From Chloroflexota bacterium (GTDB lineage Bacteria > Chloroflexota > Anaerolineae > Anaerolineales > VGOW01), in assembly GCA_016875735.1 (NCBI GenBank), contig VGOW01000027.1:1-45777 (forward strand): a stretch of DNA of 45,777 nt, in the 5' to 3' direction. This document shows, piece by piece, positions 1 to 45,777 of this stretch. A program made the translations under genes and the position numbers. The notes under the pieces were generated by a model. It did not search any database. It was not told where the DNA came from and worked only from the letters and a program-made list of their open reading frames with translations. Positions within the stretch are counted from its first letter, which is position 1. Each line of letters begins with the position of its first letter.

Positions 1-228
1 TTGCCGACGGCGATGGAAGTGCCGCGCATCGACGCCGGCCACACCGAAACGCCCTCGCCGCTCAACCCGTTGGGCATCAAAGGCGCGGGCGAGGCCGGAG
101 CGATTCCGGTGGGGCCGTTGTTTGTGCAAGCCGTCGAAGACGCGCTCGAAAACCAAATCGAGATTTTGGAGTGCCCGGTGAGTCCGGCGAAGTTGTGGGA
201 AATGCAAAATAGAGGAGGGGAGAATTAG
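1..228 (+). CDS. Xanthine dehydrogenase/CO dehydrogenase-family molybdopterin subunit, C-terminal fragment
   Basis: The gene runs in from outside the window, so the apparent TTG at base 1 is not claimed as a start. The 75 visible residues contain ETPSPLNPLGIKGAGEAG. This is the C-terminal signature of the large molybdopterin-binding subunit of the xanthine oxidase family, and the Glu in GEAG is the catalytic base in that family. Members hydroxylate N-heterocycles, aldehydes or CO; the substrate cannot be told from this tail. The small and medium subunits would be expected upstream. The stop at 226-228 lies inside a small hairpin. Confidence 0.85.
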   Translation: MPTAMEVPRIDAGHTETPSPLNPLGIKGAGEAGAIPVGPLFVQAVEDALENQIEILECPVSPAKLWEMQNRGGEN

Positions 229-238
229 AGAATTCTCC
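219..238 (+). repeat. Perfect 8-bp inverted repeat after the molybdoenzyme gene
   Basis: GGAGAATT at 219-226 is exactly complementary to AATTCTCC at 231-238, with a 4-base AGAG loop. It overlaps the stop codon of the preceding gene and precedes the next start by 8 bases. There is no T-run, so it is not a clear rho-independent terminator. It may be an mRNA processing or stabilising stem. Confidence 0.5.
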
Positions 239-246
239 GATCCCCT

Positions 247-1107
247 ATGATCTTGGTTTCCGGCGCGGGCGGCAAAACGGGCAGGGCGATCATCCGGGCG
301 CTGGCGGCCAAAGGTGAAGCCGTTCGCGCTTTTGTTCGCCGCGAGGAACACGTTTCGGTTGTGAAAGCCAGCGGCGCGCGGGAGGCTGTGGTCGGCGATG
401 TACGCGACGGCGAGGCGTTGAGTCGCGCGATGGACGGCGCGCGGGCGGCCTATCACATCTGCCCGAATGTGGATCCGGAGGAAGAGAGGATTGGAGAATT
501 AGTGATTGGGGCGGCGCGCGCGGCGGGCGTTCAACATTTTGTCTTTCATTCGGTTCTGCACCCGCAGGCCGAAGCCATGCCTCACCACTGGAGCAAACTG
601 CGAGTCGAAGAGTTGCTGTTCGAGTCGGGATTGCCGTGCGCCATTCTTCAGCCGACGGCGTACATGCAAAACATATTGGCCGGATGGGAGTCGATCACTC
701 AGCGCGGAGTCTTCACCGCGCCGTATCCGGCCGAGACTCGCTTGAGTCTCGTCGATCTCCACGATGTGGCCGAAGCCGCCGCCATTGTGCTGACCGATCC
801 GACTCACGCTGGGGCGACGTATGAACTGGTGGGGACGCCGCCGATGTCGCAAACGGAAGTGGCGGCGTCATTGAGCCGGGGGTTGGGCCGCGCGGTGCGG
901 GCCGAGTCGGAATCGATCCAATCGTGGGAGCAACGGTCGAGAGCGGCGGGGCTGGGGGAATATCAGATCGATACGCTGATCAAAATGTTTCGCTATTACG
1001 AGCGGCACGGCCTGCATGGAAACCCGAACACACTGCGCTGGCTGTTGGCCCGCCCGCCGACGACTTTCGATCAGTTTGTGGAGCAGACGCGGGTGGAGTT
1101 GAAATGA
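247..1107 (+). CDS. NmrA-like NAD(P)-binding protein
   Basis: This 286-residue Rossmann-fold protein is of the atypical short-chain dehydrogenase (NmrA/HSCARG, NAD(P)H azoreductase-like) type. The N-terminus starts directly with the dinucleotide-binding motif GAGGKTG (residues 6-12), followed by an Arg-rich stretch (RAFVRREE) suited to binding the NADP phosphate. Members are redox sensors or quinone, azo or isoflavone reductases. The substrate cannot be assigned. The start at 247 gives the usual N-terminus, but no strong Shine-Dalgarno sequence is visible. It lies between a molybdenum hydroxylase fragment and a sensor kinase, and shared function is not evident. Confidence 0.8.
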   Translation: MILVSGAGGKTGRAIIRALAAKGEAVRAFVRREEHVSVVKASGAREAVVGDVRDGEALSRAMDGARAAYHICPNVDPEEERIGELVIGAARAAGVQHFVFHSVLHPQAEAMPHHWSKLRVEELLFESGLPCAILQPTAYMQNILAGWESITQRGVFTAPYPAETRLSLVDLHDVAEAAAIVLTDPTHAGATYELVGTPPMSQTEVAASLSRGLGRAVRAESESIQSWEQRSRAAGLGEYQIDTLIKMFRYYERHGLHGNPNTLRWLLARPPTTFDQFVEQTRVELK

Positions 1108-1140
1108 GGGGCGGGCGGTTGTAAGATTGCCCGTGACGCC

Positions 1141-3015
1141 ATGCGAATGATCTTCGCGCGCTCATTGCGCGCTCAACTCGGCGCGATCCTTTTGGGCTTT
1201 TTGCTCTTGGTGGCCAGCTCGGTGGCGGCCACATTCTTGGCCGCCCGCGCGCAGTCGAGCGACGCGATGGTGATCAATCTTGCCGGCCGCCAACGCATGT
1301 TGACTCAGCAGATGACGTGGCTGGCTTTGTCGCGCCCGAACGATCCTGGCCTCGAGTCGGCTATGGCTCTTTTTGAGCAGACGTTGTTCGCGCTGCGCGA
1401 CGGCGGCGCGACGCTCGACGCGGCCGGGCGCATGGTGACTCTGCCGCCCGCGCCCGACGCGGCGCTTCGCGCTCAACTCGATGAGTCCGCCGCCGCGTGG
1501 AAGTCGTTTCGCGCGCGACTGCGCTCGGGTGACGCGCCGGCTTTGCAAGCGGAGTCGGTGTCCATTCTCGCCCGGCTCGATTCGATTGTGAGCGCGTTCG
1601 AGTCTCGCGCGCAAGCCAAACTGCTGATTCTGCAAATCATCCAACTTGTGTTTTTCGCCAGCGCGTTGGGGCTGGTGGCGTGGGGGCACGGCGTTACGCG
1701 GCGGCGAATTGTTGAGCCGCTGGCGACGCTGGGCGGCGCGGCGCGGCATGTGGCGGTCGGCCAGTTTTCTGAGAGTCTGCCGCCAATGAGTGATGATGAG
1801 CTCGGCGAGGTGGGTCGAGCGTTCGACGCCATGCGCGCCGAAGTGGCCGTTGCGCGCGGCCAACTCGAATCGCAAGTGGCGCAGCGCACGCGCGAGATCG
1901 TGTCGGCGTTCGAGTTCAGCCAAGAAATTGTGGCGCAGATTGACATCGATCACCTCTTGCGTTCGGTGGCCGAACGGGCGCGGGAGTTGATGGCGGCGCA
2001 GTCGGCCTCGCTGTGTTTGCTGGCTTCGGATGGCGACTCCTTAGAGTTGGCGGCCAGCAGCGGCGAGGCAATCAACCCGCCGGGGCATCGCCAGCCTGTT
2101 CGCATGGGTATGGCGGCGCAAGTCATCGGCGCGGGGGACACGGTGGTGGTCGAGCGGGCGTGTTCGGGCTGTGGGTTTTTGCGCGCGCAGGAGCCCGGCC
2201 AATGCGCGGCCGCGCCGCTCCGGGTGGGCGAGCGCACGCTCGGCGCACTGTGCGTGGTGCGGGGCAACGCTTCGCCGTTTGATGTGAACGAGACACGGGC
2301 GTTGACTCTGTTGGCGAACTCGGCGGCTATCGCTATTGCCAACGTGCAGCTGGCCGAAGCGGGGCGGCGTCAGGCTGAGCGATCGGCCGCCCTCGCCGAG
2401 CGCGAGCGCCTTGCCGCCGAGCTGCATGATCATCTCGCTCAAACTCTCAGTTACCTCGCCCTCAAAGCGGATCGCATCGGCGAGATGTTGGCCGACGGCG
2501 ACGCGGCCAACGCCGCGCCGGAATTGAGCCGTGTGCGAGTGGCTGTGTCCGATGCATATCAACAAGTGCGCGCCGCGCTGGTGGGTCTGCGCGAGCCGCA
2601 ACCCAAAGCCGATAACTTCGCCGAGCGGCTCGAGGCCGCGCTGACTCATTTCCGCGAGGCCTCCGGCATCCCGGCCGAGTTGGCTATTGCCGATCCCTCT
2701 GCGCTGGCCTTGCCGCAGCTGGCGCAGACTCAGGTGTTGCACATCGTCCGCGAAGCGTTGGCCAATGTTCAGCGGCACGCCCGCGCCACGCGCGCCATGC
2801 TCACCATTGACCGAGTGAACGGCCACGCTCGCTTTTCTGTCGAGGACAACGGGCGCGGCTTTGACCCCCATTCCATTGACGGTAGCGACCACCTCGGCTT
2901 GACCATCATGCGCGCGCGGGCCGAACGCATCGGCGGCCACTTGCGAGTCGACTCCACTCCGGGAGGGGGCACCAACGTAGCGGCGGCCCTGCCACTCGTC
3001 GAAGAATCAACATGA
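1141..3015 (+). CDS. NarX-like membrane sensor histidine kinase
   Basis: This 624-residue sensor has an N-terminal membrane segment (about 10-32) and a periplasmic domain with NLAGRQRMLTQQM (about 46-58), the signature of NarX/PilJ-type ligand-binding domains. A second membrane segment lies near 160-180, followed by HAMP, a GAF domain (about 270-400), the HisKA_3 H-box ERERLAAELHDHLAQTL (His near 429) and an HATPase domain with DNGRGFD. In NarX this architecture senses nitrate and nitrite. It overlaps the next gene by ATGA, so sensor and regulator are translationally coupled. The molybdoenzyme operon follows directly and is the likely target (inference). Confidence 0.9.
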   Translation: MRMIFARSLRAQLGAILLGFLLLVASSVAATFLAARAQSSDAMVINLAGRQRMLTQQMTWLALSRPNDPGLESAMALFEQTLFALRDGGATLDAAGRMVTLPPAPDAALRAQLDESAAAWKSFRARLRSGDAPALQAESVSILARLDSIVSAFESRAQAKLLILQIIQLVFFASALGLVAWGHGVTRRRIVEPLATLGGAARHVAVGQFSESLPPMSDDELGEVGRAFDAMRAEVAVARGQLESQVAQRTREIVSAFEFSQEIVAQIDIDHLLRSVAERARELMAAQSASLCLLASDGDSLELAASSGEAINPPGHRQPVRMGMAAQVIGAGDTVVVERACSGCGFLRAQEPGQCAAAPLRVGERTLGALCVVRGNASPFDVNETRALTLLANSAAIAIANVQLAEAGRRQAERSAALAERERLAAELHDHLAQTLSYLALKADRIGEMLADGDAANAAPELSRVRVAVSDAYQQVRAALVGLREPQPKADNFAERLEAALTHFREASGIPAELAIADPSALALPQLAQTQVLHIVREALANVQRHARATRAMLTIDRVNGHARFSVEDNGRGFDPHSIDGSDHLGLTIMRARAERIGGHLRVDSTPGGGTNVAAALPLVEEST

Positions 3016-3656
3016 CTCGCGCCCGACTTCTCCTCGCCGATGATCACGAACTCTTTCGCGAAGGGCTGGCCGGGCTGATCAATGCCCAGCCCGATATGCA
3101 AGTGGCTGGGCAAGCGGGAGACGGTTTTGAGGCGCTGGCGCTGGCGCGCACTCTGCGCCCCGATTTGATTGTGATGGATATCAATATGCCCGTGTCGAAC
3201 GGGTTGGAGGCCACGCGCCTCGTTCGCGCCGAACTCCCGGAAGCGCGCATCGTGATCCTCACCGTTCACGACGAAGACGAAAACCTGTTTGAAGCCATCA
3301 AGGCCGGCGCGCATGGCTATATGCTCAAGAGCCTCGGCTCGGCCGATTTTCTGGCCGGCCTCCGCCACGCGCTTGCGGGCGAAGCAGTGTTACCGCCCCG
3401 TTTGGCCGCGCGCGTGCTCGATGAATTTGCCCGCCTCGCCGCGCGCCCCGCCCCGCCGCCCCACGATTCCCCCGACCTCACCCCGCGCGAACGCGACGTG
3501 CTCCGCCTCATCTCCGCCGGCGCGACCGACAAAGAAATCGCCGCGCAACTTTCGCTCAGCCTGCACACCGTCAAGACCCACGTCCGCAACATCCTCGGCA
3601 AACTGCACGCCGTCAATCGGCGGCACGCGGCGCGGTTGGCCGCCCACGTGCGTTAG
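3012..3656 (+). CDS. NarL/FixJ-family response regulator
   Basis: This 214-residue two-domain regulator has a receiver with the acidic pair LADDHE, phospho-acceptor Asp in LIVMDINMP, and conserved Thr and Lys (VILTVHD, YMLKSL). A LuxR-type helix-turn-helix follows (LTPRERDVLRLISAGATDKE, then HTVKTHVRNIL). The start overlaps the stop of the sensor gene. All phosphorylation residues are present, so it should be the active partner of the upstream NarX-like kinase. It probably controls the molybdoenzyme operon that begins about 440 bases downstream (inference). Confidence 0.92.
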   Translation: MTRARLLLADDHELFREGLAGLINAQPDMQVAGQAGDGFEALALARTLRPDLIVMDINMPVSNGLEATRLVRAELPEARIVILTVHDEDENLFEAIKAGAHGYMLKSLGSADFLAGLRHALAGEAVLPPRLAARVLDEFARLAARPAPPPHDSPDLTPRERDVLRLISAGATDKEIAAQLSLSLHTVKTHVRNILGKLHAVNRRHAARLAAHVR

Positions 3657-3754
3657 CGCCTCACTCGTTTCTCGTTCTTTGTGACAACAAAACTCATTCT
3701 TTGCGCCAATCGCGACGGATAGACGCGCGCCCCGCCTCGCCGTATGCTGAGAGC

Positions 3755-4096
3755 GTGGAAAAGCGAAAAGTCATCATCGTTGGCGATTCGATGTTTGCCG
3801 ACTCGCTGACACAATTGTTGACCAGCGCCGGCACGGTGGAGATTGTGGGCGCGCCCCTCACCGCCCAGGCGGCCTTCCCGCTCATCGCCGCCGACCAGCC
3901 CGATGCGCTCATTGTGGCCAGCGCCAAGGCCCTGCCCCCGGCCACCTTCGGCCAATTCCTCGCCGCCTATCCCGATCTCCCCATCATCTACGCCGACCTC
4001 AGCGCCGACGACGTGCAGGTGATCACCAGCCAGCGCGTCGGCACTCGCAGTTCTGATCTGCTGGCCGCGATTGCGGCCTTACCCAAACGGAGTTAG
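3755..4096 (+). CDS. Receiver-like protein without phospho-acceptor (pseudo-receiver)
   Basis: About 113 residues starting from GTG at 3755 (VEKRKVIIVGDSMFADSL). An ATG at 3701 is in frame but adds 18 unlikely residues. The fold pattern is that of a CheY-like receiver: beta-strand KVIIVGDS, helix, GTVEIVG, DALIVASAK. However, the acidic pair is only GDS and the expected phospho-Asp position reads VAS. It should therefore not be phosphorylated, and may bind a partner protein. It ends 3 bases before the Mo subunit start, so it belongs to that operon. The function is unknown. Confidence 0.6.
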   Translation: MEKRKVIIVGDSMFADSLTQLLTSAGTVEIVGAPLTAQAAFPLIAADQPDALIVASAKALPPATFGQFLAAYPDLPIIYADLSADDVQVITSQRVGTRSSDLLAAIAALPKRS

Positions 4097-4099
4097 CCA

Positions 4100-7000
4100 A
4101 TGACCAAACTTACCCGCCGTGATTTTCTCAAACTTTCTGGAGCCGCCGCCCTCGGGGTGGCCGCCACTCGCCTGGGCCTGCAGTTGCTCGACCCCATCAA
4201 TGTGGACAACCCGCTGGCTGGTTACCCTGACCGCGACTGGGAAAAGGTCTACCGCGATCAATACGCCTACGACTCGACCTTCACCTACGTCTGCTCGCCG
4301 AACGACACCCACGCTTGCCGCCTGCGCGCCTTCGTGCGCAACGGCGTCATCTTGCGCTCTGAAACGAATTACGACGTGGCGAACTACGGCGACCTATACG
4401 GCAACAAAGCCACCGCGCACTGGCATCCGCGCGGGTGCAAGAAGGGGCAGACGTTCCACCGCCGGATGTACGGGCCGCACCGCCTCAAGGGGCCGCTCAT
4501 GCGCAAAGGCTGGAAGGAGTGGGCCGACGCCGGCTTCCCCGCCCTCGACGAGAACGGCAACCGCTCCAAGTTCAAGTTCGACTCGCGCGGCACGGACGAA
4601 CTTCTGCCTGCCTCGTGGGAAGAGGCCTACGACTACATCGCCCGCGGCATGGTTGCCATTGCGGCACGCTACTCCGGCGAGGAGGGCGCGGCCATCCTTC
4701 GCGCGCAAGGCTATCCCGAAGAGATGATTGCCGCGATGGGCGGGGCCGGCACGCGCACGTTCAAGTGCCGGGGCGGCATGGGCCTGCTGGGCGTGATTGG
4801 CAAGTACGGAATGTATCGCTTCTCGAACACGCTGGCATTGCTCGACGAGCATGTGCGCGAGTTGGAAAATCACGACGACGCGAAGGGCGGCCGCCTCTGG
4901 TCGAATTACACCTGGCACGGCGACCAGGCCCCCGGCCACCCCTTCACCACCGGCCTGCAAACCTCCGACGAAGATTTCAACGACTTGCGCAACTCGCGCC
5001 TGCACATTCAGTGCGGCAAGAACCTGGTCGAGAACAAGATGCCGGAGTCGCACTTCTTCATCGAAGCGATGGAGCGCGGGGCAAAGATTGTCACCATCAC
5101 TCCCGAATACTCGCCGCCCGCCACCAAGTCCGATTACTGGATCCCCATCCGCCCGGCCACCGACACCGCCCTGTTCCTGGGCATCACCCGCTGGCTGATG
5201 GACAACGAGAAGTACGACGCGGCCTTCGTCAAGCGCTTCACCGACTTCCCGATCCTCGTCCGCGCCGACACGCTCAAAAAACTCAGCGCCGCCGACGTAT
5301 TCCCCAATTACCAATTGCAACTTTCCGCCGACAGCCCCTCGTTCAAACTGCAAGGCCTCACCCAGGCGCAGTACGAGAAGTTGGGCGACTACATTGTGTA
5401 CGATGCGAAGACGAGCGCGCCCGCCGCCGTCACCCGCGACGACGTGGGGGCAACAATGGACGCGAAGGGCGTTGACCCAACGCTCGACTGGTCGGGCGAA
5501 GTGACGCTGGTGGACGGGACGAAAGTGGAAGTGCTCACTCTGTGGGCGATGTACAAAGAGCATCTGAAGGACTACGACCTCGACACGGTGGCCGACATCA
5601 CCCACGCGCCGAAGGCGATGATTGAGCAGTTGGCGAACGACATTGCCACGATGAGTCCGGTCGCCATTCACATCGGCGAGGGCATCAACCACTGGTTCCA
5701 CGCCACGCTCGCCAACCGGGCGCAGTTCCTGCCGCTCATGCTCACCGGCAACATCGGCAAGCCGGGCGCAGGCTGCTACACCTGGGCCGGCAATTACAAG
5801 GCGGCGCTCTTTCAGGGCGCGCCCTCGGTCGGCCCCGGCTTCAAAGGCTGGGTGGGCGAAGACCCCTTCGCGCCGAACCTGGACGAGAACACGCCCGGCA
5901 AAGACATCGTGGCCCACTCGTACAGCAAAGACGAAGAGCCGGCCTACTGGAATCACTCCGAGCGCCCGCTCATCGTGGACACGCCCAAGTACGGGCGCAA
6001 GGTGTTCACCGGCAATACCCACATGCCCACGCCGACCAAAGTCCAGTACTTCACCAACGTGAATCTATTGAACAACGCCAAGCATCACTACGAGATGATC
6101 AAGAACGTCAACCCGCTCATCGAGTTGATCATCGCCCAGGACATCGAGATGAACGCGACGGTGGAGTACGCCGACTTCGCGCTGGCGGCCAACTCGTGGG
6201 CCGAGTTCCAAACCCACGAAATCACCGCCTCCTGTTCCAATCCCTTCCTGCAAATCTGGAAGGGCGGCATCCCGCCGCTGTACGACACGAAAGACGACGT
6301 GCAAATTCTGGCCGAGGTGGCGGCGGCGATTGGCGACGAGATTGGCGATTCGAGATTCAGGGATTACTGGAAGTTCGCGCTGGAGGGGCGGCCCGAAGTT
6401 TATATTCAGCGTTTGCTCGACTCGTCGCTCACCACCAGCGGCTACAAGTTCACCGACATCATGGCCGGCAAGTACGGCGAGCCGGGCGCGGCCCTCATGC
6501 TCTTCCGCACTTACCCGCGCATCCCGTTCTGGGAGCAGACCCACGACTCGACGCCGTTCTACACCGCCGATGGCCGCCTCGATTCGTACTGCGACATCCC
6601 TGAAGCGATTGAGTACGGCGAGAACATCATCTCGCACCGCGAAAGCCCGGAGGCCACGCCCTACCTGCCCAACGTCATCGTCGCTTCCAGCCGCTTCGTC
6701 AACCCCGACGACTACGGCATCCCCGAAGACGAGATGCACTGGGACAAGCGCACGGTGCGCAACATCAAGAAGAGCTGGGCCGAGGTGAAGAACACGAAGA
6801 ACCCCTTGTGGGAATCCGGCTTCCAGTTTTACTGCCTCACCCCCAAGACCCGCCATCGCGTCCACTCCTCGTGGAGCACGGTGGACTGGACGATCATCCT
6901 CGACTCCAACTTCGGCGACCCGTATCGCGCCGACAAGCGCCTGCCGGGGCCGGGCGACCACCAACTGCACATCAACCCGCAGACGGCAAAAGATTTGGGC

Positions 7001-7546
7001 ATTGAGGACGGCGACTACGTTTACGTGGACGCCAACCCTGCCGACCGGCCTTACGTCGGCTGGAAGCCGGATGACCCGTTCTACAAAGTGGCGCGGCTGA
7101 TGCTGCGGGCCAAGTACAACCCGGCCTACCCCTACAACATCGTCATGCTCAAGCACGCGCCGTTCATGGCCACCGAAAAATCAGTGAAGGCCCACGAGAC
7201 GCGGCCCGACGGTTTGGCGAAGAGTGAAGGCACGGGCTACATGGCGAACCTGCGCTACGGCTCACAGCAGTCGGTGACCCGCGACTGGTCAATGCCCATG
7301 CACCAGACCGACACCCTCTTCCACAAGCAGAAGACCGGCATGCAATTCATCTTCGGCGGCGAGGCCGACAACCACGCGCTGAACACCGTGCCGAAAGAGA
7401 CGCTGGTGAAGGTGACGAAAGCGGAAGACGGCGGCTTGAACGGCGTGGGCAAGTGGGAACCGGTGGCGACGGGCTTCACGCCGGGACATGAAGGCGATTT
7501 CATGAACAAGTATCTTGGCGGCGGAACGGTGGAAGTCAAAGGATAA
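4100..7546 (+). CDS. Type II DMSO-reductase-family molybdenum subunit (NarG/NxrA/EbdA/PcrA-like)
   Basis: This 1148-residue catalytic subunit binds the molybdopterin-guanine dinucleotide cofactor. It begins with a Tat signal (TRRDFLKLSGAAALGVAA), so the folded enzyme is exported. The FS0 cluster region shows C65-x3-D69-x3-C73 and C113 (SPNDTHACRLRAFVRNGV, HPRGCKKG), as in the NxrA/EbdA/SerA/PcrA branch rather than cytoplasmic NarG with its His ligand. Asp275 in WHGDQ is the likely Mo ligand by comparison with NarG and EbdA. Reactions in this branch include reduction of nitrate, selenate or (per)chlorate, nitrite oxidation, DMS oxidation and hydrocarbon hydroxylation. The substrate cannot be decided from sequence reading alone. 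Subunit genes follow downstream. Confidence 0.9.
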   Translation: MTKLTRRDFLKLSGAAALGVAATRLGLQLLDPINVDNPLAGYPDRDWEKVYRDQYAYDSTFTYVCSPNDTHACRLRAFVRNGVILRSETNYDVANYGDLYGNKATAHWHPRGCKKGQTFHRRMYGPHRLKGPLMRKGWKEWADAGFPALDENGNRSKFKFDSRGTDELLPASWEEAYDYIARGMVAIAARYSGEEGAAILRAQGYPEEMIAAMGGAGTRTFKCRGGMGLLGVIGKYGMYRFSNTLALLDEHVRELENHDDAKGGRLWSNYTWHGDQAPGHPFTTGLQTSDEDFNDLRNSRLHIQCGKNLVENKMPESHFFIEAMERGAKIVTITPEYSPPATKSDYWIPIRPATDTALFLGITRWLMDNEKYDAAFVKRFTDFPILVRADTLKKLSAADVFPNYQLQLSADSPSFKLQGLTQAQYEKLGDYIVYDAKTSAPAAVTRDDVGATMDAKGVDPTLDWSGEVTLVDGTKVEVLTLWAMYKEHLKDYDLDTVADITHAPKAMIEQLANDIATMSPVAIHIGEGINHWFHATLANRAQFLPLMLTGNIGKPGAGCYTWAGNYKAALFQGAPSVGPGFKGWVGEDPFAPNLDENTPGKDIVAHSYSKDEEPAYWNHSERPLIVDTPKYGRKVFTGNTHMPTPTKVQYFTNVNLLNNAKHHYEMIKNVNPLIELIIAQDIEMNATVEYADFALAANSWAEFQTHEITASCSNPFLQIWKGGIPPLYDTKDDVQILAEVAAAIGDEIGDSRFRDYWKFALEGRPEVYIQRLLDSSLTTSGYKFTDIMAGKYGEPGAALMLFRTYPRIPFWEQTHDSTPFYTADGRLDSYCDIPEAIEYGENIISHRESPEATPYLPNVIVASSRFVNPDDYGIPEDEMHWDKRTVRNIKKSWAEVKNTKNPLWESGFQFYCLTPKTRHRVHSSWSTVDWTIILDSNFGDPYRADKRLPGPGDHQLHINPQTAKDLGIEDGDYVYVDANPADRPYVGWKPDDPFYKVARLMLRAKYNPAYPYNIVMLKHAPFMATEKSVKAHETRPDGLAKSEGTGYMANLRYGSQQSVTRDWSMPMHQTDTLFHKQKTGMQFIFGGEADNHALNTVPKETLVKVTKAEDGGLNGVGKWEPVATGFTPGHEGDFMNKYLGGGTVEVKG

Positions 7547-7547
7547 A

Positions 7548-7620
7548 TCCCAAAACCCCAAAATCCAAATTTCAAAGTTCAAAGTTGGGGGCATGAGATT
7601 GGGTTTTTGGAGTTGGGAGT
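7548..7620 (+). repeat. AT-rich TTTCAAAGTT/TTGGAGTT spacer repeat
   Basis: Directly after the alpha-subunit stop lies a run of CCAAAA, CAAATTTCAAAGTTCAAAG and then GGTTTTTGGAGTTGGGAGTT. It is a degenerate inverted arrangement of roughly 7-base units of the same type that separates genes in the sHdr region and the CoM operon. It differs sharply in composition from the coding DNA around it. Confidence 0.6.
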
Positions 7621-7637
7621 TACGAACGGAGCGAGCT

Positions 7638-7961
7638 ATGCCTCAAGAAGAATTTGTGCCTGAAGACCCGATGGGTCTGATCGGAATGGTTCTGCCCGGC
7701 GAGCCGGGCCAACTCGAAGCGATGGCCGAGTGCTTTATCGAAGAATACGTCCGGCTGGGCTGGAGCGAGGGAAGGCTGATGACGCTGTTCGTCAACCCGA
7801 TGTTTCTCGCCACCCACCGGATTTACCGGACGAAGGGCGAGGCTTACGTGCGCGATCTGATTCGGCGGACTCGCGCCAAATGGGGCGCCGCGGTCAATCC
7901 TGTGGAAGCCACTCAATCGTTATCAGTGATTCCACTTTGCGAAATTCCGGATCGCCTGTGA
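7638..7961 (+). CDS. Small conserved-looking protein of the molybdoenzyme operon, C-terminus probably altered
   Basis: About 107 residues starting from ATG at 7638, with GGAG at 7628 as ribosome-binding site. The first 85 residues read as a compact helical protein (LEAMAECFIEEYVRLGWSEG, NPMFLATHRIYRTKGEAYV, LIRRTRAKWG). I do not recognise the family. From about residue 86 the frame runs antisense through the remnant of a PIN toxin gene, so the last ~20 residues are probably not native. Its position between the alpha and beta genes suggests a role in assembly or regulation of the enzyme (inference). Confidence 0.6.
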   Translation: MPQEEFVPEDPMGLIGMVLPGEPGQLEAMAECFIEEYVRLGWSEGRLMTLFVNPMFLATHRIYRTKGEAYVRDLIRRTRAKWGAAVNPVEATQSLSVIPLCEIPDRL

Positions 7962-7995
7962 GCAACACCGCTTGTTTCTGTTGGGCTAGTCGGCC
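7894..7995 (-). pseudogene. Remnant of a PIN-domain (VapC-like) toxin
   Basis: Immediately after the AbrB stop codon, in the same frame on the minus strand, 33 codons read GRLAQQKQAVLLTGDPEFRK followed by VESLITIEWLPQD and a stop. LLTGDPEFR followed by a short IEWL tail is typical of the C-terminal end of PIN-domain ribonucleases. The N-terminal part with the other catalytic acidic residues and any start codon is absent, so the toxin is dead. It overlaps the 3' end of the small operon gene on the other strand. Confidence 0.65.
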
Positions 7996-8232
7996 TTATC
8001 TTTCACGCCTGCGTTCCTGCGCTCGCTCTTTCAATAAGGCTTTTGTCAGAGAGGGGCCGCCTTTCAGTAGGCCCAACCCCTCCTTCACCGGGTTGTCGCG
8101 GGCTGGAACAATGGCGATCACGCCGCCATAATCCACCAGCACAACCCGAGTGCCGGGGCGCAGATCATATTTCTTTCGCAGATCGGCTGGGATCACGACC
8201 CAGCCTTTTGGCGAGACGGTGGCAATAGTCAT
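7996..8232 (-). CDS. AbrB/SpoVT-type antitoxin
   Basis: 78 residues starting from the ATG at 8232 (MTIATVSPKGWVVIPADLRK), which is the usual AbrB swapped-hairpin DNA-binding domain (residues 1-45). A basic C-terminal tail (RAQERRRER) would normally wrap the toxin. The longer frame starting at 8328 adds an unlikely leader. It is antisense within the molybdoenzyme operon. The toxin gene that should follow is only a remnant, so this is an orphan antitoxin that may still bind DNA near its own promoter. Confidence 0.85.
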   Translation of the reverse strand: MTIATVSPKGWVVIPADLRKKYDLRPGTRVVLVDYGGVIAIVPARDNPVKEGLGLLKGGPSLTKALLKERAQERRRER

Positions 8233-8342
8233 ACAAAACTCCTTTGCTGTTATACACCAGCCAGCCGGAGTATAACGAGCGAGGGGAGGGCTGTCAACCA
8301 ATAATTCAGCAGTGAAAATCACTAGCACTCAAGGAGTTCTCT

Positions 8343-9602
8343 ATGCCCGAAGTTTATAACTGGCAACTGGGCCGCAAGATGGCCTACGTGTACGAAGAAG
8401 CGCACCCGCAAAAGCAGTTCGCCGCCGTGTTCAACATCAACCGTTGCATCGGCTGCCAAACCTGCACCGGCACCTGCAAGGCCACCTGGACGTTCTCCAA
8501 AGGACAGGAGGCCATGTGGTGGAACAACGTCGAGTCCAAACCTTACGGCGGCTTCCCCCAGCACTGGGACGTGAAGATTCTGCAAAAGCTGGACGAGGCG
8601 CATCAGGCCGCCGGCAAGAAGGCGGAGTGGGACACGGCGCAGACGGGCGAGGCCGAGCCTTATGGCGTGTACAACGGGATGACCATCACCGAGGCGGCTA
8701 CCCCTGAGCAACAGGCGCTCGGCTACCTCCCGCCCGACTCCGAGTGGCGCGCTCCCAATTTCTACGAAGACACGTCCACCGGCTACAAAGGCGACAATCT
8801 CGGCATCAGCACCGAAGGCGCCTCTCTGCCCGAACACCAGACGTGGTTTTTCTACCTGCAGCGGCTGTGCAACCACTGCACTTACCCGGCCTGCGCCGCC
8901 GCCTGCCCGCGCAAAGCCATCTACAAGCGCCCGGAAGACGGCATCGTGCTGATCGATCAGGCGCGTTGTCGCGGCTACCGCAAGTGCGTTGAGCAGTGCC
9001 CGTACAAGAAGACGATGTATCGCGGCACGACGCGCACCAGCGAGAAGTGCGTGGCCTGCTACCCGCGCGTGGAGGGCAATGACCCGCTGAGCGACGGCGT
9101 GCCGATGGAGACGCGGTGCATGGCGGTTTGCCCCGGCAAGATTCGGATGAACGGCCTGGTGGACATCGCCGAGGATGGCTCGTGGGCCGAAGCGCCAAAC
9201 CACCCGCTCTATCACATGATCAAAGTGGAGAAGGTGGCCCTGCCGCTCTACCCGCAGTTTGGCACCGAGCCGAACATCTACTACATCCCGCCGCGCTGGG
9301 CCCCAAGAGCTTATTTACGCCAGATGTTCGGCCCCGGCGTGGACGAAGCCATCGCCCGCTACGTGGCTCCCTCGCGCGAATTGCTCGCCGTCCTGCAACT
9401 CTTCCGCACCACCCAGAAGATGATCTTCCGCTACGAAATCGAAGAAGGCCCGCTGGTGCTGGAAACTGAAGTCAACGGCCAGCCGTGGCAGATGTACGAC
9501 GACACCGTGATCGGCTTCGACGCCCAGGACCGCGAAGTGGCGCGGTTGAGCGTGGTGGAGCCGATTCATGAGAGGCCGGTGGAGAGGTTGAATTCGATCT
9601 AG
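8343..9602 (+). CDS. Type II DMSO-reductase-family iron-sulfur subunit (NarH/NxrB/EbdB-like)
   Basis: This 419-residue electron-transfer subunit carries four ferredoxin-type cysteine groups: CIGCQTCTGTCKATWT near the N-terminus, CNHCTYPACAAACPRK, CRGYRKCVEQCPYKK and CVACYPRVEG. In CRGYRKC a Tyr stands where a [4Fe-4S] cluster would have Cys. This marks the [3Fe-4S] site seen in NarH (Trp there), SerB and EbdB. It passes electrons between the Mo subunit and the haem subunit. It has no signal of its own, so it should be co-exported with the Tat-tagged alpha subunit. The ribosome site AAGGAG lies 6 bases before the ATG. An antitoxin gene separates it from alpha. Confidence 0.93.
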   Translation: MPEVYNWQLGRKMAYVYEEAHPQKQFAAVFNINRCIGCQTCTGTCKATWTFSKGQEAMWWNNVESKPYGGFPQHWDVKILQKLDEAHQAAGKKAEWDTAQTGEAEPYGVYNGMTITEAATPEQQALGYLPPDSEWRAPNFYEDTSTGYKGDNLGISTEGASLPEHQTWFFYLQRLCNHCTYPACAAACPRKAIYKRPEDGIVLIDQARCRGYRKCVEQCPYKKTMYRGTTRTSEKCVACYPRVEGNDPLSDGVPMETRCMAVCPGKIRMNGLVDIAEDGSWAEAPNHPLYHMIKVEKVALPLYPQFGTEPNIYYIPPRWAPRAYLRQMFGPGVDEAIARYVAPSRELLAVLQLFRTTQKMIFRYEIEEGPLVLETEVNGQPWQMYDDTVIGFDAQDREVARLSVVEPIHERPVERLNSI

Positions 9603-9642
9603 AATTGGTAATTAGTTATTGGTAATTGGTTATTGGAGGTTG
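9603..9642 (+). repeat. TTGGTAATTA-type AT-rich spacer repeat
   Basis: Tandem variants of ATTGGTAATTAGTT lie between the beta-subunit stop and the chaperone start. The last unit contains GGAGG at 9635-9639, which serves as the Shine-Dalgarno sequence of the next gene. The composition differs from the flanking genes. Confidence 0.55.
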
Positions 9643-9645
9643 GAT

Positions 9646-10320
9646 ATGAACACTGAGACTGCTGTCCGACGCGCGCAGGTTTATCGTTTTCTGGCCGATG
9701 CTTTTCTTTATCCGAGCGAGAACTGGTTGGAAGACCTGCCCCTACTCGCAGACATCTTGCGCGATTTGAATTTTGGAGTTTGGAATTTGGGGTTTGGAGT
9801 TTTGGATTTGCTTGCTTTGCAAGCCGAGCACCGCCACGCCTTCGGCCTGGTCGGCTCGCTGTGCTACGAAACCGAGCTGGGCCTGCCGCACGAGTATCGC
9901 CAGAGCCAGGAGATGGCCGACATTGCCGGGTTCTATCGCGCCTTCGGTTTCAACATCGGCGGCCAGGTGCGCGAGCGGCCCGATCACATCTCTGCCGAAC
10001 TAGAGTTCATGCACGTGCTGGCGCTCAAAGAGGCCTACGCCGCCGAGCGGGATGTGCTGGAGCATGTCGAAATCTGCATTGACGCTCAACGCAAATTCCT
10101 GCAGGAGCATCTTGGAAAGTGGGTGGGCCTGTTTGCCGAATCGCTGGCCCGCTCGGCAGAAGAGGGACCTTATGTGACACTTGCCCGTTTCGCCGCCGAT
10201 TTTGTGGAAGCCGATGCTAAACGATTTGGCGTGACCGTCGAACGGCGGTCGCTGGCCGGAGTCAAGCCCACGCCGCTCGCGCCAGAGATGTCGTGCGAAG
10301 CCTGCCCGGTTACGGAGTAG
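9646..10320 (+). CDS. TorD/NarJ-family molybdoenzyme assembly chaperone (delta)
   Basis: 224 residues starting from ATG at 9646, chosen because GGAGG lies 6 bases upstream; the ATG at 9619 has no such site. All-helical TorD/DmsD-type protein with the family hallmark RPDHISAELEFMHVLALKEA (about residues 111-130). It should bind the Tat signal of the alpha subunit and hold it until the Mo cofactor is inserted. It is not part of the mature enzyme. Residues about 40-55 (NFGVWNLGFGVLDLL) are encoded by an AT-rich repeat of the spacer type, an unusual in-frame insertion in the linker between helices. The C-terminus has CEACPVTE. Confidence 0.85.
   Translation: MNTETAVRRAQVYRFLADAFLYPSENWLEDLPLLADILRDLNFGVWNLGFGVLDLLALQAEHRHAFGLVGSLCYETELGLPHEYRQSQEMADIAGFYRAFGFNIGGQVRERPDHISAELEFMHVLALKEAYAAERDVLEHVEICIDAQRKFLQEHLGKWVGLFAESLARSAEEGPYVTLARFAADFVEADAKRFGVTVERRSLAGVKPTPLAPEMSCEACPVTE
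9763..9810 (+). repeat. TTTGGAGTTTGG repeat embedded in the chaperone gene
   Basis: GATTTGAATTTTGGAGTTTG followed by variants of GGAATTTGGGGTTTGGAG is the same unit that fills intergenic spacers elsewhere in the window, but here it is translated in frame. Its base composition and GVWNLGFGV-like product stand out from the surrounding coding sequence. Confidence 0.6.
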
Positions 10321-10337
10321 TGGACAGTGAGCAGTAA

Positions 10338-10390
10338 ACAGTGAACTCAGTGATCAGTGATTACTGATCACTGATCACTGAGTTCACTGT
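10338..10390 (+). repeat. Perfect 24-bp inverted repeat between chaperone and gamma-subunit genes
   Basis: The arm at 10338-10361 (starting ACAGTGAACTCAGTGATCAG) is exactly complementary to 10367-10390, with only a 5-base loop (TACTG). The arms are built from GTGATCA-like sub-repeats. There is no T-run after the stem. It is about 15 bases upstream of the gamma-subunit ATG, and the ribosome site GGAGCA is left outside the stem. It may be a stabilising or attenuating RNA hairpin, or a small repetitive element of the genome. Confidence 0.75.
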
Positions 10391-10405
10391 CTTTGGAGCA
10401 ACCCT

Positions 10406-11452
10406 ATGAATAAACGCTCTCTCCTTTCACTCAGTTTGATCTTGGCCGCCGCCGCCGCGCTTACCTTCTTCAAGGTTCCTCTCGCCGGGTCGCAGGGCCT
10501 CACCCTCGTCGCCGCGCAAGTGTCGGGCGATCTGCCGCTGGCCGATCTCGATTCTGCTGTGTGGCAGCAGGCGACGGCGATTGACGTGCCGTTGAGCGCC
10601 CAGAACGTCGTCCGGCCCATGATGTTGAACACCAACGTCAAGTCCATCACCGCCCGCGCTTTGCACAACGGAACGCAGTTGGCGGTTCTGGTCGAGTGGG
10701 CCGACGACACGCAAAACGACTCGATGGTTCGCGTGCAAGATTTCCGCGACGCGGCGGCGGTGCAGTTTCCGTTAGCCGAGGGCCAGCCATTTTTTTGCAT
10801 GGGGCAACAGGGCGGCAACGTCAACATCTGGCATTGGAAAGCCGATTGGCAAGCCGATATCACTGCGCGTAACGACATGCACACGCTCTACCCCAACATG
10901 TATGTCGATCAGTATCCGTTCAGCGCCGCCGCCGATCCGATTGTGGCTGCGCCCGCTGATTACGCCGACTCCAACTATCTGCCGGCCCTGGCTTCGGGCA
11001 ACTTGTTCGCCAGCGCCAGCCGCCTCTCGTCGGTGGAAGATGTGATCGCCGGCGGCTTCGGCTCGCTCACTGCTCAACCCGTCGAGGGGCAAAACGTGCA
11101 GGGCTACGGCGTTTGGGCCGAGGGCAAGTGGCGGGTGATCTTCAGCCGCGATCTAGAATCGACGGAAACCGAAGATGCTTCGTTCGGCGCGGGCAAAGTG
11201 TATTCGGTAGCCTTCGCGGTGTGGGATGGCGCGAATGGCGAGCGCAACGGGCAAAAGTCGGTGTCGCAGTGGGTGTCGCTGCAAATCGAAGGGGTGGCGG
11301 CTTCCCCCGCGCCAGCCGCCGCCGAGACGAAAACCGAGTCTGTGAGTTATGAAGGCGTGCTGTGGGCCGTTGTGCCAATGGCGGCCATGTTGCTGGCAAT
11401 ACTCGGACTCGCGGGCCTGGCCTTCCTTTTCTCGAAACTGCCGAACAAATAG
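10406..11452 (+). CDS. Haem b gamma subunit, ethylbenzene-dehydrogenase/DMSO-reductase type II family
   Basis: 348 residues: N-terminal signal segment (LLSLSLILAAAAALTFF), a beta-sandwich haem-binding domain, and a C-terminal membrane anchor (VVPMAAMLLAILGLAGLAFL). Likely axial haem ligands by comparison with EbdC/DdhC are Met132 in FFCMGQQ and Lys284 in NGQKSVSQW. Between them lie family landmarks NIWHWKADW and VAFAVWDG. It links the Fe-S subunit to the quinone pool or to a periplasmic cytochrome c. The membrane anchor is an addition to the soluble gamma subunits of EbdC, SerC and DdhC. Its stop overlaps the GTG start of the next gene. Confidence 0.88.
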   Translation: MNKRSLLSLSLILAAAAALTFFKVPLAGSQGLTLVAAQVSGDLPLADLDSAVWQQATAIDVPLSAQNVVRPMMLNTNVKSITARALHNGTQLAVLVEWADDTQNDSMVRVQDFRDAAAVQFPLAEGQPFFCMGQQGGNVNIWHWKADWQADITARNDMHTLYPNMYVDQYPFSAAADPIVAAPADYADSNYLPALASGNLFASASRLSSVEDVIAGGFGSLTAQPVEGQNVQGYGVWAEGKWRVIFSRDLESTETEDASFGAGKVYSVAFAVWDGANGERNGQKSVSQWVSLQIEGVAASPAPAAAETKTESVSYEGVLWAVVPMAAMLLAILGLAGLAFLFSKLPNK

Positions 11453-12396
11453 TGAGCGCGACTGACTTTTCTCCCGAAGGCCGGCCGCCTTCGGGAGAAC
11501 CCGTTTCCCCATTGTTATCGTGGTTGGCAATCGCCGCATTGGCCGATTGGCTGATCACGCGCACCGTCACGCGCACGGCTATCTTCATGCCCAAGTCGCC
11601 GATGATGATCGCGGTGTATGAAGCGCTCAGTGTGATTGGGCAATTCGCCGCCACGTTGGCGAGCCTGCTGACCATAGTAGCCATGCTGTGGCTGGCGTGG
11701 CGAGCATGGCGTGGGGGCCGCGCCCTGTTGTTGGCAAGCGCGTTGTTGGCGCTGGTTGTGTTCAGCGTCGTATTTATTTTTGTGCCTCTTGCTGGCTGGC
11801 AGGCTTTTGTATATCGCGCGTTGCTGTGGGCGAGCGTGGTGGCGATGGGGCGCGAGGCCGCAAGGCAAGGAGAACTGCGGGTGGCGTGGGTTGTGGCGGC
11901 GTCGGCTGTCTCGCTAGGCGCAATACATCAAGCATTTCCGTCCATTGGATTGTTCAATGCTGGCGAATTGTGCGCAACTCTCGCGCCGTTGGCGATCTGG
12001 TGGGGGCGCCGCCGCGCCCGGGGCGGGACTCCGACGGCCTATCTCTTGGCCGCCATCCCTGCCCTCACGTTTGTGGGAGTCTATTTTGCCAATCCGGCCA
12101 TGACGGGCATCATCGCTATTTGGTCAATCGGGCTGACACTCTATCTTCCGTGGTGGGTGTATGCGATGAGTTTGTGGCTGGCGTGCGTGATCGTCGTTGC
12201 TTGCTGGCAACGCAGAGAATTTGCTTCAGCCCTGCCCATTGTTTTGTTGGCGGCGGGCGGTTACGCCCCGCAACTCAGCACACAGGTCTTTCTCAACCTC
12301 ATCGCGTTGTGGCTTTTGGCCGCGCCCACCGCGCACTCCGATTGCCCGCCGCGTCGCGCGCCTTTGCCGCACATCGCGTTCCCCCCACTGCCATAA
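11452..12396 (+). CDS. Polytopic membrane protein of the molybdoenzyme operon
   Basis: 314 residues starting from GTG at 11452, which overlaps the gamma-subunit TAG (TAGTG) and is therefore translationally coupled. It has about eight or nine hydrophobic segments, for example LLSWLAIAALADWLI, FAATLASLLTIVAMLWLAW, ALLALVVFSVVFIFVPLAGW and LPIVLLAAGGYA. I do not recognise the family and see no haem-ligand His pattern or transporter motif. It could be a membrane partner of the molybdoenzyme, for example a quinol-interacting or anchor protein (inference). Confidence 0.7.
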   Translation: MSATDFSPEGRPPSGEPVSPLLSWLAIAALADWLITRTVTRTAIFMPKSPMMIAVYEALSVIGQFAATLASLLTIVAMLWLAWRAWRGGRALLLASALLALVVFSVVFIFVPLAGWQAFVYRALLWASVVAMGREAARQGELRVAWVVAASAVSLGAIHQAFPSIGLFNAGELCATLAPLAIWWGRRRARGGTPTAYLLAAIPALTFVGVYFANPAMTGIIAIWSIGLTLYLPWWVYAMSLWLACVIVVACWQRREFASALPIVLLAAGGYAPQLSTQVFLNLIALWLLAAPTAHSDCPPRRAPLPHIAFPPLP

Positions 12397-12399
12397 AAC

Positions 12400-12434
12400 A
12401 AAAAGAGCGCGCTGAGAAAATAGCCGCTCTTTTT
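12400..12434. terminator. Bidirectional rho-independent terminator
   Basis: AAAAAGAGCG (12400-12409) pairs with CGCTCTTTTT (12425-12434) around a 15-base loop. A-run on the left and T-run on the right allow it to work for both the + strand molybdoenzyme operon and the convergent - strand methyltransferase operon. Confidence 0.8.
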
Positions 12435-12455
12435 TCTAAAGCTGGTTGTGCAATT

Positions 12456-13472
12456 CTAACCGGCCTGCGCCGCCTTCGCGCGTTCTTTCTTCATCCGGTA
12501 CACGCGGTCGCCCTTGCTTTCCTTCATGCCTTTGATGATAGCGACTTCTTCGGGCCAGTGTTTGTTGAGCGGATGATTGGGATCCGTAGGCAGGTCGCCG
12601 CCCTCCTCCCAGGCCATCACGGCGAGAATAGCGGTGGCGGCGGCCACCGCGGCGAAAATACGCCTCATGCCGGTCATCGGGCCGCATTGCATCCAGTCGC
12701 TCCACAACACAGTGGAGAGCGAACTCATGCCAGCGTCCATTCCTTTGAACGCTTCCGACCCCCATTGTTTGAGGCAGTTCGTCCACATGTACGAAGCGTT
12801 GGCGGGCGCGTTCCCGGCCGGGATGCCGTATTCTTCTTTCACCATTCGATTGGCGAGCAGGCAGAATCCGTGCGTGGGCAGGTTCATCACCGTCGTGTCC
12901 ACCAAAATGGATTCGAACCCGGCCGGTTCGACGACTTCCATGATCTGCTCCAAACTTTTCATGCGGCCCGAAGGTCGCTTGTCTTCCATATCGAAGGGCT
13001 GAAGGATGACACTGCGGATGCCGAGCGATTTGAGTTCGGCCACTTGCGCGGGGATGTCGGGGTCCCAGGCGGTGATGCTGTTGTAGTTGAAGCGATCCTG
13101 CAAGCCGAGTTTGGAAACGTACCGGGCGGCGGTGAGTCGGGCTTCCAGAGTCCACGTGTCGATGCCGAAGGGCAGTTTGTTGCAGACGCTGAGGAAGAAT
13201 TCGGTATAGGCCTGCGCTTCCTCTTCGGTGGGGGCGACGATGCCCACCAACGCCGGGATGCCGAACTCTTCGGAGAGCTGCTCCAGTTCGCGCACGCGCG
13301 CGGCGTAGCTTTCCTTATCGAACTCCGGCGGCTTGCGCGATTTGACCAGTTTATCTTTGGTCTGGAACATATTGAACATCAACAGCGGCGGATGTTCGCC
13401 GGGTTGGCCGCCCACCTTTGCGCCCCAGATGTCGAAAACTTTTTGCGGTGTGTCGAAGCGGAAGAGTCCCAT
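12456..13472 (-). CDS. MtrH-family methylcorrinoid:tetrahydrofolate methyltransferase
   Basis: This 338-residue protein has the MtrH start FRFDTPQKVFDIWGAKVGGQ followed by PGEHPPLLM, and the later motif AARYVSKLGLQDRFNYNSI. In methanogens MtrH is the subunit of the Na+-pumping Mtr complex that moves methyl from methyl-tetrahydromethanopterin to a corrinoid. Stand-alone bacterial relatives such as MtgA, and archaeal MtoA, move methyl between a corrinoid protein and tetrahydrofolate or tetrahydromethanopterin. No other Mtr subunits are present. The adjacent genes for the adenosyltransferase, corrinoid protein, Zn methyltransferase and reactivase support the soluble MtgA-like role. The ATG at 13472 has an AAAGGAAA site. 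Confidence 0.88.
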   Translation of the reverse strand: MGLFRFDTPQKVFDIWGAKVGGQPGEHPPLLMFNMFQTKDKLVKSRKPPEFDKESYAARVRELEQLSEEFGIPALVGIVAPTEEEAQAYTEFFLSVCNKLPFGIDTWTLEARLTAARYVSKLGLQDRFNYNSITAWDPDIPAQVAELKSLGIRSVILQPFDMEDKRPSGRMKSLEQIMEVVEPAGFESILVDTTVMNLPTHGFCLLANRMVKEEYGIPAGNAPANASYMWTNCLKQWGSEAFKGMDAGMSSLSTVLWSDWMQCGPMTGMRRIFAAVAAATAILAVMAWEEGGDLPTDPNHPLNKHWPEEVAIIKGMKESKGDRVYRMKKERAKAAQAG

Positions 13473-13511
13473 GAAAAATTTCCTTTGCGATATACGATCT
13501 GCGGTTATTTG

Positions 13512-14084
13512 CTACTCGCCACCTGCCACTTGCCGCCCGCTTCCATTCGGTGAAGGTTTGGCCGGTGTGGGAGTCGTTACGCCTGCGGCTACATCTTCGG
13601 CGCGCGCCATGGCATACAACGTGGCCGAGAGATGATTGAGATACGGAATGATGTTCGGGTTGCTCAACGGCGTCTCGGCGTGAAATCGGATGGCGTGGCG
13701 CTCGGCGCGGCGCACGATGGCGCGGGCGAGTTGCAGGGCCGCGCTCACCACGGTGTCGCCGGGAGCCACGAACGATTCGCCCAGCGGGTGCCGCTCGGTG
13801 AGCGCGTAGAATTCGCTCTCCAGCCATTGCACGCGCTCGGCAGTCACGTGTCCGGCGAGGCGGGCGTCGGGGGTTTCGGCGGCAAACTCCGACATCATCC
13901 AGCACAGATCGTGTTGAATGGCGAGAATGAAGGCTTTGGTTTCGGCGCTGGCCGGGCCGGCGCGCACGATGCCCAGCGCCGACGAGGCTTCGTCGAGCGT
14001 GCCCAGCACCTCGAATCGCAGATCCGATTTGGATACGTCTTTCCGATCAATCAGATCGGTGAGGCCTTCGTCGCCGCGCCACAT
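13512..14084 (-). CDS. PduO-type cob(I)alamin adenosyltransferase
   Basis: 190 residues starting from ATG at 14084; a TTG 18 bases further upstream is less likely. This trimeric helical-bundle enzyme transfers adenosyl from ATP to cob(I)alamin. It shows the family pattern: N-terminal RGDEGLTDL with the ATP-binding loop, VLGTLDEASSALGIVRA, RAIVRRAERHAI and the C-terminal NHLSATLYAMAR. The N-terminal T-R-x-G-D motif is reduced to WRGDEG, so activity is probable but not certain. Here it may supply or repair the corrinoid of the neighbouring methyl-carrier protein. The last ~20 residues (GSGRQVAGGE) read through a repeat-like sequence. Confidence 0.82.
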   Translation of the reverse strand: MWRGDEGLTDLIDRKDVSKSDLRFEVLGTLDEASSALGIVRAGPASAETKAFILAIQHDLCWMMSEFAAETPDARLAGHVTAERVQWLESEFYALTERHPLGESFVAPGDTVVSAALQLARAIVRRAERHAIRFHAETPLSNPNIIPYLNHLSATLYAMARAEDVAAGVTTPTPAKPSPNGSGRQVAGGE

Positions 14085-14100
14085 GGTTTGAGCGGATAGC

Positions 14101-14183
14101 AAATGGCAAATGGCAAATGGCAGGTGGCAAGTAGATCGTAGCCAACCTCAACACGCTAAATGCTATTCGCTAATTGCTAATCG
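14101..14183. repeat. AAATGGC/GCTAATTGC short-unit spacer repeats
   Basis: Three copies of AAATGGC at 14101-14121, then GCAGGTGGCAAG, are followed near 14158 by AATGCTATTCGCTAATTGCT and a partial copy. This low-complexity spacer lies between the adenosyltransferase and corrinoid-protein genes and is composed of 7-9 base units. Confidence 0.5.
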
Positions 14184-14918
14184 CTATGATGTTTGCATCA
14201 CGCCGTCTTCGCCCCATTCCTTCGCTTTGCGGTCGGCCTTGAAGTCGTCGCCGAGTTCGCGCAGAACGCCGATCATGTTGAGCGCCTCTTGCAGAGCGTT
14301 GGGCGCATCCTTGCCCGTGCCGTCGGCGCCCCACTTGTCGGCAATGTCCTCGTTAATCGGCGCGCCGCCGATCAGAATCTTCGCTCTCGGATTCTTCTCG
14401 CGCACTTTCTGAATCACCACCGGCATACCGATCATCGTCGTGGTCATCATCGCGCTCATGCACACAATGTCCGAGTCCGTTTCCAGATATTTGTCCACGA
14501 AACTATCCAGCGGCACATCGCGGCCCAAATCATGCACGATGAACCCGGCCACTTCGAACATCATCTTCACCAGATTCTTGCCGATGTCGTGGATGTCGCC
14601 CTCCACCGTGCCGATGACCACACTGCCTTTGACCATCTTGGCCGGATCCATTTTGATGTGCGGTTTGAGGATGTTCAGCCCGGCATAGAGCGCGTCGGCG
14701 CACATCAGCACTTCGGGCACAAAGTATTCCCCGCTGGCGAAGTATTTGCCGACCACATCCATTCCAGCGGCCAATCCGTCCATCACCGCTTTGTAAGCGT
14801 CCATGCTTTCTTCCAGCGCCTCATTGGCGGCGGCAATGACGGTTTCTTCGTCGTACTCGACGACGCCGTTCTTCAATCGTTCGAGAATATCGGCTTGCTG
14901 TTCTGCGGTTGCGGTCAT
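14184..14918 (-). CDS. Corrinoid (methyl-carrier) protein, MtaC/MtbC/MtoC-like
   Basis: 244 residues starting from ATG at 14918, which has GGAGGA 7 bases upstream; the longer frame is rejected. The N-terminal helical cap domain covers about residues 1-90. The B12-binding Rossmann domain follows with the base-off/His-on signature D108-x-H110-x2-G113 (EGDIHDIGKN), Ser155 in MSAMM and the GG pair at 184-185 (IGGAPI). The Co ligand should be His110. It shuttles methyl between a substrate-side methyltransferase and an acceptor-side one. It lies between MtrH and the MtaA-like protein on one operon, so it is the probable carrier for both. Confidence 0.93.
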   Translation of the reverse strand: MTATAEQQADILERLKNGVVEYDEETVIAAANEALEESMDAYKAVMDGLAAGMDVVGKYFASGEYFVPEVLMCADALYAGLNILKPHIKMDPAKMVKGSVVIGTVEGDIHDIGKNLVKMMFEVAGFIVHDLGRDVPLDSFVDKYLETDSDIVCMSAMMTTTMIGMPVVIQKVREKNPRAKILIGGAPINEDIADKWGADGTGKDAPNALQEALNMIGVLRELGDDFKADRKAKEWGEDGVMQTS

Positions 14919-14956
14919 GTTGTCCTCCATGGTGTGGGCGACCGTGAAGGTCGCCC

Positions 14957-16069
14957 CTACACTTTCACTCCATATTTCTTCATCGCGGCCATCATGGCCT
15001 TCATGTTGTCTTCGGGCACCACCGGCCAAATGTCACAGCCGGGCCACACGCCATCTGCGCCCTCTTCGATAGACTGTTTGATCATCGCCTCCACTTGCTC
15101 GGGCGTGCCTTCGCAAAACTCGCCGAACGGTTTGTAGTTGCCCAACAGAACCACATTGGGCACTTTCGTTCGCGACTCGGGCAGGCGGTTGGTTTGATCC
15201 ACACTCAGCGCGTTCGCGCCCGACTGCGCCATCAGCTCGACGATGGGATTCGTGTCGCCGCAAATGTGCAGCACAGTGGGCGCCGACTTGATCCGCCCGA
15301 ACAGCGCTTGCAGATTCGGCAGCACCAAATTCTTGAACATGCGCGGGCTGAGGATGCTCGACGTCGCCCCCATCTCGCGCACGGTGATGAAATCGGCGCC
15401 GGCCTCAACATACAAATTGATCACGTCGGTGAGGTAGTCCACCATGAATTGCAGGTGGCGGTTCACCACATCCGGTTTCTTGGCCGCCATCTTCAACAGG
15501 ATTTCCAAGTCCATCACCTGACCGAGCTCGGTGAACGGGCCGAGAGTCCACGACCCAATGGCAACCTCATTCCCCACTTCGCTTTTGAGTCGGCGCAGGG
15601 CATCGAGCACCACCGGGATGCGGCCCATCTTGGCGAGGTCCGCCGGTTTTTGAAATTGGTATTCGGTGATCTGCCGCTCGGTTTCCTTCATGATGTGCGT
15701 TTTGGCGTCGGCGTCACTCATGCCTTCGGGCGCGGCGATGGCGGCGCGATCCACGATCTTGCGGATCATCGTCGGGTAGATGATCTGACTCTGATCGGCC
15801 TTGTCGTAATACTTCACCGTTGCGCCGAGTGACTCGGCCACCACGCCCATATCGAACGGCACGACCGCGCTCTCTACCCCGTAGAGGCGATACGTCGTCG
15901 CGGCGGCGGCGGCCATCTTCGCCCCATCCACGTGAATCTCGTTGAAGCGGTAGCCGAGCGATTGAATTCCCTGCAAAGTGATGCTGCCCATCCCCGAAAA
16001 GTTGGGGACGCGATCGGCTTTTTCGCCGCGCAAAACTTTGAGTACGGTTTCTTTTTGGGTGTCGGGCAT
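14957..16069 (-). CDS. MtaA/CmuA-family (UroD-fold) zinc methyltransferase
   Basis: 370 residues, start ATG at 16069 preceded by GGAGAT. The N-terminus ADRVPNFSGMGSITLQGI is typical of the MtaA/CmuA group. The zinc site reads H268-x-C270 (VLHICGD) and C345 (WPGCD), equivalent to the His-x-Cys...Cys site that activates the coenzyme M thiol in MtaA and MtbA. The reaction is methyl transfer between a corrinoid protein and a thiol, or from a methylated substrate to the corrinoid. A CoM biosynthesis operon lies 5 kb away, which makes CoM a credible acceptor or donor (inference). It sits between the corrinoid protein and reactivase genes. Confidence 0.88.
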   Translation of the reverse strand: MPDTQKETVLKVLRGEKADRVPNFSGMGSITLQGIQSLGYRFNEIHVDGAKMAAAAATTYRLYGVESAVVPFDMGVVAESLGATVKYYDKADQSQIIYPTMIRKIVDRAAIAAPEGMSDADAKTHIMKETERQITEYQFQKPADLAKMGRIPVVLDALRRLKSEVGNEVAIGSWTLGPFTELGQVMDLEILLKMAAKKPDVVNRHLQFMVDYLTDVINLYVEAGADFITVREMGATSSILSPRMFKNLVLPNLQALFGRIKSAPTVLHICGDTNPIVELMAQSGANALSVDQTNRLPESRTKVPNVVLLGNYKPFGEFCEGTPEQVEAMIKQSIEEGADGVWPGCDIWPVVPEDNMKAMMAAMKKYGVKV

Positions 16070-16094
16070 GATGATGATCTCCTGTCGCCAGTGA

Positions 16095-18434
16095 TTATTT
16101 CGCTCTGGCCAAACGCTCTTTCAGCGTTGGCTCGGTTTCCATTTCTTTCGCCACCTCGGCGCGGGGAATGGCCAGCACTTTGGTGTTGAGCGCGGTGGCT
16201 TTGGCCGACGCGCTGTTGGGTTGGTTTCCCGCGATGACCGCGCCGTTGAGTACCGCGCCGTCTTTCAATTCCGTTGCGCCGTCCGTGTCCGAAGCGACGG
16301 CCACCGATCCTTCTTTGACGATGTACAGCGCGGTCGGTTCACTGCCTGCGGCGAAGATGGCTTGATTCTTCTTGAAACGCATCTCCTCCGTTACGGCGGC
16401 CAGCCGCCGCACCACATCGCTGGGCAAGTCGGCGAAGAGCGGGTTGACTCGCAGAAGCCGTTGCGCGCGCTCACGCATGGCTTTGTCGAGCATCTTCTGC
16501 AAATGGGGGAACGAGTCGCTCATGTGCGGGAAGTGCATGGCGGCGGCGAACTGCTTCTCGAAATCGGGCTCCACCGTGAGTTCCACATATTCGATGTGCC
16601 GCGCCACTTCGTCGGCTTCGGCGCGTTTGTCGGTGTTGAGCAGAGCCATGCGCGCGCCGTCGCCCGCCGCGTTGCCCACCGCGAACACGTTCTTCAGTTC
16701 GCAATCGGGGTACAGCCCCATGGCCATCGCTTTCACTTTGTCGATGAAACTGCCGAAGGCTCCGGCCAGCACCACTTTATCCACCTTCGGCACGCCCAGC
16801 CGCCGCATCATAATTTTGGCCGCCGAATACATGGCCGACTTCGCCAACTGCAAGGCGCGCATATCGGCATTGTTGAAGGTGATGTCGCGGCCAATGGATG
16901 TTTGATTGGCCCAGGCGATCACGAATTCGATTCCGCCCGGCCCTTCGCGCAGTCGCGGCGAGTGCGTCTCTTTCGAGAAGCGGCCGGTGGCGTCCACCAC
17001 TCCGGCCCGATACATTTCCCAACCGAGATCGATCATAGCCGAGCCGCACAACCCGCGCGCTTTGATCTCTTCCGGCGGCAACTCGTCCGACCATTTTTCT
17101 TCGCCGATCGTTTTGAAGCGCACATCCCACGTTACCGGATCGATGTCCACCTTTTCGATGGCCCCCGCCGCGGCGCGCATGCCGAATTGAATCTGCGCGC
17201 CCTCGAACGCCGGGCCGGTGGGCACCGAGGCCGAGATCAGTTTGTGGCGGTTGCCCAGCACCATTTCGCCGTTGGTGCCAATGTCGATGACCAGCATAAT
17301 GTCATCCTGCTTATACGGCTCTTCGGCGATCACACAGGCCACGTTGTCGGCGCCCACGAACCCGGCCTCGTTGGGCAGAACGTGCACGTTGCCGCTGGGC
17401 AAAATCTTCAGGCCGAAGTCGCGCGCCTTCACATCCACCGAATGGTGAATAGCCGGAGCAAACGGCGACACGCCGACATATTTGGGGAAGATGTTGAGGA
17501 AGATGTGATCCATGCAGGTGTTGCCCACCAGCACGGTTTCGCATATTTCTTCGGGTTGGTAGCCCGCTTTTTCGCACACGCGCTCGACAATGGTGTTCAA
17601 CCCCTCGATGATGGCGCGGTGCATCTTCTCCAGCCCGTCCGTGTGGGTCATGGCGTAGGTGATGCGCGCCATCACGTCGTCGCCATAGGGCGTTTGCGGA
17701 TTCATCATCGACTCGGAGGCGAGCACCTGCCCGGAATCGAGATCGCAGAGGAACCCAGCAACCGTGGTAGTGCCGACATCCACCGCCAACCCGAGACTAT
17801 ATTCGGCGAACCCGGCCGCCACGCGGATCACTTCGCGCCCTTGCCACACGAACGCGGTCACTTTCCATTCACCCGCACGCACGATCTTTTGCAGCTGAGT
17901 GAGCACGGGGTAATCGATATGCAGGCCTTCGAGCCCGTGATGCTCTTTGAGCGCGTTCTGCAATCGCTCCCAATCGCCGAGCGGGTCGCGCAGGGTGGCC
18001 GGCTTCATCTCCACAAAGTAGCGGCGCATGGCAGACTTGATGGGAATGTTGAGTTCGCGCGCCGATTTGCGGACGAGTTGTTTGACGGCGCGGCTCTCTT
18101 CGGGCACGAAGACGACGAGCGGGCCGTGCACTTTGACCACGCAGCTTTGGCGCAGGTTGGGCTCGTTGAGGCCTTTGGAACGGAAGAAATCGCGCTCCTT
18201 TTCCAGCACCGGGTTGCAGTGGCTCAGGCTCGATTCGATTCCGAAGCGCTCGAACGATCCTTCTTCGATGCGCACGCGGCACTTCGAGCACATAAGCAGG
18301 CCACCGCAGGGAGTTTCGATCTCGACGCCGAGCGAGCGAGCCACTTCCAGCAAATTCGCGCCGTCCTCGACATAGCCGCGACTGCCGGAGGGTTGGAAGA
18401 CAACGAGGTGTTTGGGTTTTGATTCGTCGGGCAT
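16095..18434 (-). CDS. Corrinoid-protein reactivase (RACE, RamA/MtoD analogue) with C-terminal cNMP-like domain
   Basis: This 779-residue ATP-dependent reductive activator returns inactive Co(II) corrinoid proteins to Co(I). Residues 1-105 are a [2Fe-2S] ferredoxin with C43-x5-C49-x2-C52 and C98 (TPCGGLLMCSKCRV). A linker and an ASKHA-fold (DUF4445) ATPase follow, with AVDVGTTTVAGFLCD, LVIDIGTNGEMVLG and VVLAGAFGSF. Bacterial RACE proteins usually end near 600-650 residues. Here about 120 more residues form a cyclic-nucleotide-binding-like beta-roll (VNPLFADLPSDVVRRLAAV, IFAAGSEPTALYIVKEGSV). The phosphate-binding cassette is not conserved, so it may bind another ligand or act as a sensor. 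It is adjacent to the corrinoid protein and MtaA-like genes. Confidence 0.92.
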   Translation of the reverse strand: MPDESKPKHLVVFQPSGSRGYVEDGANLLEVARSLGVEIETPCGGLLMCSKCRVRIEEGSFERFGIESSLSHCNPVLEKERDFFRSKGLNEPNLRQSCVVKVHGPLVVFVPEESRAVKQLVRKSARELNIPIKSAMRRYFVEMKPATLRDPLGDWERLQNALKEHHGLEGLHIDYPVLTQLQKIVRAGEWKVTAFVWQGREVIRVAAGFAEYSLGLAVDVGTTTVAGFLCDLDSGQVLASESMMNPQTPYGDDVMARITYAMTHTDGLEKMHRAIIEGLNTIVERVCEKAGYQPEEICETVLVGNTCMDHIFLNIFPKYVGVSPFAPAIHHSVDVKARDFGLKILPSGNVHVLPNEAGFVGADNVACVIAEEPYKQDDIMLVIDIGTNGEMVLGNRHKLISASVPTGPAFEGAQIQFGMRAAAGAIEKVDIDPVTWDVRFKTIGEEKWSDELPPEEIKARGLCGSAMIDLGWEMYRAGVVDATGRFSKETHSPRLREGPGGIEFVIAWANQTSIGRDITFNNADMRALQLAKSAMYSAAKIMMRRLGVPKVDKVVLAGAFGSFIDKVKAMAMGLYPDCELKNVFAVGNAAGDGARMALLNTDKRAEADEVARHIEYVELTVEPDFEKQFAAAMHFPHMSDSFPHLQKMLDKAMRERAQRLLRVNPLFADLPSDVVRRLAAVTEEMRFKKNQAIFAAGSEPTALYIVKEGSVAVASDTDGATELKDGAVLNGAVIAGNQPNSASAKATALNTKVLAIPRAEVAKEMETEPTLKERLARAK

Positions 18435-18459
18435 CGGGTGGTTACCAGAGACAGGGTGG

Positions 18460-18536
18460 GCAGGGAGCAGTGATCAGTAATCGGTAATCAGTAATTGGCA
18501 ATTGGCGAGATGCGATCAACAATCTACAATCTGCAA
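18460..18536. repeat. CAGTGATCAGTAATCGG-type spacer repeats
   Basis: AGCAGTGATCAGTAATCGGT followed by AATCAGTAATTGGCAATTGG and CAACAATCTACAATCTGCAA forms a spacer of short degenerate units. The first unit shares GTGATCAGT with the 24-bp hairpin at 10338. It separates the reactivase gene from the end of the TrmB-headed operon. Confidence 0.5.
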
Positions 18537-18800
18537 TCACTCTTCGGGGATGAGGGTGTAGGCATTCAAGCCAGCGGTGGCAATGGCGATGTCGGTGGCG
18601 GCGGCCAGTTCGGCGTCGGTGCAGCCGGCCTTCTTAGCCGAGAAGTAGAAGTAACTCACCGCGCCGTCGTTGCCGGTGGCCAGCGCGGCGACGAAACAAA
18701 GCAGGTTGCCCGTTTTGGGATCGACCGGCGATTTCGAAAACACTTCGTTCGCCCACTCGTAATACTTCGCCTTCATGCTTCCGGGTTCGGGGACTCTCAT
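18537..18800 (-). CDS. Small carboxymuconolactone-decarboxylase/AhpD-like protein
   Basis: 87 residues, start ATG at 18800 overlapping the upstream stop (ATGA). Helical protein with CFVAALATGNDGAVSYFYFS and AELAAATDIAIATAGLNAY, the pattern of short CMD/AhpD-like proteins. The usual CxxC peroxidase pair is missing (one Cys at AGCTD and one at LLCF). The function is unknown. It is the last gene of the operon that contains a zinc methyltransferase. Confidence 0.6.
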   Translation of the reverse strand: MRVPEPGSMKAKYYEWANEVFSKSPVDPKTGNLLCFVAALATGNDGAVSYFYFSAKKAGCTDAELAAATDIAIATAGLNAYTLIPEE

Positions 18801-19141
18801 GGGTTGTCCTCTGCGGGGGTTGAGGTGAACGTGATGGTCACGTCTTTGGGCACGGCCACGCCCGTTTCCACTTCGATGGCTTTGATGATGGCTGAAGGCA
18901 CGGGGCAAGCCGTGTGCCGGATGTGCGTCGCCGCCGATTTGTACACCGCGCTCTCGGTCATGCGCTTGAACACTTCGTGGCCTTTGCCTTTCCACTGCAA
19001 GTTTTGCAGATCAGGATTCATGTCCGTGATTTGATCGCACTCACTGCGGATGACGACTTGCACGCGGGTGTCGTCCACTTTGGATACTTCGATAACCGCC
19101 GAGTGGCCGCATACGCCCGCGAACACTTCGACACGGGTCAC
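18797..19141 (-). CDS. Small protein of a corrinoid-methyltransferase operon (DUF6951-like)
   Basis: 114 residues starting from GTG at 19141, which overlaps the stop of the methyltransferase gene (GTGA). Features are VFAGVCGHSAVIEV, VVIRSECDQI, THIRHTACPVP and IIKAIEVETGVAVPKDVTI. I believe this matches a family of about 110 residues (DUF6951) found near methyltransferases, but cannot verify it here. Conserved Cys and His residues (VCGHS, SEC, HTACP) suggest metal or cobamide-related binding (inference). Confidence 0.6.
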   Translation of the reverse strand: MTRVEVFAGVCGHSAVIEVSKVDDTRVQVVIRSECDQITDMNPDLQNLQWKGKGHEVFKRMTESAVYKSAATHIRHTACPVPSAIIKAIEVETGVAVPKDVTITFTSTPAEDNP

Positions 19142-20163
19142 AGGGCGGCCTCCATCATGGCCTGCACGTTGCCGAAGGGGGTCGTCGGCGTCATTTCGCA
19201 TCCGGTGGTGACGATGAAGCCGTCGGGCCCGGCGGCTTCTATGCAGCGCTTCGTCGCGGCGATCACGTCGTTGATGCCCCCTTGATCCATGATATGAACG
19301 GGATCGACGTTTCCGGCGATGGCAACCTTTCCTTTGCACACTTGTTTCGCCATCCCCATATCCACTTTTTGATCGAGGCTGAGGCATACCGCGCCACTGT
19401 CGATCATCAAATCCCATTTGTCGGCGGTGTTGCCGCAGATGTGCAGCCACGTGTCCACGTGATACGAGCGCTTGGCCCAGTCGATGAATTCCATCAGCGG
19501 GGGCAGGCAGAATTTGGCAAAGGCTTTGCGCGAGATCGTGTCCGACGAGGCTGAGTGATCGGCAAGGCTGATGAGGCCGATGGTGCGCTGTTCGAGGAGC
19601 GGCTTGTAGTATTGCTTGAGCGCTTTCACCGCGAAATCGGTCATCCGGTGAATCGTTTCGGGGTGAGTGATGGTGGCGCGGAGGAATCCGTCCAACCCGT
19701 ACATTTGCCCGGCGGTGGTGAACGGCCCCCACTGAGTGACGGCGACGATGGTCGAGTCGCCCAAGGTTTCGTGGACACGCCGCGCCGTTTCGCGGATGGT
19801 GTACACGGCGGGGTCGCGGTCGAGTTCGGTGAGATCGATGTTGTTGACTTCCTCGTCGCTTTCCAGCACCAGCGGCACGACGACTTCGGGCGACCCCATG
19901 CGGGGGAAGCGGATGCGCCCGCCGAGCGCTCCGGTGAGCACATTGTTGAAACCGGAACCGACGAACACGATGGGGCTGGACACTTTCTTTTGCGTTGCCA
20001 GCACGGCTTCGGTCATCAGGTCGCGATCGGTGGCCGCTTCGCGCATCGTGCGCCCGATCTGGTTCACACTCCACTGCCCGCCGCCAAAAAGCACCGCCGG
20101 AACTTTGGGCGGCGCGCCGCGATGGAAGGCTTCTCGGATTGCGTCCGGTGAATTCTTTTGCAT
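19138..20163 (-). CDS. UroD-fold zinc methyltransferase, paralogue 1
   Basis: 341 residues, start ATG at 20163 with AGAGG upstream. TIM-barrel uroporphyrinogen-decarboxylase superfamily protein with a complete thiol-activating zinc site H241-x-C243 (TWLHICGNT) and C322 (TTGCE). These positions are nearly identical to those of archaeal MtbA. It is not a haem-pathway UroD: it lacks the expected N-terminal Arg motif and sits among C1 genes. It closely resembles the protein at 21304-22326 (shared SPIVxVGSG, WGPFT, AGQMYG, AGNVDPV). It likely acts on a methylated substrate, a corrinoid protein or CoM. It is coupled to the DUF6951-like gene by GTGA. Confidence 0.85.
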   Translation of the reverse strand: MQKNSPDAIREAFHRGAPPKVPAVLFGGGQWSVNQIGRTMREAATDRDLMTEAVLATQKKVSSPIVFVGSGFNNVLTGALGGRIRFPRMGSPEVVVPLVLESDEEVNNIDLTELDRDPAVYTIRETARRVHETLGDSTIVAVTQWGPFTTAGQMYGLDGFLRATITHPETIHRMTDFAVKALKQYYKPLLEQRTIGLISLADHSASSDTISRKAFAKFCLPPLMEFIDWAKRSYHVDTWLHICGNTADKWDLMIDSGAVCLSLDQKVDMGMAKQVCKGKVAIAGNVDPVHIMDQGGINDVIAATKRCIEAAGPDGFIVTTGCEMTPTTPFGNVQAMMEAAL

Positions 20164-20172
20164 CGGAGCCTC

Positions 20173-20466
20173 TTATGCGGGTTGGCGTTTCGCCAATTTT
20201 GCCAATCGTTGCGACGGATAGGCGGCGATGATTTCGGCCACGACGGCTTCGGCCACCTGCGCCGCCGCGCCCGGCCGCTCTTCGGCCTCGCCCCAACGGA
20301 AGGCGGCTTGATACGCTTTTTGGCCGGTCGCGCCATCGACCATCGCCGCCGCGTCCACCACCGCCTCGAACTCGCGGGGCAACTGCTTCGACACGCGGCC
20401 CTGATCGTCGCTCACTCGCACCGCGTACGGAATATCTTTCCAATACATGATCTGAACTTTAGCCAT
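20173..20466 (-). CDS. Virulence-factor (PF13769-type) small protein
   Basis: 97 residues with MAKVQIMYWKDIPYAVRV and GRVSKQLPREFEAVVDAAAM, matching the small family annotated as virulence factor, whose biochemical role is unknown. It starts 1 base before the upstream stop region and ends 9 bases before the methyltransferase start, so it is in the same operon. Proteins of this family occurring in methyltransferase operons may be subunits or maturation factors (inference). Confidence 0.65.
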   Translation of the reverse strand: MAKVQIMYWKDIPYAVRVSDDQGRVSKQLPREFEAVVDAAAMVDGATGQKAYQAAFRWGEAEERPGAAAQVAEAVVAEIIAAYPSQRLAKLAKRQPA

Positions 20467-20760
20467 TCACTTCGCTCCTTCCGCCGCCTCGACGATGCCG
20501 CGCTGGACAACTGGAAAGGCGGTGATGTTCCACACGTCGGCGAAAAATTCCACCAGCCCGTGAATGATCGCCGGGTCGTCGGCCTCCATGAGCCAAAACG
20601 TTTTCTTGGGAGAGGCGCCGACAACTTCGTATCGGGCGAGGGTTTGATATTTGCCCGCGAAGGGGCTCCGCCTCTCCCATTCGAGATAGGCTTGGCGGTT
20701 GTCCGCGATTTGTTGGAGGGTGACGCCGGGTTTGGCGTCGCCGACCACGATGAAAACCAT
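20467..20760 (-). CDS. Small alpha/beta (ferredoxin-fold) protein, DUF3303-like
   Basis: 97 residues: MVFIVVGDAKPGVTLQQIAD, AYLEWERRSPFAGKYQTLAR, FWLMEADDPAIIHGLVEFFA, WNITAFPVV. The alternation fits a dimeric alpha-beta barrel fold such as DUF3303 or muconolactone-isomerase-like proteins. No catalytic residues can be named. It lies between the TrmB regulator and the virulence-factor-like gene, with essentially no spacer on the downstream side. Confidence 0.55.
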   Translation of the reverse strand: MVFIVVGDAKPGVTLQQIADNRQAYLEWERRSPFAGKYQTLARYEVVGASPKKTFWLMEADDPAIIHGLVEFFADVWNITAFPVVQRGIVEAAEGAK

Positions 20761-20784
20761 CGGCCACTCCGGCGGCGGGCCGGG

Positions 20785-21195
20785 CTACAACCCGCCGATA
20801 CGATCCTCGCCGGAACGCGAGGCGCGAATCAAAGAATCGGTTGCGCTGTTTCCGTTCCCCGACAGCTCGAGGTCGGGGACGAGTTGCCGGATGATTCCGG
20901 CGATGCGTTCGTTGTCGAGGGCTTGGGCGCGAAGCCGCGCTTCGTACATCAGAGGCAAAGCAACAGACGGCGGGCGCGCCGAGTGGCGGGCCGGCCGTCC
21001 GTCGCGAATGTCGATCAGGCCTTTGTCGCGGAGAGAGGTGAGCACATCGTAAATACGTTGACGGGGAACGCCAGCGCGGTCGGCAACCTCGACGGCGGTG
21101 GAATCGTCGTGGCCGAGCAGGGCGAGGTAGGCGCAGGCTTCGTATTTGCTCAGGCCTAAGATAATGAGGCGGTCAGGGCTTATTCTTGCAGCCAT
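20785..21195 (-). CDS. Short TrmB-family transcriptional regulator
   Basis: 136 residues starting from ATG at 21195 (MAARISPDRLIILGLSKYEA). Winged-helix DNA-binding domain with STAVEVADRAGVPRQRIYDV, GLIDIRDGRPARHSARPP and a short coiled tail. Full TrmB proteins carry an extra ~150-residue sugar- or ligand-binding domain that is missing here. It is the first gene of the operon that includes zinc methyltransferase 1. A palindrome 32 bases upstream of its start may be its own operator (inference). Confidence 0.82.
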   Translation of the reverse strand: MAARISPDRLIILGLSKYEACAYLALLGHDDSTAVEVADRAGVPRQRIYDVLTSLRDKGLIDIRDGRPARHSARPPSVALPLMYEARLRAQALDNERIAGIIRQLVPDLELSGNGNSATDSLIRASRSGEDRIGGL

Positions 21196-21226
21196 TGAGT
21201 GAATTGTCACTGAGACTACGGATTAT

Positions 21227-21244
21227 CACCACTGAATTGTGGTG
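21227..21244. promoter_or_regulatory. Palindromic candidate operator upstream of the TrmB gene
   Basis: CACCAC-TGAATT-GTGGTG is an 18-base perfect dyad whose central TGAATT is not self-complementary. It is next to a TATACA-like -10 element on the minus strand (complement of 21244-21249). A second smaller dyad, AGTGA-ATTG-TCACT, occupies 21198-21211. Placement between the promoter-like element and the start codon fits autoregulation by TrmB. Confidence 0.55.
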
Positions 21245-21262
21245 TATAGTAGCACATAAGAA

Positions 21263-21286
21263 AGCCCGGAGTCAATCACCCGGGCT
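21263..21286 (-). terminator. Rho-independent terminator of the CoM operon
   Basis: On the minus strand AGCCCGG (complement of 21280-21286) and CCGGGCT (complement of 21263-21269) form a 7-bp GC stem with a 10-base loop, followed by TTCTTATG. It lies 18 bases beyond the stop of the zinc methyltransferase gene at 21304. It therefore closes the operon that starts with folD. Confidence 0.75.
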
Positions 21287-21303
21287 AAATCTGACATAAT
21301 TTG

Positions 21304-22326
21304 TCAGTTTCTCGCCATTCCCAGCATGGCCTGCAAGTTTTCGAGCGAAATGGTGGGGGGCAGGTCACAGCCGCTGGTGAGAATGAAGCCGCCGCCAGCC
21401 GAGGCGGCGTCGATGCAGGCTTGAGAGGCCGCCCGCACGTCGTCGGGGCCTTTCTGATTCAGCACCGACACCGGATCGACGTTTCCGGCGAGGGCAATCA
21501 TCTTTCCCACACGCTCTTTGGCCGTGGCCATATTCACTTTGTAGTCGAGGCTGAAGCAACTTGCGCCCGTCTCGGCGATGGCTTCCAACTTGTCGGTGGT
21601 GTTGCCGCAAATGTGCAGCCAGGTGTACACGCCGTGCTCTTTGGCCCATACCAGCAGGGGCTGAAGGCGCGGCAGTGAGAACGCGCGAAACATCCGCTCG
21701 GAGATCAGATCGCCGGAGCCGGTGGGGTCGGAGATGGCAAGCAAGGGAATGACTTTTTCTTCGACCAGCGGTTTGTAGAACTGCTTGACCAGTTTGGTGG
21801 CGAACTCCATCATTTTGTGGACTTCGTCTTTCTTTTTCAGCGCGGCCTTCATCATCGGCTCCACGCCATACATCTGCCCGGCCAGCGTGAACGGCCCCCA
21901 CGCCGTCACCGTCACCACATATTCGTCGCCAATCGCTTTCGCCACCAGCCGCGCCGCCTCGCGGATGTTTTGAATCACCGGATCGTTTTCGATGATCGTT
22001 ACATCCGTGTTCACGATCTCATCCGCCGTCTCTTTCACCAAATGCGATTCGAGATCGGGCGTGCCCAGCGGGCGCTCTTTGATCTTGCCGCCGATGGCCG
22101 CCGCCAAATAGTTGTTGTAACCCGATCCGACGTACACGATGGGGCTTTTGACAAGTTCATTCGTTTTGATGATCAACTCCGCGTATGCTTTGGGGTCGGC
22201 GATCATTTCGCCGAACTGCTTTTGCCAGCGGCGGATCGTCCACACGCCCCCGCCGAACACCGTTGCCGGAACGGCCTGTGTGGGTTTGAGATCGAATGCT
22301 GCGAAGATGGCTTCTTTGGGTGTCAT
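21304..22326 (-). CDS. UroD-fold zinc methyltransferase, paralogue 2 (last gene of the CoM operon)
   Basis: 340 residues. Zinc site H238-x-C240 (WLHICGNT) and C320 (TSGCD), as in MtbA/MtaA-type methyl-corrinoid:CoM methyltransferases. It resembles the protein at 19138-20163 over its whole length (FGGGVW, SPIVYVGSGYNN, WGPFTLAGQMYG, AGNVDPV). The gene follows the PLP enzyme by 50 bases and is followed by a terminator, so it should be made together with the CoM biosynthetic enzymes. This makes CoM, or a methylated CoM, its most likely thiol partner (inference). Confidence 0.86.
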   Translation of the reverse strand: MTPKEAIFAAFDLKPTQAVPATVFGGGVWTIRRWQKQFGEMIADPKAYAELIIKTNELVKSPIVYVGSGYNNYLAAAIGGKIKERPLGTPDLESHLVKETADEIVNTDVTIIENDPVIQNIREAARLVAKAIGDEYVVTVTAWGPFTLAGQMYGVEPMMKAALKKKDEVHKMMEFATKLVKQFYKPLVEEKVIPLLAISDPTGSGDLISERMFRAFSLPRLQPLLVWAKEHGVYTWLHICGNTTDKLEAIAETGASCFSLDYKVNMATAKERVGKMIALAGNVDPVSVLNQKGPDDVRAASQACIDAASAGGGFILTSGCDLPPTISLENLQAMLGMARN

Positions 22327-22376
22327 GTTCCTTTATCCTCCGGCGAGTCGATACGTTCCATTTTGACTGAGATGGA

Positions 22377-23363
22377 TTACGAAGTCAAGTCTTTGATTTC
22401 CGAATGCGCAAAGAGTCCCGGCTCGCCGCCGGTGTGCAGAAAAACAATGGTCTCGTTCGGCGCGATGCCGCCCGCGCGAATCTCGGCCAGCAGTCCGGCC
22501 ATGCCTTTGCCGGTGTATGTTGGGTCGAGGAAGAGGCCCTCGGTTCGGGCGACGAGCCGGATGGTCTCGGCGCATTCGGGCGTGGGGATGCCGTAGCCCG
22601 GCCCGATGAATCCATCACGCACGACGACATCATTCGCCGCTATTTCGATGTCGCTTCCCGCCAGCCGCGCCGCCTCGCCCGCGATGCGCGCGATGCGCCC
22701 CACACACTCCTCTACCGGGCGGCTCACCGTCACTCCGAACACGCGATACGGCGCGCCATAGATTTTCGCTCCGGCCAGAATCCCGGCCTGCGTGCCGCAC
22801 GAGCCGGTTGCCAACACGAGTCGAGTCGGCGCCACACCCAGCGCCTGCAATTGCAAACCCAACTCGCGCACGAATTCGATATATCCCAACGCGCCCAACG
22901 CCGACGCGCCCCCGCGCGGAATCACGTACGGCCGCCGCCCGGCGCGGCGCAACTCGTCGGCAACTTCTCCAATTCTCGAATCAACCAGCGCCCGATCAGG
23001 GTTGTTGGTAAATCGTATTTGCGCGCCGAGCAATTCATCGAGCAAAAGGTTGCCCTGCGTGTCGGCGGGGCGCGAGTCGTGAATTACGGCGACGACCTCC
23101 AGCCCAGCCACGCGCGCCGCCGCCGCGGTGGCCCGCACGTGATTCGATTGCGGCCCGGCGCCGGTCACAATCACATCGGCGTCCTTCGCCAGCGCATCGG
23201 CGAGGTAAAACTCCAGCCCGCGCACTTTGTTGCCGCCGAATCCGAAGCCGGTCATGTCGTCACGCTTGATGAAGATGCGCGGCCCGCCGAGCGCTTTCGC
23301 AAGACGCGGCGCTTCGAGCAGAGGCGTGGGGAAAATGCCGAGCGGGAAGCGGGGAGGCATCAT
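22377..23363 (-). CDS. PLP-dependent D-cysteine desulfhydrase/ACC-deaminase-like enzyme (XcbE1-like, putative CoM biosynthesis)
   Basis: 328 residues starting from ATG at 23363, which overlaps the previous stop (ATGA). Fold-type II PLP enzyme with the Schiff-base lysine in GFGFGGNKVRGLEF (Lys near 47), IVTGAGPQSNHVRATAA, phosphate loop LATGSCGTQAG, and C-terminal DPTYTGKGMAGL and FLHTGG. On its own it would be annotated D-cysteine desulfhydrase. Following a ComA homologue and two aspartase/fumarase-type lyases, it takes the place of XcbE1 in the Xanthobacter CoM operon. There a PLP enzyme is thought to install or release the thiol from a cysteine adduct. Confidence 0.82.
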   Translation of the reverse strand: MMPPRFPLGIFPTPLLEAPRLAKALGGPRIFIKRDDMTGFGFGGNKVRGLEFYLADALAKDADVIVTGAGPQSNHVRATAAAARVAGLEVVAVIHDSRPADTQGNLLLDELLGAQIRFTNNPDRALVDSRIGEVADELRRAGRRPYVIPRGGASALGALGYIEFVRELGLQLQALGVAPTRLVLATGSCGTQAGILAGAKIYGAPYRVFGVTVSRPVEECVGRIARIAGEAARLAGSDIEIAANDVVVRDGFIGPGYGIPTPECAETIRLVARTEGLFLDPTYTGKGMAGLLAEIRAGGIAPNETIVFLHTGGEPGLFAHSEIKDLTS

Positions 23364-24733
23364 TCGTTCGCCCGCTCTCTCTGCGCGGTGGCAATCACCC
23401 GCTCCACCATCTCTCGGCACAAGCCGGTGTGCTGGCGGTAGTCGAACAGCGATTCGATTTCTTCGGGCGAGAGTCGCGCGGTGATGGCCGCATTTTCGAG
23501 CAGGGCTTCCTTCAACGGGCGGCCCGCTTCGGCGGCTTTCATCGCCGTGTCATACACCATCGTGTGCGCGCTTTGCTTGCCCACCTTTTCGGCCAGCCTC
23601 AGCATCACGCGCTCCGAAAGCACGTAGCCTTTCGTCGCTTCGAGATTGGCCATCATCCGCCCGGCGTGAATTTGCAGGTTGGCCGTCATCACCTTCGTCA
23701 GCGCGAGGAGTTTGGCGGCGGCCATGCACGTCTCGGCCAGCACCGCCCACTCCGCTTTCCACGCGCGCCCGTCGCGCTCGTGGTCGTGCACCTGGCTTTC
23801 GGCGATGAGCGCGCCGTTGTGTCGGATGACTCGCGCCAGCGTGCCGAGATGCTCGGCAATCTCCGGGTTGCGCTTGTGCGGCATGGTGATGCTGCCCACC
23901 GTGCCGGGCACGAAGCCCTCGGTCACCTCGCCGATCTCCGGCCTCTGCAAGTTGTAAACTTCGTGACCGATTTTATCCGCCGTGCCGGAGAAGAGAGTGA
24001 GCAGATGAAACCACTCGACGATGACATCCCGCGCCGTTGTCCACGTCACGTCGGGCGAGCGCAAGCCGAGCCGCGCAAAAAATTTTTCCTGCAATTCCAG
24101 CCCGCGCGGGCCGAGCGACGACAGGCTCCCGACTCCGCCGGCGAGCTGTCCAATGCCCAATCTCGATTTGAGTTCTTTCAGCCGTTGGAGGTGACGCCGA
24201 GTCTCACTCGCCCACACCGCCGCTTTAAACCCGAACGTGATGGGCAGGCCGGGCTGGCCGTGCGTGCGTCCGGCCATCACCGTGTCGCGGTGCGCCTCCG
24301 CAAGCCTCAGCAAGTTCTCCTCAATCGCCCGCAGTTCGCCGTAGGCCATCTGCCAAACGCGATTGAGCGCCATCATCATCCACGTGTCGGTGAGGTCTTG
24401 CACCGTCGCGCCGTAATACACCCACTCACCCGACTCGCTGGGACAGCGGCGTTGCACGGCTTGGATGAGGCCGAGCGTGGAATGATTCGTCGCTTCGAGT
24501 CCTTTGCGAACTTCGTCGAAGAACTCGGCATCGAGGGGCAGAGTGCGGCAGGCGTGCGCCACTTGCCGCGCCGCCTCGGCGGGGATGAGACCCACTTCGG
24601 CTTGGGCCTCGGCCAGCGCGGCCAAAATCTCCAGCCAGGCGCGGGTGCGCGGCTCGTCGTCGAACAGGGCGCGCGTCTCGTCGGTGCCCCACGAGCCGCG
24701 ATAAATGAGCGAATCGGAAATGTGGGCGGGCAT
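23360..24733 (-). CDS. Aspartase/fumarase-superfamily lyase, adenylosuccinate-lyase/CMLE-like (putative CoM biosynthesis)
   Basis: 457 residues starting from ATG at 24733, with GGAG from a repeat 8 bases upstream. Superfamily regions are present: YYGATVQDLTDT, AGRTHGQPGLPITFGFK, and the flexible signature loop GSITMPHKRNP. It would be called adenylosuccinate lyase or carboxymuconate cycloisomerase by similarity. The operon context instead suggests one of the two lyases of bacterial CoM synthesis, acting on phosphosulfolactate or sulfoacrylate. Its stop overlaps the PLP enzyme start. Confidence 0.82.
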   Translation of the reverse strand: MPAHISDSLIYRGSWGTDETRALFDDEPRTRAWLEILAALAEAQAEVGLIPAEAARQVAHACRTLPLDAEFFDEVRKGLEATNHSTLGLIQAVQRRCPSESGEWVYYGATVQDLTDTWMMMALNRVWQMAYGELRAIEENLLRLAEAHRDTVMAGRTHGQPGLPITFGFKAAVWASETRRHLQRLKELKSRLGIGQLAGGVGSLSSLGPRGLELQEKFFARLGLRSPDVTWTTARDVIVEWFHLLTLFSGTADKIGHEVYNLQRPEIGEVTEGFVPGTVGSITMPHKRNPEIAEHLGTLARVIRHNGALIAESQVHDHERDGRAWKAEWAVLAETCMAAAKLLALTKVMTANLQIHAGRMMANLEATKGYVLSERVMLRLAEKVGKQSAHTMVYDTAMKAAEAGRPLKEALLENAAITARLSPEEIESLFDYRQHTGLCREMVERVIATAQRERANE

Positions 24734-24757
24734 GGAGCAAACTCCAAAGATCAAACT

Positions 24758-26326
24758 TCAAACGCCAAAGCGGCGGCGGCGGTTCGGCGGCACCGGCAAA
24801 TCGCCGTACGATTCGTCCCATTCGTCGCCAAAGAATTCCGGCGCGCTTTCGGCGGGTTGGGGCGGCGCAATTTTGAGGGCCGAGGCGGTCATCAATAACA
24901 TGGCCTCGGCGGATTCGATCCGCAGCTGCGCGGCGGCGCGCCATTGATCGTGATGGGTCAGCGATTCGCGGCAATCGGCGATCATCTGCGCCGCCGATGA
25001 CTCTGCCGCGCCGCCGACTCCGCTTCGAACGGCGACGATGCGCGCCGGGTCGAGCGCCTCGGCAACCAGAGCCGGGTCGAGATCGAGAGATCGTTGGAGA
25101 TGCGATTGAGAGGCGGCCTCCAGCAAATCGGCGGTGAGGGTTGGCGAGCCGGTCTCGATGGCGGCGCGCACGGCGTGTCCCACGAGATCGTGCGCGGTCT
25201 TGTAATCCATGCCACACTTGAGCATCATCACTTCGGCGAGATCAGTTGCGCCGATGAAATTTTGCGCGGCGCGTCCGGCGGCGCGCGCGGCGTTGACGGT
25301 GAGGCCGCGCAGAACGTCGGCCATCAATCGAATCGCGCCGGTGGTTTGATCGAGCGCGCGGGGGATGTCGCCGTAGGCGAAGAGGCGGTTGTCGATTTGG
25401 CCGGAGGGCGTTTTGCCCACCGCCGCCATCGCCGCCAATGTGCCAATGGCCTCGCCGCACGCGCCGCGAATGTAAGCCAGCGAGTACGGGTTCTTCTTCT
25501 GCGGCATGATGACGCTGGTGCGCGTGTGGCGGTCGGCCAAGTCGAGGAGGCCGAACTCGGAGGTGGAAAAGATTTGCAGGTCTTCAGCGAGGCGGTCGAG
25601 GTTGACGAGCGCGGCAGTGATGAGCGCGGCGATCTCGATGGGGCCGTCGGCTTGCCACATCGCATCGCGGGTGTGAGTGATGACTCCGTCGAAGCCAAGA
25701 AGGTTGGCGAGCCGTTCCCGGTCGAGAGGGAGGCGGCTCCCGTTCACGCTTCCGCTTCCGGCGGGGCTGAGGTTGGTTCGGGCAAAAGCGTCGCGCGCGC
25801 GGTCGAGGTCGCGCAGAATCGGATAGACAAAGGTGAGGAGGTAATGGCCGAAGGTGGTGGGCTGTGCGGGTTGAAGATAGGTGTAATCGGGAAAGAGGGT
25901 GGCACGGTGCGCGTCGGCGAGGTCGAGCGCGGCGGCGGCGCAGTCGGCGAGCGCGGCACTGAGAGTCAACAATCGCGCGCGCGCGGCGAGTCGATAACCA
26001 ATCGTCGTCGCTTCTCGGCGGGCGCGGCCAGCCGACAACCAGCCAACCGGTGCGGCGAGCATTTTGAGATACGCTTCGCGATTGGAATACACATCGCCTG
26101 TGGCCGGGTCGAGGGCGAAGTCGAGCGGCGGGCGCGGATGAATGGTGAGGAGCGCGTAGAGGAGCGCGCCGCCCGCGTCAGCGGGAACGATGTTCGCTTC
26201 GATGAGGCCGACGACGTGAGCGATGTCGGCGAGGCTCATGCCCGAATAGAGCAGAGTCATGTCGCCCGTCTCGCGCGCGTAGGCGGAGCGGACGAGCGAC
26301 TCGGCGGGCGGCTCTTTGAGTCGCAT
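24758..26326 (-). CDS. Aspartase/fumarase-superfamily lyase, argininosuccinate-lyase-like (putative CoM biosynthesis)
   Basis: 522 residues beginning 3 bases after the ComA stop. Conserved regions are DYTYLQPAQPTTFGHYLL, SGSVNGSRLPLDRERLANLL and the signature TSVIMPQKKNP. It would be annotated argininosuccinate lyase, but no arginine genes are near. It lies between a ComA homologue and a second lyase of the same superfamily. In Xanthobacter XcbC1 belongs to this superfamily and removes phosphate from phosphosulfolactate to give sulfoacrylate; which of the two lyases here does that cannot be told. The C-terminal ~30 residues (PVPPNRRRRFGV) run into a repeat-bearing spacer. Confidence 0.82.
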   Translation of the reverse strand: MRLKEPPAESLVRSAYARETGDMTLLYSGMSLADIAHVVGLIEANIVPADAGGALLYALLTIHPRPPLDFALDPATGDVYSNREAYLKMLAAPVGWLSAGRARREATTIGYRLAARARLLTLSAALADCAAAALDLADAHRATLFPDYTYLQPAQPTTFGHYLLTFVYPILRDLDRARDAFARTNLSPAGSGSVNGSRLPLDRERLANLLGFDGVITHTRDAMWQADGPIEIAALITAALVNLDRLAEDLQIFSTSEFGLLDLADRHTRTSVIMPQKKNPYSLAYIRGACGEAIGTLAAMAAVGKTPSGQIDNRLFAYGDIPRALDQTTGAIRLMADVLRGLTVNAARAAGRAAQNFIGATDLAEVMMLKCGMDYKTAHDLVGHAVRAAIETGSPTLTADLLEAASQSHLQRSLDLDPALVAEALDPARIVAVRSGVGGAAESSAAQMIADCRESLTHHDQWRAAAQLRIESAEAMLLMTASALKIAPPQPAESAPEFFGDEWDESYGDLPVPPNRRRRFGV

Positions 26327-26329
26327 GGC

Positions 26330-27187
26330 TTACGCCTCCGGCACTTTGTGGTGCAGCATGTGTGAGATGCGCTCGGCCAGCGTGCGCGGCTCTTCCTGCT
26401 CCATCCTTTCGACGACGGGGCGCAGAGTCTCGAATCGCAAACCGGCGCGCAGGGCTTCGGTGGCCAGCAGATCGTTGGGCTGGATATTGCCCAAGCCCAC
26501 ATCGGGGCCGAAGCGCAAAATGAAATACTCTTGCTGATTCTTGAGCGGCGCTTCCCAGATCAATCGCTCGAGATGCCCATTGAGCGCGGCGACAATGGTG
26601 TTGACGTCGTCTTCGTGAACGTCGCCTTCTTTGCTGTAGATGCCGACTCCCTTGCCCGATTCGCGAGCCTCGATGATGACCCACGAAGAGCCGACTTCGA
26701 AATCGGCCAGCGCCAACTGCGCCAGTTTGGCCGCCGAGGGCTGTTCGCGCGGATCCTTTTTGCCCACTTCAGAAACGACCGTTAGCCCAGCATCGAGCGC
26801 GAAGCGGATGGCGTCGCGGCGATTCTCAGCCGGGAGATGAATCGTGCCGTCGGAAATCTCTACGCCGTTGAAGCCGAGTTGGCAAGCACGGGCGATGTAC
26901 TCGGGATAGACGCCCTTGAGGATGGCGTATTCGGCGAGAGTGCCGCCGGGGTACACAAGCAGATCGTTGTCGCGGGCCAGTTTGATTTTGCGGCGCAGGA
27001 TGTCTTCGCCAAGCAAGGCCGAGGTGCCGAACGACAGTTTCCAATGGTCGGCGAAGTCGCCGGTCAGTTCGAGCAGATCGGCCATGTTGGTGAGGCCCAT
27101 GCACCGATCGATGATCATGGTGGCCTGCGCGCGCGGCTTGCGCGAGCGCCCGTTGACGTGAGGGAACACCTCGGCCCATGCCTTCAT
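26330..27187 (-). CDS. comA: Phosphosulfolactate synthase (ComA/XcbB1-like), first step of coenzyme M synthesis
   Basis: 285 residues starting from ATG at 27187, with GGAG 6 bases upstream. It adds sulfite to phosphoenolpyruvate to give (R)-phosphosulfolactate. TIM-barrel ComA landmarks are all present: DLLVYPGGTLAEYAI, ACQLGFNGVEISDGTIHLP, LTVVSEVGKKDP, SSWVIIEARESGKG and the C-terminal FGPDVGLGNIQPNDLLA. ComA homologues in bacteria also include YitD-type proteins without CoM context. The two lyases and PLP enzyme directly downstream make the CoM role much more likely here. Confidence 0.9.
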   Translation of the reverse strand: MKAWAEVFPHVNGRSRKPRAQATMIIDRCMGLTNMADLLELTGDFADHWKLSFGTSALLGEDILRRKIKLARDNDLLVYPGGTLAEYAILKGVYPEYIARACQLGFNGVEISDGTIHLPAENRRDAIRFALDAGLTVVSEVGKKDPREQPSAAKLAQLALADFEVGSSWVIIEARESGKGVGIYSKEGDVHEDDVNTIVAALNGHLERLIWEAPLKNQQEYFILRFGPDVGLGNIQPNDLLATEALRAGLRFETLRPVVERMEQEEPRTLAERISHMLHHKVPEA

Positions 27188-27188
27188 G

Positions 27189-27285
27189 GAGAACTCCAAA
27201 TTGCAAATCTCAAACCTCAAACTCCCAACTTCAAAACTGCCCCTTTGAAGTTTGAAGTTGGGAGTTTGAAGTTTGTGAAGTTACC
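27189..27285. repeat. Inverted TTTGAAGTTTG/CAAACTTCAAA spacer repeat
   Basis: Left half carries CTCCAAATTGCAAATCTCAA and ACCTCAAACTCCCAACTTCA. The right half carries TTTGAAGTTTGAAGTTGGGA and GTTTGAAGTTTGTGAAG. They can fold into a long imperfect stem. The left edge provides GGAG for the ComA start, and the right half is translated as the last ~20 residues of the upstream gene. It is the same family as the sHdr-region spacers. Confidence 0.75.
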
Positions 27286-28130
27286 TGTCGCAACGCTTCT
27301 TCCACCATCTTCAAATCTGCGCCCCAAGGGACGGCGGCAATATTGTTTTCCACTTCGATGTGATATTCGAGCAGACAGCATTTGAGCAAGGTCGGCTCAC
27401 TGCGCTTGCCAGCCAGCACGCGCGGGCACATTTCGATTCGCGGCGGCTCGTCGCCGTAATAGTGGCGATGGAATTGCAAACTGCGTTCACAGCCAATCAA
27501 TGTCCAATCCTGCCGTTGCTCCGGGCGCTCATCCAAAAAATAGACCGGCGCACAAAATTTATCCAGCCCGCCGGAACGGCAGGGGACGAGAAACGCGGGC
27601 GGGGTGCGCCCGGCGGCCAAGTCGTTGAGGTCAATGCGTTCGAGTTCGAGACGGATGGGCGGAAGTTCGGCGTAACTCAAAACGTGTTGGGCCAGCCCGT
27701 AAAGTTTGGGCGGCTCCGGCGGCGCAACTTCTACCACGCGAATGATGAGCGGGTCGGGATGATGGATGAAATTGACATGTTCGTATTTGCCGAGCACGAC
27801 GAGCGTGCCGTCGGGCCCGATGCCAAGTTTGCGCGCTTTGGCCGCCAACGCCGAGGGGTTGCCGGGGTCGGTGTCGGGCGCGAGGGCGTAAAGGCAAGTG
27901 TCGGGCAGGGCCAGCACATCCACCGAGTCGATGCGGCTGAATAGCGGCTCGCGGTCAGGCGCGGTGACGGCGGCCACGGCCGTAGCCTCGCCCTTTCGCA
28001 GAACGATGAAGTCGGTGCGCCGATACGTTTCGCGCCCCAGCAAATGATCGCGAATGGCGGCTTCGGTCATCGCACCGCCGTAGTTCTGCACGCTGACCCG
28101 CCGATAGGGTAGGGGGACAAGGTTTTTCAT
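27231..28130 (-). CDS. Unrecognised Cys/His-rich protein between folD and comA
   Basis: 299 residues, start ATG at 28130, 6 bases after the folD stop. I do not recognise the family with confidence. The N-terminal half looks alpha/beta (RTDFIVLRKGEATAVAAV, VDVLALPDTCLYALA, TLVVLGKYEHVNFIHHPD). The C-terminal half holds clustered Cys and His: FLVPCRSGGLDKFC, IGCERSLQFHRHYYG, IEMCPR, LLKCCLLEYH, which may bind a metal or Fe-S cluster. The last residues (SQTSNSQLQTSKGQF) are encoded by a spacer repeat. Co-transcription with folD and CoM genes suggests a C1 or CoM role (inference). Confidence 0.75.
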   Translation of the reverse strand: MKNLVPLPYRRVSVQNYGGAMTEAAIRDHLLGRETYRRTDFIVLRKGEATAVAAVTAPDREPLFSRIDSVDVLALPDTCLYALAPDTDPGNPSALAAKARKLGIGPDGTLVVLGKYEHVNFIHHPDPLIIRVVEVAPPEPPKLYGLAQHVLSYAELPPIRLELERIDLNDLAAGRTPPAFLVPCRSGGLDKFCAPVYFLDERPEQRQDWTLIGCERSLQFHRHYYGDEPPRIEMCPRVLAGKRSEPTLLKCCLLEYHIEVENNIAAVPWGADLKMVEEALRQVTSQTSNSQLQTSKGQF

Positions 28131-28136
28131 TCGGTC

Positions 28137-29036
28137 TCAATGCTGCATGTTCTTTTCGTATTGCTGTTTTTGATAATCCACCGCCAGCACGGTATTGCGC
28201 AGAAGCATGGCCACCGTCATCGGCCCCACGCCGCCCGGCACCGGGGTGATCCACCCGGCAATTTCGTGGACGCTGTCGAAATCAACGTCTCCCACAATTT
28301 TACTTTTCTTCTCGCCGTTTGACCCATCAACCGTGATTTGATTAATGCCGATGTCAATGACCGCCGCGCCGGGCTTCACCATCTCGCCGGTGATGAGGCC
28401 GGGCTTGCCCACCGCCACAAACAGCGCGTCGGCCCGCCGCGTGTGCGCGGAAAGGTTGCGCGTGCCGTGATGGCAAATGGTCACGGTGGCGAGGTCTTCC
28501 ATGAGCAATAGCGCGATGGGCTTGCCCACAATCTCGGAATGACCAACGACGATCACCTCCAGCCCTTGCAAGGTGAGGCCGGTGGATTTGAGCAGAGCCA
28601 CCGAAGCCAGCGAGGTGCACGGGCCGAGTTTGGGTTGGCCGTACACGATGTTGCCGATGTTCGTCGGGTTCATGCCCTCCACATCTTTGGTGGGGTGAAT
28701 GGCGTTCTGCAATGCATCCAGATTCAAGTGAGGGGGCACGGGACGCTGAAGCACGATGCCCGTCACTCGCGGATCGACGTTGAGGGCTTGAATGACGGCC
28801 ATCATTTCCAACTGCGAGATGTCGCCCGGGTAATGCCGGTTCTCGAAAGCGATGCCGACGCGTTCGCACGCGCGCTGTTGGTTGCGGATATACACCGCCG
28901 ACGCCGGGTTGTCGCCCACGTCGATGGACACGAGGTGCGGCAACCAGCCCAATTCATTGAGGGCTTTCACCCGCGATTGCACTTCGACAGTGATCGCCTT
29001 GGCTTGCGCTTGGCCGTCAATAATCTTGTGAGACAT
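28137..29036 (-). CDS. folD: FolD-like methylene-tetrahydrofolate dehydrogenase with substituted cyclohydrolase lysine
   Basis: 299 residues. FolD oxidises methylene-THF to methenyl-THF with NAD(P) and normally hydrolyses that to formyl-THF. Landmarks are SIDVGDNPASAVYIRNQQRA, TGIVLQRPVPPHLN, TKDVEGMNP, GPCTSLASV, VIVVGHSEIVGKP and PVPGGVGPMTVAML. The tyrosine (Tyr49) is kept, but the catalytic lysine four residues later (Lys56 in human, Lys54 in E. coli) is Gln53. In the human enzyme that change abolishes cyclohydrolase while dehydrogenase remains. It heads the operon with the CoM genes, so it probably serves methyl oxidation or methylene supply. Confidence 0.9.
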   Translation of the reverse strand: MSHKIIDGQAQAKAITVEVQSRVKALNELGWLPHLVSIDVGDNPASAVYIRNQQRACERVGIAFENRHYPGDISQLEMMAVIQALNVDPRVTGIVLQRPVPPHLNLDALQNAIHPTKDVEGMNPTNIGNIVYGQPKLGPCTSLASVALLKSTGLTLQGLEVIVVGHSEIVGKPIALLLMEDLATVTICHHGTRNLSAHTRRADALFVAVGKPGLITGEMVKPGAAVIDIGINQITVDGSNGEKKSKIVGDVDFDSVHEIAGWITPVPGGVGPMTVAMLLRNTVLAVDYQKQQYEKNMQH

Positions 29037-29075
29037 AGCGAGTGAGTGTAGGGGCGGCTCTTGCAGTCGCCCGCA

Positions 29076-29498
29076 TTAGGCCGCCGAGTCGTCACGCTTT
29101 CCCTCTAACTGGCGAAACTTGCGAAACGCCACCGAGAGGGTGGACGATTCGGCGATGGCTCCGGCCACCAACAGCACGTCGAAAATTTCATCGAGCGACG
29201 CGCCTTTGCGCTGCGCGGCGCGCATGTGCGCCTCGAGGCAGTGCTCGCACATCAGCGCCGCCGAGGCGGCCACGGCCGCCAGCTCTGCGGTCTTGGGATC
29301 GATGGCGCGCGGGGTTTCGTAAATGTGCGCGCCCTGCACGACGTGCGGCACGAACATTTCGGGGCGGCGGCTGAGCACGCCGAGCATAAAACCCACGCCG
29401 CCGTGCCGCTGACGAAGGTATTGCAGAATTGCCTCCACCGCCTTTTCATCATCGTTGACGAGGGAGAACAACTCCGCCAGAAGTTGTTGGCTATCCAC
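29076..29498 (-). CDS. Carboxymuconolactone-decarboxylase/AhpD-like protein with CxxC
   Basis: 140 residues from a GTG start at 29498. All-helical CMD fold with the AhpD-type active-site pattern MCEHCLEAHMRAA (CxxC plus His) and preceding Glu (DPKTAELAAVAASAAL). Proteins with this motif act as alkylhydroperoxidases or thiol-disulfide reductases; the substrate is unknown. It lies 39 bases upstream of folD in the same direction. Confidence 0.82.
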   Translation of the reverse strand: MDSQQLLAELFSLVNDDEKAVEAILQYLRQRHGGVGFMLGVLSRRPEMFVPHVVQGAHIYETPRAIDPKTAELAAVAASAALMCEHCLEAHMRAAQRKGASLDEIFDVLLVAGAIAESSTLSVAFRKFRQLEGKRDDSAA

Positions 29499-29572
29499 GT
29501 TGTCTCGAATGGGAGAGGCAGACGGGAGTCGTGTTGCGCCGCGCGACTCCCGTCCGAGTCACAGGGAGAGGA

Positions 29573-30004
29573 TTAGTAGACGCCGCGATCGAACTTGGGC
29601 GCGGGCAGATATTCCCACTTCTCGCCTTTGCGATGCTTGGCCGCAATATCGAGCACTTTGGCGGCGTATTCGAACGCATAGGGGATGCCCGGCCCGCCGG
29701 GAACGAAGCCGGCGGCGATGACGCCGACGACGCAGGCCTCGAACACTTCGCCATCGCTGGCCCCGGCCTCAATCGCCGGAACCACGTGGATGATACAGCG
29801 CGGTGAACACCACGAGACGCCGATAGCGGTGAACATCAATTCCTTGAGTCGCTTCGGAATGGCGCCATCGGCAAAGATGGTCTGGTAGAAGTTGGCGAAG
29901 GCCATCCCGTGATCCGGCACGACCGTGTTGAGAATCTGGTACATGCGCGGGACGAACTTCATGTTGTCTTTCATGAATTTATTGACTTCTTCGGTGGTTG
30001 CCAT
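29573..30004 (-). CDS. Carboxymuconolactone-decarboxylase-like protein
   Basis: 143 residues, start ATG at 30004 with AAAAGGAGAT upstream. CMD-type helical protein: RLKELMFTAIGVSWCSPRCI, HVVPAIEAGASDGEVFEAC, GPGIPYAFEYAAKVLDI. The Cys pair is CSPRC, spaced by three residues rather than two, so redox activity is less certain than in the neighbouring homologue. It probably starts a transcript with the downstream CMD gene; about 120 bases upstream are free of genes and should hold the promoter. Confidence 0.78.
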   Translation of the reverse strand: MATTEEVNKFMKDNMKFVPRMYQILNTVVPDHGMAFANFYQTIFADGAIPKRLKELMFTAIGVSWCSPRCIIHVVPAIEAGASDGEVFEACVVGVIAAGFVPGGPGIPYAFEYAAKVLDIAAKHRKGEKWEYLPAPKFDRGVY

Positions 30005-30126
30005 GGATATCTCCTTTTAGGAATGTGTGAGAAGTGTTGACCGCAAACCGAGAGCGAGTGTCGATGGGTAGAGTATGGGCGTGTTTTGAAGCATTCTCCT
30101 TTCCCCGATTGTTGTCCGAAATCTGT

Positions 30127-30396
30127 TTACATCGGGATGAAGAACCAGCCCCGCTTTTGAGCAATGGGCGTGTAGATCATCCAGATGATAATCAGCGCCG
30201 CGAACACAAGGTTGACCGGATCGAGCGCGCGAACCCACACGTAATAGGCCAGCCCCAACGCCGCCCCCACATGGGGAACCCGCGTTGCCCAGCGCGGCGG
30301 TTTGCCGTTGGCCACCAGAATCTCTCCGGCGTAATCTTCGTATCCCGGTGGGAGAGGGGCGGCGTTCTCTGTGGGTGTCGGAGTCTCTGTGTTCAT
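30127..30396 (-). CDS. Small membrane protein
   Basis: 89 residues with a soluble Pro-rich N-terminus (PTPTENAAPLPPGYEDYAGE) and two hydrophobic segments (VGAALGLAYYVWVRAL, NLVFAALIIIWMIYT) ending in FFIPM. No family recognised. It begins 1 base after the OsmC stop, so the two genes are probably co-transcribed. Proximity to ccoNOS may mean an oxidase-associated subunit (inference). Confidence 0.6.
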   Translation of the reverse strand: MNTETPTPTENAAPLPPGYEDYAGEILVANGKPPRWATRVPHVGAALGLAYYVWVRALDPVNLVFAALIIIWMIYTPIAQKRGWFFIPM

Positions 30397-30397
30397 G

Positions 30398-30937
30398 TCA
30401 GGCCAATGGCTTGTTGTTGAAGTGAACTTGGCCGGTCACGGGCACCGGGCGAGTCAATGTGTCGAGTACCGGGCAGCAGCGCTCGACAGTTTCCACTGAT
30501 TTTCGGATCTCGGCCTCGCTGGCCGAACTGCGGATGCGTGTTTCGCAGCGTATCTTGGAGAAGCCTGCGCCGGACTTGTGCTGGAGGTCGAACATCTCGC
30601 GCAAGTCCATCTGCCCTGAAAGTGTAACTTCCACAGTTTCCAGCGGAATGCCCATGAGCGAAGCGTAGGCCGAATAGAGAATCTCTTGGCATGTGCCCAA
30701 TGCGGCCAACACCAGTTCCATCGGGTTGGCGGCAGTGTTGCTTCCTCCCATCGAAGGGGGCTCGTCGATTCGAAAGGGCGGGAAGTCGCGGACGACGGCC
30801 TCGCACAAGAGGTTGCTCAGCCAGCGAGTGTTGGCGCGCATGACGGCCTTGTGCGGGGCCGATCCTGCGGCAAGGGTGTTGATGCGAGCCTGCAAGGCAT
30901 CTTTCAATCGTTGGCGTTCGTCCGGTTCGAAAGTCAT
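30398..30937 (-). CDS. OsmC/Ohr-family protein
   Basis: 179 residues starting from ATG at 30937. OsmC fold with GGSNTAANPMELVLAALGTC (first reactive Cys) and SVETVERCCPVLDTL (second Cys in a CCP context), the arrangement of thiol-dependent peroxidases and of OsmC-like proteins in sulfur-metabolism clusters. The catalytic Arg position is not obvious. Likely reduces organic hydroperoxides or handles persulfides. It is in the same direction as the oxidase genes that lie upstream of it. Confidence 0.85.
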   Translation of the reverse strand: MTFEPDERQRLKDALQARINTLAAGSAPHKAVMRANTRWLSNLLCEAVVRDFPPFRIDEPPSMGGSNTAANPMELVLAALGTCQEILYSAYASLMGIPLETVEVTLSGQMDLREMFDLQHKSGAGFSKIRCETRIRSSASEAEIRKSVETVERCCPVLDTLTRPVPVTGQVHFNNKPLA

Positions 30938-31062
30938 TGCACGCAAAAGTGTGTCGGGTCAGGGATGGCGTCGGCCCGGGGTCATCGCCTGACGCTACAA
31001 TTGAAGTTCGGCGGAGACATTCACGGGCCGGGGCGCATTCTCCTTTGTGGCTAACGATTGAA

Positions 31063-31083
31063 GGGGCATTGGGGCGATGCCCC
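31063..31083 (-). terminator. Hairpin after ccoS, possible terminator
   Basis: GGGGCAT (31063-31069) pairs with ATGCCCC (31077-31083) around a 7-base loop, 20 bases past the ccoS stop on the minus strand. The following sequence (TTCAATCG) is only weakly T-rich, so termination may be partial. Confidence 0.4.
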
Positions 31084-31103
31084 CGGGCCGACGGCTGGGA
31101 ATC

Positions 31104-31277
31104 TCAAGTATTCAAGTTATTGCCTCGAGGCGGTTGATCGTCTTTCAACATTGCATACTTCGCGGCTTCGGCATCGTCGAACTGGCCGTGCTTCCACGCC
31201 CAATACAGGCCAAGCGCGAATAACAGCAGAATGATGCCAGTCGTCGCCAGAATAAGCCAAGTGCCAGAATAAACCAT
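31104..31277 (-). CDS. ccoS: CcoS-like cbb3 oxidase small protein
   Basis: 57 residues starting from ATG at 31277: MVYSGTWLILATTGIILLLF, then a YWAWKHGQFDDAEAAKYAML stretch and a short tail. One transmembrane helix followed by WKHGQFDD...AKYAML is the pattern of CcoS, needed for haem and copper insertion in cbb3-type oxidases. It starts 3 bases after the ccoO stop. Confidence 0.8.
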   Translation of the reverse strand: MVYSGTWLILATTGIILLLFALGLYWAWKHGQFDDAEAAKYAMLKDDQPPRGNNLNT

Positions 31278-31280
31278 CGG

Positions 31281-31766
31281 TTACTTCAGAGTCAACATGT
31301 ACGCCGTGAGCGCTTGCAGTTCGGCTTCGCTCAAATAGTCGAACGAGGGCATGAGCGAGCCGGGCGATATGCCGCGCGGAGTCTTGAAGTGCTGGATATG
31401 CCACGCCACATTGTTGCCGATGCCCTCGCGGCTGGCAAGGTGAGTGAGATCGGGCCCCTGCCGCTCGGTGCCCCAGAACACCGGGCTTTGATAATAATAA
31501 TCGCCGGGCGCCGACTCCGGCCCGATGTCGCCGCGCTTGTGGATCATCACCGCGTTGGCTTCGGGCGCGCGCACTTGCTGGGTGTGGCAGTAGTGGCACC
31601 CCTCGCGTTTGTAAATTTCGCGCCCCCACAATTCTTGCTCGGTGTAGGGGCGGGCCAACTCCGAGGGGCCGATGGGCTCGGCGGCGGGAATGATGATGGT
31701 GACGATGATGCCGAGCAAAAGGCTGATGAGCGAGCCGAAGGTGAGATAAATCAGAGACGGCTTCAT
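31281..31766 (-). CDS. ccoO: cbb3-type oxidase monohaem c subunit (CcoO-like)
   Basis: 161 residues starting from ATG at 31766. One N-terminal membrane helix (YLTFGSLISLLLGIIVTIII) and a periplasmic cytochrome c domain with haem site CHYCH in REGCHYCHTQQVRAPEANAV and GTERQGPDLTHLASR. LMPSF near the end gives a Met ligand. It matches CcoO rather than NorC, although it is shorter than typical CcoO (about 200). No CcoP dihaem subunit is present in the window. Confidence 0.85.
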   Translation of the reverse strand: MKPSLIYLTFGSLISLLLGIIVTIIIPAAEPIGPSELARPYTEQELWGREIYKREGCHYCHTQQVRAPEANAVMIHKRGDIGPESAPGDYYYQSPVFWGTERQGPDLTHLASREGIGNNVAWHIQHFKTPRGISPGSLMPSFDYLSEAELQALTAYMLTLK

Positions 31767-31768
31767 GC

Positions 31769-33154
31769 TCAGTCTCCGCTGGCGGCCAACACGGGGGAAG
31801 CCGCCGATTCCGGTGACGGTTGCCGCGCCGTTTGCCAAATGTTATACGCAAAGCACAGGATGCCGATGCCCGCCGTGAGTCCGCCGAAGAATCGAATCAT
31901 GAAATAGGGTTGAAGCGAACGCACGGTGGCGATGAACGGTATGCTGTTCGACAGCCAATTTTGCGCTTGGATCAACCCGGCGATCCATAGGGTGATCATG
32001 AACACGGTCATGCCGCCGGTGGTGAGCCAGTAGTGCCACTCCATCAGTTTCTTGCTGTAGATCGGGCGGCCCACTACTTTGGGGACGATGAAATAGATCA
32101 GCCCGAAGGCCCAAAAGGAATAGTCGGCGACGAAAGCCAGATGGCTGTGGCCGACAACCCAGTTGGTGAAGTGGACGTACATGGAGAATGTGCGGAACGA
32201 CTGCGCCACGCCTTGCACGCAGGTGAGCGCCCAAAAGATGGCGCCAGTGGCGAGGAAGCGCAGGCCCACATCGTCGGCGGCCTTGTGCCAACTGCCGCGA
32301 AGGGTGGCGAAGAAGTTGACCATGAAGGCGATGGTGGGCACGGCGGCGAGGATGCTGAAGACGACGGTGAGGTATTCGAGCCAATCGGGAGCGGGGCTGT
32401 TCAATTGGTGGTGTTGGCCCGTCCACACGCTCCACAGGCCCCACAGCGCGAGGCGGTGGCTGTAGAGGGGTTTGTCGGTGGCTTTGGGCAAGAGGTAGAG
32501 GGCCAGGCCGACTCCGGCGGTGGTGAACCACGAGTTGAAGAGGTTGTGAACGTAAAAGTAGTTCACGATGTTGTCGGTCATGCCGGTGAACGCGCCGCTC
32601 GGATCCCAAATTTTGTTGCCGACCGCGTACACAGGGACGAAGATGATGATCGAGGCCATGAAGTTCCACACGCTGACGTAAATCTTTTGCTCGGCGCGGC
32701 GGAGCACGGCGCCCCAGATGTTGATTCCCAGCAGAACGAAGTTGGCGACTAGCAGAAGGTCGAGCGGCCAGATCATCTCGGCGTATTCGCGCCCCTGAGT
32801 CATGCCCATCGGCAGGGTGATCATGGCCGCGGCGATCATCAAGTTCCACAGCCACAGGTTGACGTGGGCGAGGCGTTCGCTATAGAGCCGCGCGCGGGTG
32901 AGGCGGGGCATGACGAAGAGGATGGCTCCGGCGTAGGCCTGAGAAAGCCAGCCGAAGATGGCTATGTTGACATGCGCCGGACGGAGGCGGCCAAAACTGA
33001 GTAAGGGTTTGATGGCTAACGGGATGAGGTCTTGAGTGGCGGGGAGGTAGAGGAACGTGGCCAGAGTCAATCCGAAGAGCCCCGGCACTAGAAGCCAGAA
33101 GATGGCTGAATAAAGGAAGCGACGGCTCGCGCTGTCCGGTGTGTCCGGCAACAT
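31769..33154 (-). CDS. ccoN: Haem-copper oxidase catalytic subunit, CcoN-like, lacking the usual active-site tyrosine
   Basis: 461 residues and about 12 membrane helices. Metal ligands by comparison with CcoN: low-spin haem His61 (RPAHVNIAIFGW), CuB His203 (YVHNLFNSW) and His248-His249 (TGQHHQL), and haem His336/His338 (VGHSHL). In CcoN the tyrosine cross-linked to a CuB ligand lies six residues before the first His of the HH pair. Here that position is Ser242 (SVWTGQHH) and the helix start is about 5 residues shorter. Absence of this Tyr is typical of NO reductases. The enzyme may therefore be an O2 reductase variant or an NO reductase of the C-family. Confidence 0.8.
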   Translation of the reverse strand: MLPDTPDSASRRFLYSAIFWLLVPGLFGLTLATFLYLPATQDLIPLAIKPLLSFGRLRPAHVNIAIFGWLSQAYAGAILFVMPRLTRARLYSERLAHVNLWLWNLMIAAAMITLPMGMTQGREYAEMIWPLDLLLVANFVLLGINIWGAVLRRAEQKIYVSVWNFMASIIIFVPVYAVGNKIWDPSGAFTGMTDNIVNYFYVHNLFNSWFTTAGVGLALYLLPKATDKPLYSHRLALWGLWSVWTGQHHQLNSPAPDWLEYLTVVFSILAAVPTIAFMVNFFATLRGSWHKAADDVGLRFLATGAIFWALTCVQGVAQSFRTFSMYVHFTNWVVGHSHLAFVADYSFWAFGLIYFIVPKVVGRPIYSKKLMEWHYWLTTGGMTVFMITLWIAGLIQAQNWLSNSIPFIATVRSLQPYFMIRFFGGLTAGIGILCFAYNIWQTARQPSPESAASPVLAASGD

Positions 33155-33235
33155 GAAATTCTTCTCTCCTCTCCGTATGTGCCCCCATATGAAAATGGAA
33201 TCCTGCTTGAGCGCAGGAAGAATGGGTGAAGGACG

Positions 33236-33865
33236 TTAGAACGTCAGAGTGCCGCGCGCGCGAATGGCGTAGTCGATGAGCGCCGCGCCGCCGATGAGCA
33301 TGGCTTCGGGAATGAGATCGTCGGCGTGAATGTTGCGGACGCTGGCCGTTTGCTCGCACACTTCGATGCGCACGCCCATATCCACGGCTTCGGCGATCCG
33401 TTGCGGGATGGTGGGGCCGCCGCCCGGCGACGAATCTTTTTGCGCCACATCTTTCTTCGCCGCGTCCGCGCCGTCTTGCACGCAATATACCACCGTATCT
33501 TGCCCCATGGCGGCGGCCAACGAGGCATACATGAACGCCGCGCGCACTTGCCCCGGCTGGTTCAGCCCGGTGCGCAGAACAACGAGAAAAAGATTCTCGT
33601 CTTTCTTCTCGGCCTCCCGGCGCGGCGCGGCCTCGCCTTTGCGCACGAAGAATCGGAACTGGCCATCGGCGTCATCGACGACTTCGAGCAGTTCGTCGTT
33701 GGCGCGCTCGGCCCACTTCGCCAGATCGGGCTTGGTGTTGGCGTCGGTGGCCAACACTTCGAGCGTTTGCCCGGCGCTCATCTCGGCCAGGGCCTGTTCG
33801 GCTTTAAGGATCGGAACGGGATACATCTGGTTGCGGCAGTCGAGGGTGCGATGGGCTGTTGGCAT
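33236..33865 (-). CDS. TusA-DsrE fusion protein with altered TusA active site
   Basis: 209 residues starting from ATG at 33865. Residues 1-75 are a TusA-like domain (RTLDCRNQMYPVPILKAEQA), 100-209 a DsrE/F-like domain (LFLVVLRTGLNQPGQVRAAF, VRIEVCEQTASV, MLIGGAALIDYAIR). TusA proteins carry persulfide on the Cys of CPxP. Here the motif is YPVP, while Cys10 in the DC position and a DsrE Cys (VCEQ) remain. The sulfur may therefore sit on the DsrE Cys. It is transcribed away from the second two-component system and the sHdr cluster. Confidence 0.82.
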   Translation of the reverse strand: MPTAHRTLDCRNQMYPVPILKAEQALAEMSAGQTLEVLATDANTKPDLAKWAERANDELLEVVDDADGQFRFFVRKGEAAPRREAEKKDENLFLVVLRTGLNQPGQVRAAFMYASLAAAMGQDTVVYCVQDGADAAKKDVAQKDSSPGGGPTIPQRIAEAVDMGVRIEVCEQTASVRNIHADDLIPEAMLIGGAALIDYAIRARGTLTF

Positions 33866-34022
33866 TGTCCTCAGATGCTCCTTTGGGGAAACGCTGATTA
33901 GTGTAGCAAATCCGTTTATGCGAGTCAAGCAATTGCATGGGTGGTGACACTGAGAAGTAGTGACAAGTTGATCTATTTGACTCGTGTGGGTAGAATGCAG
34001 TGACACCCGGCGAGCGAGAGCG
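33866..34022. promoter_or_regulatory. Divergent promoter region with GTGACA repeats
   Basis: This 157-base AT-richer gap separates the divergent TusA-DsrE and sensor-kinase genes. GTGACA occurs three times (near 33944, 33959 and 33999), and the first two are within GGTGACACTGAGAAGTAGTG and its continuation, a spacing that suggests a regulator site. No -10/-35 pair is strong enough to name. Confidence 0.35.
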
Positions 34023-35711
34023 ATGACGATTCGACACATGCCCACGTGGGATCAATCGGCGCACCTGCGGCGCATCTTCAACCTGCTGGTGATCTACCGT
34101 TGGCTCAGCCTCATCCCGCCCCTCATCTTTCTTTTGCTGGAAGTCGCCTCGCCGCCCGCCGCCGGACTCTTCCTCGCGGCGGGGGCCAGCAACCTGCTCA
34201 TCACCCTCATCCCGGCCCACCTCAACCGGCTTCTCCGGCGCTGGCCGTTCCTCCTCGCCACCGATCTCGTCTTCTGCGCCGCGCTCATCGCTCTGTCTGG
34301 CGGCTCGCGCAGCCCATATTATCTTTTTAGCCTCAGCCCGCTCCTCGCCGCCGCGCTATTCTTTCACGTGCGCGGCGCGCTCATCGCCGCCACCGGCTTC
34401 GTCGCGCTGTTCGCCGCCGCATTGGCCCTCACCCACGCCGCCCCCGATTGGGTCACGGTCGTCGCGCAGATCGTCGGCTTCTACCTCATCGGCGGCGTCT
34501 TCGGCTATCAGCCCACACTGCTCAGCCGGTTGAGCGGCGCGCGTGACGAACTCGAACGCGCCCACCGCGATCTCGAAATCATTCACCAACTCACCCTCTC
34601 CCTGCAAAGCGCCGCCGATGTGAACGAAGTGGAAGAGCGCGTGCTGGAAGTCGTCACCGGCGATCTCGGTTTCCGCCGCGCCGTGATTGCGCTGGTCGAT
34701 CAAAACGAGCGCGTGATCACCGCATGGCTGGGCAAGGCTCGCGACGGGCAAGCGTTATTCGCGGGTGGCTTGCCGCATCCGGCGCGCGTGCCATTGGCGC
34801 CCGAAGGCGGCGCCATCGCCGACTGTTTGCTCGATGGCCGGGCGCGGCTTTCGGCGGATGACACGCGCACCTCCAACGAGCGAGTGGATGCGAATTTGGG
34901 GCCGGGCGCGTATCACATCTTCCCCATGCTGTTGCGCGAGCACCCGGTGGGCGTGCTGTTGGTGGATGCGTCGGAGCCGGGCGACCCGGCGCGCCTGCGC
35001 TCCCTGCAAGCCATTGCCGGGCAGTCGGCGGTGGCGCTGGGCACCACTCTGCTGTGCATCGACCGCGCGCAAAGGCTGGCCGTGCAGGATGAACGGATTC
35101 GGATCGCCCGTGAGATTCACGACACGGTATCGCAATCGCTTTTCGGCCTCACCTTTTCGCTCGATGCTTGTGTGAAGCTTCTGCCGCAACAACCGGAGAC
35201 GGTGAAATCGGAACTGACGAGCCTCATCGATTTGGCGCAGGCCACGCGCGATGAAGTGCGCCAATCCATTTTGGATATGTGGCCTTCGGAACTCACCGCC
35301 CAACGGTTCGCCGACGATCTTCGACGGTACGCCGCCGAGGGCTGCCGAACGGGGGCGACGGAACTGACCATCGACATTCGCGGCGACTTCGCCATTGTGC
35401 CGCCGCGCGCTCGGCGCAGTTTGTATCGCATCGCGCAGGAGGCGCTCTCGAACGTGGCGCGGCACGCGGCGGCCCCCCACTGCGCCGTGTGCGTTGACGT
35501 GGCCGACGGTGAGGCCATGCTTGCCGTGCGCGACGATGGGCGCGGGTTCGATCCGGCCACCGCGATGGCGCGCGAATTCAACCGCGAACGTTTCGGCTTG
35601 CGAGGGATTCACGAGCGAGTCGCCTCACTCGGCGGGAGCGCAGAAGTGATGTCGCGGCCAGGGTTAGGGACAACGTTGCTGGTTCGCCTTCCAGTTATCA
35701 ACGCTGGATAG
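34023..35711 (+). CDS. Membrane sensor histidine kinase, NarX-type HisKA_3, with GAF domain
   Basis: 562 residues starting from ATG at 34023; an upstream frame start at 33984 is less likely. Five or six N-terminal membrane helices (about 25-175; for example WLSLIPPLIFLLLEV, FVALFAAALALTHA) are followed by a short coiled coil, a GAF domain (about 205-350), H-box RIRIAREIHDTVSQSLFGL and an HATPase domain with AVRDDGRGFD. There is no periplasmic ligand domain, so the input is sensed in the membrane or through GAF. It is paired with the response regulator 3 bases downstream. Confidence 0.9.
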   Translation: MTIRHMPTWDQSAHLRRIFNLLVIYRWLSLIPPLIFLLLEVASPPAAGLFLAAGASNLLITLIPAHLNRLLRRWPFLLATDLVFCAALIALSGGSRSPYYLFSLSPLLAAALFFHVRGALIAATGFVALFAAALALTHAAPDWVTVVAQIVGFYLIGGVFGYQPTLLSRLSGARDELERAHRDLEIIHQLTLSLQSAADVNEVEERVLEVVTGDLGFRRAVIALVDQNERVITAWLGKARDGQALFAGGLPHPARVPLAPEGGAIADCLLDGRARLSADDTRTSNERVDANLGPGAYHIFPMLLREHPVGVLLVDASEPGDPARLRSLQAIAGQSAVALGTTLLCIDRAQRLAVQDERIRIAREIHDTVSQSLFGLTFSLDACVKLLPQQPETVKSELTSLIDLAQATRDEVRQSILDMWPSELTAQRFADDLRRYAAEGCRTGATELTIDIRGDFAIVPPRARRSLYRIAQEALSNVARHAAAPHCAVCVDVADGEAMLAVRDDGRGFDPATAMAREFNRERFGLRGIHERVASLGGSAEVMSRPGLGTTLLVRLPVINAG

Positions 35712-35714
35712 CAG

Positions 35715-36347
35715 ATGACTGTACGGATTCTCATCGCCGACGATCACGAAGTAGTCCGCAAAGGGCTGGCAATGGTTTTGCGCCTCGATCCGGCCTTCGA
35801 GATCGTGGGCGAGGCGCGCGACGGCGCAGAGGCGGTGAGTCGAGCGGAGGCGTTGTGCCCCGATGTGGCTCTGCTCGATCTCAAGATGCCGATTCTGGCG
35901 GGGGACGCCGCCGCTCGACAAATTCGTCTTCGCTGTCCCCAGACCCGAATCATCATCCTCACCGGCGCGGAAGTGGATGATGCCGTGTTCGACGTGATCG
36001 AAATGGTGGACGGCTTCGTGCTGAAAGACATCAGCCCCGATGAACTGTCGCGCGCCATTCGCTCGGTAGCGGCGGGGGAGCGGTACGTGCACTCGGTTGT
36101 GGTCGAACGCATGAAAGCAGAGATGGGCTCCGCGCCGGATATTCGAGTGTCGCTGTCCCCGCGAGAGATGGAGGTGTTGAGGCAAATGGCCACGGCGGCG
36201 ACGTACCGCGAGATCGGGCAGAAGTTGTTCATTTCCGAAGAGACCGTCCGCTCCCACGCCAAAAACATCCTCGCCAAACTCAATCAGCCCAATCGCACAC
36301 GGGCCGTAGTCGTTGCAGTAAAATTGGGGCTCATCACACTCGACTGA
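35715..36347 (+). CDS. NarL/FixJ-family response regulator
   Basis: 210 residues. Receiver with ILIADDHE, phospho-Asp in VALLDLKMPI, IILTG and FVLKDIS. LuxR-type helix-turn-helix with LSPREMEVLRQMA and ETVRSHAKNILAKL. It is three bases from the kinase stop, so one transcript. All key residues are kept. Possible targets are the flanking tusA-dsrE-hdr genes and the divergent TusA-DsrE gene (inference). Confidence 0.92.
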   Translation: MTVRILIADDHEVVRKGLAMVLRLDPAFEIVGEARDGAEAVSRAEALCPDVALLDLKMPILAGDAAARQIRLRCPQTRIIILTGAEVDDAVFDVIEMVDGFVLKDISPDELSRAIRSVAAGERYVHSVVVERMKAEMGSAPDIRVSLSPREMEVLRQMATAATYREIGQKLFISEETVRSHAKNILAKLNQPNRTRAVVVAVKLGLITLD

Positions 36348-36468
36348 ATCAAGACTAAACAGAGTTTTTCACCCTTTCGGGGGATGATGCAAGGAGGTGA
36401 TACGGCTAAAATGCACCTGTCTATTCGCTTATTCGTCAAATCGTATATTCAGACAGAGGCCGACTCAC

Positions 36469-36801
36469 GTGCAAACCACCCTGCGGCGCGAAGTTCACCA
36501 ACTCCATGCTGAAATTTGCCATGCGCTCTCGGATCCGAATCGGATTCTGATTCTGTACGGGCTGCGCGAAGGCGCGCGCAATGTGGGTGAGCTGGCGGAG
36601 GCTTTGAGCCTCACTCAGCCCACCGTGTCGCGGCATCTCAAAGTGCTGCGCGATCGGGGGATGGTGGTGGCCGAGCGTGAGGGGACGAGTGTGTATTACA
36701 CGTTGGCCGATGGCCGCGTGATCGAGTCGCTCAACCTACTGCGCGAAGTGCTGGCCGGGATTCTGGAACAGCGCACCGCGCTGGTTGAGGAATTGACGTA
36801 G
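36469..36801 (+). CDS. ArsR-family regulator upstream of the sHdr cluster
   Basis: 110 residues from a GTG start at 36469 (VQTTLRREVHQLHAEICHAL). Winged helix with SDPNRILILYGLREGARNVG, ALSLTQPTVSRHLKVLRDRG and the wing EREGTSVYYTLADGRV. sHdr clusters are often controlled by ArsR-type repressors (sHdrR, SoxR) that sense sulfane sulfur with two cysteines. Only one Cys is present here (EICHAL), so dimer-based or different sensing is needed. The leader upstream holds an AGGAGGTGAT sequence at 36392 that is not at the right place for this start. Confidence 0.8.
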   Translation: MQTTLRREVHQLHAEICHALSDPNRILILYGLREGARNVGELAEALSLTQPTVSRHLKVLRDRGMVVAEREGTSVYYTLADGRVIESLNLLREVLAGILEQRTALVEELT

Positions 36802-36855
36802 CGTGTCTTTGGGCGTGCGTGCCCTGAGACGCGTTTTTGTTTTTGGAGGAAGACT

Positions 36856-37095
36856 ATGACTGCATTGCAGGAAGATAAACTGCTCGACTGCTCAGGAATG
36901 TTGTGCCCCGTTCCGGTGATCAAGACCTCGAAGGCGATCAAAGAACTTCAGGTGGGGCAGGTGTTGAAGATGGTCGCCACCGATCCCGGCGCGCCGGCCG
37001 ATATGGAAGCGTGGGCCCGCCAAACCGGCAACGACTTGCTGGACTCGCACAAAGAGGGAGAGAAATTCATCTTCTATCTCAAACGTATCAAGTAG
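36856..37095 (+). CDS. tusA: TusA sulfur-carrier protein
   Basis: 79 residues, ATG at 36856 with GGAGGA upstream. Canonical TusA: LLDCSGMLCPVPVIKTSKAI with the persulfide-bearing Cys17 in CPVP, and a second Cys12. The C-terminus ends with SHKEGEKFIFYLKRIK. It passes sulfane sulfur between rhodanese/DsrE proteins and the sHdr complex. First gene of the sulfur-transfer set tusA-dsrE2-dsrE. Confidence 0.93.
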   Translation: MTALQEDKLLDCSGMLCPVPVIKTSKAIKELQVGQVLKMVATDPGAPADMEAWARQTGNDLLDSHKEGEKFIFYLKRIK

Positions 37096-37099
37096 GAGG

Positions 37100-37166
37100 G
37101 ATTAGAGAATTAGAGAATTGGAGATTGGCCGCCCAATCTCTAATCTCCAATCTCCGATCTCCAACA
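37100..37166. repeat. GAATTAGAGAATTGGAGATTGG inverted spacer repeat
   Basis: TTAGAGAATTAGAGAATTGG plus AGATTGG is followed, after GCCGCCC, by AATCTCTAATCTCCAATCTC and CGATCTCC. The halves are complementary, so they can form a stem between tusA and the next gene. Confidence 0.65.
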
Positions 37167-37170
37167 TGCC

Positions 37171-37692
37171 ATGTCCAAGTCTGATCCCAATGCTCCGAAA
37201 CGTCTCGCGCTCATCGCCAGCAAAGGCACGCTCGACTGGGCCTATCCGCCTCTCATCCTCGCCAGCACCGCCGGGGCGATGGGATGGGAAGCGGGAATCT
37301 TCTTCACCTTCTACGGCCTGCCGTTGCTATTAAAAGACATTGGCGCGGCGGTGTCGCCGTTGGGCAACCCGGCCATGCCCATGAAAATGCCCTTCGGCCC
37401 GGAAGGCTTTCAGAACATCAACTGGCCGATCCCCACGGCGATGATGACCGTGCCCGGATTCAATGCCCTGGCCACCAGTTTGATGAAGCAAACCTTCAAG
37501 AATAAGGGCGTTGCCTCCGTTCCCGAACTGCGCGCTATGTGCATCGAAGCCGACGTGAAAATGATCGCCTGCCAGATGACGATGGATGTCTTCGGTTTCA
37601 AGAAGGAAGACTTCATCTCCGAATGTGAGGTGGGCGGCGCGGCTACATTCCTGTCCTATGCCGCCGACGCGGATGTGCAACTGTTTGTGTAA
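37171..37692 (+). CDS. dsrE2: DsrE2-type sulfurtransferase
   Basis: 173 residues. DsrE2 landmarks: RLALIASKGTLDWAYPPLIL, EAGIFFTFYGLPLLLKD, a Met/Pro-rich insert (NPAMPMKMPFGPEGF) and the presumed active Cys in MIACQMTMDVFGFKKEDF. DsrE2 proteins exchange sulfane sulfur with TusA in sulfur oxidisers. It lacks the N-terminal membrane helices of the membrane-bound subtype, so it should be cytoplasmic. Confidence 0.88.
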   Translation: MSKSDPNAPKRLALIASKGTLDWAYPPLILASTAGAMGWEAGIFFTFYGLPLLLKDIGAAVSPLGNPAMPMKMPFGPEGFQNINWPIPTAMMTVPGFNALATSLMKQTFKNKGVASVPELRAMCIEADVKMIACQMTMDVFGFKKEDFISECEVGGAATFLSYAADADVQLFV

Positions 37693-37695
37693 CGT

Positions 37696-37767
37696 CCAAC
37701 TTCAAACTCCCAACTTCAAACTTCAAACTCCAAATTTTGAAGTTTGAGGTTTGAAGTTTGGAGTTTC
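37696..37767. repeat. TTTGAAGTTTGGAG inverted spacer repeat (dsrE2/dsrE junction)
   Basis: CCAACTTCAAACTCCCAACT and TCAAACTTCAAACTCCAAA are followed by TTTTGAAGTTTGAGGTTTGA and AGTTTGGAGTTT. This gives a hairpin of about 30 bp with mismatches. The GGAG in the right arm lies 9 bases before the next ATG and serves as its ribosome-binding site. Confidence 0.8.
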
Positions 37768-37772
37768 CATCC

Positions 37773-38156
37773 ATGGATGACGAAACCAAAAAGATTCTCT
37801 ACGTTCAGACGCACGGCGTGGATATGCCGGAACGCTCCGCCACGCCGTTCTACCTCGCGGCGGCGGGCGCGGCCATGGACGCCGAGGTGGGCATCTACTT
37901 CACCATGAACGGCCCCACCCTGCTGCAAAAAGGCGTGCCGGAAAAACTCATCGTGCCCAAGAAAGGCGGCGGCGGCAAAGAATTGGCCTTCTTCATCAAA
38001 CAAGCGTTGGATTGCGGCGTGACGCTGTACGTCTGCCAACCCTCGCTTGATTTGCACGCGCTGAAATTCGAAGACTTGATTGACGGCGTGCAGATGATTG
38101 GCGGCGCGGCGTTCAATGACATGGCGCTGGAAGCGGATGCGGTCATAGCATTTTGA
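37773..38156 (+). CDS. DsrE-family protein (DsrE3-like)
   Basis: 127 residues starting from ATG at 37773. DsrE/F fold: KKILYVQTHGVDMPERSATP, VGIYFTMNGPTLLQKG, active-site Cys in VTLYVCQPSLDLH and GVQMIGGAAFNDMALEADAV. A Gly/Lys loop (KKGGGGKE) precedes the central helix. Together with TusA and DsrE2 it makes the usual relay that feeds the sHdr complex. The longer frame from 37758 is translated repeat and is rejected. Confidence 0.83.
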   Translation: MDDETKKILYVQTHGVDMPERSATPFYLAAAGAAMDAEVGIYFTMNGPTLLQKGVPEKLIVPKKGGGGKELAFFIKQALDCGVTLYVCQPSLDLHALKFEDLIDGVQMIGGAAFNDMALEADAVIAF

Positions 38157-38226
38157 AACTTCAAACTTCAAACTCCAAACTCCCAAGTTTGAAGTTTGAA
38201 GTTTGAGATTTGAAGTTTGGAGTTTT
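38157..38226. repeat. TTTGAAGTTTGGAG inverted spacer repeat (dsrE/hdrC1 junction)
   Basis: AACTTCAAACTTCAAACTCC is opposed by AGTTTGAAGTTTGAAGTTTG and a second copy ending TTTGGAGTTTT. The right arm's GGAG is 8 bases before the hdrC1 ATG. Confidence 0.8.
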
Positions 38227-38230
38227 CCTT

Positions 38231-38920
38231 ATGGGCTTGTTTGCCGACAAATACCCCGAAGTGCCTTTGGCCGAGAAAGAGCGTTTGTGGGCTGAGGTCA
38301 AAGCCGACTCGCGCTTCCCGGCCTATCTCTACGGCTGTTACGAGTGCGGCATCTGCGTGGCCTCCTGCCCCTCCGCGCGCTTCTACGATTTCTCGCCGCG
38401 CAAAATTGCGCAGGCCGCCGCCCGCGAAGACCTCGAACTCATCTACGAGCAGATGAACGACGACGTGTGGAACTGCTCGCAGTGCTTCTCCTGCAACCGG
38501 TGCCCGCGCCAGAACTCGCCCGGCGGCCTCATCACCATCATCCGCGAGGTGGCGGTGAAAAACGGCCTCAAGAGCGCCAAGCACGCGCTGGAGGGCTACG
38601 GGCGCGTCATCTACAAAATCATGGGCACGGGCACGCAGGTCTCGCCCGATATGTTGCAACCGGACGCCTTCCCCGATTGGGGGCCGCAGGTGCGCGATGT
38701 GTCCGCCGAACTGGACTTGTGGCGGCGCGCGCTGCCGCCGGAGACTCTGCACACCACCTCCACCGGCTGGCAAGTGGATGAGAAGACCATCATCGAGTTG
38801 TACCTCATCTGGCATCACACCAACGTGATGGACATGATTGCCGAAGTGGATGAAGGTCTGTTCATGATTTTGAACGATGTGATGGAAGAGAAACTCGAAG
38901 AAGCAGGATACGAGATATAA
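38231..38920 (+). CDS. shdrC1: sHdrC1-like iron-sulfur subunit
   Basis: 229 residues starting from ATG at 38231. Two cubane-cluster motifs: C36-x2-C39-x2-C42-x3-C46 (GCYECGICVASCP) and C82-x2-C85-x2-C88-x2-C91 (CSQCFSCNRCPRQN). The last spacing in the second motif is one residue short of the usual x3-CP. HdrC proteins pass electrons between HdrA and HdrB. Gene order C1-B1-A-hyp-C2B2 beside tusA and dsrE is that of the sulfur-oxidising sHdr complex rather than of methanogen HdrABC. Confidence 0.88.
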   Translation: MGLFADKYPEVPLAEKERLWAEVKADSRFPAYLYGCYECGICVASCPSARFYDFSPRKIAQAAAREDLELIYEQMNDDVWNCSQCFSCNRCPRQNSPGGLITIIREVAVKNGLKSAKHALEGYGRVIYKIMGTGTQVSPDMLQPDAFPDWGPQVRDVSAELDLWRRALPPETLHTTSTGWQVDEKTIIELYLIWHHTNVMDMIAEVDEGLFMILNDVMEEKLEEAGYEI

Positions 38921-38990
38921 AACTTCAAACTACAAACTTCAAATTTCAAACTCCCAATTTTGAAGTTTGAGATTTGGAGTTTGTAGTTTC
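38921..38990. repeat. TTTGAAGTTTGGAG inverted spacer repeat (hdrC1/hdrB1 junction)
   Basis: AACTTCAAACTACAAACTTC and AAATTTCAAACTCCCAATTT are opposed by TGAAGTTTGAGATTTGGAGT and TTGTAGTTT, an imperfect stem between stop and start. The nearer ribosome site for hdrB1 is AGAGG at 38994. Confidence 0.75.
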
Positions 38991-39003
38991 GCCAGAGGCG
39001 AAC

Positions 39004-40191
39004 ATGACTATTCCTTACGTCGCCGTCAACACCAAATCCTCCCGCAAGTTTGAGCGGCAGGCCGAGTACGCGCCCGACGATTTCCACGCGCATCTGTTTG
39101 AGTTGGAGCATGAGGGCGAGTGGATTGTCCAGCGCGTGCCGGAGCCGTACGTGGAAGTGATGACGAAGTACGGGCGCACGAAAAAGATTCCGATGGAACT
39201 CACGTGGCATCACAAGTCGTGTGGGCAGTGCGGCCACATCCCCGGCTACTCCACCGCCATCTTTTGGATTAACCGCAAACTCGGCTTCAAATACATTGAC
39301 CCCACTGACCAGACCTCCTGCACCGCGTGGAATTATTACGCCTCGGCCACCTCCAATGCGGCGGCACAGGCGGGCGTGGGGATGCGGAATTTTGCCGCCG
39401 CTTACGAGACCGGCTACTTCCCGCTCATCCACTGCGGCACGTCTTACGGCCACTACAAAGAAATGCGCGAGCAACTTCTGCACCATGAAGACATCCGCCA
39501 CCAAGTGCGCGATGTGATGAAGAAGCTCGGCAAGCCCATGGTGATGCCGGAAGAAATCGTGCATTACTCGGAATGGATTCACGCGGTGCGCGACCGCATC
39601 GCCGCCCAGCAAACGCGCGACTTTTCCAAAATCGCCGTCGCCATTCACCCGGCTTGTCACTATTACAAGCTGGTGCAGGAAGACGCGATTTACGACCCGG
39701 ACATTTACGGCGGCCAGCGCACGGCCACCGTCTCCGGCACGGTGATGGCGCTGGGCGCGGAGGTGCGCGATTACTCGACGTGGTTTGATTGTTGCGGCTT
39801 CGGCTTCCGGCACATCCTCGTCCAACGCGATTTCACGCGCTCCTTTGCCACGCGCCGCAAGATTCAAGTGATGATGGATGAGGCCAACCCGGACGTGGTG
39901 ATTTCGCATGACACGGGTTGCGTGACCACGCTCGATAAGAGTCAGTTTGTGGGCAAGGCGCACGGCCTCAACGTGGGCGTGCCGGTGATGTCGGACGCGC
40001 AGTTTGCCGCGCTGGCGATGGGCGCGCATCCGTACCGGGTCTGCCAACTGCACTGGCACTCCACCGATTACAAGCCTCTGCTCGAAAAGATGGGCATTGA
40101 CCACGAGGCCGCGTGGGCGGAATTTCAAGAAGATTTGCAGAAACTGAAGAGCGGCGAGAAGCAGTATCTGTCTTGGGAAGACGTTGGGTAA
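39004..40191 (+). CDS. shdrB1: sHdrB1-like subunit with CCG cysteine motif
   Basis: 395 residues starting from ATG at 39004. HdrB fold: N-terminal region with HKSCGQCGHIPGYSTAIFWI and TSCTAWNYYAS, and a complete C-terminal CCG motif (HPACHYYKL, FDCCGFGFRHI, HDTGCVTTL). CCG motifs hold the non-cubane [4Fe-4S] clusters that cleave disulfides in methanogen HdrB. The first motif here is altered (TSC in place of CCG). In sHdr this subunit should act on protein-bound sulfane sulfur delivered by TusA or the lipoate-binding protein, which is not in the window. Confidence 0.86.
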   Translation: MTIPYVAVNTKSSRKFERQAEYAPDDFHAHLFELEHEGEWIVQRVPEPYVEVMTKYGRTKKIPMELTWHHKSCGQCGHIPGYSTAIFWINRKLGFKYIDPTDQTSCTAWNYYASATSNAAAQAGVGMRNFAAAYETGYFPLIHCGTSYGHYKEMREQLLHHEDIRHQVRDVMKKLGKPMVMPEEIVHYSEWIHAVRDRIAAQQTRDFSKIAVAIHPACHYYKLVQEDAIYDPDIYGGQRTATVSGTVMALGAEVRDYSTWFDCCGFGFRHILVQRDFTRSFATRRKIQVMMDEANPDVVISHDTGCVTTLDKSQFVGKAHGLNVGVPVMSDAQFAALAMGAHPYRVCQLHWHSTDYKPLLEKMGIDHEAAWAEFQEDLQKLKSGEKQYLSWEDVG

Positions 40192-40192
40192 A

Positions 40193-40258
40193 TCTCAAAC
40201 TTCAAACTCCCAACTTCAAATTTCAAATTGGGAGTTTGAAGTTTGGAGTTTGAAGTTT
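40193..40258. repeat. TTTGAAGTTTGGAG inverted spacer repeat (hdrB1/hdrA junction)
   Basis: CTCAAACTTCAAACTCCCAA and CTTCAAATTTCAAAT are opposed by TTGGGAGTTTGAAGTTTGGA and GTTTGAAGTTT. hdrA uses a separate CGGAGGG site just beyond the repeat. Confidence 0.8.
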
Positions 40259-40272
40259 CCTTCGGAGGGAAC

Positions 40273-41361
40273 ATGGCATCGGATACCGTACTCATTATTG
40301 GCGGCGGCCCGGCGGGGCTGGAAGCGGCGCGGTTGCTCGGCGACCTCGGGCAGAAGGCCGTGCTGGTGGAGCAGAAGAGCGTGCTGGGCGGGCGTCCCAT
40401 TGACGAGAGTTACGCCGCGCTCACGCATGGCTTTCGTTCCGCCGAAGAGGCGATGAACGAACTCATCACTGCCGCGCAGGCCAATCCATCGGTCAGCATC
40501 CGCACCGGCTGGGAAGTGGCCGAGTGTTCCGGCGCGGCGGGCGATTTCAATGTGCGGCTCGTGAAGTCTGGAAATGGCACAAGCGAAACCGTGAACGCCG
40601 GCTCCATCATCGTCGCCACCGGCTTTCAGCATTTTGACCCGGGCCGCGAGACGCAGATGTACGGCTACTACGAATACGACGATGTCATCACGCTCGGCGA
40701 TGCGGAGAAGATGCTGAAGGAACACAAATTTGTGATTCCGTCCAAAGGCTCCGCGCCGGAGCGCGTGTGCTTCATTCAATGCGTCGGCTCGCGCGACCGG
40801 CAGATTGGCAACGAGTATTGCTCGAAGGTGTGTTGCGGCATCTCGTCCAAACTCGCCATTGAGATTCGCCAGCAATCGCCCAGCACCAAAGTCTTCATCT
40901 TCTACATTGATATGCGGATGTACGGCTACTGGGAAAACGAGATTTACTGGCCCGCGCAAGAGAAGCATCACGTGCAATACGTGAAGGGCATCATCACCGA
41001 AATCATCCGCAAGGGTGACCGGCTGTTGGTGCGCGGCGAAGACACGACGATGGGCCGCCCGATGGAAGTGCCGATGGATGTGGTGGTGCTGGCGGTGGGC
41101 ATGGAGCCGAGCAAAGGCACGAAGGACGTGGCGAAGATACTCGGCCTCAAGCAAAACAAGTACAACTTCATCGAAGTGCCGCACGATGCGCTCGACCCCA
41201 CGGCCACATCGGTGCCGGGCATTTTTGTGGCGGGCGCGGCGGCCGGGCCGAAAGACCTCGACGATACGATGAGCATGGCCGGCGCGGCGGCGATGAAAGC
41301 AGCATCAACAATTCGTAAACTTCAAAATTCAAACTCCAAACTTCAAAGCGCTTCGGCGTGA
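40273..41361 (+). CDS. shdrA: sHdrA-like FAD subunit
   Basis: 362 residues starting from ATG at 40273 after CGGAGGG. FAD-binding start DTVLIIGGGPAGLEAARLLG, the cluster-binding region CVGSRDRQIGNEYCSKVCC and the second dinucleotide motif ATSVPGIFVAGAAAGPKDLD. At ~350 residues it has the short sHdrA size and lacks the extra ferredoxin domains of methanogen HdrA. It collects electrons from HdrC/B and may pass them to NAD or to the Etf encoded downstream. The last ~14 residues (KLQNSNSKLQSASA) are translated repeat. Confidence 0.87.
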   Translation: MASDTVLIIGGGPAGLEAARLLGDLGQKAVLVEQKSVLGGRPIDESYAALTHGFRSAEEAMNELITAAQANPSVSIRTGWEVAECSGAAGDFNVRLVKSGNGTSETVNAGSIIVATGFQHFDPGRETQMYGYYEYDDVITLGDAEKMLKEHKFVIPSKGSAPERVCFIQCVGSRDRQIGNEYCSKVCCGISSKLAIEIRQQSPSTKVFIFYIDMRMYGYWENEIYWPAQEKHHVQYVKGIITEIIRKGDRLLVRGEDTTMGRPMEVPMDVVVLAVGMEPSKGTKDVAKILGLKQNKYNFIEVPHDALDPTATSVPGIFVAGAAAGPKDLDDTMSMAGAAAMKAASTIRKLQNSNSKLQSASA

Positions 41362-41417
41362 ATTTGGGAGACTGGTTTTTGAAGTTTAAGTTTTGAAGTT
41401 TGAAGTTGGGAGTTTGT
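41319..41417. repeat. TTTGAAGTTTGGAG spacer repeat (hdrA/four-helix gene junction)
   Basis: AACTTCAAAATTCAAACTCC and AAACTTCAAAG are inside the end of hdrA. They are followed by GTTTTTGAAGTTTAAGTTTT and GAAGTTTGAAGTTGGGAGTT. GGGAG at 41408 serves the next start. Confidence 0.75.
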
Positions 41418-41420
41418 CTT

Positions 41421-41780
41421 TTGCCCAAGCCGCCTTTCGACATTCGTGAGCGCACGTTTCTCTTTGGGGTTCGCGTCGTCAAATTTGTTCGCAAGTTACC
41501 AAAGGATGTCGCCAGCATTGAATTGGCGCGGCAGGTGATGCGGTCAGGCACATCGGTGGGCGCGAATGTTGAAGAATCGGATGGAGCCGAATCGAAGAAG
41601 GACAAGGTTCACAAGTTGAGCGTTGCGCGCAAGGAAGCCAAAGAGACCCGTCACTGGTTGCGCACACTCAAAGAGGCCGAGATTGCGGTTTCGCCAGAGA
41701 TTGACGAACTGCTCGCCGAAAGCCTTGAGCTCGTCAGAATTCTCAGCAAAATAATTCAGAACCTCAACGCCTCCGATTGA
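41421..41780 (+). CDS. Four-helix-bundle (23S rRNA intervening-sequence-type) protein
   Basis: 119 residues from a TTG start at 41421 (codes for PKPPFDIRERTFLFGVRVVK). This is the S23/IVS four-helix-bundle family: LPKDVASIELARQVMRSGTS, VGANVEESDGAESKKDKVHK, ARKEAKETRHWLRTLKEAE. These small basic proteins often appear as independent cassettes in rRNA insertions and intergenic repeats, and near retroelements. It has no known role in sulfur oxidation and interrupts the hdrA-hyp junction. It is flanked on both sides by spacer repeats, which suggests insertion. Confidence 0.9.
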   Translation: MPKPPFDIRERTFLFGVRVVKFVRKLPKDVASIELARQVMRSGTSVGANVEESDGAESKKDKVHKLSVARKEAKETRHWLRTLKEAEIAVSPEIDELLAESLELVRILSKIIQNLNASD

Positions 41781-41815
41781 CTTTTGAAGTTTGAAATTTG
41801 GAGTTTGAAGTTTGA
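41781..41815. repeat. TTTGAAGTTTGGAG spacer repeat (four-helix gene/hyp junction)
   Basis: CTTTTGAAGTTTGAAATTTG then GAGTTTGAAGTTT, a half-unit without its left arm. GGAG at 41800 lies 8 bases before the TTG start of the next gene. Confidence 0.75.
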
Positions 41816-42645
41816 CAGCTGGTCAAGTTGTTGACACCGAGACCGCCCGCGAGTTCATGGCGCAGGCGTTGGAAAACGCCGAACACGCGCAGTTGGGCGA
41901 CATCGTGGCCGAGCTTGAAGCGAAGAGCGCGCACTTTCAACAACTCTTGGCGCGCGAGGCGGTGGCGGACCTCAGCCGCGAGCAATTGCGTTTCGTTCTG
42001 CGCTCCGTGTTCGCCACGCGCCGCAAGGCCGAGGCGATTATCGAAGTGATGGGCGCAGGGCAACTCCGCGCGGCGTCGGGTGAATTGCTGTACGGCGCGG
42101 GCGCGACGCCGCAACGCTTTCAGGAATTTGTAGACGCGCTCTCCGGCTTCATGGGCGATGTGCGGCTCTCGCCCAAAGTTCTGCCCGGCCAAGAAAACGC
42201 CGACCTGCCGGAAAACACCCTGTGCGATTTGGCGTCGGAGTTGTTGCACTTCACCGCGCCGGAGGATTACTGGCTGTGGACGCGCTGGATGTGGGACCCG
42301 CGCACGGGCACGGGCGCTCTCCCGCTGGTGACGATGGACGGCCACGACCTGCACGGCGCAACGGCGGGCGAGACGTACATGAAAGTGGGCATGGCGACCG
42401 CGTTTGTGCGGGCCACCGGCGAAGCCGCCGGGTTCGCCAAATTCGGCGCCAACAACAGCCCATTTGGCATTGACGTGTTTTTATCGTGCGTGTACGCCGT
42501 GTATATGTACACCACCCTGCGCATCCGCATGACGCAAGAATTCAACAAAGTTGTGCCGCAGTTGCCGGAACTGTCAAGACGATTACTGGGAGTCTGGAAG
42601 AGCAACTTCAAAACTCAAACTTCAAACTCCCAATTTGAAGTTTGA
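41812..42645 (+). CDS. sHdr-cluster hypothetical protein (Hyp)
   Basis: 277 residues with a TTG start at 41812 (repeat-derived GGAG 8 bases before). It occupies the position of the conserved hypothetical gene between hdrA and hdrC2 in sHdr operons. It has an N-terminal helical part (TAREFMAQALENAEHAQLGD) and a C-terminal part rich in aromatics (LWTRWMWDPRTGTGALPLVT, FGANNSPFGIDVFLSCVYAV). There are no metal motifs. The last residues (KSNFKTQTSNSQFEV) are repeat-encoded. Its role in the complex is unknown. Confidence 0.75.
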   Translation: MTAGQVVDTETAREFMAQALENAEHAQLGDIVAELEAKSAHFQQLLAREAVADLSREQLRFVLRSVFATRRKAEAIIEVMGAGQLRAASGELLYGAGATPQRFQEFVDALSGFMGDVRLSPKVLPGQENADLPENTLCDLASELLHFTAPEDYWLWTRWMWDPRTGTGALPLVTMDGHDLHGATAGETYMKVGMATAFVRATGEAAGFAKFGANNSPFGIDVFLSCVYAVYMYTTLRIRMTQEFNKVVPQLPELSRRLLGVWKSNFKTQTSNSQFEV

Positions 42646-42652
42646 AGTTTCC
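42603..42652. repeat. TTTGAAGTTT inverted spacer repeat (hyp/hdrC2B2 junction)
   Basis: AACTTCAAAACTCAAACTTC and AAACTCCCAA are opposed by TTTGAAGTTTGAAGTTT. The repeat lies in the end of the hyp gene. The next gene uses CGGAGGG at 42655. Confidence 0.75.
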
Positions 42653-42664
42653 CTCGGAGGGATT

Positions 42665-43972
42665 ATGGCTGTCGGTCTCGATAAGGTTCGCCCCGAAAAC
42701 ATTCACGAAGAGAAGTCGCTCATCCTGGAAGGCATGGACATTTCCGGCCACTGGAACCGGATGTTCGACCCGCGCGTGCTGACCGACTACAGCGTGGAGA
42801 ATCTCGAAAAGGTGGCGGCGCTCCCCGGCGGCGAAAGTTTGATGTGGTGCTACGGCTGCGCCAAATGCACCGGCGTGTGCCCGGTGGATATCGTGGGTGA
42901 TTACTCGCCGCGCAAGATTCACCGCAAGACTCAGGCGGGCATGGATTTGTTCACCTCGCCCGACCTGTGGCTGTGCACCACCTGCATGAACTGCCTGCGC
43001 GTCTGCCCCAAAGAAGTGAATATGATTCACATCATGCCGGCGGTGCGCGAACAAGCGGTGCTCAACGGCGAAGTGCCGCCCGAATTGCAGAAGGCGTTTG
43101 AAGACACGGCCAAGCACGGCAATCCGCTGGGCCAGCCACAACGCAAACGCGCGGATTGGGCGAAGAGCGCGGGCGTGCCCGTTCCGATTCTGAAAGACCT
43201 CAAGCGCCCGGTGGATGTTCTGTGGTATGTCGGCTCGTATCCCTCGTATCACCCGCGCGGGATGGACGCCGCCCGCGCCGCCGCGCGCATTTTCAACGCG
43301 CTGGGCATTGACTTCGGCATCCTCGGCGCGGAGGAAAAAGACGACGGCGACTCGCAACGCCTCGCAGGCGAGAAGGGCCTGTTTGAAATGCTGGCCGAGC
43401 AGAACATCGCCGCGTTCAGCAAATACGAATTCAACCGGATGGTGGTGACCGGCCCGCACGAGTTCAACGCCTTCAAGCACGAGTATCCCAAATACGGCGG
43501 CGATTTCACGGTTCTGCATTACACGCGCTTTCTCGTTGAGCATTTGGATACGTTGAAGCCGATGCTGAAGAAGCCACTGAACCCTTCGACAAGCTCAGGG
43601 CGCAGTCTCAAAGTGACTTTCCACGACCCGTGTTACCTCGGGCGGCACAACGGCGAGTACGATGCGCCGCGCGAACTTCTGCGTACCATCCCCGGCGTGG
43701 AGTTGGTTGAGATGGGGCGGTGCCGCGAGAACGGCTATTGTTGCGGCGGCGGCGGCGGCGGGATGTGGCTGGACTCGCACACTAAAGACCACACCCAGAT
43801 GCGCCTCTCCGAGCGGCGCGTGCGGGAGGCCGCCGAGTACGGCGCGGAGGTGTTGGCCGTGTGCTGTCCATTCGAGGTCTCGCGCTTTGAAGACGCGGCT
43901 AAATCCACCGGCAATGACAAGTTGCTGGTGCGGGACATTTTGGAATTGCTAGACGAATCCATGAAGGGATAG
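42665..43972 (+). CDS. Fused sHdrC2-B2 subunit (HdrD-like)
   Basis: 435 residues starting from ATG at 42665. N-terminal HdrC part with C62-x2-C65-x2-C68-x3-C72 and C104-x2-C107-x2-C110-x3-C114. C-terminal HdrB part with one intact CCG motif (FHDPCYLGRH, RENGYCCGGGGGGMW, LAVCCPFEV). The first CCG motif has lost its cysteines (VGSYPS, EEKDDGDS, VTGPHEF). In Hyphomicrobium C2 and B2 are separate genes. A fusion next to etf genes resembles the variant I recall as type II sHdr. Residues NPSTSSGR are encoded by a REP-type palindrome. Confidence 0.83.
   Translation: MAVGLDKVRPENIHEEKSLILEGMDISGHWNRMFDPRVLTDYSVENLEKVAALPGGESLMWCYGCAKCTGVCPVDIVGDYSPRKIHRKTQAGMDLFTSPDLWLCTTCMNCLRVCPKEVNMIHIMPAVREQAVLNGEVPPELQKAFEDTAKHGNPLGQPQRKRADWAKSAGVPVPILKDLKRPVDVLWYVGSYPSYHPRGMDAARAAARIFNALGIDFGILGAEEKDDGDSQRLAGEKGLFEMLAEQNIAAFSKYEFNRMVVTGPHEFNAFKHEYPKYGGDFTVLHYTRFLVEHLDTLKPMLKKPLNPSTSSGRSLKVTFHDPCYLGRHNGEYDAPRELLRTIPGVELVEMGRCRENGYCCGGGGGGMWLDSHTKDHTQMRLSERRVREAAEYGAEVLAVCCPFEVSRFEDAAKSTGNDKLLVRDILELLDESMKG
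43582..43600. repeat. REP-like CCCTTCGACAAGCTCAGGG repeat inside hdrC2B2
   Basis: The 19-base sequence CCCTTCGACAAGCTCAGGG is a well-known small repetitive extragenic-type element in many bacterial genomes. Here it lies within the coding region and is translated as NPSTSSGR, in the loop before the second CCG motif. Confidence 0.75.
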
Positions 43973-44050
43973 AACTTCAAACTTCAAATTTCAAACTTCA
44001 AATCTCAAAGCGAGAAATTGAAGTTGGGAGTTTGAAGTTTGATTTTTTGG
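43973..44050. repeat. TTTGAAGTTTGGAG inverted spacer repeat (hdrC2B2/etfB junction)
   Basis: AACTTCAAACTTCAAATTTC and AAACTTCAAATCTCAAAG are opposed by AATTGAAGTTGGGAGTTTGA and AGTTTGATTTTTTGGAG. The final GGAG is 5 bases before the etfB ATG. Confidence 0.8.
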
Positions 44051-44057
44051 AGTTACG

Positions 44058-44825
44058 ATGAATATCGTTGTTGCCATCAAACAAATCCCCAATCTCACCG
44101 ACGAACTGGAAATCAACAGCGAGGGCACCGGCCTTGACCACGACGCCGTGCAATACGTGCTGAACGAGTTTGACGAGCACGCAATTGAAGAAGCCGTGTT
44201 GACCAAAGAGAGCGCGGGCGGCTCGGTCACCGTTATCGGCGTGGATACGACGGGTGAGTTGAACGAAGCCCTGCACACCGCGCTCGCCAAAGGCGCGGAC
44301 AAAGCCGCCAAAGTGACCGGCGATTATCCGCGCGGCACCGACTCGCACACGCAAGCCAAGTTGCTGGCCGACGCCATCAAAGGCCTCGCGCCGGAGGTGG
44401 TGTTCGCGGGCGTGCAAGCCGCCGATGACCGCGATGGACAAATGGGGCCGATGCTGGCCGCGCACTTGGGAATGCCCTACGTGGGCGTGGTCACCGGCGT
44501 GACGGCGAGCGGCGGCAAAATCATCGTGCACAAAGAATATGCGGGCGGCGTGATGGCCGAATTTGAAGTGACGCTTCCCGCCGTCATCGGCGTGCAGGCC
44601 GCGCACCAACCGCCCCGTTACGCGCCCGTGAGCAAGATTCGCCAAATCGCCAAGACCGCCAAAGCGGATGAACTCTCCGGCGGCGAGGCGGCGGGCGCTG
44701 GCTCCACCGTGCGGCGGATGTTTAAGCCGGAGGCGGCCGGCCACGCCGAGATGTGGGGCGACAATGCGGACGAAGTGGCGGAAAAAATTGCCGGGCTACT
44801 ACGCGACAAAGGACTACTGAAGTAA
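44058..44825 (+). CDS. etfB: Electron-transfer flavoprotein beta subunit
   Basis: 255 residues. EtfB landmarks: NIVVAIKQIPN, LNEFDEHAIEEAVLTK, the AMP/FAD-site region VFAGVQAADDRDGQMGPMLA and LPAVIGVQAAHQPPRYAP. It forms the Etf dimer with the protein of the next gene and accepts two electrons. Attached to an sHdr cluster it may take electrons from HdrA or bifurcate them. Whether this is a bifurcating Etf cannot be decided by reading. Proteins of this size (255) are typical. Confidence 0.92.
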   Translation: MNIVVAIKQIPNLTDELEINSEGTGLDHDAVQYVLNEFDEHAIEEAVLTKESAGGSVTVIGVDTTGELNEALHTALAKGADKAAKVTGDYPRGTDSHTQAKLLADAIKGLAPEVVFAGVQAADDRDGQMGPMLAAHLGMPYVGVVTGVTASGGKIIVHKEYAGGVMAEFEVTLPAVIGVQAAHQPPRYAPVSKIRQIAKTAKADELSGGEAAGAGSTVRRMFKPEAAGHAEMWGDNADEVAEKIAGLLRDKGLLK

Positions 44826-44894
44826 CAACTTCAAACTTCAAATCTCAAACTCCCAATTTTGGAGTTTGAAGTTGGGAGTTTGAAGTTGGGAGTT
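44826..44894. repeat. TTTGAAGTTGGGAG inverted spacer repeat (etfB/etfA junction)
   Basis: AACTTCAAACTTCAAATCTC and AAACTCCCAA are opposed by TTTTGGAGTTTGAAGTTGGG and AGTTTGAAGTTGGGAGTTT. The last GGGAG is 8 bases before the etfA start. Confidence 0.8.
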
Positions 44895-44900
44895 TCCTCT

Positions 44901-45777
44901 ATGGGCAACGACATTTTTGTTTTGGCAGAGCATCAATCCGGCAAAGTGGCCGACATCACTTTTGAGATGGCGGGCAAGGCCAAGCAACTGGCCGCAGAGT
45001 TGGGCGGCAAAGCGGTAGCGGTGATGTTGGGCAGTGGCGCAGGCGCGCTGGCCGCCAACATTGGCGCGGATGCAGTGCTGTATGTGGATGACCCCGCGCT
45101 GGCCGAGTTCAATCCCGAAGCCTACAGCCGCGTGCTGGCCGCGCTCATCGCCGAGCGCAATCCCAAAGCGGTGCTGATGGGCAACACCTCGGTAGGCATG
45201 GATTTGGGCGCGGGCCTCTCGGTCACCACGGGCCGCCCGCTCATCGCCTACGTCAACGGCCTCGCCGCTGAGGGCGGGACGCTGGTGGCGACCTCGCAAA
45301 TTTACGGCGGCAAGATTCAAGCCGAGGCCGTGCCCGATGGCGAAGCGTGCATTATCGCCTGCCTCGCGGGCGCGTTTCCGACGGACGTGGGACGCGGCTC
45401 CGCGCCGGTTGAATCCATCGCCCCGCCCGCCTCGCTCGCTGACTTGCGCGTGAAGTTCATCAAATTGATTCAGCCGGAAGGCGGCGATGTGGACATCACG
45501 CAACAGTCTGTGCTGGTTTCGATTGGGCGCGGCATCGGCGGGCAAGAGAACATTGAGTTGGCGCAAGAGTTGGCAGACGTGCTGGGGTGCGCGGTGTCGG
45601 CCTCGCGCCCGGTGACGGATGCGGGCTGGTTGCCCAAGACGCGGCAGGTGGGCAAGAGCGGCCTCACGGTGAAGCCCAAAGTGTATCTGGCCTTCGGCAT
45701 CTCCGGCGCGCCGGAACACTTGGAAGGAATGCGCGGCGCAGAGACCATCATTGCCGTGAACACCGACGCCAAAGCGC
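44901..45777 (+). CDS. etfA: Electron-transfer flavoprotein alpha subunit, 3' end outside window
   Basis: 292 residues from ATG at 44901 to the window edge, open at the 3' end. N-terminal part DIFVLAEHQSGKVADITFEM. The FAD-binding domain carries SRPVTDAGWLPKTRQVGKSG then TVKPKVYLAFGISGAPEHLE, the usual EtfA signature. It pairs with etfB upstream. The remaining C-terminus should be about 25-30 residues. Its presence makes this a complete Etf pair, separate from any electron-transfer ubiquinone oxidoreductase, which is not in the window. Confidence 0.92.
   Translation, partial: MGNDIFVLAEHQSGKVADITFEMAGKAKQLAAELGGKAVAVMLGSGAGALAANIGADAVLYVDDPALAEFNPEAYSRVLAALIAERNPKAVLMGNTSVGMDLGAGLSVTTGRPLIAYVNGLAAEGGTLVATSQIYGGKIQAEAVPDGEACIIACLAGAFPTDVGRGSAPVESIAPPASLADLRVKFIKLIQPEGGDVDITQQSVLVSIGRGIGGQENIELAQELADVLGCAVSASRPVTDAGWLPKTRQVGKSGLTVKPKVYLAFGISGAPEHLEGMRGAETIIAVNTDAKA

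Follow-up and report, generated by a model that had tools for sequence, protein, structure and literature searches.

Gene content of the locus

The window, the whole 45,777-nt stretch of DNA analysed here, belongs to the genome of an uncultured Chloroflexota bacterium; this genome is 97.8% complete. Family profile searches identified five closely spaced genes (gaps of 25-81 bp) on its minus strand between positions 12456 and 18434, recovering every member of an operon that an earlier note had proposed there. The first by coordinate encodes an MtrH-family protein, predicted to be a methyl-corrinoid:tetrahydrofolate (THF) methyltransferase (12456..13472; PF02007, 1.7e-42), whose nearest PDB entries are 8z9u_B and MtgA 6sj8. 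It is followed by a PduO-type cob(I)alamin adenosyltransferase (13512..14102; PF01923 (Cob_adeno_trans), 1e-39; TIGR00636, 123.8 bits vs a cut-off of 108.45) and a 244-aa methyltransferase corrinoid protein (14184..14918) that combines B12-binding_2 (PF02607) and B12-binding (PF02310) domains, carries the DxHxxG motif as DIHDIG at 108 and scores 196 bits vs 215.3 for TIGR02370. UroA is a 370-aa MtaA-like zinc methyltransferase (14957..16069; PF01208, 2.4e-62) and a predicted methyl-corrinoid:coenzyme M (CoM) methyltransferase. The fifth gene encodes a RACE/RACo-type corrinoid reductive activase (16095..18434; PF14574, 4.8e-91, with PF17651, PF17650, PF00111 and Fer2). The RACE protein ends in a cyclic-nucleotide-binding domain (PF00027, 4.9e-11), a feature absent from the earlier note.

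The single-strand gene run is longer than these five genes and reaches position 34045, all on the minus strand. It adds two more MtaA-like proteins, five CoM biosynthesis proteins, FolD, three CMD-family proteins, an OsmC protein, a cbb3-type oxidase pair and a TusA-DsrE protein. Beyond RACE lie CMD1, a small CMD/AhpD-family protein of 76 aa (18537..18767; PF02627, 2.2e-8), and a DUF6951 protein (18797..19105; PF22263, 1.1e-24) that is found in most related loci and is a conserved partner of the module. UroB, the second MtaA-like zinc methyltransferase (19138..20163; PF01208, 4.4e-50), is predicted to use an S-methyl donor. A PF13769 protein (20173..20466; "Virulence_fact" is only the Pfam name) and a DUF3303 protein (20467..20760; PF11746, 9.7e-5) are both conserved in loci L014, L016 and L025. 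A TrmB-family transcriptional regulator (20785..21210; PF01978, 1.1e-20) precedes UroC, the third MtaA-like zinc methyltransferase (21304..22326; PF01208, 9.6e-53).

The CoM biosynthesis set follows, and the far end of the run encodes FolD, a methylene-THF dehydrogenase/cyclohydrolase (28137..29036; PF02882, 8.9e-63, and PF00763), the AhpD/CMD-family proteins CMD2 (29076..29498; PF02627, 2.2e-14) and CMD3 (29573..30004; PF02627, 1.2e-6; conserved in most related loci) and an OsmC-family thiol protein (30398..30946; PF02566, 1.3e-20). The cbb3-oxidase is represented by subunit II, CcoO/FixO (31281..31838; PF02433, 3.1e-31), and subunit I, CcoN (31769..33154; PF00115, 2.2e-81; 297 bits to the ccoN model). 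A TusA-DsrE sulfur-carrier fusion (33236..34045; PF01206, 1e-17; PF02635, 1.6e-14), whose true start is probably downstream of the ORF start, completes the run. The same contig also encodes a nitrite oxidoreductase-type enzyme.

The MtrH-family protein and tetrahydrofolate

The MtrH protein belongs to PF02007 (146 bits vs a gathering threshold of 22.8) and falls under the NCBIfam equivalog cut-offs for both MtgA (139.7 vs 550 bits) and archaeal MtrH (136.6 vs 271.4 bits), its closest relatives. Among the residues that contact THF in MtgA, it keeps D102 (the catalytic Asp), N129, D194, N227, Y230 and F243. Others are substituted (D75 to G, S32 to N, R236 to K) or changed (Y35, H38, F251 and W272), and the Asp75 position is Gly or Ala across the MtrH clade of the window. 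A scan of genome contigs with MtrH provided just one named relative, from a Chloroflexi groundwater MAG (JACQWQ010000161.1). Contig C17 of the same genome as the window carries MetF, MetV, HdrA-like and HdrBC-like genes. The affinities of the MtrH protein, its catalytic Asp, folD within the run and the MetF/MetV-Hdr genes indirectly support THF as one partner of a methyl exchange.

Three MtaA-like zinc methyltransferases

The nearest PDB relative of UroA, by a wide margin, is MtaA (4ay7, 9.7e-41), and its profile scores 218 bits to this entry vs 67 to UroD. UroA clusters with MtaA, apart from UroB and UroC (tree support 89/95). Foldseek likewise placed 4ay8 and 4ay7 (both MtaA) at the top and MetE far lower, a result we use as support only, as the UroA model, built from a three-row alignment, is of middling quality (mean pLDDT 65). 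UroA scores 209.7 vs the MtaA equivalog cut-off of 400, and all three proteins lie below the cut-off of 235.4 for the MtaA/CmuA subfamily TIGR01463 (UroA 210.4, UroC 181, UroB 156.8). Only URO-D was matched in UroA; it has no corrinoid domain and its corrinoid protein is a separate gene, unlike the CmuA fusion. A plasmid search for CmuA-like references gave none that were useful.

The MtaA-type His-X-Cys...Cys zinc ligands are H268, C270 and C345 in UroA, where they are invariant in all rows, H241, C243 and C322 in UroB and H238, C240 and C320 in UroC. The HxC...C pattern occurs in every aligned row of the three proteins. Such a His-Cys-Cys zinc site is a signature of S/Se-methyltransferases, and UroD-superfamily O-demethylases (OdmB, VdmB, MtvB and MtoB) have one or both zinc cysteines replaced by carboxylates or non-ligands (PMC10418091). 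Because both cysteines are retained in UroA, UroB and UroC, we reject a role in vanillate or methoxy O-demethylation.

Coenzyme M biosynthesis genes and other CoM users

CoM is a cofactor of methane-making archaea and alkene-eating bacteria. The window encodes all five members of the Xcb pathway (XcbA to XcbE) just upstream of the corrinoid module (22377-28130). The XcbA-family protein (27231..28130; NF052538, 454.7 vs 150), the ComA/XcbB phosphosulfolactate synthase (26330..27220; TIGR03849, 297.3 vs 280; PF02679, 4.5e-79) and XcbD (23360..24754; NF052536, 673.8 bits vs 600) exceed their cut-offs. The XcbC-like protein (24758..26326; NF052535, 557.9 bits vs 575) and the XcbE-like PLP enzyme (22377..23363, with its start likely inside the 22377-23420 ORF; NF052537, 411.9 bits vs 450) fall slightly under theirs.

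The earlier note saw no mcr genes, and this holds genome-wide: PF02249 of methyl-CoM reductase has no match in the whole genome, with control archaea positive. We rejected methanogenesis, reverse methanogenesis and alkane oxidation through this enzyme on that ground. PF01717, the family of epoxyalkane:CoM transferase (EaCoMT) and of MetE, is also without a match in the genome, with positive controls, and we discarded a role of CoM in alkene or epoxide metabolism on this absence. The neighbouring conserved XcbA-E set, the absence of other known CoM users and MtaA as the nearest solved relative of UroA support CoM, again indirectly, as the other partner. The upstream Xcb genes add considerable weight to the CoM reading of the earlier note, for which a single homology had been the basis.

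Distribution among related genomes

MtrH and Xcb occur together in six genomes from six families (that of the window and five other Chloroflexota). The two gene sets are mostly linked in the five others, with rearranged order, and in one of them (G026) mtrH sits between xcbC and xcbB. Among 396 genomes from the class, 7 encode an XcbA that passes the curated cut-off and 9 an MtrH with at least 50% identity; four of these 9 also encode XcbA (p about 4e-6). A narrower count, in which 4/4 genomes with "window-type" MtrH had XcbA (p 3e-8), was dropped for this wider one because its group had been chosen after the result was known.

MtrH and UroA form a single reading frame in two relatives (G343 and G272). 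These two and three further genomes (G065, G157 and G229) have homologous MtrH+UroA modules without XcbD or XcbA, so the thiol used by UroA need not be CoM everywhere. ComA matches in G157, G229 and G343 were rejected as proof of CoM synthesis because xcbC and xcbD are not alongside and the family has a Bacillus member. UroA sequences from genomes with and without xcb genes differ at about 20 positions, and the discriminating positions do not consistently match MtaA. No clear substrate for an alternative use of CoM emerged from two genomes with xcb genes and no MtrH (G330 and G355).

A putative corrinoid hub for methyl exchange

We infer the substrates, the net reaction and its direction from the genes, their families, zinc ligands and synteny and from the absence of other known CoM users. 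The gene run probably encodes a corrinoid hub that exchanges methyl groups among CoM, THF and, likely, methyl-sulfur donors. RACE would maintain the one corrinoid protein in its Co(I) state, UroA would shuttle methyl groups between the corrinoid and the CoM thiol, and MtrH would do so between the corrinoid and THF. The net reaction would be CH3-CoM + THF <=> CoM + CH3-THF, a counterpart, soluble and without ion pumping, of what Mtr catalyses in archaea. XcbA-E would supply CoM, and FolD and the MetF/MetV-Hdr enzymes may tie methyl-THF to oxidation. Further S-methyl compounds would probably donate methyl groups to this corrinoid, or to CoM, through UroB and UroC. The methyl-CoM/THF exchange proposed in the earlier note is partly supported, with indirect evidence for its two partners; use of CoM by UroA itself and catabolic flow are putative.

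The presence of folD and the oxidase speaks slightly for the catabolic direction, whereas energetics speak against it. Methyl transfer from methyl-H4MPT to CoM releases 30 kJ/mol (PMC10998594), so that a soluble, uncoupled system should be biased towards methyl-CoM. Transfer from methyl-CoM to THF is probably uphill without coupling, and the clustered genes include no recognised ion-pumping subunit that could drive it. The same exchange might thus run mainly from methyl-THF to CoM, in which case methyl-CoM would be a product, a reserve or a source of methyl groups. We regard this sub-case as somewhat unlikely, since no methyl-CoM-consuming enzyme was recognised (there is no mcr) and FolD and the MetF/MetV-Hdr genes suit methyl oxidation.

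Relation to known systems and competing explanations

The proposed hub resembles the archaeal Mtr complex (MtrA-H) in its methyl-pterin <=> methyl-CoM exchange via a corrinoid and an MtrH subunit. It differs in its soluble parts, an MtaA-like CoM enzyme in place of MtrA/E, THF instead of H4MPT, the presence of RACE and a bacterial host; family scans of the run identified no MtrA, MtrC, MtrD or MtrE. MtaABC, MtbA and MtsA of methanogens share the UroD-fold zinc enzyme, the His-Cys-Cys site and a corrinoid partner, whereas UroA scores under the MtaA equivalog cut-off and has an MtrH/THF enzyme as its partner, in a bacterial host that lacks mcr. In the CmuAB chloromethane pathway an MtaA-related enzyme, a corrinoid and a THF methyltransferase feed methyl-THF oxidation, as here. 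CmuA, however, fuses methyltransferase and corrinoid domains, whereas the window has separate genes, three UroD paralogues and CoM biosynthesis. MtgABC (Desulfitobacterium, glycine betaine) and MtoABCD (Methermicoccus) also combine an MtrH-family methyl-corrinoid:pterin methyltransferase with a corrinoid protein and an activase, but their MT1 belongs to the MttB type in the first (MtgB) and is an O-demethylase in the second (MtoB), and MtgA Asp75 is not conserved in the window. CoM is not an acceptor in either system (PMC8630106).

Type 1 mlp gene clusters (MGCs; Kountz and Balskus, PMC10418091) likewise have several UroD-family His-Cys-Cys proteins with a corrinoid and Ram/RACE on one strand. 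Counting UroD-family proteins as Mlps without Mlp1-3 clade placement, the window has the required set of at least two Mlps, a corrinoid protein and Ram, all encoded on the same strand and within 2 kb. In a competing explanation, the run would be an MGC-like system that demethylates methyl sulfides or methyl selenides with THF as the final acceptor, CoM being a separate redox or detoxification thiol. The three UroD paralogues, corrinoid and RACE match the MGC core (PMC10418091), and the run holds sulfur-related TusA-DsrE, OsmC and CMD/AhpD proteins. This explanation seems unlikely to us, as published MGCs are defined to exclude clusters with a THF methylase homologue within 20 kb, here MtrH at 12456-13472, and CoM genes go unmentioned (PMC10418091). 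The window adds both, UroA clusters with MtaA, and mtrH of G026 lies inside the CoM gene order. MGC hosts are reported to be obligate anaerobes, whereas the window contig encodes the cbb3-type oxidase and the nitrite oxidoreductase-type enzyme.

A split B12-dependent methionine synthase, passing methyl groups from methyl-THF through MtrH and the corrinoid to UroA and homocysteine while the CoM genes serve otherwise, appears more doubtful still. UroA/MtrH pairs do occur without CoM genes, one pair (at L124, where xcb status was unchecked) adjoins formate-THF ligase and FolD, MetE-family PF01717 is absent from the genome, and the zinc thiol site suits homocysteine as well. Against it, a homocysteine S-methyltransferase/MTHFR protein is encoded elsewhere in the genome (L129:6338-8209), the full CoM pathway interleaved in separate families as well as UroB and UroC would be left unexplained, and the Foldseek likeness of UroA to MetE is far below that to MtaA.

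All described bacterial CoM clusters, such as those of Xanthobacter, Mycolicibacterium and Methylohalobius, serve alkene or epoxide metabolism (PMC11507031). They share XcbB/C/D/E-type biosynthesis with the window, but the window's set is tied to corrinoid methyltransferases, and the missing EaCoMT-family gene and the MtrH/XcbA co-occurrence make a coincidental neighbourhood very improbable.

Implications

The preferred corrinoid hub may extend to a form of bacterial methylotrophy with self-made CoM as the central methyl carrier, a possibility we put forward tentatively. Methyl groups would pass from methyl-sulfur compounds to methyl-CoM and, via soluble MtrH, corrinoid and MtaA-like proteins, to THF for oxidation by O2 or nitrogen-oxide respiration, without methyl-CoM reductase or ion-pumping Mtr.

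The locus could represent a corrinoid methyltransferase system with a new bacterial role for CoM, whose methyl exchange with THF is not described for bacteria in the literature searched. CoM genes in metagenomes need not mean methanogenesis or alkene oxidation. With an operon joining the CoM and THF carriers through one corrinoid protein, only a few proteins would be needed to test the Mtr reaction in soluble form. Such an operon is also relevant to the ways in which evolution could have joined or separated THF metabolism and methyl carriers of the methanogen type.

The gene run around the corrinoid module

The five genes that the earlier note had grouped in one operon were all found at the coordinates it gave (12456-18434), on the minus strand. 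In transcription order they encode RACE, a corrinoid reductive activase (16095-18434), the MtaA-like zinc methyltransferase UroA (14957-16069), a corrinoid protein (14184-14918), a PduO-type adenosyltransferase (13512-14102) and MtrH, a predicted methyl-corrinoid:tetrahydrofolate (THF) methyltransferase (12456-13472), with gaps of 25-81 bp. RACE has an additional cyclic-nucleotide-binding domain at the C-terminus. The feature exceeds these five genes, as the minus strand carries every recognised gene from 34045 down to 12456. From the 34045 end, the order is TusA-DsrE, CcoN, CcoO, OsmC, a small ORF, the CMD/AhpD-family proteins CMD3 and CMD2, FolD, XcbA, ComA/XcbB, XcbC, XcbD, XcbE, UroC, a TrmB regulator, DUF3303, a PF13769 protein, UroB, DUF6951 and CMD1, followed by the five genes from RACE to MtrH. 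Directly past the run, genes for a histidine kinase and a LuxR-type response regulator are divergently oriented (33984-36347).

The plus strand carries a nitrite oxidoreductase/nitrate reductase-type gene set (4100-11452). Its molybdopterin subunit (1148 aa) matches NXR subunit A over the full length (7b04_B, 1786.6 bits), and the set further holds an Fe-S subunit, a chaperone and an EB_dh heme-b subunit.

Coenzyme M biosynthesis and candidate users

XcbA, ComA/XcbB, XcbC, XcbD and XcbE make up a set for the bacterial coenzyme M (CoM) pathway. XcbA (454.7 vs 150), ComA (297 vs 280) and XcbD (673.8 vs 600) score above their curated cut-offs, and XcbC (557.9 vs 575) and XcbE (411.9 vs 450) slightly below. 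A genome-wide search bore out the earlier remark that no mcr genes are visible: the window's genome (97.8% complete) yielded no methyl-CoM reductase alpha subunit. Nor did it yield a member of PF01717, the family that includes epoxyalkane:CoM transferase. Of the known kinds of CoM-using enzyme, this leaves the MtaA-like proteins alone as candidates, by elimination in a draft genome. Two large Chloroflexota genomes, G330 and G355, encode XcbA, XcbB and XcbD without MtrH (L019-L022, L026-L027, L099), a putative other use of CoM.

The nearest solved structure to UroA is Methanosarcina mazei MtaA, a methylcobalamin:CoM methyltransferase (9.7e-41). A profile of 12 UroA sequences scored 218 bits to MtaA vs 67 to the best uroporphyrinogen decarboxylase, and the predicted structure, of moderate quality, had 4ay8/4ay7 as top structural matches. 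In a tree of available sequences, UroA groups with MtaA (89/95), with UroB and UroC apart. All three carry the His-X-Cys...Cys motif (UroA, H268, C270, C345; UroB, H241, C243, C322; UroC, H238, C240, C320) that is typical of S- and Se-methyltransferases, unlike O-demethylases (PMC10418091). UroA scored 209.7 against an equivalog cut-off of 400 for MtaA, and we therefore do not give it that name.

MtrH is most similar to a solved MtrH (8z9u) and to MtgA (6sj8 and others). When the THF contact residues of MtgA (PMC7154762) were mapped onto it, the catalytic Asp102 as well as Asn129, Asp194, Asn227, Tyr230 and Phe243 were kept, whereas Asp75 was altered to Gly and Ser32 to Asn. Gly at the Asp75 site is common to close relatives, with Ala in the next clade and Asp in more distant MtgA-like proteins. 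Family membership makes THF the likely substrate.

Co-occurrence of MtrH and CoM genes

Intact MtrH is rare, occurring only in the window's genome (G000), G006 and G026 among 61 relatives examined, and in none of four same-genus genomes. XcbA is above cut-off in 7/396 genomes of the class. Nine of these 396 have an MtrH that is 50% or more identical to the window's protein, and four of the nine belong to the seven with XcbA (hypergeometric p about 4e-6; kinship among the genomes makes this value indicative, not exact). Six genomes, each of another family, hold both MtrH and Xcb genes: G000, G006, G026, G206, G240 and G321. In G006, xcbC, xcbB and xcbA lead directly into adenosyltransferase, corrinoid, UroA, RACE and MtrH genes, and the order in G026 is xcbE-xcbD-xcbC-mtrH-xcbB-xcbA-adenosyltransferase-corrinoid-UroA-RACE-DUF6951-UroB. 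One contig of G321 carries XcbA-C, corrinoid, UroA, RACE and a partial MtrH, one of G240 XcbA-E and MtrH, and in G206 the genes are spread over more than one contig.

CMD3 is found repeatedly beside CoM genes, and some relatives also have a cbb3-type oxidase, a DsrE-like protein or both nearby (window 29573-33154; L016, L023, L028).

Modules without CoM genes

A unit of MtrH and UroA (with corrinoid, RACE and DUF6951) occurs without CoM genes in G343, G272, G065, G157 and G229, none of which has XcbD above cut-off. G471 and G581, members of other classes, also hold the unit; the Xcb search covered the former five. In G343 and G272, two Chloroflexota genomes of one family, MtrH and UroA form a natural, uninterrupted single reading frame (L070:3132-5117; L071:13461-15428), which supports direct functional coupling of both methyltransferases.

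Since CoM genes are missing, such cells may either import CoM or use UroA on another thiol. Each fused cluster encodes an NMT1/SsuA-type binding protein, which might hint at CoM uptake. UroA of CoM-gene-bearing genomes forms a separate clade (100/98) differing from other UroA at about 20 positions, so a thiol switch is possible. Homocysteine would be the obvious candidate to replace CoM as UroA's thiol, but the window's genome encodes a homocysteine S-methyltransferase/MTHFR protein separately.

HdrD/HdrE-like genes adjoin the corrinoid gene in L070. Together with the NMT1/SsuA-type genes of the two fused clusters, they could act in thiol-disulfide reduction and in the import of sulfonates or CoM (Hdr-like and NMT1/SsuA-type genes: L070:308-2353 and 6773-7810; L071:10502-11545). 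RACE matches reach the C-terminal end of the window's protein in loci with CoM genes and stop near residue 649-667 in those without, which suggests that the cyclic-nucleotide-binding domain is an added regulatory domain. DUF6951 (18797-19105) accompanies MtrH, UroA and RACE at almost every such locus, whether CoM genes are there or not, and is a candidate accessory part of the module. Formate-THF ligase-like and FolD genes lie near the module in G581, a 1.0-Mb Chloroflexota genome (L124).

Proposed mechanism and novelty

In the most likely working model, a single corrinoid protein, held reduced by RACE, would be the hub serving UroA on the CoM side and MtrH on the THF side. UroB and UroC probably bring methyl groups from other S-methyl donors to the same hub. 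The net reaction of UroA and MtrH would be the Mtr reaction minus its membrane pump. We lean towards methyl exchange between CoM and THF; its fully catabolic version we rate as less likely than not. Because methyl-THF is more stable than methyl-H4MPT, the energy gap with THF is probably smaller than the archaeal one. The archaeal Mtr reaction releases 30 kJ/mol towards methyl-CoM (PMC10998594), and the catabolic direction here still requires a pull. The genome encodes MetF/MetV with HdrA-like and HdrBC-like proteins, which would fit this role together with FolD of the run and the cbb3-type oxidase.

On contig C17 of this genome (L127), the MetF and MetV (DUF5981) genes adjoin HdrBC-like genes and one for a 1567-aa HdrA-like flavin/Fe-S protein, an arrangement similar to the methylene-THF reductase complexes of acetogens.

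One paper states that CoM genes are known solely from methanogens and from aerobes that use alkenes (PMC11507031), and another describes corrinoid systems as ending on THF in bacteria and on CoM in archaea (PMC8630106). Type 1 mlp clusters are closest to the run in layout, but are defined without THF methylases and described with no mention of CoM genes (PMC10418091). The literature searched, beyond which papers may exist, contained no report of CoM genes combined with MtrH, corrinoid and MtaA-like proteins. The earlier proposal of a soluble corrinoid module running methyl-CoM + THF = CoM + methyl-THF is upheld in part, its CoM role on firmer ground than a reader of the sequence alone could know. 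We conclude that the run represents a new variation on corrinoid methyltransferase systems, and that CoM probably has a new role in bacteria.
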